Below, piece after piece: positions 1 through 38,801 of a DNA stretch of 38,801 nucleotides. Position 1 is the stretch's first letter; each line of letters opens with the position of its first letter. The stretch comes from Betaproteobacteria bacterium (GTDB lineage Bacteria; Pseudomonadota; Gammaproteobacteria; Burkholderiales; SG8-41): NCBI GenBank assembly GCA_025363435.1, contig JANYDY010000081.1, forward strand, positions 1 to 38,801, in the 5' to 3' direction. The notes under the pieces were generated by a model. The model made no database searches. It had not been told where the DNA came from and saw nothing but the letters and a program-made list of their open reading frames with translations. Both the position numbers and the translations under genes were made by a program.

Positions 1-11
1 GGGTGTTCGGA

Positions 12-1421
12 TCAGCGCGCGGTATGCGCGATGACGACTTTGCTGCTCGCGGCGGCGGTGGTTTTGCGCGCCGGGGCTTTTTGCTTGTTGCTACCCCGGC
101 TGTGTTTGACCGCTTTTTTTGGCGCACGCACCACAGTCACCGGCGGAGCCGGCAGATCGGGTAGATGCGGTGTGGCGCTGGCGCCGGTCGGCACCAGTAC
201 GGTGGTGCCGGGGCCGATTTTGCGTTTCGGTGTAATGCCGTTGATCTGGCGCAGGTAGGCCACGGTGATCTGATGGCGCGCGGCGATGCGGTCCAGCGTG
301 TCGCCGTTCTTCAACTGGTAAGCCTGCCATGACACCAGCGGCTCGCCGTGATTTTCAAGATTAACACGGAAGGTCTCGGCTTTTTCCATCGGTACCAGCA
401 GCGTTTGTTCGCCGACGGCGCGGATGACCGGCCGGCTGTAACCGGGATTGAGTGACATGAATTCTTCGAGCGGCACGTCGGCCAATTTGGCCGCGAGGCG
501 CATGTCCATGTGGCGGCTGGTGGTGACGGTGGTGAAATACGGGCGGTTCGGAATTTCTTCGAGCTTGATGCCGTAGCGTTCGGGGTTGGCGATGATGCTC
601 TTGACCGCCTGCAAACGCGGCACGTAGTAGCGCGTTTCATTCGGCATGGTGAGGCTCAGGTAGTCGGTCGGCAGGCCCTTGGCGGTATTGCGCGCGATGG
701 CGCGTCCGACCGCGCCTTCGCCCCAGTTATAGGCGGCGAGTGCGAGATCCCAGCTGCCGAACATGGCGTAGAGCTTTTCGAGATAGTCGAGTGCCGCATT
801 GGTCGCCGCCATGACATCGCGCCGTCCGTCGTACCAGAAATTCTGCTGCAGGCCGTAGATTTTTCCGGTCGACGGGATGAACTGCCAGATGCCGGAGGCG
901 TGGGCGCGCGAATAGGCGACCGGATTGAATGCGCTTTCAACCACCGGCAGCAGCGCGATTTCCGTCGGCATGCCGCGTTTCTGCACTTCTTCGACGATGT
1001 GATAGAGGTAGCGGTTGCTGCGTTCAACGGTACGCTTGATGAAATCGGGGCGATTGACGAACCAGTCGATCTGCTGTTGCACCAGCGGCGTGTTGATGTC
1101 GTTCAGACCGAAGCCCAAGCGGATGCGATCCCACAGACTGCTCGGCGCGGCGGTCAGATCGACGGCGGCGCGCAAATGCGTCGTGGTGGCGTCACCGGCC
1201 GGCGCTTGCACGGCGGGATTATCTTCAGGGCTGAGCGGGCGATCAAACGGGCGCGCTGACGGTGCAATCGGCCATGCGCCGAGTCCGGTTTCAGCAGCGG
1301 GTGTAGGGGCGGCGTTGGCCTGTGCAACGGCGACCGGCGTGTCTTCACCGGCGGCGAACACGGGCAAGGTAAAAACAAGGGAAAGGACTGCAAGCAGCGG
1401 GGCGAACCTGAAACGCGTCAT
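12..1421 (-). CDS. mltD: Lytic murein transglycosylase D (SLT + LysM)
   Basis: Lytic transglycosylase that cleaves the MurNAc-GlcNAc bond of peptidoglycan and leaves 1,6-anhydro-MurNAc ends; acts in the periplasm. The 469-residue product opens with a signal peptide (hydrophobic core residues 8-22, likely cut near VFAAG). The SLT domain spans about residues 125-250, with the family motif ESAFNP containing the putative catalytic Glu162, followed by GIWQFIPSTG and YNWGEGAVGRA. Two LysM-like peptidoglycan-binding units follow: a degenerate one around 297-345 and a clear one around 366-412 (YQLKNGDTLDRIAARH). The last ~50 residues are Lys/Ala-rich and of low complexity. Length is close to E. coli MltD. 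It lies beside gloB on the same strand, an arrangement common in betaproteobacteria. Confidence 0.93.
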   Translation of the reverse strand: MTRFRFAPLLAVLSLVFTLPVFAAGEDTPVAVAQANAAPTPAAETGLGAWPIAPSARPFDRPLSPEDNPAVQAPAGDATTTHLRAAVDLTAAPSSLWDRIRLGFGLNDINTPLVQQQIDWFVNRPDFIKRTVERSNRYLYHIVEEVQKRGMPTEIALLPVVESAFNPVAYSRAHASGIWQFIPSTGKIYGLQQNFWYDGRRDVMAATNAALDYLEKLYAMFGSWDLALAAYNWGEGAVGRAIARNTAKGLPTDYLSLTMPNETRYYVPRLQAVKSIIANPERYGIKLEEIPNRPYFTTVTTSRHMDMRLAAKLADVPLEEFMSLNPGYSRPVIRAVGEQTLLVPMEKAETFRVNLENHGEPLVSWQAYQLKNGDTLDRIAARHQITVAYLRQINGITPKRKIGPGTTVLVPTGASATPHLPDLPAPPVTVVRAPKKAVKHSRGSNKQKAPARKTTAAASSKVVIAHTAR

Positions 1422-1516
1422 CGTCGCTCGCTTGTTCTAATTAGGACGCGCAATGTTAACCAACCGCCGGCGCCGCAGTCAAGACTAAAATATTCTTCGA
1501 AATTATTGATTTTTAA

Positions 1517-2287
1517 TCAGAAATTGTTTTTCCAGTCGCGTATCTCGGCAAGCACGCTGATGGCGTCGCCGAGCGTCCTGCCGGCGCGTTTGCCGGCGGT
1601 GGCGATGACGCCGGGTTGATCGCAGCGCACAAAGGGGTTGGCGGCCTTCTCGCGGCCGATGGTGGACGGTAGCGTGACTTCACCGCGCTCGCGTTGTCCG
1701 GCCGCTTCGGTTTCCCAGGCGGCGAGCAGCAGGTTGCCGGGTTCGGCGGCTTTGGCAAAGCGGATGTTGGACAGCGTGTATTCGTGGCCGCAGTAAACAC
1801 GCGTGTCGTCGGGCAACGCCATCAGTTTGGTCAGTGCGGCGTGCATTTGCGCGGGCGTGCCTTCGAAAATTCTGCCGCAGCCGCAGGCAAACAGGGTGTC
1901 TCCGCAGAACAGCATGCCGGCGCCATCAAACGAAATATGGGTGCGTGTGTGAGCGGGAATTTCGAGCACCGATAACTCGATGCTGATGCCGTCCACTGTA
2001 AAACGCTCGCCTTCGCGCAGACGGCGCGTTACCGAGGCGATACGTTCGTCGTGCGGGCCGTACACCGGCACTTTGAAATGGCGCAGCAACTCCTCATTGC
2101 CGCCGACATGGTCGGCGTGATGATGTGTGTTGAGGATGGCCGTCAGCGTTAAGTTGTTTGCGCGCAGGTATTCGAGCACGGGTGTTGCGTCGCCCGGATC
2201 GACCACCGCGGCGTTGCTGCCGTTGACCAGCGTCCACACGTAGTTGTCGTTAAATGCGCGCACCGGAATGACGTTAATCGACGGCAT
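1517..2287 (-). CDS. gloB: Hydroxyacylglutathione hydrolase (glyoxalase II)
   Basis: Second enzyme of the glutathione-dependent methylglyoxal detoxification route: it hydrolyses S-D-lactoylglutathione to D-lactate and glutathione in the cytosol. The 256-residue protein is a metallo-beta-lactamase-fold hydrolase. The binuclear metal motif THHHADHVGG is visible near residues 54-63, with further ligand regions HTRTHISF, the aspartate in FCGDTLF and the histidine in YCGHEY. The C-terminal glutathione-binding segment ends with NPFVRCDQPGV and a short helical tail. Length matches the family (about 250-260). The gene is divergent from the methyltransferase gene, with 57 bases between the two starts, so their promoters must be closely packed or overlapping. 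Confidence 0.95.
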   Translation of the reverse strand: MPSINVIPVRAFNDNYVWTLVNGSNAAVVDPGDATPVLEYLRANNLTLTAILNTHHHADHVGGNEELLRHFKVPVYGPHDERIASVTRRLREGERFTVDGISIELSVLEIPAHTRTHISFDGAGMLFCGDTLFACGCGRIFEGTPAQMHAALTKLMALPDDTRVYCGHEYTLSNIRFAKAAEPGNLLLAAWETEAAGQRERGEVTLPSTIGREKAANPFVRCDQPGVIATAGKRAGRTLGDAISVLAEIRDWKNNF

Positions 2288-2344
2288 GTTTTCGCCTTGA
2301 AAGGTTCATGAGCAGGGCGCGTATCTTTGAATTAAACTTGAAGG

Positions 2345-3130
2345 ATGTCAATGCCGGATCCGTTGCTTTCAGCGCCGTTAATGCCCGTAACTCCAGCCGG
2401 GTGGTTTGCCGCGCCGCTCGGCCGTTACGTGCTTGAGCGCGAACTCGAATACGTGGACCACGCGGTGGCCGATGTGTTCGGCTTCAATGCCCTGCAGCTC
2501 GGCCTGCCTGAACATGATTTTCTGCGCGCCAGCCGGATTCCCTTGCGCAGCCGCGTCGCCCCCGCGGGTCCGGTGGATCTGCGTGCCGATTTTCTCGATC
2601 TGCCGGTGGCGAGCCACAGTATTGATCTGCTGGTGCTGCCGCACGTACTCGAGTTCAGCCCGAATCCGCACCAGGTGTTGCGCGAAGTGCAGCGTGTGCT
2701 GATGCCGGAAGGTCACGCGGTGATACTGTGCTTCAATCCGCGCAGCCTGTGGGGCATGCGCCGGTTGTTCAATCGCACGCCGGGAGCCTATCCGTGGAAC
2801 GGCCGCTTTATTCATTTGCCGCGGTTGAAGGACTGGTTGTCGCTGCTCGAACTCGATGTCATGGCGGGGCGCACCGGTTGTTATCTGCCGCCGTGTTCGC
2901 AGGTGAAGTGGATCGAACGCTTCGGTTTCATGGAGCACGCCGGCGACCGCTGGTGGCCGATCGCGGGCGGTGTGTATTTTCTGCACGTCATCAAACATGT
3001 GCGCGGCATGCGTATCATCATGCCGCGCTGGCGCGAACAGGTGGCGCGACGGCGCAATCTCGCGGTGGTGCCGAAAGCGCAATCGAACGACGAACCGGCG
3101 GCGGCGCGCGACGTGGGGAATGTGCCATGA
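2345..3130 (+). CDS. Class I SAM-dependent methyltransferase (Methyltransf_11 type)
   Basis: Predicted S-adenosylmethionine-dependent methyltransferase of unknown substrate, 261 residues, no signal peptide. The first SAM-binding motif is weak, but the central and post-motif regions are typical: an acidic stretch [20 protein letters not shown] followed by a helix and [15 protein letters not shown]. The C-terminal part is basic ([13 protein letters not shown]). This gene regularly sits between gloB and rnhA in betaproteobacteria, which supports it being a real, conserved gene. Its stop codon overlaps the rnhA start in an ATGA (3127-3130), indicating translational coupling with rnhA. An alternative ATG lies two codons downstream (2351). 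Substrate cannot be inferred from sequence. Confidence 0.85.
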
Positions 3131-3576
3131 GTGAAGAAGCGCAGCTGGTGAATGTTTACACGGACGGCGCCTGCAAGGGTAACCCGGGCATCGGTGGCTG
3201 GGGCGCCTGGCTCAAGTACGGCGATCACGCGCGCGAACTCTTTGGTGGCGAAGCGCACACCACCAACAACCGCATGGAAATGCTGGCGGTGATCCGCGCG
3301 CTCGAAGCGTTGAACCGGCGCTGCCTGATCAAGCTGCACACCGATTCGACCTATGTACAGCAGGGCATCACGGTATGGATACACAACTGGAAAAAACGCG
3401 GCTGGAAAACCGCCGACAAGAAGCCGGTGAAAAACGCCGATTTATGGGTGCGCCTCGACGAGTTGGCGCGCGAGCACGACATCGAGTGGATCTGGGTCAA
3501 GGGGCATGCCGGTCACGAAGGTAACGAGCACGCTGATCAACTGGCCAATCGCGGTGTGGAGTCGGTACGAACATGA
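3127..3576 (+). CDS. rnhA: Ribonuclease HI
   Basis: Endonuclease that degrades the RNA strand of RNA:DNA hybrids, including R-loops and lagging-strand primers. The 149-residue product has the classic RNase H fold and all four acidic catalytic residues in context: Asp13 in [11 protein letters not shown], Glu in [10 protein letters not shown], Asp in LHTDSTYV, and Asp in [13 protein letters not shown]. The reading frame stays open far upstream (to 2728), but RNase HI homology starts at the ATG used here, which overlaps the upstream stop as ATGA. The 3' end overlaps the dnaQ start in the same way (3573-3576), so methyltransferase, rnhA and dnaQ form a coupled operon. Confidence 0.96.
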
Positions 3577-4304
3577 GCACCCGGCAAATCATCCTCGATA
3601 CTGAAACAACCGGCCTCGATGCTGCACTCGGCCATCGTATCCTTGAAGTTGCGGCAGTCGAATTGATCGACCGCCGCCTGACCGGCAATCATTTGCACCG
3701 CTATATCAATCCCGAGCGCGCCAGTGAAGAGGGGGCGCTGCAGGTGCACGGCCTGACCGAAGACTTTCTGCGCGACAAACCGAAGTTCGGCGAGATCGCG
3801 CCCGAATTGCTCGATTTCATCAGCGGCGCCGAACTTGTCATCCACAACGCGTCCTTCGATCTGTCGTTTTTGAATAAAGAATTTGCTTTGCTCGATTTGA
3901 AGACGGTCAAGGAATACTGCCCGGGCGTGGTTGACACGCTGGCGATGGCGCGCGAATTGCATCCCGGCAAGCGCAACAACCTCGACGCCTTGTGCGATCG
4001 CTATCAGATCGACAACTCGAAGCGCACCCTGCACGGCGCGCTGCTCGACGCCAACCTGCTGGCCGAGGTTTATCTGGCGATGACGCGCGGCCAGGAAAGC
4101 CTGATTATCGACATGGCGCCGGCGCCGCAGGCCGCGGCGGCAACGCGGCGCGCCGCCGGCAAGCTCGAACTGGTGGTGCTGGCGGCAAGCGTTGAAGAAC
4201 TCGCCGAGCACGACAAGCAGCTTGCCGAACTCGACAAGGCCAGTAACGGCGCGACGCTGTGGCGCAAAATCGATGCGGGCGCGGCGGACGCGGCCAAGAC
4301 TTGA
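3573..4304 (+). CDS. dnaQ: DNA polymerase III epsilon subunit (3'-5' proofreading exonuclease)
   Basis: Proofreading exonuclease subunit of the replicative DNA polymerase III core. The 243-residue protein belongs to the DEDDh exonuclease family: DTETTGLD near residues 8-15 supplies the first Asp/Glu pair, [13 protein letters not shown] the second Asp, and [14 protein letters not shown] the catalytic His and last Asp. The C-terminal ~60 residues, after [12 protein letters not shown], form the region that in other DnaQ proteins tethers the polymerase subunit. Length equals E. coli DnaQ. Start overlaps the rnhA stop by four bases. A strong intrinsic terminator follows 26 bases after the stop. 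Confidence 0.95.
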
Positions 4305-4330
4305 TACACTAGCGGAAAATAAGAAACGCA

Positions 4331-4354
4331 GCCGCGCTCAGCGCGGCTTTTTTT
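4331..4354 (+). terminator. Intrinsic terminator after dnaQ
   Basis: Perfect 7-bp GC stem (GCCGCGC / GCGCGGC) with a 3-base loop TCA, followed directly by seven T residues. It closes the methyltransferase-rnhA-dnaQ operon. Confidence 0.9.
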
Positions 4355-4400
4355 GAGTGCGCTTAGCCACTTTTGACAACCCACTGACGAAGGAAACAGC

Positions 4401-5636
4401 ATGGCAATCAACCCCACGCCGGCGTCGCAAACGCTGTCGCACAACATGAAACTCCTCAGCAATCACGATCTCGGCGGTTTCGGCGGCATCGGTGAGGGCA
4501 TGGGCATGTCAAAAACGGCCGACGGCCGGCGCATCATGTGGCTGGGCCACGAAGGCCCGCCGAAGAACTTCACTGGCGTCGATGTCACCGACCCGAAAAA
4601 TCCGAAGATGATTGTGCAGACCGATCTGCCGCACAACAAGATGCGTTCGAACTCGCTGGAAGTCTGCGGTGACTACCTGATCGTCGCGCACCAGATTCGC
4701 GGCACGACCATTCCGGCGACACCGGCCGGTTTCGACATCTGGGACATCAGCAAACCGGAAACGCCGAAAAAGATTTCTCATTACGATACCTCGGGCCCGC
4801 ATTCCTGGGGCGTGCACTGCGTATGGTGCGTCGATGGCGAGTTCGTGCACATCTCGTCGGGCGCGCCTGATTTCGAACCGAACAACCCGAACGATCACCA
4901 GATCTACCAGATCATCGACATCCGCAATCCGTCGAAACCGGTCGAGGCCGGCCGCTGGTGGTATCCGGGGCAGAAGAAAGGCGAAACGCCGCTGCCGCGC
5001 AATCCGAACTTCGACAACGGTTACCGTCCGCACAACACCATGTGTTACCCGCAACGTCCCGACCGCGCCTACCTCGGCTACATCGACGGCGGCGTGGTCA
5101 TTCTCGACATCAGCGACAAGGCGCATCCGAAAGAAGTTTCACGCTTCAACTATTCGCCGCCTTACAACGGCTTTACGCACACCGCGATGCCGCTGTTCAG
5201 TAAAGGCCTCTTGATGGTGTCGGACGAGTGCGTTTACGACGACGGCAAGGACTGGCCAAAGATGACCTGGGTGTTCGACATGCGCAACGAAAAAAACCTG
5301 GTACCGATTTCGACGCTGCCGCTGCCGCCGGTCGAAGATTTTGCCAAGCGCGGTGGCCGTTACGGCTCGCACAATTTGCACGAAAACTATCCGAGCCCGC
5401 TGTCGTGGCGTTCTGACGATATCGTGGTGGCGACATTCTTCAACGGTGGTGTGCGTGCCTACGACATGGCCAATCCGTTCCAGCCGAAGGAAATCGGCTA
5501 TTTCGTTCCGGGTACGCCGCCGATGTCGCCCAAGGGTTCGGCGCAGATCAACGACGTCTATATAGATGACCGTGGCATTCTGTTCTGCGGTGATCGTTTC
5601 ACCGGCGGTCTCTACATACTCGAAACCAGTTACTGA
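4401..5636 (+). CDS. LVIVD-repeat beta-propeller-like protein
   Basis: A 411-residue protein of LVIVD-repeat type; biochemical role unknown. No signal peptide is visible, so it is probably cytoplasmic. The sequence is built from repeated beta-rich units ending in a short hydrophobic-Asp-(I/V)-S/T motif: FTGVDVTDPKNPKMI, FDIWDISKPETPKKI, IDIRNPSKPVEAG, VVILDISDKAHPKEV, RAYDMANPFQPKEIG and GLYILETSY at the end. Such repeats usually form a propeller. Conserved histidines occur in GPHSWGVHC, YRPHNTM, FTHTAMP and GSHNLHENY, which could bind metal or form an active site, but this is inference. The start is set by a good ribosome binding site (AAGGAA) about 6 bases upstream. It stands alone between two terminators. 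Confidence 0.75.
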   Translation: MAINPTPASQTLSHNMKLLSNHDLGGFGGIGEGMGMSKTADGRRIMWLGHEGPPKNFTGVDVTDPKNPKMIVQTDLPHNKMRSNSLEVCGDYLIVAHQIRGTTIPATPAGFDIWDISKPETPKKISHYDTSGPHSWGVHCVWCVDGEFVHISSGAPDFEPNNPNDHQIYQIIDIRNPSKPVEAGRWWYPGQKKGETPLPRNPNFDNGYRPHNTMCYPQRPDRAYLGYIDGGVVILDISDKAHPKEVSRFNYSPPYNGFTHTAMPLFSKGLLMVSDECVYDDGKDWPKMTWVFDMRNEKNLVPISTLPLPPVEDFAKRGGRYGSHNLHENYPSPLSWRSDDIVVATFFNGGVRAYDMANPFQPKEIGYFVPGTPPMSPKGSAQINDVYIDDRGILFCGDRFTGGLYILETSY

Positions 5637-5654
5637 TCCGGCATCAAGTTGCAT

Positions 5655-5688
5655 AAAAAACGGCGCGTCGATGACGCGCCGTTTTTTT
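5655..5688. terminator. Bidirectional intrinsic terminator between converging genes
   Basis: Nine-base-pair stem CGGCGCGTC / GACGCGCCG with a 3-base loop, flanked by six A residues on the left and seven T residues on the right. It can end the LVIVD-protein transcript on plus and the nudC transcript on minus. Confidence 0.9.
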
Positions 5689-5700
5689 CGCCCGGATGTT

Positions 5701-6537
5701 TTAAAGTGGTTCGCCGCGCGCCAGTTTTTTCGACACGGTATCGATCATGCGCCGCGAAATGCTGATGCCGGCCGGCAGGTTCGGCAGTTTTTCGACATCA
5801 AAAAACGCGGCTTCTTCGATTTCAACGCCGTCCGGCGTGATTTCGCCACCGGCATAATCGGCGGTAAACGCGATCATCAGTTGATGCGGGAAGGGCCAGG
5901 GCTGGCTGCCGAAGTAACGCAGGTTTTTAATTTCAAGCCCGACCTCTTCACGCGTTTCGCGGTGTACCGTGTCTTCAAGTTCTTCGCCGGGTTCGACAAA
6001 ACCGGCGAGCGCGCTGTAGCGTCCCTGCGGCCAGTCTTTTTTGCGCGCCAGCAGAATTTCGCGCCCGCGCATGATCAGTATCATGATCGCCGGCGAGACC
6101 GGCGGGTAGGTCGTATAGCGGCATTGCGGGCAAACACGCGAGCGCTCGTCGCGGCGCACTTCGGTCGGCGTGCCGCAGCGGCTGCAGTATTGATGATTGC
6201 GATCCCATTCCATGATCTGGAAGGCGCGGCCGGCCATGGTGCCGAGTGCCGGATCGGGGCCGCCGAGCACGGTGCGCAGGCCTTGCAGCGTGTGGCCGTC
6301 GGGCAGCGTATCGGCATGCGCAAGTTCAGAGACGTAACAATGACGGGCGCCCCAGGTGCCGAGATAAATGCTGCGCACGCTGCTCAAGCCAAGTTCGGCG
6401 AGGTCGCGACAGTGCGGCAGTTGCAGCGCGCCGCCTGCCTGCGTGATCAACAGTTCCGCTTTGTGAAAAACGAACCACAAGGCCGGCTCCGTGCGTTCGG
6501 CCGGCGCTGCAATTGCGGATTCATATTGTTCTGCCAT
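5701..6537 (-). CDS. nudC: NADH pyrophosphatase / NAD-cap hydrolase (Nudix)
   Basis: Nudix hydrolase that splits NAD(H) into NMN(H) and AMP; family members also remove the NAD cap from RNA 5' ends. The 278-residue protein has a variable N-terminal domain, then a zinc ribbon (CSRCG near residue 116 and CPQCRY about 20 residues later). The complete Nudix box follows: GFVEPGEELEDTVHRETREEVGL split as G-x5-E-x7-REVxEExG. After it comes SQPWPFPHQLM, the NudC-specific SQPWPFP motif. Length is typical (about 260-280). Convergent with the LVIVD gene and sharing its bidirectional terminator. Confidence 0.93.
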   Translation of the reverse strand: MAEQYESAIAAPAERTEPALWFVFHKAELLITQAGGALQLPHCRDLAELGLSSVRSIYLGTWGARHCYVSELAHADTLPDGHTLQGLRTVLGGPDPALGTMAGRAFQIMEWDRNHQYCSRCGTPTEVRRDERSRVCPQCRYTTYPPVSPAIMILIMRGREILLARKKDWPQGRYSALAGFVEPGEELEDTVHRETREEVGLEIKNLRYFGSQPWPFPHQLMIAFTADYAGGEITPDGVEIEEAAFFDVEKLPNLPAGISISRRMIDTVSKKLARGEPL

Positions 6538-6622
6538 CGCGGCATTTTAGCATCAGGTTCCGCGCGCAGACCGCCACGACGGGGCGCGTGACAATATAGA
6601 ATACGCGGCAGTCACCATTAAA

Positions 6623-7603
6623 ATGACGCGCATGAAAATATTATTGTCCATGGCAGGTTTGATCGCATTGACGCCGGCGGTCGTTTTTGCCGCGGATGCA
6701 CCGGCCTGGCCGGCGCGGCCGCTGCGTATGATCGTGCCGTACGCGCCGGGCGGCGGCGTGGATATCATGGCGCGCATACTTGCGCCGCGGCTCGGTGAAC
6801 GCATCGGCGTACAAGTGGTGGTGGAGAATCGCAGCGGCGGCAACACCATCATCGGTACTGACGCGGTGGCGAAGGCGGTGCCCGATGGTCACACGCTGTT
6901 GTTCGGCAACCCGGCGCTGTCGGCCAATCCCGCGCTTAACGCCAGTCTGCCGTACGACACATTGCGCGACTTCGCGCCGGTTGCCATGGTGGCGGCCTCG
7001 TTTAACGTGCTGGTCGTGCATCCGGCATTGCCGGTGAAAACAGTGCGCGAGCTGGTGACGCTGGCGCGGTCGAAACCGGGCCAGATCAACTACGCATCGG
7101 CCGGTGAAGGCAGCGCAATTTATCTGGCGATGGCGATGTTTCAGAACACCGCCGGTATCGATGTTGTGCATATCCCGTACAAAGGCGCCGGACCGGCCAT
7201 GGTCGACGTGGTCGGCGGCCAGGTGCCGATGATGTTCATCGCCAGCCCGCCGGCGGTAAGCTACATTACGTCGGGCAAACTGCGCGGCCTCGGCGTCAGC
7301 GGCAACAGCCGGCTGGCCGCCTTGCCGGCAATCCCGACCATTGCCGAGAGCGGCTACCCTGGTTTTGAAGTCAACAACTGGTACGGCGTGCTGGCGCCGG
7401 CGGAAACACCGCGTGCCGTGATCGCGCGGCTTAATAGCGAAATAAACGCGTCGCTTGCCAGCGCGGAATTCAAGGAACGCGCAGCGGCGCTAGGCGCCGA
7501 AGCGTCCGGCGGTACCGCCGATCAGTTCGGCCGGCGTTTGCGTGACGAGATCGCACTGTGGCGCAAGGTTTTTGCCGGATCCGCCGCAGCGAAGGCAAAA
7601 TGA
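6623..7603 (+). CDS. Bug/TctC-family tripartite tricarboxylate transporter substrate-binding protein
   Basis: Periplasmic solute receptor of the Bug (TctC) family, which binds carboxylates and related small molecules for tripartite tricarboxylate transporters. The 326-residue product has a signal peptide ([12 protein letters not shown]..., cut after VFAAD). Family hallmarks follow: [38 protein letters not shown], a [11 protein letters not shown] segment, [20 protein letters not shown], and [20 protein letters not shown] near the C-terminus. A start at the second methionine (6632) would give an equally good signal peptide. No TctA/TctB membrane subunits are in the window, which is usual for the greatly expanded Bug family of Burkholderiales. 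Ligand unknown. Confidence 0.9.
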
Positions 7604-7643
7604 GTTGCGACGCGGTCGCAACAGAATCAATCACGGAGTAATG

Positions 7644-7823
7644 ATGAGTGCACAAGACTACAAGCGCTGGCAATGCGTGTTATGCGCATTCCTTTATGAC
7701 GAAGCAGCGGGTTTGCCGGACGACGGCATAGCGCCCGGCACACGCTGGGAAGATGTGCCGGAGTCGTGGACCTGCCCCGATTGTTCGGCGGGCAAGGCCG
7801 ATTTCGAAATGGTGCAGATCTGA
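7644..7823 (+). CDS. Rubredoxin
   Basis: Small electron carrier with one Fe(SCys)4 centre, 59 residues. The four ligands are seen as CVLC (Cys11, Cys14) and CPDC (Cys44, Cys47). The intervening aromatic/acidic region [26 protein letters not shown] is typical. The glycine that normally follows the first CxxC is Ala here (CVLCAFLYD), a mild deviation. Two ATG codons occur in tandem (7641 and 7644); a GGAG sits 2 bases before the first and 5 before the second, so the second is preferred. The frame stays open upstream but without homology. In beta- and gammaproteobacteria rubredoxins typically feed electrons to mono-oxygenases or peroxide-detoxifying enzymes; the partner is not in this window. 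Confidence 0.93.
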
Positions 7824-8695
7824 ACAATGCGCGCGCGCTTGTCAGCGCATTCGCCGGCGCGGTGGCCCGTTTTGCCGCAGTGGTGGCATTCGTGACGGCG
7901 CCTGCTGTGCTGACTGCACAGGCGCACGAGTTCCGTTCGAGCGACGGCGTGCGTTTGAATTACACCTCGAACGGCAGCGGCGAAGTGATCGTGCTGGTGC
8001 CGGGGTGGACCATGCCGGCGGCGATCTGGGCACCGCAGATCGAACACCTGTCGAAGCGTTACCGCGTGATTGCTTTCGATCCGCGTTCGCAGGGCGACTC
8101 GGCGATCGCAAAAAGCGGGCACAACATGGCGCGCCGCGCGCTGGATATTGGCGAATTGATTGAACATCTCGGTGTGCCGCGCGTGGTGCTGGCCGGCTGG
8201 TCGCTCGGCGTGCTCGAAGCGCTGAGTTATGTGCAGACACAGGGCGACGCGCGCATCGCGGGCCTGGTGCTGGTCGATAATTCAGTCGGCGAAGACCCGG
8301 CGCCCAGGGGCGGCGGCAATTTCATGGCGCGCTTGCGCGCCGACCGGCCCGGCGTGATGGCCAGGTTCGTGCGTGAAATGTTCAGTTCGACGCAGACCGA
8401 GTCCTACCTCGACGCGCTGACCGCGCGGGCGCTGAAAACACCCTACAAGGCGAGCGTTGATTTGCTCACCATCAAGCAACCACGTGAATTCTGGCGCGGC
8501 GCGGTCTACGGCACCGCCAAGCCGGTGCTCTATGTCGTCACAAACCGTCTCAAGGGGCAGGCCGACAACCTGCAGCGCAAACGGCCGGCCACCCGCACCG
8601 AGGTGTTTGAGGGCGCCGGCCACGCGCTGTTTGTCGACGAACCGCAGCGTTTTAATGAGCTGATGGACGAATTTCTGCTCGAAATCCTGCGCTAG
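7766..8695 (+). CDS. Alpha/beta-fold hydrolase, probably exported
   Basis: Serine hydrolase of the alpha/beta fold with unknown substrate. From the GTG used here the product is 309 residues. The nucleophile elbow is GWSLG (Ser146), the oxyanion region is VLVPGWTMP, and the catalytic His lies in [11 protein letters not shown] near the C-terminus; [10 protein letters not shown] carries a plausible acid. A hydrophobic stretch ending ...[12 protein letters not shown] looks like a signal peptide. Start is uncertain: the GTG at 7766 overlaps the rubredoxin gene by 58 bases and gives an unusually long pre-signal region. A GTG at 7862 would give [21 protein letters not shown], a better signal peptide, but lacks a clear ribosome binding site. 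Likely co-transcribed with rubredoxin. Confidence 0.8.
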
Positions 8696-8730
8696 GCGGC
8701 TCCGCGGTGGTGCATGCCCCGGTCATGTGA

Positions 8731-8759
8731 GCCAAATTGCTCAAAATTTTGGCTTTTTT
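8731..8759 (+). terminator. Probable intrinsic terminator after the alpha/beta hydrolase
   Basis: GCCAAA pairs with TTTGGC across a short AT-rich loop and is followed by six T residues. The stem is weak (6 bp), so this is a moderate call. Confidence 0.5.
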
Positions 8760-8841
8760 ACCTGCGGATTGCGATAATCACGCCCTTTGAGCATCGGCAG
8801 GGGTGCCGGTCTGTTTTGCGCACCTGTTTCGAAAGGGGATC

Positions 8842-9999
8842 ATGGGGTACTGTTTCAGGACTTTACGGCTCTGCTTTGTTTTATTTCTGCTTGTTCCGGC
8901 TGCGGTAACTACAGCAACTGCGGCGGTTGCGCCGGCGCCGGTAATATCTACCGGCGAAATGGCGCGGATCGTGGCGGGATTGCAGTCGAACCCGGCTGGA
9001 TTTGAAACCGACGCGCGCGCAATGTTTCCGGCCTTCGCGCGCGATGTGACCGTGCAATGGAGCAGCTACCGTGAAAAAATCGGTGTGCCGATGGCCAACT
9101 GGGCCTGCACCGAAATCGATTCGAAAGAGGGGGAAACCATTTTCTACCCGTTTTCGGGCCCGGATCTGTCGTCGGTCAACCAGTTGTATCCGCAGGCCGG
9201 ACGCTACATCATGGTGGCGATGCAACGCGCCGGGCTGCCACCCGCACTTGATCGTCAACCGCCGCGCGAATTGAAACGCATACTGCAGGCCTATCGTGAC
9301 CGCTGGCGTTTTTTCGCGCGCACCGGTTTTTATCGCACTAACGACCTCGAAGATTTCGCCAGCCGCCACGAAGTGACGGTCAGTGTGACCTCGCAATTGA
9401 TGGCATTTGCCGCGCGCCTGGGTTACGAGGTCGAGTCGGTCGAGCCGGTACAGATCAGCGCCGATGGCAAGGATCTGGTGCGCGTCGCCGAAGACCCGGC
9501 GCTCGCTTCGGCGTGGAATTCGGCGCGTCTGACGCTGGTCAAGAACGGCCGCCGCGTACTGATTGATTACTTGCGTATGGATCTCTCTGATGGCGTGATT
9601 GCAAAACATCCGGCTAACCGTGCTTTTATCGAACAGGCCTCGGCCAATCGTACGCTGGTCAAAGCGGCCTCGCATCTTTTGCAAAGGTCCTATTTCCAGA
9701 TACTGCGCGGTGCGATACTTAAAAATGCACCCAGCGTCATACAGGATGAGACCGGTATCGAATATGCGGCGCTGGCGGGCGTTTTTAAAACAAAGTTGTA
9801 CGGTCAGTTCACCAAGCCGCATAATCTGTTCCAGACGAGCATGCAACACTCGCTCGCACTGGCGTATCAGAATGCGCGTGACGTCAAGCCATTGTCATTC
9901 AGGCTTGGTTACGACAAGACCGCCGGCTCATCGGTGGTGGTGGCGGCACGGGGTGCGTTTCCGGTAGTGCCGGCACGCGCCTGCGGAGGTGCGCAATGA
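8842..9999 (+). CDS. Uncharacterised exported protein
   Basis: I do not recognise this 385-residue protein. It starts with a signal peptide (MGYCFRTLRLCFVLFLLVP..., probably cut near ATAAVAPAP), so it is exported. The ATG at 8842 is preferred over one at 8803 because AAAGGGGA precedes it. The mature part is mixed alpha/beta with conserved-looking motifs such as NWACTEID, EGETIFYPFSGPDLSSVN, YRDRWRFFARTGFYRTNDL and GRRVLIDYLRMDLSDG, but I cannot assign a family. The stretch up to YPFSGPDLSSVNQLYP resembles an enzyme-like core rather than a beta-barrel. The next gene begins 15 bases after its stop, with its ribosome binding site touching the stop codon, so the two are translationally linked and may work together. 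Confidence 0.75.
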   Translation: MGYCFRTLRLCFVLFLLVPAAVTTATAAVAPAPVISTGEMARIVAGLQSNPAGFETDARAMFPAFARDVTVQWSSYREKIGVPMANWACTEIDSKEGETIFYPFSGPDLSSVNQLYPQAGRYIMVAMQRAGLPPALDRQPPRELKRILQAYRDRWRFFARTGFYRTNDLEDFASRHEVTVSVTSQLMAFAARLGYEVESVEPVQISADGKDLVRVAEDPALASAWNSARLTLVKNGRRVLIDYLRMDLSDGVIAKHPANRAFIEQASANRTLVKAASHLLQRSYFQILRGAILKNAPSVIQDETGIEYAALAGVFKTKLYGQFTKPHNLFQTSMQHSLALAYQNARDVKPLSFRLGYDKTAGSSVVVAARGAFPVVPARACGGAQ

Positions 10000-10014
10000 G
10001 GAGGGCACGCAGAA

Positions 10015-10647
10015 ATGCCGACTTCGATGATGAAGCGTCTATTGCATTCGTTGCTGCTGTTGCTTGTTTGTACCGCGCAGGCCGTAGCGGCTGATGAATC
10101 GGTCGGCCGGCCGCAGGTCAGGGCCGGCGACGCATGGACCTATCGCCAGACCAGCCTGATTACCCAGAAGGCGAACGAATTTATCTACCGCGTCGACGCG
10201 GTCAGCGCCGACAGCATCAAGGTTTCCTCTGACGGCTACAGCGAAACGTATACGCTGGACTGGAATCTACTCGAATCTTCGGCCGGGTTCAAAGTCACGC
10301 CGCACGAAGGTTATTTCGATTTTCCGCTCGCACCCGGCAAAACCTACCCGTTCAAGGCCGAGCGCAGCGTGGCAAAAATGCGCATGACTTGGGAAGGCAC
10401 GGTCAAGGTGGCAGGCTGGGAAACGCTGGAAGTGCCGGCCGGCAGTTTTCGCGTTTTGCGCGTCGATATCAGCGGCAGTCGCGGTGGCGGCCCGGTGGCG
10501 CGCCGCGCGCAATTGCAACTGAGTTACTGGTGGTCGCCTGACACGCCGCGCTGGGTCAGGCAGGATTTGTGGATGAGCAAACCCGCCAGCAAGGATACCG
10601 ATTTGAATATGCGCACCGAATTGATCCGTTACACGCCGGCGCAGTAG
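10015..10647 (+). CDS. Uncharacterised exported beta-rich protein
   Basis: A 210-residue exported protein with no family I can name with certainty. Signal peptide MPTSMMKRLLHSLLLLLVCTAQAVAA is clear. The mature part (RAGDAWTYRQTSLITQKANEFIYRV..., LAPGKTYPFKAE, TWEGTVKVAGWETLEVPAGSFRVLRVDISG..., YWWSPDTPRWVRQDLWM) resembles small periplasmic beta-sandwich proteins in which a secreted protein is described by its 'GDxWxY' opening and 'vPaGtfxa.ri' hairpin. It follows the previous uncharacterised exported gene, with GGAGGG 9 bases before its ATG and overlapping the upstream stop region. Partner function is therefore likely but unknown. Confidence 0.75.
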   Translation: MPTSMMKRLLHSLLLLLVCTAQAVAADESVGRPQVRAGDAWTYRQTSLITQKANEFIYRVDAVSADSIKVSSDGYSETYTLDWNLLESSAGFKVTPHEGYFDFPLAPGKTYPFKAERSVAKMRMTWEGTVKVAGWETLEVPAGSFRVLRVDISGSRGGGPVARRAQLQLSYWWSPDTPRWVRQDLWMSKPASKDTDLNMRTELIRYTPAQ

Positions 10648-10684
10648 CATGCGCAATGCACAGCAGCGATATAAGTGAGTAAGC

Positions 10685-11863
10685 ATGGACAGCAATAACG
10701 GCCGCATGGAACTCGGCGAGGACTACCCGGAGATCCGCGAAAGTGTAGCGAAACTCTGCGCCGGTTTTCCCGGCGAGTACTGGCGCAAACTTGAAGACGC
10801 ACGCGCCTATCCGGCGGAATTTGTTGGCGCATTGACCGAAAGCGGTTTTCTCGGCGCGCTGATTCCGGAGGAGTACGGCGGCGCCGGACTGCCGCTGCGC
10901 GCCGCTGCGGTGATTCTTGAAACCATCCACAAGAGCGGTTGCAATGCCGGCGCCTGCCACGCGCAGATGTACATCATGGGTACTTTGTTGCGCCACGGTT
11001 CCGACGCGCAAAAAAGAAAATATCTGCCGGAAATCGCCTCGGGCAGATTGCGTTTGCAGGCCTTCGGCGTCACCGAGCCAAGCACCGGCTCGGACACCAC
11101 GCAGCTGAAGACGCGCGCCGTGCGCGACGGTGAGCACTACGTCATCAACGGGCAGAAAGTGTGGACCAGCCGCGCGCTGCACTCCGACCTCATGCTGTTG
11201 CTGGCGCGCACGACGGCGGTCGATGCGGTAAAAAAACGCAGTGAAGGCCTGTCGGTGTTTCTGCTCGACATCCGTGCCGCGCTTGGTAAGGGGCTCGACA
11301 TCCGGCCGCTCGACGCCATGATTAATCACAACGCCACCGAAGTATTCTTCAACGACCTGCGCATTCCAGCGGACTCTTTAATCGGCCGCGAAGGCGAGGG
11401 CTTTCGCTACATCCTCGACGGCATGAACGCCGAGCGCATATTGATTGCCGCCGAAGCGCTCGGCGACGCGCAGTATTTCATCGAGCGCTCTACCAACTAT
11501 ACGAAAGAACGCATTGTTTTCGGCAAACCGATCGGGCAGAACCAGGCCGTGCAATTTCCGATTGCGCGCGCTTATGCGGAAACCGAGGCGGCAAGCCTGA
11601 TGGCGCGCAAGGCCGCCGCGCTGTTCGACGCCGGCACGCCCTGCGGCGCCGAGGCCAACATGGCCAAGTTGCTGGCGGCGGACGCATCGTGGAACGCGGC
11701 CGAAGCCTGCATGCAGGCCTTCGGCGGTTTTGGTTTTGCACGTGAATACGATATCGAGCGCAAATGGCGCGAAACGCGACTCTTCCGCACCGCACCGATC
11801 TCAACCAATATGGTGCTCGCCTATATCGGCCAGCACGTGTTGGGCATGCCGCGCTCTTATTGA
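10685..11863 (+). CDS. Acyl-CoA dehydrogenase family flavoprotein
   Basis: FAD-dependent acyl-CoA dehydrogenase, 392 residues, catalysing alpha,beta-desaturation of an acyl-CoA with electrons passed to ETF. The FAD/substrate signature FGVTEPSTGSDTT and the downstream NGQKVWTSRALHSD are clear. The C-terminal signature QAFGGFGFAREYDIERKWRETRLF is also present. At the position of the usual catalytic Glu (the E of IYEGTSE in short/medium-chain enzymes) there is Pro371 (TAPIST). A candidate base, Glu250, lies in GMNAERILIAAEALG, the helix-G position used by isovaleryl-CoA and long-chain enzymes. This matches a known betaproteobacterial subgroup with TAPIST/NMVLAYIGQHVLGMPRSY-like ends. Substrate cannot be read from sequence. 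The start is supported only by a weak ribosome binding site. Confidence 0.9.
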   Translation: MDSNNGRMELGEDYPEIRESVAKLCAGFPGEYWRKLEDARAYPAEFVGALTESGFLGALIPEEYGGAGLPLRAAAVILETIHKSGCNAGACHAQMYIMGTLLRHGSDAQKRKYLPEIASGRLRLQAFGVTEPSTGSDTTQLKTRAVRDGEHYVINGQKVWTSRALHSDLMLLLARTTAVDAVKKRSEGLSVFLLDIRAALGKGLDIRPLDAMINHNATEVFFNDLRIPADSLIGREGEGFRYILDGMNAERILIAAEALGDAQYFIERSTNYTKERIVFGKPIGQNQAVQFPIARAYAETEAASLMARKAAALFDAGTPCGAEANMAKLLAADASWNAAEACMQAFGGFGFAREYDIERKWRETRLFRTAPISTNMVLAYIGQHVLGMPRSY

Positions 11864-11888
11864 GCGAATGCCGCCGGCTTCAGTCAGG

Positions 11889-12455
11889 TCAGGCTAGGAT
11901 CTGATGCCGCTCGCCATCGCTGACGCGTTGCCGCAGGCCTTCAATATCATTGATGCGGATGTATTTGCCATCCAGTGTAATCAGGTTTTCGCGGTCGAGC
12001 TTGCCAAACAGGCGGCTCATGGTTTCGAGTCTGAGGCCGAGATAGCTGCCGATGTCCTGGTGTCGCATCGGCAGTTTGAATTCCGCCGGTGAATAGCCTC
12101 TGGCGGCAAAGCGGATTGAGAGGTCGAGCAGAAATGCGGCCACGCGTTCTTCCGCGCGCATGCCGCCCAGCAGCAGCATGAGCGCGCGGTCGCGGTTGAT
12201 TTCCCTGCCGGGCAGGCGGTGGAAGTGCCGCTGCAATTCCGGAAACCTGCTGCAGGCGCGCCCCAGGTCGGTATAGGCAGGGTCGCAGACGCTGCTGTCT
12301 TCGATGGCGATGGGCATTGCACTGATGGATGCTGCTGGCAATGCCATCCAATCCTGCTGCGTCCCCCGGCATCAGAAAACAGGTGACCTGTTCCAGGCCG
12401 TCATCGGTACCGGTGGTGGCGATCAAAAATCCGCTGTGTATGACATGCAGAAAAT
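11889..12455 (-). pseudogene. FNR/Crp-family regulator remnant, 5'-truncated and frameshifted
   Basis: The last ~150 codons encode the C-terminal half of an FNR-type regulator: ...EDSSVCDPAY (the Cys matches the inner [4Fe-4S] ligand), the dimerisation helix region ALMLLLGGMRAEERVAAFLLDLS, and the helix-turn-helix QDIGSYLGLRLETMSRLFG. The preceding sensor-domain sequence (FLHVIHSGFL, DGLEQVTCFLMPGDAAGLDG) is in a different frame. Reading frames must switch at about 12312-12318, in a GGG-containing stretch just after the codons for HQCNA; inserting one base there restores continuity. Upstream of about 12455 homology stops, so the N-terminal region with the Cys cluster of FNR (CxxC...C) is missing. 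Both defects make a functional O2-sensing regulator unlikely. A 152-residue product could still start at 12347. Confidence 0.8.
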
Positions 12456-12460
12456 CGGGC

Positions 12461-12850
12461 CGCTTCCGTCTGCGCCCGTACGCGATGCTGGCCGCGAGCG
12501 ATGCCCAATTGAACAACTACTACTACGGCGTAGAACCGACTGAAGCAACGGCGTCGCGGCCTGCGTATCAACCGGGCTTCGGCGCCGGTGTTTCGTACGC
12601 GCAGAAGGTTCCGTTCGTGGAGCAGCGCGACCAGGCGCTGCGCAATCGCAATAGTTCGAAGCTGCTCAATTATCTGGATCCGAGCATCGATGTCAGCGTT
12701 GGCGACCTGATCGGCGCTCGGCGGCTCAAGGAAACTTATTTCGGTTTCGGCGTGTCGTATCGCTCGGGGATATTCGGTACCTCGCAACTGCTCGGCAACA
12801 CCAATGGCGGCTCAAACTATATTTACACCTACCTCGAGTGGCAGATGTAA
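12461..12850 (+). pseudogene. 5'-truncated outer-membrane protein fragment (MipA/OmpV-like)
   Basis: The open frame here (it stays open from 12329) encodes a C-terminal piece of what looks like an outer-membrane beta-barrel protein. The segment RLRPYAMLAASDAQLNN and YYYGVEPTEATASRPAYQPG resembles the MipA/OmpV family, in which YYYGV precedes an alternating beta-strand region. The end, ...TYFGFGVSYRSGIFG, SNYIYTYLEWQM, is a typical aromatic-rich barrel terminus. There is no signal peptide or ribosome binding site, and the homology starts abruptly next to the point where the FNR-type homology on the other strand stops. I infer a recombination junction near 12455-12465 that removed the 5' halves of both genes. 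The family assignment is moderate; the truncation is better supported than the name. Confidence 0.55.
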
Positions 12851-12958
12851 ATGAATGGCTGTTCCGTAACCCCGTGCGCGCAACGTTGGAGAACGCACAG
12901 ACGCGCGGTCATGTTGCAATGCAGACTTGCATCGCGCATTACCACTACGGAGAACGAC

Positions 12959-13432
12959 ATGAGACAAATGAAATCGACGGTAGAGTCGAATTGGCATGGC
13001 GCACTCGCAGGTCTGCTTGTCATGCTGGCGTTCGCTGCAACGGCCGGGGCGCAAATGCAGGCGCAAACCGATCAAGATAGCCAGCACGGCGTCGCTTACG
13101 AGAACGGCGGCTGGAGCATCGAATCCGCGGATGCGATGCGCAACCATGCACAACAGTTTCCGCTCATGATGATTTTTGCGTTGAAGGGCAGCGGCTCGTA
13201 TCTGGCCGACGTCGACGTGCTGGTAACCGATGCCAGGGGCGTCGTCGTACTTGACCTCAAAGAAATGGGGCCGATGGTGGCGATGGGCCTGCCAAACGGC
13301 AGCTATAACGTAAAAGCCACACGTGCCGGCATCAGCCAGACGCGACGCGTCAATGTGACCGCTGCGATGCGCGGTGTAAAAAGCGTCATGTACTGGCCGG
13401 ATGAGCAGGCGGCGACGGAAGGTCGGCGTTAA
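12959..13432 (+). CDS. Exported carboxypeptidase-regulatory-like-domain protein
   Basis: Small exported protein, 157 residues, of unknown role. A signal peptide is present (SNWHGALAGLLVMLAFAATAGAQ, cut near GAQ). The mature part has a beta-sandwich look typical of carboxypeptidase regulatory-like domains: YLADVDVLVTDARGVVVLDL, followed by MGLPNGSYNVKATRAG and QTRRVNVTAAMRG. Such domains occur in small periplasmic/surface proteins of betaproteobacteria. The ATG at 12959 is chosen because GGAG lies 6 bases upstream and the longer open frame from 12851 would put 36 non-signal residues before the hydrophobic core. It sits at the start of the stress/envelope island. Confidence 0.75.
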   Translation: MRQMKSTVESNWHGALAGLLVMLAFAATAGAQMQAQTDQDSQHGVAYENGGWSIESADAMRNHAQQFPLMMIFALKGSGSYLADVDVLVTDARGVVVLDLKEMGPMVAMGLPNGSYNVKATRAGISQTRRVNVTAAMRGVKSVMYWPDEQAATEGRR

Positions 13433-13654
13433 GTGGATAGTAAAAACGGGTCTGACGATGGCAGCAGTCATTTTCCGGCGCTCGCATCGCTGTGCGCGCC
13501 AGCGCACAGACCGGGTCGTTTCCATACCTTAACTTGGGCATACGCGGGACAACGGGGGCGCGCGCAGGGAAAACCCGGACGCGCTGCAGCAGATCAGAAG
13601 CCGCAGTCCGCCAAGTGGCAGTTTTAATTAAATATTCAATAAAGAGGCATTCAA

Positions 13655-13876
13655 ATGAAAAGCATCAAACGCAATACGGTCGTAACGATGGTTCTGGCAG
13701 GGCTGCTCGGCCTCGGTGGTTGTGCTGATATGTCGACGCGCGACAAAGACACGGCAATCGGCGCCGGCGTCGGTGCAGTCGGCGGTGCGATCCTGACCGG
13801 TGGCAGTGCGATCGGCACGGTCGGCGGTGCGGCGGTTGGCGGTCTTATCGGCAACCAGGTCGGTAAACCCAAATAA
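13655..13876 (+). CDS. Small glycine-zipper lipoprotein (OsmB-like)
   Basis: A 73-residue lipoprotein with signal and lipobox LGGC (acylated Cys near residue 23). The mature part is a glycine zipper: GAGVGAVGGAILTGGSAIGTVGGAAVGGLIGNQVG, in which Gly/Ala repeat every four residues to form a tightly packed membrane helix pair. Size and layout match OsmB/glycine-zipper-2TM lipoproteins, which are usually outer-membrane-attached and osmotic/stationary-phase induced. A purine-rich ribosome binding site (AAAGAGG) precedes the ATG. One of several small stress-type envelope proteins in this part of the window. The family is clear from sequence; the regulation is inference. Confidence 0.85.
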   Translation: MKSIKRNTVVTMVLAGLLGLGGCADMSTRDKDTAIGAGVGAVGGAILTGGSAIGTVGGAAVGGLIGNQVGKPK

Positions 13877-13969
13877 TGCGCTGCGTAACGCATGAGGGGT
13901 GCATTGGCCCGATGTGGCCGGTGCACCTTCTCTGTTCATGGCGGTGGTGCGACCACAAGGGAAATCAAT

Positions 13970-14389
13970 ATGGAAACACAAGCCGATAAATTCCCCCATT
14001 CAATGATGTGGATTGCGGGTATCGCAATTACATTGTTCTGCGTAACGGGCATTGCTGCCATCATGGGTTGGATCCCGACCTCGATGGGCCGGTCCGACGA
14101 CAGCGCAGTGCCGGCCGCAGTTTCCGCGGCGAAACCCGGTGCGGCCAAAAGCCATGCAGCTTCGCAGGTCGGCAACGGTCGCGGCAATCAGGTGGCGACG
14201 GCAATTGGTGCAGTGGGTGGCGTGGTGGCCGGAAACGAAATCGAGAAACGCATGAAAACGACCAGGGCTTATGAAATTAACGTGCGCATGGAAGACGGCA
14301 CCAGCCGCACGATACGTCAGGCTGCTGCGCCGGCGTGGCGCGCCGGTGATCGCGTAAAAATTGTCGATGGCGCGATACGCGTCCTCTGA
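13970..14389 (+). CDS. Membrane-anchored glycine-zipper 2TM protein (SlyB/YMGG-like)
   Basis: A 139-residue protein anchored by one N-terminal membrane helix (MWIAGIAITLFCVTGIAAIMGWI). A glycine-zipper segment GRGNQVATAIGAVGGVVAGNEIEKRM and a beta-type C-terminal domain (AYEINVRMEDGTSRTIRQ... WRAGDRVKIVDGAIRVL) follow, the usual order in the glycine-zipper-2TM/SlyB-like family. The ATG at 13970 is preceded by AAGGGAAA; an upstream start at 13892 lacks homology and would add 26 basic residues. The neighbouring small glycine-zipper lipoprotein (13655-13876) is a shorter version of the same theme. Likely structural envelope stress protein; no enzymatic function. Confidence 0.8.
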   Translation: METQADKFPHSMMWIAGIAITLFCVTGIAAIMGWIPTSMGRSDDSAVPAAVSAAKPGAAKSHAASQVGNGRGNQVATAIGAVGGVVAGNEIEKRMKTTRAYEINVRMEDGTSRTIRQAAAPAWRAGDRVKIVDGAIRVL

Positions 14390-14476
14390 TTTATCCGGCA
14401 CAGTGACTCCGGTAAAACGGTTTCGCAATACCGGGGTATTTGACGGAGCGGTTTTTAACTTGTCCGGAGATACAGA

Positions 14477-14881
14477 ATGAATGCTGAAATGAAAGCAACA
14501 CGCAAAGCATTGCGTCATGCAATTGCCGAAGCCGCTGTCAGTCATCGCGAAGCGGCGAATTTCACCGACAGCAAGAATAAATTGCTGGCCGACCTGAAAA
14601 TGACCGTCACCGATGCCGACAAGCTGCTCAGGGATGCGGCCGCTTCCTCGGGCGATCAACTGGCGGCGGCGATGACCTGCGTCGAAACGAAAGTGGATGA
14701 GACCAGGGACAAGCTCGGCCGCGTCACCAGTGCGGCCGGCAAAAAGGCCGGGCAGGCAGTTGACGCGACCTCCACCTATGTCAGGAAAAATCCGTGGCGT
14801 TCGGCAGGGATTATCGCGGCGGCGGGGTTGCTTGCCGGCATGCTGCTACACCGGAGCAAGCCACCCCGTACTTCGGAGTGA
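14477..14881 (+). CDS. DUF883 / ElaB-YqjD-like membrane-anchored protein
   Basis: A 134-residue protein: a long amphipathic, coiled-coil-prone helix region (residues 1-105, e.g. KNKLLADLKMTVTDADKLLRD) followed by a single C-terminal membrane helix in AGIIAAAGLLAGMLLHRSK. The short GLLAGMLLxR tail is a hallmark of the ElaB/YqjD/DUF883 group. In E. coli these are inner-membrane, ribosome-associated stationary-phase proteins under RpoS. Here the gene is part of the stress-related cluster. A GGAG (in TCCGGAGATACAG) lies 8 bases before the ATG. Confidence 0.87.
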   Translation: MNAEMKATRKALRHAIAEAAVSHREAANFTDSKNKLLADLKMTVTDADKLLRDAAASSGDQLAAAMTCVETKVDETRDKLGRVTSAAGKKAGQAVDATSTYVRKNPWRSAGIIAAAGLLAGMLLHRSKPPRTSE

Positions 14882-14914
14882 TCGCTGTTTGCACGGAAGC
14901 CGGCGGCGCCGCGC

Positions 14915-15646
14915 TCAGGGTTTCGTCAGCGTGAGCAGAATGTCGGCGTACCAGGCGCAATTCAGGCCGAGCGCTTCGTCCACTTCGAGATCGCGCGAGT
15001 CGACATCGAGTCGTGCCGAGTGCACGCCCAGCAGGGTCCACGGCAGATCGCCATAACTTGTGTCAGGTTCGGCGATACGCATCACCACCGGCGCACCGCT
15101 GGTGCCGCGGTGCGTGCGTGCATCGGTCAGAAAATAGCCTTCACCCTTGAAGCGCAGCCCGAACGAGGAGGCAATAACGGCGTGGCGCGCCACCGGCATG
15201 TGATGCAGCGTATCGTGGAAGCCGAGCGGAAAACCCACAATCAGCAGCGATGTGCCGACTTCAATCTGCTGTTCCGGGGCATACAGGTGTTCGGGCGAGA
15301 ACGCCCGATAGACCGTCGATTCGGGCAGCTTGGCGCGTTCGAGTTCGATCACGGCGACGTCGATTGCGCCAGCGCTGTCACTGCCCTGGCGCCAGACGCT
15401 TTTGCCGTCGCGGTAAAGCGGAATCGAAAAACCGGTGGATTTTGTCAGATTGACCACGTCGAGATGCAGTTCAATTTCGATGCGGTCGGGAAAGTGCTTG
15501 CTCGGCTCATCGATCATGACGTGCCGGCTGGTGACAAAAAAAAGGCGCTCGTCGCGTTCGAAGAAAAAGCCGCTTGCATTGGTCAGCGGCCGTTTCTGCT
15601 CGAACGTCAGCACACGCGCGGTGGTGAGCAGTATCGGTTCAATCAT
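14915..15646 (-). CDS. Trypsin-like serine peptidase, cytoplasmic/unexported form
   Basis: A 243-residue serine peptidase of the trypsin-like fold. Catalytic triad candidates are all visible: His42 in FFVTSRHVMID, Asp96 in AGAIDVAVIEL, and Ser183 in RGTSGAPVV. The oxyanion-hole glycine precedes the Ser. There is no signal peptide, so it would act in the cytoplasm unless an unconventional route is used. There is no PDZ domain, unlike DegP/DegS, so it resembles the short, stand-alone trypsin-like peptidases often annotated as 'serine protease' in betaproteobacteria. Divergent from fumC, with 148 bases between starts. Substrate unknown. Confidence 0.82.
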   Translation of the reverse strand: MIEPILLTTARVLTFEQKRPLTNASGFFFERDERLFFVTSRHVMIDEPSKHFPDRIEIELHLDVVNLTKSTGFSIPLYRDGKSVWRQGSDSAGAIDVAVIELERAKLPESTVYRAFSPEHLYAPEQQIEVGTSLLIVGFPLGFHDTLHHMPVARHAVIASSFGLRFKGEGYFLTDARTHRGTSGAPVVMRIAEPDTSYGDLPWTLLGVHSARLDVDSRDLEVDEALGLNCAWYADILLTLTKP

Positions 15647-15738
15647 TTAAATATCTCATTCGACAGTATGCTTGAATATTGCCATCAACTGTAACACTGC
15701 ACGGCGGCGGCCGTGACGCTGACTGCGGTACGGCGCAT

Positions 15739-15766
15739 TTGCACTTTTGCATAAAAGAGCTACTAT
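15739..15766 (+). promoter_or_regulatory. Sigma70-type promoter for fumC
   Basis: TTGCAC (15739-15744) and TACTAT (15761-15766) with a 16-base spacer. Transcription would start near 15773, which makes the ATG at 15777 almost leaderless and supports the downstream ATG at 15795 as the fumC start. Confidence 0.5.
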
Positions 15767-15794
15767 CTTCCGTCGCATGTCGAAACGGAAAGTG

Positions 15795-17213
15795 ATGGCC
15801 AACAATAGAAATCGTATTGAACGCGACTCGATGGGCGCGATCGCGGTTGCCGCCGACCGCCTGTGGGGCGCGCAAACCGAGCGCAGTCTGCACCATTTCG
15901 ATTTTTCCGGTGAAACCATGCCGATCGAGGCGGTGCGCGCGCTGGTGCAGGTGAAGAAAGCGGCGGCGCTGTCGAATGTCAGACTGGGTGAACTGACGCG
16001 CCGCCAGGGCGCCGCCATCGTCAGGGCCGCAAACGAGGTGCTGCGCGGCGATTTCGACGATCAGTTCCCGCTGGTGGTCTGGCAGACCGGCTCGGGCACG
16101 CAAACGAACATGAATGTCAACGAAGTGCTCGCCAACCGTGCTTCCGAGATTCTCGGCGGCGGGCGCGGCGACCGGCGGCTGGTGCATCCGAACGACGACG
16201 TCAATCGCGGGCAGTCTTCCAACGATACTTTTCCCACCGCCATGCATATTGCCGCGGTCACCGTGCTCGAGCGGGAGTTGCGACCGGCATTGGCCGCATT
16301 GCGCGACGTGTTGGTGCGCAAAATGCGGAATTTCGATGACATCGTGAAAATCGGCCGCACCCATCTGCAGGACGCCACACCACTGACGCTCGGTCAGGAA
16401 TTCAGCGGTTATGTCGCCCAGCTTGACCACGGGCTGGCGCACCTCGACGCGGCACTGCCGCATTTGCGCGAACTGGCGATCGGCGGCACTGCCGTCGGTA
16501 CCGGCCTCAATGCGCATCCGCAATTCGGCCGGCTGGTCGCGCGGGAGCTCTCGGTGTTGACGGGGCTGCAATTCGTCAGCGCGCCGAATAAATTCGAAGC
16601 GCTTGCCGCCTGCGATGCGCTGGTGAATGCCCACGGCGCGCTGAAGACGCTTGCCGCCAGCCTGATGAAAATCGCCAATGACGTGCGCTGGCTGGCGTCC
16701 GGACCGCGCAGCGGTATCGGTGAGCTGATATTGCCGGAGAACGAACCGGGCAGCTCGATCATGCCGGGCAAGGTCAATCCGACGCAATGTGAATCGCTGA
16801 CCATGGTGTGTTGCCAGGTCTTTGGCAACGATGTTGCGGTCAACATCGGCGGCGCCTCGGGAAATTTCGAACTCAATGTATTTCGCCCGCTGGTGATTCG
16901 CAATTTTCTGCATAGCGCCAACCTGCTGGCGCAGGCCTGCACCAATTTCAGGAAATATTGCGTCGCCGGCATCCGTCCGAACCGCCAGCGCATTGCGCAA
17001 CTGACGCGCGAGTCGCTGATGCTGGTGACGGCGCTGGCGCCGCATATCGGTTATGAGAAGTCTGCGCTGATTGCGAAGCAGGCGCATCTCAAAGGCACGA
17101 CGTTGAGGCAGGCCGCCGTCGAACTCGGGCATGTCACGGCAAAACAATTTGACCGCTGGGTCAGGCCCGAGCGCATGGTCGGCGCAGCGGCGCCGAAATC
17201 GAAGCGACGTTAA
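15795..17213 (+). CDS. fumC: Class II fumarate hydratase
   Basis: Fumarase C interconverts fumarate and L-malate in the citric acid cycle. It has no iron-sulfur cluster and so keeps working under oxidative stress or iron limitation. The 472-residue product carries the family signatures: [49 protein letters not shown] and the fumarase/aspartase loop [11 protein letters not shown] with the catalytic Ser near residue 320. Two upstream ATGs exist (15747, 15777), but homology begins at [12 protein letters not shown] just after the ATG used here, which has ACGGAAAG before it. The stop overlaps the stop of the convergent Nramp-like gene (TTAA at 17210-17213). Confidence 0.94.
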
Positions 17214-18490
17214 GTTCCAAAAGTCGCAAACATTGCGATGACCGCGACCGCCATCACCGCGGTCGCCAGCCAGCCGAGGAATTTCAGCCGGCGCGTGATG
17301 ACAAACTGCCCCATGATGTCCTGTCTCACCGCCATCAGCATCATTACCGCCATGATGGGCACCGCGATTACGCCGTTGATGACCGCGCTCCAGAACAGCG
17401 CCTTGATCGGATCCACCGGGCTGAAGTTGAGCGCCACGCCGAGCAGTGTGGCAACTGTGACAATGAAGTAGAACCCTTTGGCATTCGGCAGGGTGCGGCC
17501 GAGACCGATTGGCCATCTGAATGCTTCGGCAACCGCGTAGGCGGTTGAGCCTGCCAGCACCGGCACGGCGAGCAACCCTGTGCCGACGATACCGGCGGAA
17601 AAAAGCCAGAACGCAAAATCGCCGGCCAGCGGGCGCAATGCTTCGGCGGCCTGCGCCGAGGTTTGTATGTCGGTGATGCCGTGGCGGTTCAGCGTGACTG
17701 CGGCCGTCAGCATGATAAAAAACGCCACCAGGTTGGAGAAACCCATGCCGATGTAGGTATCGATCTTGATGCGCCGCAAATGCGCGCGCGCCTGTTCGGG
17801 TGCCTGTTTCAGCGGGCGTTCGCCGGGTGCTGCGCGCTGCTCCTCGACTTCCTGCGAGGCTTGCCAGAAAAACAGGTAAGGGCTGATGGTGGTGCCGAAT
17901 ACCGCGACGACAACGACAATGTAATCGGCGCGCCACGACATCGACGGCACCAGACTGTCGAACAGCACCTCGTCCCACGGCACTTGCACGGCGAAAACCG
18001 TTGCGACATAGGCAAACAGCGTCAGCGTCAGGCCCTTGAGGATGGGCGCGTAGCGCGGGAAGGGAATGGCGATCTGCAATATCAGCGACAACACGCCGAA
18101 CGCGACCGCATAAGCGTGCGCCGGCCCGCCGATCAGCAGTCTCAACGCCGCACCCATCGCACCGATGTCGGCGGCGATGTTGATGGTATTGCCGATCAGC
18201 AGCAGGCCAACGATGGCGTGCAAAAGCGCGGCGGGGTAATGCGCGCGGATATTGGCGGCGAGACCGTGCCCGGTGACACGGCCGATGCGCGCGCTGACAA
18301 TCTGTATGCCAACCATCAGCGGGAAGGTGAACAACAGCGTCCATAAGGTGCTGTAACCGAATTTCGCGCCCGCCTGGGAGTAGGTGGCGATGCCGCTGGG
18401 ATCGTCATCGGCAGCGCCGGTAATCAGGCCCGGCCCGAGCTTTTGCCACAGCGTCGGCGCCTTTGCGGCTGCATTCCTGATTTGCTTCAT
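17210..18490 (-). CDS. Nramp-family-like divalent metal transporter
   Basis: Inner-membrane transporter of the Nramp (MntH/SLC11) fold, 426 residues, about 11 hydrophobic segments. The first-helix motif is DPSG (residues 30-33, in [14 protein letters not shown]), where classical Nramp has DPGN. In the sixth helix the usual MPHN is ISPY plus L (residues 202-206, in [11 protein letters not shown]), so the soft methionine ligand is replaced by Ser and the following His/Asn by Tyr/Leu. The classical Mn/Fe selectivity is thus not secure; related proteins lacking this Met transport Mg/Mn. The hydrophilic loop [16 protein letters not shown] is long. Start: ATG at 18490 (MKQIRN), with GGAAG upstream; a longer frame starts at 18535. 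Convergent with fumC. Confidence 0.88.
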
Positions 18491-18605
18491 TGGGCGGCTT
18501 CCAGCGCAGGCCCGGGCAGCAGAGCTTCGGGGCACTGGTAGTTTGACACGCGCGCGGTTGCAGGGCGACCCCGCCGTCCGTGCCGCGGTGTCACATCAGG
18601 CAGAA

Positions 18606-18640
18606 ACGGCGGCCGGGCAGGGATGCTGCCCGGTCGCCGT
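18606..18640. repeat. Long imperfect inverted repeat (hairpin) beside BON gene
   Basis: ACGGCG-G-CCGGGCAG / CTGCCCGG-T-CGCCGT forms about 15 pairs including one G-T, with a 5-base loop GGATG. There is no T tract, so it is not a standard terminator. It lies 53 bases beyond the stop of the downstream BON gene on minus. Confidence 0.6.
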
Positions 18641-18692
18641 CGTGTTGCCTGCCGCCGGGGTATTGCGGCGGCGCTGCGTTTTGCCGCTGCGT

Positions 18693-19019
18693 TTACTGTG
18701 CGGCGATTTTGATATCGTTCTGTACCGAGACCACGCCTTCGGTTGCGCGTGCAATTGCACCGGCTTTGTCGATTTCCGCCTGCGTCTTGGCGGTGCCGCT
18801 CAACACGACCATGCCCTTGTTATCCGTATCGACCGAGATCTTTACGGCGCTGACCAATTTCTCTTCAGCCAGCTTGGTTTTGATTTTGGTGGTGATGACG
18901 GAGTCTTTGACAAAGACCTTTGGTGAAGAGCGATCCTTGTCGCCGTCGGCCGCATGGACGGCGACAGGCAGCAGAAACGCGCCCAGCAGGAAACAGGTTG
19001 CTGCAAATCTGGTTTTCAT
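18693..19019 (-). CDS. Single-BON-domain periplasmic protein (OsmY-like)
   Basis: A 108-residue exported protein with a clear signal peptide (MKTRFAATCFLLGAFLLPVAVHAA) and one BON domain: SVITTKIKTKLAEEKLVSAVKISVDTDNKG, MVVLSGTAKTQAEIDKAGAIAR, EGVVSVQNDIKI. BON domains bind phospholipid and stabilise the envelope; OsmY/DolP are the known examples. The ribosome binding site AAAGG precedes the start at 19019. A second, larger BON lipoprotein gene lies just upstream on the same strand. Confidence 0.88.
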   Translation of the reverse strand: MKTRFAATCFLLGAFLLPVAVHAADGDKDRSSPKVFVKDSVITTKIKTKLAEEKLVSAVKISVDTDNKGMVVLSGTAKTQAEIDKAGAIARATEGVVSVQNDIKIAAQ

Positions 19020-19174
19020 GGTCTACCTTTCGAGTTTGAATATTGAAACGGTTTATAAGTGCGGCGATCTTCATCGCCACGCCAGAGTCATGCTAGCGAT
19101 CGCGATGTTCGGGGTCTGTTCGCCGCCGCACACAGAACGAACGGGCTGCCGAAGGCGCGTGACAGAAGAGCGCT

Positions 19175-19744
19175 CTACTTCTTGATGCCCAGTTCGCTGA
19201 CCACGCTGCGCGCGCCTTCGACGGCGCGGGCGAGGTCCACGGCACGGTCGATCTGTATCTGATTGTTGACGAAACCGCTGAGCTGAACTACGCCTTTGCG
19301 CGTCACTACCGAAATGTCCGCGCTGTTGACCGTCGGGTCGGAGATAAACACGGCTTTTACCCTGGCGGTAACAATACTGTCATCGACCGTATTGCCGACG
19401 CTGACCTTGTCGGCCCTGATGGTGATGCCGTTCTCCACGCCTTTGACGCCCTGCACGGCGCGCGCGACGGCGATTGCACTTTCGGCTCGCGCCTGACTGT
19501 CGACAAACCCGCTCAACAGCGCGACACCCTTGCGCGTTTCGACCTTGATTTCGATGGCCGCCCTGGTGTCGTTGCCGTCGAGCAGCGCGGATTTCACTTT
19601 TGCCGTCAACACCGTGTCGTCGATCTCGGTGCCCACCGTGGTCTTTGGCGGCGCATTGGAATCGGGGGAAACCGGTTTTTGCCGGTCGCAGGCGGTCAAC
19701 GCAATGGTGGCGCCGAGAAGCAGTGAAATAATCCTGATATTCAT
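19175..19744 (-). CDS. Two-BON-domain lipoprotein
   Basis: A 189-residue lipoprotein, lipobox LTAC (Cys near residue 19 of MNIRIISLLLGATIALTAC), followed by a Pro/Ser linker and two BON domains: DTVLTAKVKSALLDGNDTRA...GVALLSGFVDSQARAESAI and DSIVTARVKAVFISDPTVNS...GVVQLSGFVNNQIQIDRAV. This tandem-BON lipoprotein layout is that of DolP/YraP, an outer-membrane lipoprotein that maintains envelope integrity. The start used (19744) has AGGAG about 8 bases upstream; the frame is open further upstream but codes for a non-signal stretch. Confidence 0.88.
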   Translation of the reverse strand: MNIRIISLLLGATIALTACDRQKPVSPDSNAPPKTTVGTEIDDTVLTAKVKSALLDGNDTRAAIEIKVETRKGVALLSGFVDSQARAESAIAVARAVQGVKGVENGITIRADKVSVGNTVDDSIVTARVKAVFISDPTVNSADISVVTRKGVVQLSGFVNNQIQIDRAVDLARAVEGARSVVSELGIKK

Positions 19745-19811
19745 ATTTGCCACTCCTGTGTGTCGAACACCGTGTTGCCGCCGGCACGGCGATAGCCGCA
19801 CCGGCCTTTTG

Positions 19812-20030
19812 TCATGAATTGCGGGTGATGTCTTTTTGTCGCGCCTGCCAGTCGGCAAGCTGTTTTTCGGCAACGTCTTTCGAGACGCCGTAGGCTTCCT
19901 GGATCTTCCCGGTCAGTTGCTCGCGTTTGCCCGCGATCACGTCGAGCTGGTCGTCGGTGAGCTTGCCCCACTGCTGTTTAACGTTGCCTTTGAATTGTTT
20001 CCAGTTGCCTTCAATACGATCCCAGTTCAT
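19812..20030 (-). CDS. CsbD-family stress protein
   Basis: A 72-residue hydrophilic helical protein of the CsbD family (general stress protein, induced by sigma-B in Bacillus; YjbJ in E. coli). The family opening MNWDRIEGNWKQFKGNVK and WGKLTDDQLDVIAGKREQL match closely. Two ATGs lie in the sequence GGAGATGCAAATG; GGAG abuts the first, so the second (20030, MNWDRI) with six bases spacing is the better start. Function unknown, likely stress protection. Confidence 0.9.
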   Translation of the reverse strand: MNWDRIEGNWKQFKGNVKQQWGKLTDDQLDVIAGKREQLTGKIQEAYGVSKDVAEKQLADWQARQKDITRNS

Positions 20031-20201
20031 TTGCATCTCCTTGGATTACTTGATGGCCGGAGCCGGTTCGGGGATGAAGCCGGGTGCCATCAGTGTCTGT
20101 ATTGTGTCGCCGCCGCATTCGCTTATCTGTGCGCTGGCGCGCATAAAAAACGGCTTCCCGGCGCAGGTGCAACAATGCGCGGACGCGCAACGTCTGAATA
20201 T

Positions 20202-21428
20202 TTAGAACAGACGTCCGAACAGCCGCGCCGTAAATTCCTTCAGCCGCAGCAGTAACGAGCGGCGCTGCCACTGCGCCGGCTCGATCGCCTTTGATGCCTC
20301 GATGTCCTTGCTGAAAGCGAGCTGCATTTTCCGGCCGAATTCCCGTCCCAGAACAATTGCATTGATTTCGTCGTTATCGATAGCGCTGCGCCAGTCGAGA
20401 TTGCTTGAACCAAGACACGACCAGACGCCGTCGATGACGGCGGTTTTTACATGCAGCACGGCGCTTTGTCTTTCGTATATTTTTACGCCGCCGTTGAGGA
20501 GTTTCGAGTAATGCGAGCGCCCGGCATAAAAAGCCACGTCCGAATCGGAATGACTCGGCAGCACCAGCCGCACGTCGACGCCGCGCGTGGCGGCATCGAG
20601 TAGCGCTTTGATCAACTGCGGATCGGGCACGAAGTAGGCGTTGGTAATGTAGACCTGCTTTTCCGCATTGGTGATCGCGGAGATCAGAGTCAGATAGATC
20701 AGGCTGAACGGATCATCCGGCGTGCTGCCGATGGCGCGGACCACTTCCCGGCCCTGCGGCGAGATCGCCGGGAAGTGATTTTTTGCCGCCGCTGCTTTGC
20801 CGTTTTCCCCGCGCTGTTTGTCCCAGGTTTGCAAAAACAGTTTCTGCAATTCGGCTACTGCCGGGCCGTCGACCTGAATGTCGGTGTCGCGCCAGCCACT
20901 GGTGAGATCAACCTGTTCCTTGCCGATGCCGACCGATGACCCGCTGGAATAGACGTTGCTGATATTGATACCGCCCATGAATGCCGTGCGCCCGTCCACT
21001 ACCAGCAGCTTGCGGTGATCGCGATGGTTGGGCGCCCACGCCTTTTTCGCGGCGAGCGGGTTGACCGGGTTGAATTCGAGCACGTTGACGCCGGCCTGTC
21101 TCAACCGATCAAAGAAGGTTTTCGGCGTTGCCACGCTGCCGAAGCTGTCATAAATCAGATTGACCTGGACGCCCTGCAATTGCTTCTCGATCAGCAGATC
21201 CATGAACTGCCTGCCCAGTTCATCGTCGTCGATGATGTAGGACTCGACATTGATGTGATCTTTCGCCTGACCGATGGCGGCGAACATTGCCTTGTCAGTG
21301 GCCGGGCCGTCCTGCAGCAGGGTGACTTTGTTGCCGACGGTGAGGGGCGTTCCCGTGATCTCCTGCTCGAGCGTAATCTGCCGGTCCAGAATGTCGAGGT
21401 CGCCCGCTGTACGCTTGAGTTCCGCCAT
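20202..21428 (-). CDS. Phospholipase D/cardiolipin synthase-like protein with interrupted lipoprotein signal
   Basis: From the ATG at 21428, 408 residues with two HKD motifs: HRKLLVVD (in NHRDHRKLLVVDGRTAFMGG) and HVKTAVID (in LHVKTAVIDGVWSCLGSSN). These are the catalytic pair of cardiolipin synthase/phospholipase D enzymes, which join phosphatidylglycerol molecules or hydrolyse phosphodiesters. Codon reading upstream shows the frame continues into ...GCASLPDTQFLSERYKTQAARFES, whose AAGC looks like a lipobox, but a TGA stop lies at 21555-21557 in the signal (frame reads VLTRLFKVAVAAC-stop-LAFAAGC). The apparent original lipoprotein start would be a GTG at 21596. As sequenced, only an unexported protein would be made from the internal ATG, so the gene is either disrupted or the base is a sequencing error. 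See findings. Confidence 0.75.
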   Translation of the reverse strand: MAELKRTAGDLDILDRQITLEQEITGTPLTVGNKVTLLQDGPATDKAMFAAIGQAKDHINVESYIIDDDELGRQFMDLLIEKQLQGVQVNLIYDSFGSVATPKTFFDRLRQAGVNVLEFNPVNPLAAKKAWAPNHRDHRKLLVVDGRTAFMGGINISNVYSSGSSVGIGKEQVDLTSGWRDTDIQVDGPAVAELQKLFLQTWDKQRGENGKAAAAKNHFPAISPQGREVVRAIGSTPDDPFSLIYLTLISAITNAEKQVYITNAYFVPDPQLIKALLDAATRGVDVRLVLPSHSDSDVAFYAGRSHYSKLLNGGVKIYERQSAVLHVKTAVIDGVWSCLGSSNLDWRSAIDNDEINAIVLGREFGRKMQLAFSKDIEASKAIEPAQWQRRSLLLRLKEFTARLFGRLF

Positions 21429-21696
21429 TACGGCGGCGTTCTGTTTTTTCGACAGCGGCCCGCGCGCGCTTTCGAAACGCGCCGCCTGTGTTTTATAGCG
21501 CTCGCTCAGGAATTGCGTATCCGGCAGCGATGCGCAACCTGCGGCGAACGCGAGTCAACAGGCCGCCACGGCGACTTTAAAGAGGCGGGTTAGCACAGAC
21601 GTTCGCCCGGTGGCAAGGACCCGTGATCCAGTTTCTTTGTAGGGTCCATGACGTTTTCGGGAAAAGTCTGGCGCCACAAGCCGGCGCCAAACCGGT

Positions 21697-21900
21697 TTAC
21701 AGAATCTGCGAGCGGTTGCTGCTGCGCGGGCCGAGGAAGTACCACAGGATCAGGCCCAGCAGCGGCAGCAGCGCCACGGCGAGAATCCAGATCAGTTTCT
21801 TCTCGTTGGAAACGGAACTTTGAAAAATATTGATGATTGCCCAGATATCGCCGGTGAGTATTAGCAGGCCGAGCAGACTGTTGTATCCCATGGTCATCAT
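21697..21900 (-). CDS. PLDc_N-domain small membrane protein
   Basis: A 67-residue protein with two predicted membrane helices (residues 5-25 and 36-55) and the phospholipase-D-nuclease N-terminal signature: NEKKLIWILAVALLPLLGLILWYFLGPR. In cardiolipin synthases this segment is fused at the N-terminus of the PLD catalytic domains. Here it is a separate small gene upstream, on the same strand, of the catalytic PLD-like gene. GGAG lies 6 bases before the first ATG (21900). Confidence 0.85.
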   Translation of the reverse strand: MMTMGYNSLLGLLILTGDIWAIINIFQSSVSNEKKLIWILAVALLPLLGLILWYFLGPRSSNRSQIL

Positions 21901-21949
21901 GTTGAGCTCCTTTGGTTTTGAGGGTTGATCTGTGTGCTAAGCAGCCGTT

Positions 21950-22183
21950 CTATTTGCGCCTGTCGCCGAAAACCAGCAGCAGGCCGCCGATCGCGATCGC
22001 GATCGCGATCGCGCCGACGCCCGCCCATACCGGAATGTTGACCGTCTCCTTGTCCTTGACCGACATTTCAATCGGGCCGATCTTCACATCGTGGGTTTCC
22101 TTCGTATAAGTGAAGCTGCCGTAGGCGAGGCCGAGAGCGCCGGCGATGATCAATGCAATTGCCAATCCTTTGACTGCATTCAT
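21950..22183 (-). CDS. Small two-helix membrane protein
   Basis: A 77-residue protein with membrane helices at about residues 5-25 and 50-70, separated by a charged, periplasm- or cytosol-facing loop (YTKETHDVKIGPIEMSVKDKETVNIP). I do not assign a named family with confidence. It recurs next to CsbD/BON-type genes, so a stress-related role is plausible but inferred. The second helix is encoded by a CGATCG hexamer repeat. GGAG sits 5 bases before its ATG. Confidence 0.7.
   Translation of the reverse strand: MNAVKGLAIALIIAGALGLAYGSFTYTKETHDVKIGPIEMSVKDKETVNIPVWAGVGAIAIAIAIGGLLLVFGDRRK
21988..22013. repeat. CGATCG hexanucleotide repeat inside a membrane-helix codon run
   Basis: Four complete CGATCG units plus two bases, which encode repeating Ala-Ile in the second helix of the small membrane protein. 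Being a multiple of three, unit gain or loss changes helix length but not frame. Confidence 0.85.
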
Positions 22184-22335
22184 GATGGCTCCTTCTTAAG
22201 GTGGTCTAAAACGCCGGGGTCCGGGAAGCCGGCAACCGGTGGTGAATGTCCGTGTCATTTATAGCGCGGGTGGCGGTGCGCGGTCTGTGCGACAACCCAC
22301 ACGGTATTCAGGTGGTGTCATGCCGGATCGCAGAA

Positions 22336-23007
22336 TCATCCGGTCGTCGCCGGCGCCTGCACGTCTTCTTCCCAGGTTTTTCCAGCGCTGCGGCCGGATA
22401 GATCGAAGCGGCGCGCCGCTTCTTTCCAGTTTGCGACCGCCCACCAGCCTTGCAGATACCCGGGCCGCCGGTTCTCATGCCTGAGATAGTAGGCATGTTC
22501 CCAGACGTCGTTGAGCAGAAGCGGGTAATCGCCATGCATGCAGGGATTGTCATGGCCGGCAGTCGTGCAGATCGTCAATTTGCCGCCGTCTTTTCGCGTG
22601 CGCGCCAGCCACACCCAGCCGGAGCCGAAAACCTTTGCGCCTGCGGTCTCGAATTCTGTTTTGAATTTGTCGAAACCGCCGAAATCGTGCTTGATCGCAG
22701 CGCCCAGCAAACCGCCGGGCGCACCGCCACCGTCGGGCGACATCGCATTCCAGAACAGGCTGTGGTTCAAGTGCCCGCCTGCATTGTTGTGCACGGCGCT
22801 GCGCAGCGCCTCGGGGATTTTGTCGGGATTACGCAGTAACCAGACCGCGGAGCGGTTTTGCAACCCGGGCAGTTTTTCCAGCGCCGCATTCAGACTGGTT
22901 ACGTAGGCTTTGTGATGCATATCGTGATGCAGCGTCATGGTGCGCGCGTCCACGTGCGGCTCCAGCGCTGCGTATCCATAGGGCAGGGGCGGCAGTTCGT
23001 GTTTCAT
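22336..23007 (-). CDS. sodA: Fe/Mn superoxide dismutase
   Basis: Superoxide dismutase of the Fe/Mn family (superoxide to O2 plus H2O2), 223 residues, cytoplasmic, no signal peptide. Metal ligands by motif: His27 (TLHHDMHHKAYV), His82 (HLNHSLFW), Asp167 and His171 (DVWEHAYYLRH, the family signature). GGH at 77-79 before the second ligand is Mn-type. At the position that carries the key Gln in Mn-SOD (in stanQDnP) there is His152 (TTAGHDNP), a pattern known from metal-flexible (cambialistic) and mycobacterial SODs. Metal specificity is therefore open; the symbol sodA is a best guess. AGGAG precedes the start. Confidence 0.92.
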   Translation of the reverse strand: MKHELPPLPYGYAALEPHVDARTMTLHHDMHHKAYVTSLNAALEKLPGLQNRSAVWLLRNPDKIPEALRSAVHNNAGGHLNHSLFWNAMSPDGGGAPGGLLGAAIKHDFGGFDKFKTEFETAGAKVFGSGWVWLARTRKDGGKLTICTTAGHDNPCMHGDYPLLLNDVWEHAYYLRHENRRPGYLQGWWAVANWKEAARRFDLSGRSAGKTWEEDVQAPATTG

Positions 23008-23052
23008 GGCAGGGTCTCCTGAAATGGCAAATGAAATCGCCGGGCGCTTGCT

Positions 23053-23202
23053 TTATACGGGAGGGCGCCCGCTGATGACGCGCAACAACACTGCGATGAT
23101 GGCAATGACCAGCAGAATGTGGATCAGACCACCCATGGTGTAGGCAGTGACCAGTCCCAACAGCCATAAAATGATGAGGACGACGGCAATCGTATAGAGC
23201 AT
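23053..23202 (-). CDS. lmo0937-family small membrane protein
   Basis: A 49-residue membrane peptide with two hydrophobic helices separated by a TMGG turn: MLYTIAVVLIILWLLGLVT, then GGLIHILLVIAIIAVLLRVI, ending RPPV. It is a close match to the lmo0937/YqaE-neighbour peptide family found among stress genes. The ATG at 23202 has AAAGGAA upstream; the frame is open a further 15 codons but those lack the hydrophobic pattern. Function unknown. Confidence 0.85.
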   Translation of the reverse strand: MLYTIAVVLIILWLLGLVTAYTMGGLIHILLVIAIIAVLLRVISGRPPV

Positions 23203-23408
23203 GGCGGATTCCTTTCGCATGGCGCGGTCAGAAATTTGACTGCGCATCCGGTTGCCATCATGACGATGTGCGAAAGAAAACTCTGTGCGTTGGCGAACAC
23301 ACTGCGGAGATTTTTCAGCGCGTTATTGCGGGCTCGCGCCGCGCCGGAGCCGCGCTGAGCCAACGCGCTCAAAATTTGACACGGCGGCCTCCGCCTGTTT
23401 TATCGCGT

Positions 23409-23432
23409 GGCTGCATCGCCGGCGATGCAGCC
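23409..23432. repeat. 24-base perfect palindrome
   Basis: GGCTGCATCGCC joined directly to GGCGATGCAGCC, a 24-base perfect inverted repeat. It lies 14 bases beyond the stop of the Bug-receptor gene on minus. No T tract follows, so it is not a standard intrinsic terminator; it may be a protein-binding site or transcript 3' end hairpin. Confidence 0.75.
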
Positions 23433-23445
23433 GGAGCAGGTCTTG

Positions 23446-24396
23446 TTACTCGGCGGTGGCGCCGGTCGCCTTGACCACTTTGGCCCACTTGATGATTTCG
23501 TCGCGCACGATGCGGCCGAACTCGTCCGGCGTGGTGATCGCGACATCGGCCCCCATCGCGGTCAGTTTGCTCGCGACGTCGGGGTTTTTCAGCGTCGCCG
23601 CACTTTCGGCGTTTAGCTTCGCAATAATTTCCCGCGGCGTGCCGGCCGGTGCAAACACGCCGTACCACGACACCACGTTGTAACCGGGGATGCCGGACTC
23701 ATTGACGGTCGGCACATCGGGCAGTTGCGGCGCGCGTTTCATCCCGGTGACGGCGATGGCGCGCAGACGCCCGGCCTGCACGTATTGCAGCGAACCGGGA
23801 AAGCCCAGCGCCGCCAGTTGTATGTGCCCTGCGATCAGATCGGTCACCACCGGGCCGGCGCCTTTATAAGGAATGTGATTGAGTTTCACGCCGAGCAACT
23901 CCATACCGAGGTGGTTCGGCGAGCCAGTATTGGCACCGTAGTTGAGTTTGCCCGGATAGGTTTTGGCGAGCGCAATGAGTTCGCGTATCGACTTCACCGG
24001 CAGCGAAGGATGCACGGCGATGATGCTGGGAAAGGTCGCCGCCTGTATGACGGGGGCGAGGTCTTTCGCCATGTCGTACGGCAGTTTCTTGTACAAACTC
24101 ATGCCGATCGCCTGCGGGATGCCGGCACTGAGCAGCGTGTAGCCGTCGGGCGCGGCTTTCGCCACGAAGTCCGCACCGATGTGGCCGCCGCCGCCCGAGC
24201 GGTTTTCCACAACCACCGGTTTGCCCATGCTTTCGGTCAGGCCCTGGCCGATAAAACGCGCCAGCAGATCGGCGGCGCCGCCCGGTGCGAGCGGCACGAT
24301 CATGCGGATCGGTTTGTTCGGATAATCCTGTGCGGCGGCCGCCAGCGTCAATGCAGCGAATGCGCAAGCGAGGATGCAGTGCTTAACAATCGTCAT
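23446..24396 (-). CDS. Bug/TctC-family tripartite tricarboxylate transporter substrate-binding protein (catabolic cluster)
   Basis: A second periplasmic Bug receptor, 316 residues from the ATG at 24396. Signal peptide MTIVKHCILACAFAALTLAAAAQ, then [60 protein letters not shown] and VVSWYGVFAPAGTPREI, all hallmarks of the family. A GGAG lies 6 bases upstream of this ATG; the frame is open from a TTG at 24408. It lies just downstream of the LigI-like hydrolase gene on the same strand, suggesting its ligand is the substrate of that enzyme or its pathway. Confidence 0.9.
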   Translation of the reverse strand: MTIVKHCILACAFAALTLAAAAQDYPNKPIRMIVPLAPGGAADLLARFIGQGLTESMGKPVVVENRSGGGGHIGADFVAKAAPDGYTLLSAGIPQAIGMSLYKKLPYDMAKDLAPVIQAATFPSIIAVHPSLPVKSIRELIALAKTYPGKLNYGANTGSPNHLGMELLGVKLNHIPYKGAGPVVTDLIAGHIQLAALGFPGSLQYVQAGRLRAIAVTGMKRAPQLPDVPTVNESGIPGYNVVSWYGVFAPAGTPREIIAKLNAESAATLKNPDVASKLTAMGADVAITTPDEFGRIVRDEIIKWAKVVKATGATAE

Positions 24397-24446
24397 TCGG
24401 TGCTCCAATTCTGCTGATGTTGGCGGCGCGAGCGGTGCGCGCCGGG

Positions 24447-25358
24447 TTAATTGAAATCGTAGAGCGTGCGTGGATTGTCGAGCAGTATTTTCTTTTGCTG
24501 CGCAGGGTCATCGGTCCACAGCGTCATGATGTCGAGCAGATCGCCGTCGTTGGGCATCACGAAGTTCGCCGGCATATGGCCCGGTACCGCGGGATGCGGC
24601 CAGTCGCTGCCCCACACCACGCGGTCGGGCGCGACTGCAATCATTGCGCGTGCGAACGGCGTCACATCGTTATATGGATAGGGCAGTTCAGACAGGCGGT
24701 ACGGTGCCGACAGCTTGGCCCAGAAACGTTGTTCACGCATCAGCGCCAGGAGTGCGGCGAAACCCGGATGATCGACGCCGGCTGCGGCCGGCACATGACC
24801 CATATGATCGAATACCACGTCAACGCCGAGTTTGCGCAGGCGCGGTGCGATTTCTTCGAGATTGCGCGCGTCAGCATGCAGTTGTATATGCCATTTGAAC
24901 GACTTGATGCGCGCGGCAATCGCTTCGAGGTCGTCGAGCATGAGGCCGCTTTTCGCAAACAGATTGACCCGCACGCCGCGAAAGCCGGCGTCGTGCAGAC
25001 GCTGTAGTTCGCTCTCGGCGACGGTGGTCTCCACGACTGCAACGCCGCGCCAGCGGCCTTGCATTTCCAGCAGCGTATCGAGTTGGCGTTCGTTGTCCAT
25101 GCCGTACACGCTGGGCGTCACCAGCACGGCGCGTTCTATGCCCAGCGTTTTGAGCAGTTGGCGGTATTGATCGACCGTCACATCAGGAGGCGTGAACAGA
25201 CGTTTGGGCGAAAACGGATAACGCGCCAGCGGCCCGAATATATGCGCGTGACAATCGATTGCGCCGGGCGGCGCTTTGAGTTCGGGTTGGCGCGGTCGCG
25301 TATCGGGACCATCGCATATGGGAATACCGTCGGCGTCGCACTTCGTTGATTCGGTCAT
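24447..25358 (-). CDS. Amidohydrolase-fold lactonase (PDC hydrolase/LigI-like)
   Basis: A 303-residue TIM-barrel hydrolase of the amidohydrolase superfamily, COG3618-like. It has DCHAHIFGP (D35-H37-H39) and FDHMGH, with the essential Asp252 in VVWGSDWPHP. In this subfamily are 2-pyrone-4,6-dicarboxylate lactonase (LigI, gallate and protocatechuate 4,5-cleavage) and galactaro-lactone hydrolases. FGPLARYPFSPKRLFTPPD matches LigI's opening. The precise substrate is not determined by sequence. The gene is divergent from the RraA-type aldolase (143 bases between starts) and precedes a Bug receptor, so a carboxylated lactone is the likely substrate. Confidence 0.87.
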   Translation of the reverse strand: MTESTKCDADGIPICDGPDTRPRQPELKAPPGAIDCHAHIFGPLARYPFSPKRLFTPPDVTVDQYRQLLKTLGIERAVLVTPSVYGMDNERQLDTLLEMQGRWRGVAVVETTVAESELQRLHDAGFRGVRVNLFAKSGLMLDDLEAIAARIKSFKWHIQLHADARNLEEIAPRLRKLGVDVVFDHMGHVPAAAGVDHPGFAALLALMREQRFWAKLSAPYRLSELPYPYNDVTPFARAMIAVAPDRVVWGSDWPHPAVPGHMPANFVMPNDGDLLDIMTLWTDDPAQQKKILLDNPRTLYDFN

Positions 25359-25457
25359 TTCGGGATCTGTGCCGGAAAAATGCTTGAAAGAAAATTTGAT
25401 GGCTGCATTAATATCCTATCATGGACACGCCGGTGCCGGACGTTACACAATGTCCGT

Positions 25458-25475
25458 AATGCAGTGCCTTGCATT
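25458..25475. promoter_or_regulatory. Operator-like dyad in the divergent promoter region
   Basis: AATGCA-gtgcct-TGCATT, a perfect 6-bp inverted repeat with a 6-base spacer, lies 27 bases before the RraA-type start. It is in the 143-base region from which both arms of the cluster are transcribed, so it is a candidate binding site for a dimeric regulator. No regulator gene is next to the cluster. Confidence 0.4.
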
Positions 25476-25501
25476 TCTGAAAAATAAAAAACGGGGAACA
25501 C

Positions 25502-26251
25502 ATGAGCACAAAGCGGCTTACCGGCAAGATTGCCACCGGGCGCATATTGATGATGGACATTCCGCGTCCGCCGCGTTCGATCATCGATGATTTTCTCAAA
25601 CTGACGGATCTCGCCGGCACGGTGTCCGATGCGATGGACGAACTGGGCATTGCCGGAGCAATACCTGCCGCGGTGTTGAACCCGATGCTGCCCGGGGCGC
25701 GCATGGTTGGCCCTGCGCTGACCGTGCGTAATATCATGCAGACGACGCCGCCAACGCTGGGCGCGATGGAGCGCAAATCAAAACAGGCTGATCTCGAAGC
25801 GCACAATCTGGCCGAACCCGGCGATGTAGTGGTGATTGAAGGTGTTGCGGCGTACTCCAGTCTCGGCGGTAATTCCTGCGCGCTCGGGCATCGCCAGGGC
25901 GAGGCCGGCGCCATTGTAGATGGCGGCACACGCGATGTAGCGACCGCGCGGCGCCTGGGTTATCCGGTATGGGCGCGTGGCGTCAGTCTCATCACCGGCA
26001 AATGGCGTCTTGAAACCGTCGCCATCAATGGCCCGGTGCAAATCGCCGGCGTGCCGGTATTTCCGGGCGACCTCATCGTCGCTGACGACAACGGGGTGTG
26101 CATCGTACCGCGCGAACGCATCACCGAAGTGTTGCAACGCGCGCGTGCGCTGTCGCAGGCGGAGGATGTGCGCAATACCGACGTTGCCGCCGGACTCAGC
26201 ATCGTCGAAGTTGCCAACAAACCGTATTTTCAGAAAATCGGCAAAGCATAA
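25502..26251 (+). CDS. RraA-family protein, likely HMG/CHA-type aldolase
   Basis: A 249-residue RraA-fold protein. This family includes 4-hydroxy-4-methyl-2-oxoglutarate (HMG)/4-carboxy-4-hydroxy-2-oxoadipate (CHA) aldolase, which releases pyruvate plus oxaloacetate or another oxoacid, and the RNase E inhibitor RraA. The aldolase active-site motif GGTRD (residues 141-145, R144-D145) is intact, as is AMDELGIAGAIP and DNGVCIVPRERITEVL near the end. It starts with an extension of ~30 residues compared with short RraA. GGGGAA lies before the ATG. The next gene, leuC-like, follows 14 bases after the stop. The context strongly favours a catabolic aldolase over RNase regulation. Confidence 0.85.
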   Translation: MSTKRLTGKIATGRILMMDIPRPPRSIIDDFLKLTDLAGTVSDAMDELGIAGAIPAAVLNPMLPGARMVGPALTVRNIMQTTPPTLGAMERKSKQADLEAHNLAEPGDVVVIEGVAAYSSLGGNSCALGHRQGEAGAIVDGGTRDVATARRLGYPVWARGVSLITGKWRLETVAINGPVQIAGVPVFPGDLIVADDNGVCIVPRERITEVLQRARALSQAEDVRNTDVAAGLSIVEVANKPYFQKIGKA

Positions 26252-26265
26252 GTCAGGAGCGCAGC

Positions 26266-27672
26266 ATGGTTGCAGCAACAATGTTCGACAAGGTTTGGAA
26301 CCGGCATGTGATTGCCGAAGAGGAAGGCGAAGTCCTGATGTATGTGGACCGCGCGTATTTTCACGAAGGCTCGTCGCACGCCTTTACGCAGATGGACAAG
26401 CGCAATCTCAAAGTCGCGCGACCGCAGCAGGTCTTCGGCTTTACCGATCACTATGTGCCGACGGCGAGCCGCGCCGGCGGCATCGCAGGCATCGCCGTGC
26501 CTGAAATCCGCAATATGGTGATCAATCTGCATGCCAATGCGGATAAGTACGGTTTCCAGTTGTTCGGCTTCGATGATCCGCGCCAGGGCATATTGCATAT
26601 CGTGCCGCCCGAGCAGGGGATTACCCAGCCCGGCATGCTGATTTGCGGCGCCGATTCGCACACGTCCACGCACGGCGCTTTCGGCTCGATTGCCTTCGGC
26701 ATCGGCGCATCGGAAATGATGCATGTGATGACCACGCAGCGCATCTGGCAGCGCAAGCCGCGCACCATGCGTATACGTGTCGACGGAAAACTTGGTTTCG
26801 GCGTGGCGGCCAAGGACGTCATCATTGCCATCATTGCGAAAATCAGTTCGCAGGGTGGCGCCGGCCATGTGCTTGAATACTCCGGTTCTGTTTTCAAGAA
26901 CATGACCATGGAACAGCGCATGACGGTGTGCAATATGTCGATTGAAGGCGGCGCACGCGCCGGTCTGATCGCACCCGACGAAACAACCTTCGCTTATATG
27001 CAGGGCCGCCCGTGGGCGCCGCAGGGCAAAGCATGGGATGACGCCGTCGCATTTTGGAAAACGCTGCCGAGCGACGAAGGCGCAACGTTTGATTGCGAAG
27101 TCACACTCGACGGCGCGGGCATCACGCCGATGGTGACCTGGGGCACCAATCCCGAGCACGCGCTGCCGGTTACCGGCACGGTGCCCGACCCGCGCAGCGC
27201 CGGCGATGACGATAAGCGTATCGAGTTCGAAACCGCACTCGAATACATGGGGCTGAAAGCCGGCATGCCGCTGTCGGACATCGCGGTGGACCGTGTATTC
27301 ATCGGTTCATGCACCAACAGCCGGATCGAAGACATACGCGCTGCTGCAGAGGTTGCAAAGCTCGGCAAAGCGCGCGTGCCGGCGTGGGTGGTGCCGGGTT
27401 CACAGACCATCAAGCTTGCGGCAGAAAAAGAAGGCCTCGACAAAATTCTGCTGGCGGCAGGCTTCGAATGGCGCGAGCCCGGCTGTTCGCTGTGCACGGC
27501 GCTCAATGGCGATCAGTTGAAACCGGGCGAGCGCTGCGCTTCAACCTCCAACCGTAACTTTCGCGGTCGCCAGGGCACCGGCGGGCGCACGCATCTGGTG
27601 AGCCCGGCAATGGCTGCCGCCGCCGCCATCAACGGACACATCGTCGACGTGCGTGAAATGCTGAGGAAATAA
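26266..27672 (+). CDS. LeuC-type dehydratase large subunit in a catabolic context
   Basis: Aconitase-superfamily large subunit, 468 residues, homologous to isopropylmalate isomerase LeuC. The [4Fe-4S] ligands are in place: C349 (FIGSCTNSR), C407 and C410 (CSLC). SNRNFRGRQGTGGRTHLVSP is highly LeuC-like. However the usual MDHNVST is TDHYVPT (residues 60-66), and the family's CLAMNNDRL is CTALNGDQL. These changes, a partner leuD, and the lack of leuA/leuB nearby suggest a non-leucine substrate. GGAG lies 6 bases before the ATG. The frame is open to 26098, but only within the upstream gene. The leuD-like gene starts 2 bases after its stop. Confidence 0.88.
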   Translation: MVAATMFDKVWNRHVIAEEEGEVLMYVDRAYFHEGSSHAFTQMDKRNLKVARPQQVFGFTDHYVPTASRAGGIAGIAVPEIRNMVINLHANADKYGFQLFGFDDPRQGILHIVPPEQGITQPGMLICGADSHTSTHGAFGSIAFGIGASEMMHVMTTQRIWQRKPRTMRIRVDGKLGFGVAAKDVIIAIIAKISSQGGAGHVLEYSGSVFKNMTMEQRMTVCNMSIEGGARAGLIAPDETTFAYMQGRPWAPQGKAWDDAVAFWKTLPSDEGATFDCEVTLDGAGITPMVTWGTNPEHALPVTGTVPDPRSAGDDDKRIEFETALEYMGLKAGMPLSDIAVDRVFIGSCTNSRIEDIRAAAEVAKLGKARVPAWVVPGSQTIKLAAEKEGLDKILLAAGFEWREPGCSLCTALNGDQLKPGERCASTSNRNFRGRQGTGGRTHLVSPAMAAAAAINGHIVDVREMLRK

Positions 27673-27674
27673 AC

Positions 27675-28301
27675 ATGGAAGCTTTTACCAAACTTAAAGG
27701 TATCGCGGTACCGATCGACGAACCCAATGTCGACACCAACCAGATCTGCCCGACGCGTTTCAACAAAGTGCCGCGCGGCCCGGCCTATGCCAAAGTGCTG
27801 TTCCACGACCGCCGTTTCAATCTCGACGGCACGGAGAAAGAGCACATTTTCAACATCGAACCGTTCAAGCGCGCGCGTATCGTCGTTGCTGACCGCAACT
27901 GGGGCTGCGGTTCGTCGCGTGAGAGCGCGGTGTATGCGCTATACGAGTTCGGCATTCGCTGCGTGATCGCTTCGAGCTTCGGCGACATTCATGCCAACAA
28001 CTGTACGAAAAACGGCGTGCTCGCGCTGGTGCTGCCGGAAGCCGACGTGATTGCCTTGCGCAAACAGCTGCACGAGAAGCCGGGGGCGGAACTCGACATT
28101 GATCTGGCGGCGCAAACCGTGATCGATGCGAGCGGACGCAAATATACGTTCGACATCCCGCCGGCGCGCAAGAAGTGCCTGCTCGAAGGTCTCGACGACA
28201 TCGCCCGCACCGAAGTCTACGAAGCGCAGACCGCGGCTTTCGAGGCGGCGTACCGGGCGGAGCGTCCCTGGCTCTATCAAGCGAACGCCGCGCAGAACTG
28301 A
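27675..28301 (+). CDS. LeuD-type dehydratase small subunit in a catabolic context
   Basis: Aconitase-superfamily small subunit (swivel domain), 208 residues, partner of the preceding large subunit. NVDTNQICPTRF and NWGCGSSRESAVYAL are the active-site loops. The usual GCGSSREHAPWAL reads GCGSSRESAVYAL, and the substrate-recognition region CPTRFNKVPRGPAYAKVL differs from leucine-pathway LeuD (IPKQFLQ...). SSFGDIHANNCTKNGVLAL replaces the usual DIFYGNSFNNQLLPV. These changes support a substrate other than isopropylmalate. A GAGGAAA ribosome binding site overlaps the end of the preceding gene. An intrinsic terminator 50 bases downstream ends the operon. Confidence 0.87.
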   Translation: MEAFTKLKGIAVPIDEPNVDTNQICPTRFNKVPRGPAYAKVLFHDRRFNLDGTEKEHIFNIEPFKRARIVVADRNWGCGSSRESAVYALYEFGIRCVIASSFGDIHANNCTKNGVLALVLPEADVIALRKQLHEKPGAELDIDLAAQTVIDASGRKYTFDIPPARKKCLLEGLDDIARTEVYEAQTAAFEAAYRAERPWLYQANAAQN

Positions 28302-28350
28302 TGCTGCGGCCGCGCCGTATCGGGGATTCCTCGAAACCGTTCCACTGAAA

Positions 28351-28373
28351 GCCCGCGCAAGCGGGCTTTTTTT
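28351..28373 (+). terminator. Intrinsic terminator after the RraA-LeuCD operon
   Basis: GCCCGC / GCGGGC stem with a GCAA tetraloop and a seven-T tail, ending the plus-strand operon. Confidence 0.88.
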
Positions 28374-28445
28374 GCCATTGCCGCGCCGGCGGAAAATTAC
28401 AAAATTGTAATTTTCCGGCAACTTATCTGGCGGGCTTGGGCAGCA

Positions 28446-29243
28446 ATGATGTCAGCTGTCCCGTTTGTTATTGAAAACAAAAATATGACGTACACGATGC
28501 ACGTTCAAGGAGAGGACGGCGCCGCGAGGCAGTTCGTACACCGCGACATCATTCCCGCCAAAATCGCCGAAGACAAAGCCTACGCCGATCTGCTGACGAA
28601 GATCGGCGCCTATACGATGACCATCCAGAGCGGTGCCGGCGCCACCTACAATCTGTTCAAGTCCGTCAAATACATCGTGCAAAACAGGATACGGGGCGAC
28701 ATCGTCGAGTGCGGCGTCTGGCGCGGCGGCTCGATGATGCTGATGGCGTACGCACTGCAGTATTTCAACGACCGTACGCGGTCGCTCTATCTTTACGATA
28801 CCTATAACGGGATGACGGAGCCCGACGAAATCGATATCGATTACGAAGGGCGGAATCTGCGCGCCATCTGGCAGGGGGCGCACCAGGCGGGCGCAAAAAT
28901 GGGTTACGGCGGCAGCGTCGATAGTGTGCGGGGAAATTTGCGCAGCACCGGTTATCCGCCGCAACGCATGAATTTTATCGAGGGCGATGTGCTGGAAACA
29001 ATACCCGCAACGCTGCCGGAAAAAATATCGCTGTTACGACTGGACACCGATTTCTACAAATCCACGCTGCACGAACTGACCCATCTCTATCCGCGCGTGG
29101 TCTCCGGTGGCGTCATCTATATCGATGATTACGGCTGGTGCAAGGGCGCGCGCCAGGCCACCGATGAATATTTTTCCGCGATCGATTTTCAGCCGTTTCT
29201 GGCGCGCATCGACGAGACGGTCAGAATTATCATCAAGCCCTGA
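28446..29243 (+). CDS. TylF/MycF-type O-methyltransferase
   Basis: A 265-residue SAM-dependent, Mg-using methyltransferase of the TylF/MycF (macrocin-O-methyltransferase) family: GDIVECGVWRGGSM (SAM site), LYDTYNGMTEPDE, LLRLDTDFYKST (metal-binding Asp pair) and GGVIYIDDYGWCKGARQA. Members methylate sugars on antibiotics or polysaccharides. There is no sugar-biosynthesis gene next to it, so the acceptor is unknown. Start options: ATG at 28446, 28449 or 28485; none has a clear ribosome binding site. It is single, flanked by a terminator and tRNA-Val. Confidence 0.85.
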   Translation: MMSAVPFVIENKNMTYTMHVQGEDGAARQFVHRDIIPAKIAEDKAYADLLTKIGAYTMTIQSGAGATYNLFKSVKYIVQNRIRGDIVECGVWRGGSMMLMAYALQYFNDRTRSLYLYDTYNGMTEPDEIDIDYEGRNLRAIWQGAHQAGAKMGYGGSVDSVRGNLRSTGYPPQRMNFIEGDVLETIPATLPEKISLLRLDTDFYKSTLHELTHLYPRVVSGGVIYIDDYGWCKGARQATDEYFSAIDFQPFLARIDETVRIIIKP

Positions 29244-29284
29244 GCGTGCGCCTGGGTGTATCGGGGTTGGCGTCTGCCGGTATG

Positions 29285-29359
29285 TGGTGGGCGGTACTGG
29301 GATCGAACCAGTGACTTCCACCGTGTGAAGGTGGCACTCTACCGCTGAGTTAACCGCCC
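29285..29359 (-). tRNA. tRNA-Val (CAC anticodon)
   Basis: On minus, GGGCGGT at the 5' end pairs with ACCGCCC at the 3' end; a D arm (ACTCAGCGGTAGAGT), anticodon stem-loop CCACC-TTCACAC-GGTGG and T arm CTGGTTCGATCCCAG are present. The 7-base loop gives anticodon CAC (Val, codon GTG). CCA is encoded (29285-29287). The 75 bases fold fully. Confidence 0.95.
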
Positions 29360-29383
29360 GCGTGGTCGTGCTGCGGGAGGCGA

Positions 29384-29413
29384 ATATTACCATTTTCCGC
29401 GGCGGCCTTTCAA
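29384..29413 (-). promoter_or_regulatory. Promoter of tRNA-Val
   Basis: On minus, TTGAAA (29408-29413) and TAATAT (29384-29389) with an 18-base spacer, ending 24 bases before the tRNA. The region between the -10 box and the tRNA is GC-rich, as in stringently controlled tRNA promoters. It lies back-to-back with a TATAAT (29427-29432) that may serve the CoA-transferase gene on plus. Confidence 0.55.
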
Positions 29414-29462
29414 ACGCCCTGCGCTATATAATCGCGGCTGTTTCCTCACCGCTTTTTTCCCC

Positions 29463-30692
29463 ATGCTGCCGTTCGAACAACTGCCGGCGCCGCCGGGCAA
29501 ACATGCTGCCGCGCTGTTGAAAGGCGTCACCGTGCTCGACCTGACGACTTCAATCGCCGGGCCTTATGCCACCATGCTGCTCGCCGACATGGGCGCACGC
29601 GTAATCAAAATAGAACGGCCCGGCGCCGGCGACGACTGCCGCGCCTGGGGACCGCCGTGGCACGATGGCGAATCGTTGTGGTTTTTATCGGTCAATCGCA
29701 ATAAAGAGAGCGTGACGCTCGATTATTCAGGCGAGGCCGGGCGCAAAATTTTGCACGACATGGTGTGCCGCGCCGACGTCGTGATCGTCAATCTGGTCGG
29801 CCGCGTGCAGAAAAAACTCGCCATTGATTACGCAACGCTGTCGGCGCTGAATCCGCGCCTCGTCTTCGTGTCGCTGACCGGTTTCGGCATAGAAGGCGCG
29901 CGGCGTGATTTTCCGTGTTACGACCTGATCGCAGAAGGTTACAGCGGTGTCATGGATCTGACCGGCGAGCCCGACAGTCCGCCGCAGAAAGTCGGCACGC
30001 CGGCCGCCGATCTGATTTCAGGCATGGATGCGGCGATGGTGGTGATGGGCGCATTGTTCGAGCGCGCGAGCAGCGGCAAAGGGCATCAGATCGATATCGC
30101 GATGGTCGACAGCATGACGCGCTTCATGTCGCCGCGCATCGTGCCCTACCTCGGCGTTGGTGAAATACCGCACCGCAGCGGCGCGCGCGACAGCGTGATC
30201 GCCGTCTATCAGGCGTTCGACACGCAGGACAAACCGCTGACGCTGGGGCTCGGCAATGACTCGATCTGGAAACGTTTCTGGCAGGCGGTTGGTGAGCCGG
30301 CCAAAGGCGACGATCCGCGCTTTGCCGGCAATGCGGATCGGCGCAACGCGCGCGCTGAAATCGTCGCCGACATTCAGCGTGTGCTGAAAACAAAACCGCG
30401 CGATACCTGGCTGCAGATTTTTTCGGCGGCCAAAGTGCCGGCGGGGCCGGTCAACAGCATCGATGATCTGACGCAGGATCCGGAATTGATTGCGCGCGGT
30501 TTGTTCTACACCGCGGAGTCGGCAGGGCGCCGCACACCGCAGGTCGGTTTCGGTATCGGCATCGACGGCGGTAATCTGACCTGGCGGTCGCCGCCGCCGC
30601 GGCTGGGTGAGCACACCGACGCGGTGCTGCAGGAGTGGCTGGGTTACGACGCCGCGGCAGTCGCGCAATTGCGTGCGCAAAAACTGGTCTGA
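29463..30692 (+). CDS. Family III (CaiB/BaiF) CoA-transferase
   Basis: Transfers CoA between a thioester and an acid, often oxalyl-, carnitinyl-, (itaconyl/citramalyl-) or succinyl-CoA-linked. 409 residues with the family opening LKGVTVLDLTTSIAGPYATMLLADMGARVIKIERPGAGDD, catalytic Asp154 in FPCYDLIAEGYSG, NRNKESVTLDYSGEAG, and VPAGPVNSIDDLTQDP near the C-terminus. Substrate is unknown; such genes in Burkholderiales serve many dicarboxylate routes. Head-to-tail with a DadA-like flavoprotein gene 41 bases downstream, suggesting a shared pathway. Confidence 0.92.
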   Translation: MLPFEQLPAPPGKHAAALLKGVTVLDLTTSIAGPYATMLLADMGARVIKIERPGAGDDCRAWGPPWHDGESLWFLSVNRNKESVTLDYSGEAGRKILHDMVCRADVVIVNLVGRVQKKLAIDYATLSALNPRLVFVSLTGFGIEGARRDFPCYDLIAEGYSGVMDLTGEPDSPPQKVGTPAADLISGMDAAMVVMGALFERASSGKGHQIDIAMVDSMTRFMSPRIVPYLGVGEIPHRSGARDSVIAVYQAFDTQDKPLTLGLGNDSIWKRFWQAVGEPAKGDDPRFAGNADRRNARAEIVADIQRVLKTKPRDTWLQIFSAAKVPAGPVNSIDDLTQDPELIARGLFYTAESAGRRTPQVGFGIGIDGGNLTWRSPPPRLGEHTDAVLQEWLGYDAAAVAQLRAQKLV

Positions 30693-30733
30693 GCGCGCGA
30701 CTGCGAGCGGTGCCAAGCGTTGACTGATTTCGC

Positions 30734-31969
30734 ATGAAAAACATCACCATCATCGGCGCCGGTATCGTTGGCATTGCCACCGCCTGTTACTTGAAGCGCG
30801 ACGGTCATCACGTCACCTTGGTCGATCGCGCGCCGCCCGGTGAATATTGTTCGTTCGGCAATGCCGGCATCCTGAGCCCCGGTTCCTGCGTGCCGATTGC
30901 GATGCCCGGCGTGCTTGGTAATGTGCCCGGCTATCTGCTCGATCCGCTCGGCCCTTTGCGCCTAGACTGGTCGTATTTTCCGCGCGCGATGCCGTGGTTG
31001 TGGCGTTTCATCAACACGACCGGCCGCGCGCAAATTGAAAGTACTGCCGACGCATTGCGCTCGCTGCTGGTGCAAACCTTCGACGCGCATCTGCCGCTGG
31101 CGAATCACGCCGGCTGCGCCGATCTGATCCGGCAATCGGGCTACATCGTCGTTTACGAAGACGAACAGAGTTATCGCGGCGATGCGCTGGCGTGGAAGCT
31201 GCGGCGCGATCGCGGCGTCACCTGCACCGAACTCGACGCCGCCGGTATCGAAAACCTGGTGCCGGCGCTCGGTCGTCGTTATCCGCGCGGGCTGCATCTG
31301 CCCGAGCAGGGCTTCGTCGCCAATCCGGAACGTCTGACCCAAACACTCGCTGCACAATTTCAGCGCGACGGCGGCCTGCTGTTGCGACGCGATGTGCTGG
31401 ATATCGAACTTGGCGAACAGGGGCCGGTTGCCCTGATGACCGACGCGGGCCGTCTGCCGGTTGAAACGCTGGTGTTGTGCGCCGGCGTGCATTCGGCAAA
31501 GTTCAGCGCCAGACTTGGCGATGCGGTGCCGCTCGAAGCAGAGCGCGGGTATCACGTCATGTTTTCCGACCCGCGGCTTGAGTTGCCGATGCCGGTCGGT
31601 TCGGCGCAACACAAGCTGTTCGTCACGCCAATGGAAACCGGCACGCGCATTGCGGGGCACAGTGAATTCGCCGGCATTGATGCCGAGCCCGACTATCGCC
31701 GTGCCGATGCGCTGGTCGCCCATATGAAACGCATGTTCCCACAGGTGCGCGAAGTTGAAACCACGCGCTGGATGGGGCGACGCCCTTCAATGCCCGATTC
31801 AAAACCGGTGATCGGCCGCGCCACGCGTTACGCCAACACCTGGTATGCCTTCGGCCACGGTCACGTCGGACTCTGCGGCAGCGCGCCGACCGGGCGTATC
31901 ATCGCCGACCTGATCGCCGACCGTCCGGTTAACATTGATCTCGCACCATTTCGCGTCAACCGTTTTTAG
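30734..31969 (+). CDS. D-amino-acid dehydrogenase-like FAD flavoprotein
   Basis: FAD-dependent oxidoreductase of the DAO/DadA family, 411 residues. The dinucleotide-binding motif GAGIVGIATACYLKRDGHHVTLVD is at the N-terminus. SFGNAGILSPGSCVPIAMPG is typical of DadA, as is the C-terminal RRPSMPDSKPVIGRAT and GHGHVGLCGSAPTGRIIADLI. These enzymes deaminate D-amino acids (or act on related imino acids) to 2-oxoacids with electrons passed to the respiratory chain. The SGNH-type exported gene follows 12 bases downstream, with AGGAGG before its ATG. Exact substrate unknown. Confidence 0.88.
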   Translation: MKNITIIGAGIVGIATACYLKRDGHHVTLVDRAPPGEYCSFGNAGILSPGSCVPIAMPGVLGNVPGYLLDPLGPLRLDWSYFPRAMPWLWRFINTTGRAQIESTADALRSLLVQTFDAHLPLANHAGCADLIRQSGYIVVYEDEQSYRGDALAWKLRRDRGVTCTELDAAGIENLVPALGRRYPRGLHLPEQGFVANPERLTQTLAAQFQRDGGLLLRRDVLDIELGEQGPVALMTDAGRLPVETLVLCAGVHSAKFSARLGDAVPLEAERGYHVMFSDPRLELPMPVGSAQHKLFVTPMETGTRIAGHSEFAGIDAEPDYRRADALVAHMKRMFPQVREVETTRWMGRRPSMPDSKPVIGRATRYANTWYAFGHGHVGLCGSAPTGRIIADLIADRPVNIDLAPFRVNRF

Positions 31970-31981
31970 GAGGAGAAAAAC

Positions 31982-32794
31982 ATGTCACACAAAAGAAAAT
32001 TCTCAACGCTACTGGCCGTATTGTTATTGAGCGTACTAATGAATCCGGTTGCTGCACAGACCAAACCGAAGCGCACCGACGCCGGAGGTCCGGTGCCGCA
32101 GTCGGTACTTTGGGTCGGCAACAGCTTTTTTTATTACAACAACAGCATGCACAATTTCCTGATCAATCTGGCGCGTGCGGCTGATGCGCAGGCGCGGCCG
32201 CGCGGCACCTCGGTGACCATCAGCGGTTCGGGTATTGATTGGCATGACATGGAGTCTTACTTCCGGCCGAACGGCATCGGCCGCTACTCGTTCGTCGGCG
32301 ACAACGAAATCGTTTTCAACAAGCCGGGCCGCCAGTTCGACGCCGTCATCATGATGGATTGCAGCCAGTGTCCGATACATCCGCAGTTGAAAGCCACGTT
32401 TCACGAGTTCGCCAAAAAGCATGGCGACACCGTAATTAAAAACGGCGCGCGGCCGATATTGTTCATGTCGTGGGCCTACAAAGACAAGCCGGACATGATC
32501 AAGGCGTTGGCGGAGGAATACACCATCGCCGCCAACAACAACGACATGCTGGTTATTCCGGCCGGCCTTGCTTTTGCGAAAGCGATCGGCAGGCGCCCCG
32601 ATCTTGAGTTCTATCAACCGGACAAGCGGCATCCGAGTTTGCTCGGCACCTATCTGGCGGCGAGTACGACGTATGCTGCACTCTATGGAAAATCGCCGAT
32701 CGGCAACACCTACATCGCCGGCATAGACGCGGCGACTGCGGCCTTTCTGCAAACGGTAGCGTGGGACACCGTGCAGGAATTCTACGGGCGCTAG
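31982..32794 (+). CDS. Exported SGNH/GDSL-type hydrolase
   Basis: A 270-residue protein with a signal peptide (MSHKRKFSTLLAVLLLSVLMNPVAAQ). GNS at residues 46-48 (VLWVGNSFFYYNN) replaces the GDS catalytic block of SGNH hydrolases; the C-terminal Asp-x-x-His is seen in QPDKRHPSLLGTYLAA. SGNH enzymes include lipases, esterases and acetyl-esterases of polysaccharides. The substrate is unknown. AGGAGG lies just before the start. Its stop (TAG) shares bases with the stop of the converging gamma-glutamyltransferase gene (CTAG at 32791-32794). Confidence 0.75.
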   Translation: MSHKRKFSTLLAVLLLSVLMNPVAAQTKPKRTDAGGPVPQSVLWVGNSFFYYNNSMHNFLINLARAADAQARPRGTSVTISGSGIDWHDMESYFRPNGIGRYSFVGDNEIVFNKPGRQFDAVIMMDCSQCPIHPQLKATFHEFAKKHGDTVIKNGARPILFMSWAYKDKPDMIKALAEEYTIAANNNDMLVIPAGLAFAKAIGRRPDLEFYQPDKRHPSLLGTYLAASTTYAALYGKSPIGNTYIAGIDAATAAFLQTVAWDTVQEFYGR

Positions 32795-34365
32795 CTCTGC
32801 GCAACCGCCCCCGACCATGGCGACATCACATCAGAAATGCCGGTGTGTTCGCCGGTTTTAATGTCCTGCATTACAGCACTCGGACAGGCAAAGTTGTTGG
32901 GGAAGACCACCAGCTCGGTCAGGCTGAGCGGAAACTTCGCGGCGAGTGCATCCTGCACGTCGGCCGGATGACGCGGATCGACGCCGACCGTGTCGCCGCC
33001 GCTGGCGTCGATGCGCGGTTGATGAAAAGCATCGTCGAGATTCATGCCGTGATCGATCAGGAATGAACAGACCTGCGTTACCGCCGGCATGATCTTGCGC
33101 CCGCCTGAGGCGCCGATCGCAAACCAACCCTCGCCGTTTCGCGTAACGATGACCGGGCACATATTGGTCAGCGGCCGTTTCGACGGGCCAAGATAATTCG
33201 GCGATTGCGGCCGCGGGTCGAACCAGTTGATGCCGTTGTTCATCAACACGCCGGAAGTCGGCAGCACCAGGCGGCTGCCATAGACCGAGAGCAGCGTTTG
33301 CGTCACCGCAACCATATTGCCTTCGCGATCGATGACATTGAAATGCGAAGTGCAGCCGGGGCTTTTTTCGTCGCTGGCTTCGCCCATATTGGTGAGCCGT
33401 TCGGCGTAGGCGTCGCGCAGCGTTTGCGCGTAGGCGACGAAGGCATCGACTGAAGGCGTCGGACCTTTTTTGAACTGCTGTTTGGCGAGTGCGTTCAACA
33501 CGCCAGCCATGCTCTGGCCGCCGGTCAATCCGCCGGCCAATGACACGCGCGCGCCACCGTAATCGACATCGAGCGGCGCGACGATGCGCGCATGAAAATT
33601 TTTCAGATCCTCGGCATCGAGCACGCCGCCCAGCGCTTTGATGTCCTTGACGATATTGCGCGCAACTTCGCCTTCGTAAAAATCGCGCGGCCCGTTTTTG
33701 GCGAGCAGGCGCATGGTATCGGCGAGCCCCGTCAACTTCAGGCGGCCGAGCGGCGCACCCTGCGCGGTGATCGGCGGGAAACCGTTCGGCAGCCACACTG
33801 CGGCGCTTGAAGGGTAACGCGACAGCTCGGCAGCCATTGTCGCTGTCTTCAATGTCAGAAACCAGTCGGCGGCGATGCCGAGATCGGCGAGCTCGATCGC
33901 CGGCGCAATCACTTCAGCAAATGATTTGGTGCCGAATCTGGCGAGTGCGGTGGCGTGACCGTCAACGTGCCCCGGCACTGCAATCGACAGCGGACCATGC
34001 ACATTGCGATCGTCCTTGACGCTCGGCCAGGTAAAGAGATCGGTAGTGGTGCCGCCACTCAACGGATAGTCGGCGGGATTGGTTCGATGCGGCGAGACCG
34101 GCCCGAAATCGACGACGTGTACTTTTTTCTCACGCGCCAGATACACCAGCATGAAGCCGATGCCGCCAAGCCCGCTGTTCCACGGCTCGACTGCGGCGAG
34201 CGCCAGGCCGGTGGCGGCTGCGGCGTCGATGGCATTGCCGCCAGCTTCGAGTATGCGCACGCCGGCTTCACCGGCAATGCGATTTTGCGTGGCGACGATG
34301 CCGCCTTTACTGCGGGCGAGCGGTTTGCGGACTTGCCAGTTCTGGGAGAGGTGTTCGAGTTTCAT
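32791..34365 (-). CDS. Gamma-glutamyltransferase family protein without signal peptide
   Basis: An Ntn-hydrolase-type gamma-glutamyltranspeptidase-like protein, 524 residues, autocleaved in known members. The nucleophile Thr is residue 339 in CTSHFNVIDREGNMVAVTQT. GGNAIDAAAATGLALAAVEPWNSGLGG is a typical N-terminal block, with SGGRKIMPAVTQV near the end. Unlike E. coli Ggt, there is no signal peptide, so it appears cytoplasmic. This is common in family members of Burkholderiales that act on other gamma-glutamyl or cephalosporin-like amides. Converges with the SGNH gene with overlapping stops. Confidence 0.88.
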   Translation of the reverse strand: MKLEHLSQNWQVRKPLARSKGGIVATQNRIAGEAGVRILEAGGNAIDAAAATGLALAAVEPWNSGLGGIGFMLVYLAREKKVHVVDFGPVSPHRTNPADYPLSGGTTTDLFTWPSVKDDRNVHGPLSIAVPGHVDGHATALARFGTKSFAEVIAPAIELADLGIAADWFLTLKTATMAAELSRYPSSAAVWLPNGFPPITAQGAPLGRLKLTGLADTMRLLAKNGPRDFYEGEVARNIVKDIKALGGVLDAEDLKNFHARIVAPLDVDYGGARVSLAGGLTGGQSMAGVLNALAKQQFKKGPTPSVDAFVAYAQTLRDAYAERLTNMGEASDEKSPGCTSHFNVIDREGNMVAVTQTLLSVYGSRLVLPTSGVLMNNGINWFDPRPQSPNYLGPSKRPLTNMCPVIVTRNGEGWFAIGASGGRKIMPAVTQVCSFLIDHGMNLDDAFHQPRIDASGGDTVGVDPRHPADVQDALAAKFPLSLTELVVFPNNFACPSAVMQDIKTGEHTGISDVMSPWSGAVAQS

Positions 34366-34441
34366 TGCGGTGTGCGTTCTGATTGGCGGTAAAAGACAAC
34401 CGCATCATAGCGAATCGGGCTGCGGTGCGCTTGGCGCTCAC

Positions 34442-34450
34442 TGCTATAAT
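34442..34450 (+). promoter_or_regulatory. Extended -10 promoter element upstream of deacetylase
   Basis: TGCTATAAT, a consensus -10 hexamer with the TG extension, 124 bases before the deacetylase ATG. No good -35 is visible, as is allowed for extended -10 promoters. Confidence 0.4.
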
Positions 34451-34488
34451 TTCAGTAACATTATCTTGAGAATTGTTTAAACGTTTTT

Positions 34489-34525
34489 CCCTCACCCCGA
34501 CCCTCTCCCGGAGGGAGAGGGTGAG
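34489..34525. repeat. Intergenic hairpin repeat (CCCTCACCCC...GGGTGAG type)
   Basis: CCCTCTCCC / GGGAGAGGG around a 3-base loop, flanked by CTCAC / GTGAG. This palindromic element is of a kind dispersed in intergenic DNA across many proteobacteria. It may form a hairpin in the 5' leader of the deacetylase transcript. Confidence 0.7.
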
Positions 34526-34573
34526 ATCGGATACATTTCGCTGATGCGAATTGTGTAATTAGTAAAGGCGCGC

Positions 34574-35422
34574 ATGGCCAAGCACATAGTCTGTCTGACT
34601 TTCGATTTTGACGGTATCTCCGGTTTTGTCGCGCGCGGTTCGCCCACACCGAGCCCGGTGTCGCGCGGTGAATTCGGCCCGCGCGTGGCGGCGCCGCGCC
34701 TGCTGGCGTTGTTCAAAAAATATCGCATCAAGACCAGCTGGTACGTGCCCGGCCACACCATCGAGAGTTTTCCCGACGCGGTGAAGGCGGTGGTCGACGC
34801 GGGTCACGAAATCGGCCATCACGGCTGGCGGCATATTTCGCCGGTGGCGTTTACGCGCGAAGAAGAAGAGGCCGAACTCATCCGCGGCAACGAATCGGTC
34901 AAACGTATATCGGGTGAATACGCGCGCGGCTACCGTTCGCCGGGCTGGGACCTGAGCCCGCATTCGGTCGAGTTGTTCATCAAACACGGTTTCACCTACG
35001 ACAGCAGCATGATGGGCGACGATTACGGCATGTATTACGCGCGCCGCGGCGATGTGCTCGATCTGCATAAGCCTGCGCAGTTCGGTGCGACCACAACACT
35101 GGTCGAACTGCCGATCAGCTGGTCGACCGACGATTCGCCGCATTTCGAATACATGCGCACCGGCAACGCCGTGCGCCCGGGTCTGGCAAACGCTGGCGAC
35201 GTGCTCGAAAACTGGATCGCCGATTTCGATTACATGCAGAAGACCACCGAGTGGGGCGTGCTCACCTTTACCTGCCACCCCTTCATCAGCGGCCGCGGCC
35301 ACCGCATCATGATGCTGGAAAAATTAATCCGTAATCTCAAGGACAAGGGAGCGGTATTTCAACGCGCCGATAAGACAGTGTTGGAATTTCGCAACCGCGC
35401 AAAGGCCGGCGGCCGCAATTGA
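34574..35422 (+). CDS. Polysaccharide deacetylase family protein (NodB-like/PuuE-like)
   Basis: A 282-residue carbohydrate-esterase-4-type hydrolase. Metal/catalytic motifs: TFDFD (residues 9-13), GHEIGHHGWRHISP (His pair), RGYRSPGWDLSP, and CHPFISGRGHRI at the C-terminus. No signal peptide, so it is likely intracellular. The opening and the later THNHPF-like region place it near the cytosolic PuuE/peptidoglycan-deacetylase-like group that acts on amides such as allantoin or N-carbamoyl compounds. Function is uncertain. Confidence 0.85.
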   Translation: MAKHIVCLTFDFDGISGFVARGSPTPSPVSRGEFGPRVAAPRLLALFKKYRIKTSWYVPGHTIESFPDAVKAVVDAGHEIGHHGWRHISPVAFTREEEEAELIRGNESVKRISGEYARGYRSPGWDLSPHSVELFIKHGFTYDSSMMGDDYGMYYARRGDVLDLHKPAQFGATTTLVELPISWSTDDSPHFEYMRTGNAVRPGLANAGDVLENWIADFDYMQKTTEWGVLTFTCHPFISGRGHRIMMLEKLIRNLKDKGAVFQRADKTVLEFRNRAKAGGRN

Positions 35423-35554
35423 TGTCATTTGCATGGCAATCGGGCACGCTGTTCAGTTAAAGTCGGACTGTTATCAGGTAGCCGCGCACGACATAAAAAG
35501 CGGGCGGTTGAAAAATCTGCAGCATTTAATGTCGCTTCATCACTGGAGGGGAAA

Positions 35555-36187
35555 ATGATCAAACAAATTACGGTTGCCATGGCGGTTGCGGGTGCCCTGG
35601 CTGCAGGTTCGGCATCAGCGCAATGGTACGCTGGCGGCAATCTCGGCCAGAGCAAAACCAATTACAACGCCGGGCAGTTGTCGGCTGATTTGCGCGCTGC
35701 CGGTATTACGGGAACGGGCGCTGTCAGCAGTTCCGATCTCGGGCTGAAATTGTTTGGCGGTTATACGTTCAACGAAAATTTTGCGCTGGAAGGCGGCTAT
35801 TTCAACATGGGCCGTCCGTTGAGCTATAACGGCACCATTACCGCGCCGACAGCCGCGACATTCAGCGGCAAGCTTGAGGGGCAGGGCGTCAATCTGGATA
35901 TGGTCGGCACGCTGCCGCTGGCACAGGGTTTTTCGCTGATCGGGCGCCTTGGCGCCGCGTACTTTCAGGCCAAGGCAACGGCGACGGTGACTGCCGGTTC
36001 GCTGTCGGGTTATGGCAATGCAACCAGCAACAAGGTTGTGCCGACCTTCGGTGTCGGCGCGCAATACGATTTCACCAAAACGATCGCCGGCCGTCTTGAA
36101 GTGCAGCGGTTCAGCAAGGTCGGTAACAACAACACGGGTTCCGGCGACGTTGATTTCTACTCAGCGGGTATTGTCTTCAAGTTCTGA
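35555..36187 (+). CDS. Outer-membrane beta-barrel protein (OmpA/OmpW-like fold)
   Basis: A 210-residue porin-like protein with signal peptide (MIKQITVAMAVAGALAAGSASAQ). The mature part alternates polar and hydrophobic residues as in an 8-stranded barrel: WYAGGNLGQSKTNY, DLGLKLFGGYTFNENFALEGGYF, GFSLIGRLGAAYFQAKA, VVPTFGVGAQYDFT, ending in SAGIVFKF with the C-terminal Phe needed for BAM-mediated insertion. GGAGGGG lies before the ATG. The open frame extends to 35429 without homology. Confidence 0.88.
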   Translation: MIKQITVAMAVAGALAAGSASAQWYAGGNLGQSKTNYNAGQLSADLRAAGITGTGAVSSSDLGLKLFGGYTFNENFALEGGYFNMGRPLSYNGTITAPTAATFSGKLEGQGVNLDMVGTLPLAQGFSLIGRLGAAYFQAKATATVTAGSLSGYGNATSNKVVPTFGVGAQYDFTKTIAGRLEVQRFSKVGNNNTGSGDVDFYSAGIVFKF

Positions 36188-36218
36188 GTTCCGGATTTGA
36201 GCGCGCGATTCTGCGCGT

Positions 36219-36251
36219 AAAAAAGGCCGCATCAAACGATGCGGCCTTTTT
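36219..36251. terminator. Bidirectional terminator between outer-membrane protein and oxidoreductase genes
   Basis: AGGCCGCATC / GATGCGGCCT stem with AAAC loop, flanked by an A-run and a T-run, serving both converging genes. Confidence 0.88.
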
Positions 36252-36269
36252 ATTTTCAGACGGGCGTGT

Positions 36270-37283
36270 TCAGCCCAATGTCACCGGCTTGTGGTTCTGC
36301 GTTGATTGCAGTATCGCTTCGAGCACGGCCACGCCATGCGCTTCGTCGCCACCGGCGACGGCCAGTGCGCGCTTCGCCTTGATTGCATCGGCGAAGTTTT
36401 CGAGTTCGAGGCGTTCGGTGCTGGTCTGCGGGAAGCTGACCACCTGCGGTTTGTGATGCACGTGCAGATTGTCCGGGTTGACGTAGCAGACGCGCATTTC
36501 CCATGTCGTCAAATGCTGCACGTCGCCGACCTCGGCCCAGCCTTTGGAGCCGAACACCTGCATGCGCCAGGTTTCGGCGGTGGCGATGAAGGTGCCGAGA
36601 TAGCCGGTGGCGCCGTTTTTGAACCTGAACAGCATCGAGGTCGTATCGTCGATGCCGTAGTCGAGGGTGCGGCGGTAGCTTTGCGCATAAACATTGTCGA
36701 TCTGGCCTGACAAATACATCATCGCATCGACCACGTGCACACCGCGCCCAGTCATGCCGCCCGCCGGGCCTTCTTCAGGACGCAGCCGCCAGTGCTCTTT
36801 GCCGAAGCGGTAAATGCTGGGGCCGCAGAAGTTGCCCTCGATATGCTGCAACACGCCCAGACGGCCGTCTTCGAGCATGCGCTTGATTTCCTGCAGCGCC
36901 GGCTGAAAGCGCCAGTTGTAGCCGACCGCCAGCGTTACTTTGTTATCCGCGCAGACCTTGATGCAGGCTGCGGCTTCAGTGCTGGTTAGCGTCAGCGGCT
37001 TCTCGGTGAACACATGTTTGCCGGCGCGGGCGGCGGCGCTGATGAGTTGGACGCGTTGCGTATGCGGCGTGGCGAGGATGACCGCATCGATTTTGGGATC
37101 GGCGAGTAGTTTTTCCACCGAATCGAGCAGCGGAAATTTCTGCGCGGCGGCGTAATCGACGGCTTCTTGCGCGCGCGTGCGCGTAGCGCCGGCAACGACG
37201 CGAATTTTGTCGCTCTTGCCCTGTATGCTGTTGACGAGGTTTTGTCCCCAGCGGCCGAGGCCGATGATGCCTGCATTGATCAT
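36270..37283 (-). CDS. Gfo/Idh/MocA-family oxidoreductase
   Basis: A 337-residue NAD(P)-dependent sugar or polyol dehydrogenase-like protein. GLGRWG (residues 8-13) is the nucleotide-binding motif, FTEKPLTLT the family EKP motif, and the C-terminal half a beta-sheet domain (GGMTGRGVHVVDAMMYL contains the His near the active site). Family members act on myo-inositol, glucose-6-phosphate or related substrates; exact substrate unknown. It shares the bidirectional terminator and is divergent from gltX. Confidence 0.9.
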   Translation of the reverse strand: MINAGIIGLGRWGQNLVNSIQGKSDKIRVVAGATRTRAQEAVDYAAAQKFPLLDSVEKLLADPKIDAVILATPHTQRVQLISAAARAGKHVFTEKPLTLTSTEAAACIKVCADNKVTLAVGYNWRFQPALQEIKRMLEDGRLGVLQHIEGNFCGPSIYRFGKEHWRLRPEEGPAGGMTGRGVHVVDAMMYLSGQIDNVYAQSYRRTLDYGIDDTTSMLFRFKNGATGYLGTFIATAETWRMQVFGSKGWAEVGDVQHLTTWEMRVCYVNPDNLHVHHKPQVVSFPQTSTERLELENFADAIKAKRALAVAGGDEAHGVAVLEAILQSTQNHKPVTLG

Positions 37284-37394
37284 TGTGCTTCCCTGAATCG
37301 TCGATTACGAAGGCCGCATTTTAGCGGATAGCCGTGCCGCAGGCGGGTGAGGGCAGCCGGCGTAGTAAAATGCGTTTTTTTCAGCGCATTTATC

Positions 37395-38786
37395 ATGATC
37401 AGAACCCGCTTCGCCCCGAGCCCGACCGGTTACCTGCATGTCGGCGGTGCGCGCACCGCGCTGTTCAGCTGGGCTTACGCGCGCAAGCACGGCGGCAAAT
37501 TCATCCTGCGCGTCGAAGACACCGATCTCGAGCGTTCGACGCAGCAATCGGTGCAGGCCATCCTCGACGGCATGCAATGGCTGGGTCTCGATTGCGACGA
37601 AGGCCCGTTTTATCAGATGCAGCGCGTCGAGCGTTATCAGGCGGTTGCCGAGCAGCTGGTGAACGAGGGCAAGGCCTACCGCTGTTATGCCAGCAAAGAA
37701 GAACTCGATGCCATGCGCGAAGCGCAGCGCGCGCGCGGTGAAAAACCACGCTACGACGGGCGCTGGCGCGATTCGCTGCAAAAACCGCCGGCCGGCATCA
37801 AACCGGTGATCCGTTTCAAGAATCCGCTCGACGGCGAGGTGACCTGGAACGACGAGGTCAAAGGGCCGATTACCATCAGCAACAACGAGCTCGACGATCT
37901 GGTGATTCTGCGCGGTGATGGCGTACCGACCTACAACTTTGGCGTCGTCATCGATGACCTCGACATGAACATCACGCACGTGATCCGCGGCGACGATCAC
38001 GTCAACAACACACCGCGGCAGATCAACATCTACAAGGCGCTCGGTGCTGCGCTGCCGAAGTTCGGCCACGTGCCGATGATTCTCGGCCACGACGGGGAGC
38101 GTTTGTCGAAACGCCACGGCGCGGTCGGCGTCATGCAGTATCGCGACGAAGGTTTTCTGCCGGAAGCATTGGTGAACTACCTCGCGCGCCTCGGCTGGTC
38201 GCACGGCGACGACGAAAAATTTTCGCGCGAACAACTCATCGAGTGGTTCGACCTCGCGCACATCAGCAAATCGCCGGCGCGTTTCGATCCGGACAAGCTG
38301 CTGTGGCTCAATCAGCAATATCTGCGCGAAGCCGATATGCATCGTCTCGCCGAACTGGTGCAGCCGTTTCTCGCCGCCGACGGTTGTTCTACCGCGGGCG
38401 GGCCGGCGCTTTATGCGGTAATCGATTTATTGCGCCCGCGCGCCAGCAGCCTGCGCGAACTTGCAGACGCGGCAGTGTTTTTCTACCGCCCGCTGGCGCC
38501 GTCTGCAGCGCTACGCAGCCAGTATTACACCGCTGAAGTGCATGCCGCGCTCGCAGATCTGCATACGCGTCTGCATGCCATTGTCTGGAACCGCGCCGCC
38601 ATCAACGACGTGGTCAAGGCGGTGGTCGGCGCGCATGCGCTGAAGATGCCCAAACTCGCCATGCCGCTCAGAGTGATGGTGACCGGCTCGACGCAGACGC
38701 CGTCCATCGACGCCACGCTCGAACTGATCGGCAAGGAAACCGTTTTGGCGCGCATGTCCGCGGAGTTAAAGCGATTTCCGGCCTGA
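37395..38786 (+). CDS. gltX: Glutamyl-tRNA synthetase
   Basis: Attaches glutamate to tRNA(Glu) in translation. 463 residues, full length for a bacterial GluRS. The HIGH-type motif is [14 protein letters not shown] (residues 8-18) and the KMSKS-type motif LSKRHG (237-242). [12 protein letters not shown] and [16 protein letters not shown] are class I signatures. The ATG at 37395 ([12 protein letters not shown]) is the family start; the frame is open upstream to 37347 without homology. Stop TGA at 38784-38786 is inside the window, so the gene is complete. Confidence 0.96.
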
Positions 38787-38801
38787 CATTTTCTTTACAG
38801 C

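Follow-up and report, generated by a model that had tools for sequence, protein, structure and literature searches.

A divergent LeuCD-type gene pair joined to a LigI-like lactonase and an RraA-family gene in a tRNA-Val-linked variable region of a betaproteobacterium

Contig JANYDY010000081.1 of a Betaproteobacteria bacterium (GCA_025363435.1), analysed over a stretch of 38,801 nucleotides (the window), encodes a LeuC-like and a LeuD-like protein next to an RraA-family protein, a lactonase and a Bug-type receptor. Does this pair serve leucine biosynthesis, or does it act in the breakdown of an organic acid, and together with which partners?

Layout and genomic setting of the cluster

The cluster and its surroundings comprise the following features:

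11861–29284: variable region of 17.4 kb holding the cluster (flanks colinear, middle unlike in the genomes G339 and G342)
23446–24408, minus strand: Bug/TctC-type periplasmic receptor (PF03401; 82% orthologue in genome G331)
24447–25358, minus strand: LigI/sulfomuconolactone-hydrolase-like lactonase, Amidohydrolase-2, 303 aa (PF04909)
25359–25501: divergent intergenic region of 143 bases, presumed control region (from the coordinates)
25502–26251, plus strand: RraA-family lyase of the G-X20-R-D subgroup, 249 aa (PF03737)
26266–27672, plus strand: LeuC-like aconitase-superfamily large subunit, 468 aa, of a probable non-leucine clade (PF00330, 520 bits)
27675–28301, plus strand: LeuD-like small subunit of 208 aa, its loop altered (NVDTNQICPTRFNKVPRGP) but GSSRE intact (PF00694)
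28347–28373, plus strand: intrinsic terminator-like hairpin 3' of the LeuD gene (10-bp stem, 7-T tail)
29285–29359, minus strand: tRNA-Val(CAC) (ARAGORN), whose 3' end bounds the variable region on the right

The initial annotation was right about all five genes and their placement. Each of the five frames between 23446 and 28301 is open and has a start and a stop codon, and the products contain TctC, Amidohydro_2, RraA-like, Aconitase and Aconitase_C domains far over the Pfam cut-offs. The Bug gene starts either at a TTG (320 aa) or at an ATG at 24396 (316 aa). The coordinates give the RraA and LeuCD genes an operon-like spacing, with 14 bases between RraA and LeuC and 2 between LeuC and LeuD, and AGGAG precedes the LeuC start. 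The length of 143 bases previously given for the region between lactonase and RraA is exact; its shared control role is presumed. It contains an imperfect inverted repeat (25453–25480) and a single promoter-like site (25422–25451) that is not above chance for the region. The terminator proposed earlier finds its counterpart in the hairpin beyond the cluster end at 28301, with its stem and T-tract (z −1.87; 7 of 200 shuffles fold equally well), but the hairpin is absent from the output of a simple terminator scan. Such scans returned totals near chance, namely 7 terminators versus 6.1 and 3 promoters versus 2.1.

A Pfam scan of 20 window proteins, a part of the window's ORFs, revealed no leuA-, leuB- or dioxygenase-type protein, in line with the initial annotation, and neither an aldehyde dehydrogenase nor an integrase. 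Synteny with relatives of the same genus resumes at 29283–29285, the 3' end of tRNA-Val, in four genomes, a break at a tRNA 3' end as in tRNA-associated islands. In G339 and G342, both of the same genus, the two flanks are colinear with the window and the middle consists of other DNA. The tRNA-Val end has no exact repeat of at least 12 bases in the window; a 28-base repeat occurs in the relative G342. As assembled, the halves of the cluster are joined in this variable region beside tRNA-Val.

Affiliation of the LeuCD pair

Database models would name the pair LeuCD, because the LeuC-like protein scores 649 bits against TIGR00170 (cut-off 560) and the LeuD-like protein 163 bits against TIGR00171 (cut-off 116). 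The large subunit has Cys349, Cys407 and Cys410 in cluster-ligand contexts, which we take to be the Fe-S cluster ligands, and the small subunit has GSSRE at residue 79, presumably the small-subunit motif of the aconitase superfamily; the pair thus combines the three cluster cysteines with GSSRE, as expected for this superfamily. Fold family, subunit split, cysteines and GSSRE are common to the 3-isopropylmalate dehydratase LeuCD (TIGR00170/TIGR00171; NF009116/PRK12466). In contrast to that enzyme, the window pair belongs to a separate clade with catabolic and transport neighbours, its LeuD loop TNQ[L/I]CPTRFNKV replaces TDAIIPKQFLKS, and the genome carries another leuCD set.

In the LeuC tree this clade comprises 53 rows, separate from the canonical rows with a support of 100/100, and it was found in three families of the source's bacterial order. 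Within it the window LeuC pairs with the sequence of locus L190 from genome G321 of another genus, whose long branch was flagged as unsure by the tree program. The L190 contig has 44.7% G+C by base counts and may be foreign to the G321 bin. The loop NxDTNQ[L/I]CPTRFNK is present in 37/37 clade LeuD sequences compared. Between the clade (n = 37) and canonical sequences (n = 5), 17 LeuD positions differ consistently, 9 of them within residues 22–35; at residues 22, 23, 25, 27, 28, 30 and 35 every clade sequence differs from every canonical one, and the loop is accordingly not of the leucine type. A study on IPMI small subunits describes a five-residue loop region that sets preference (PMC7308503), and our own mapping suggests that this region corresponds to clade LeuD residues 22–35.

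A separate leuC-leuD set with the canonical loop, accompanied by an Iso_dh gene where leuB would be expected, lies on another contig (C107), and further LeuC-like genes as well as seven Iso_dh genes occur elsewhere. The window LeuCD is therefore very probably not a leucine enzyme, as had been proposed at the outset, and judged by its sequence represents a distinct, misnamed group. We favour a catabolic role outside leucine biosynthesis with considerable confidence. A role of the pair in ordinary leucine biosynthesis, as a second isopropylmalate isomerase, agrees with the LeuC and LeuD models passed, yet the set on C107, the clade-specific loop and tree position and the lack of leucine-type neighbours among the 20 scanned window proteins make this extremely improbable.

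The lactonase and the RraA-family protein

The LigI-like lactonase of the initial annotation is borne out. It shares 101 of 273 aligned residues (37%) with LigI (4d8l) and retains H31, H33, S77, R124, H180, R217 and D248 of that enzyme, among which we take H31, H33, H180, D248, R124 and R217 to be the catalytic set including two arginines. The LigI positions Y49, R130 and Y156, presumably carboxylate contacts, are occupied by F55, K136 and H161 (Y49F, R130K, Y156H), so that PDC is not assured as its substrate. Within the libraries searched it is closest to LigI and 4-sulfomuconolactone hydrolase (NF042924), with which it shares the amidohydrolase-2 family and the catalytic His/Asp and arginines; it differs from them in its modest identity, the three changed contacts and a score of 242.6 bits that does not reach the NF042924 cut-off of 500. 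Relatives with 47–48% identity are encoded on two Roseomonas plasmids (L253, L254), where their neighbours include a true CHA aldolase, a class III dioxygenase and Bug receptors. These clusters of the protocatechuate 4,5-cleavage/gallate type thus share a LigI-like lactonase, an RraA-family protein and Bug receptors with the window. They differ in holding the true aldolase and the ring-cleavage enzyme, and no match to LeuC or LeuD was found in the fetched stretches. Named plasmids were also searched with RraA, LeuD and the lactonase, but none held a near relative, the best matches all being below 60%. The Bug protein carries the TctC domain of tripartite tricarboxylate transport receptors (PF03401, 236.6 bits).

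The RraA-like protein, assigned earlier as the pathway aldolase, qualifies as a LigK orthologue neither by score nor by motif. It fails both LigK models, TIGR02798 (82.1 bits, cut-off 304.5) and NF006731 (84.2 bits, cut-off 179), which the Roseomonas aldolase used as a control passes (311.6 bits for TIGR02798) while keeping E-X20-R-D. In the whole genome the window protein is the only TIGR02798 match. Its motif residues are G123, R144 and D145, hence a glycine in place of the acid of D/E-X20-R-D, the HMG/CHA aldolase (LigK) motif; the D is visible in the 3noj alignment. G-X20-R-D was found in 33/34 RraA family rows, the window among them, the 34th (L117) having D. The second motif of RraA-like aldolases would be G-X20-R-D-X2-E/D, of which the window protein has the G, R and D, and T148 at the E/D place. 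A literature search did not find this second motif in print; one paper states that RraA-like aldolases carry one of two motifs (PMC5065237). The AlphaFold model (pLDDT 93.5) matches the HMG/CHA aldolase 3noj with a TM of 0.75 at 27% identity. Fold and R-D pair are shared with LigK/GalC-type aldolases (3noj; TIGR02798), from which the glycine, the low structural identity and scores far under the cut-offs set the window protein apart.

The missed cut-off and the missing acid weaken the protocatechuate 4,5/gallate reading of the initial annotation, which becomes one option among several. No ring-cleavage dioxygenase accompanies lactonase and aldolase among the 20 scanned proteins; three LigB-domain matches lie on other contigs of the genome.

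Gene neighbourhoods and alternative explanations

The co-occurrence of the four gene types, which the initial annotation had expected to be conserved, did not materialise: LeuC was present at 0/20 RraA-orthologue loci and RraA at 0/30 LeuCD-clade loci. All four together were found nowhere outside the window, neither among the matches listed in 300 order genomes (20 neighbourhoods per gene) nor in 74 family genomes or the genome-contig collection. Three of the 20 RraA loci are truncated, L245 ending within RraA, L246 immediately beyond the gene and L239 some 1.3 kb past it; a 21st locus (L249) was left out as a weak 31% match. The clade tallies cover 30 of 31 loci chosen from the matches listed, with L190 read separately because the gene caller, trained on Bug, LeuC and similar matches, called no genes in this AT-richer sequence. 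Genes were clustered by single linkage; names such as TauD and Bug apply at family level only, and TctB was labelled by size and place. Two candidate recurrences were rejected: in G302, RraA extends to a contig end whose sequence is dissimilar, and LeuC has ApbA upstream; at L117 the LeuC is not a clade member, and the RraA, which has 31% identity and the D motif, lies about 3.3 kb off on the opposite strand.

Within five genes of the clade LeuC (n = 30), Bug occurs at 26 loci, TctA at 14, IsoDH at 12, and lactonase-family (35–40% identical to the window's) and muconate-cycloisomerase-family genes at 5 each; at L191, Bug, a lactonase-family gene, LeuC and LeuD lie on one strand, with 16 bases ahead of LeuC. 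The triad of lactonase, Bug and RraA recurs at 6/20 RraA-orthologue loci, its nearest relative being that of the same-genus G331 (79–85% identity; 88% complete), in which no clade LeuC was found at E 1e-195. By gene order, the cluster joins two separately conserved modules, this triad and a LeuCD module often accompanied by TctA, an isocitrate/isopropylmalate-type dehydrogenase and Bug. Counted by hand, clade LeuC is present in 17/20 family genomes with an RraA orthologue versus 29/54 without, an association that may reflect kinship, since genus g2 supplies most genomes and shows 15/17 versus 3/4.

These contexts fit the catabolic role on carboxylates put forward initially, and the probable function of the cluster is the uptake and degradation of an organic acid. 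As a whole, we consider it, with a chance slightly short of even, a laterally assembled set for the catabolism of a polycarboxylic acid or a carboxylated lactone. By its family, the Bug receptor would capture the acid, and the permease would act in trans, as the genome's three TctA genes all lie on contigs other than the window's. Family and retained catalytic residues suggest that a carboxylated lactone is the compound opened by the LigI-like amidohydrolase. The unsaturated or tertiary hydroxy acid so formed may be hydrated or isomerised by LeuCD, a putative [4Fe-4S] hydro-lyase with a changed substrate loop, and the RraA-family lyase may then split or decarboxylate the product to central metabolites. 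A common pathway for LeuCD, lactonase and RraA is likewise tentative, a little less probable than its opposite; because the joined arrangement is seen only in the window contig, the functional coupling of LeuCD with RraA is argued from their spacing.

The pair could instead serve a TctA-dehydrogenase module on contig C85 of the same genome, as the clade is usually partnered by IsoDH and TctA rather than by lyases, and this module is devoid of precisely its LeuCD. Alignments place its intact Bug and FAH-hydrolase flanks 25–32 bases apart, where G339, G342 and G343 of the same genus have 2.1–2.2 kb with LeuCD. In all five other same-genus genomes that have a clade LeuC, it lies in this TctA-IsoDH-FAH setting, beside FAH in L188, L189, L193 and L194 and one gene off in L184, and the HMGL protein of C85 is nearest to isopropylmalate/homocitrate synthases, though under their cut-offs. 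The window LeuCD would then replace the missing pair in trans, acting on the 2-/3-hydroxy acid pair of a LeuABCD-like module, and its place beside RraA would be a by-product of variable-region assembly. We regard this as rather unlikely, given that the window LeuC is just 67–71% identical to the C85-type copies, versus mostly 82–97% for the C85 neighbours, that it pairs in the tree with a row of another genus, and that the tight RraA-LeuC spacing is left unexplained. That the C85 LeuCD simply moved into the window is a separate scenario, rejected on the grounds of this identity and the tree position.

A sugar-diacid route, quite unlikely in our view, would have the lactonase open an aldarolactone-like compound and RraA act as a keto-deoxy-hexarate dehydratase/decarboxylase yielding alpha-ketoglutaric semialdehyde, with LeuCD on a side product or elsewhere. 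An RraA-family protein with such a reaction, FlDet, is described as a keto-deoxy-glucarate dehydratase/decarboxylase working with a semialdehyde dehydrogenase (PMC8563752), and an aldehyde dehydrogenase gene occurs within the sequence covered at 16/20 RraA-orthologue loci, mostly just downstream and with TauD-type genes. The likeness to FlDet is one of family and description, no such dehydrogenase was seen at the window cluster among the 20 scanned proteins, and the lactonase is nearest to LigI and sulfomuconolactone hydrolase. Very unlikely is the literal route of the initial annotation, with 2-pyrone-4,6-dicarboxylate opened by the lactonase, 4-oxalomesaconate hydrated by LeuCD and RraA as CHA aldolase: the LigI likeness with its catalytic set and the Roseomonas gene combinations speak for it, but the RraA protein, the genome's sole TIGR02798 match, scores far below the control aldolase, and three presumed LigI contacts are changed. 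Finally, the RraA-LeuC junction, seen in a single contig, could be a chimeric assembly join, which is highly improbable in view of the AGGAG and 14-base spacing ahead of LeuC, the even G+C (0.605 and 0.601), the hairpin in place and outer flanks that are both colinear with relatives.

Proteins named LeuC and LeuD by database models would thus include a coherent group very probably not making leucine, which the loop signature allows to be flagged and tested easily. Should the genes of the cluster operate as a single route, an iron-sulfur hydro-lyase would take over the LigJ/GalB step. No paper linking enzymes of the LeuCD type with a LigI or RraA pathway came up in the literature searches. The further proposal that the clade with the TNQ[L/I]CPTRFNKVPRGP loop represents a new aconitase-superfamily activity, a [4Fe-4S] hydratase/isomerase for tricarboxylate-type intermediates, and that in this cluster it performs the hydration step linking a LigI-type lactonase to an RraA-family lyase, as a third solution unrelated to LigJ and GalB, is unlikely. 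The C85 module without LeuCD, taken together with a more distantly related LeuCD in a variable region next to a tRNA gene, offers a concrete case of pathway-module recombination. Also in keeping with the main reading is one further locus (L058), where only about 20 bases separate an RraA relative of 47% identity from the gene of an AcnA-type aconitase.

Gene layout and the LeuCD clade

The cluster is a new combination of known enzyme families, in which two conserved modules are joined within a variable region. The main new point, which is robust, is a misnamed clade of LeuC- and LeuD-like proteins.

23446–28301: Bug (TctC) receptor and LigI-like lactonase genes on the minus strand; RraA, LeuC-like and LeuD-like genes on the plus strand
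28347–28373: terminator-like hairpin after the LeuD gene, absent from the list of a simple terminator scan

The five genes are as the initial annotation described them, with open frames, correct places and matching Pfam families (TctC receptor, Amidohydro_2, RraA-like, Aconitase and Aconitase_C). The divergent gap, claimed as a 143-base control region, measures exactly 143 bases, RraA and LeuC are 14 bases apart and LeuC and LeuD 2, and the claimed terminator corresponds to the hairpin. Two perfect 24-base palindromes (21988–22011 and 23409–23432) flank a gene that, judged by eye, resembles superoxide dismutase; the second is 13 bases beyond the end of the Bug gene.

The window LeuC and LeuD proteins pass the NCBIfam LeuC and LeuD models, and standard annotation would therefore name the pair leucine genes. 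A tree of 68 LeuC rows places the window LeuC within a 53-row clade (support 100/100) separate from the canonical rows. Its sister (L190, support 100/99), from another genus, has a long and flagged branch. The L190 contig (C13 of the relative G321) has only 44.7% G+C, carries methyltransferase-, thioesterase- and SDR-type neighbours and is possibly foreign to its bin. The loop NxDTNQ[L/I]CPTRFNKVPRGP is common to the 37 clade LeuD proteins compared (36/37 at two positions); the canonical loop at the same place reads NVDTDAIIPKQFLKS (five sequences). An excerpt of PMC7308503 attributes IPMI preference to a five-residue substrate recognition region in the flexible loop of the small subunit. The cluster cysteines and GSSRE are intact in the window pair. 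We take the IPMI recognition loop to be the loop altered here. The window's genome (2.97 Mb, 118 contigs, 91.7% complete) also holds, on contig C107, a leuC-leuD pair whose loop is canonical, with an Iso_dh gene standing where leuB would normally lie; a further LeuC-like gene is apparently divided between contigs C99 and C105. Judged from these sequences, the window LeuCD is very probably not a leucine enzyme.

Other aconitase-superfamily large subunits (~420 aa) lie near Bug receptors at four loci of the same genome (L012, L013, L014 and L015). At L101, L102, L103 and L105, two tandem LeuC-like genes (~63–65% and 72–73% identity to the window LeuC) stand ahead of a single LeuD.

Contig C85 (locus L205, positions 1–16000) of the window's genome carries a module of TctA, IsoDH (isocitrate/isopropylmalate-type dehydrogenase) and FAH hydrolase with a convergent Bug gene and without LeuCD. 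Its flanks are 25–32 bases apart in alignments, where the same-genus genomes G339, G342 and G343 hold 2.1–2.2 kb with LeuCD; the module's neighbours are mostly 82–97% identical to those in these genomes. Nearby are an HMGL protein closest to isopropylmalate/homocitrate synthases (below cut-offs), an acetolactate-synthase-like enzyme and PDH subunits. The module is LeuABCD-like (HMGL synthase-like, IsoDH, FAH hydrolase, TctA, acetolactate-synthase-like, GlcD-like), minus exactly LeuCD. That the window pair is simply the moved C85 copy is ruled out, because its LeuC shares only 67–71% identity with the same-genus copies.

Co-occurrence of the gene types

The initial annotation had named conserved co-occurrence of the cluster's gene types as a test. 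This test fails, since LeuC was found at 0/20 genome-contig loci with RraA orthologues (75–85% identity) and RraA at 0/30 clade LeuCD loci for which genes were called, out of 31 retrieved. Neighbours at the 20 RraA loci include the lactonase with adjacent Bug (6/20) and aldehyde dehydrogenase (16/20). Genes were called at 34 RraA-family loci, counting the window; lactonase-family genes occur at 8 of them and Bug at 24, and LeuC only in the window and at L117. At L058, an RraA relative (47%) and an AcnA-type aconitase gene are separated by ~20 bases. Near clade LeuCD, Bug (26 of 30 loci), TctA (14), IsoDH (12), ApbA (12) and muconate-cycloisomerase-family genes (5) were recorded. Pairing of LeuCD with a lactonase-family gene recurs, at 5/30 clade loci; at L191 both lie on one strand, 16 bases apart.

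At the cut-offs set, the RraA orthologue is present in 20 of 74 family genomes, the lactonase in 6 and clade LeuC in 46, with the window's own genome counted in each figure. By hand count, clade LeuC is present in 17/20 genomes with RraA vs 29/54 without; kinship may explain this excess, because genus g2 alone gives 15/17 vs 3/4. G331, the nearest relative with lactonase, Bug and RraA, is without clade LeuC at the cut-off set.

RraA orthologues at L172, L173 and L229–L248 mostly form a conserved cluster with TauD-type dioxygenase and SSADH-like aldehyde dehydrogenase genes. Two of these loci (L231, L242) come from public metagenome records labelled Bordetella parapertussis, which look like mislabelled uncultured betaproteobacteria. 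Remoter relatives (46–48%; L054–L057, L059) lie close to sulfatase genes; the one checked (L055) is choline-sulfatase-like, below cut-off.

Lactonase and RraA protein

From the sequences, the putative pathway in the window is plausible. Of the lactone route proposed initially, the LigI-like lactonase stood (37% identity to LigI), but the RraA protein as a LigK-type (HMG/CHA) aldolase became less likely. The lactonase keeps the catalytic residues of LigI and differs at three presumed contact positions. On the two Roseomonas plasmids viewed, its relatives (47–48%) have as neighbours a class III dioxygenase, two Bug receptors and a CHA aldolase. This Roseomonas aldolase scores above the LigK cut-off and retains the E-X20-R-D motif, whereas the window RraA protein does neither. 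Of a putative second RraA motif, G, R and D are present in the window protein, with T in place of the expected acid. The closest solved folds to its AlphaFold model (27-row alignment, pLDDT 93.5) are 3k4i and the HMG/CHA aldolase 3noj. A passage of PMC8563752 reports an RraA-family dehydratase/decarboxylase, and hence aldolase would not be the sole choice for this protein.

Variable region at tRNA-Val

Window positions 15–11860, like the genes to the right of 29285, align colinearly with G339 and G342. The DNA between these flanks amounts to 17.4 kb in the window (11861–29284) vs ~32 kb and 14 kb, respectively; judged by synteny, the cluster occupies a variable site. The middle DNA of G339 and G342 holds no window gene above 40% identity, apart from a single match at 42% and cross-matches of Bug genes. 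On the right, the variable site stops at the 3' end of tRNA-Val(CAC), a border common to four relatives. G342 has a 28-base repeat of the tRNA-Val end; no exact repeat of it was found in the window. The variable region (11861–29284 in the window; also loci L258–L265) runs from an acyl-CoA dehydrogenase to tRNA-Val and carries other cargo in the two same-genus genomes traced across it.
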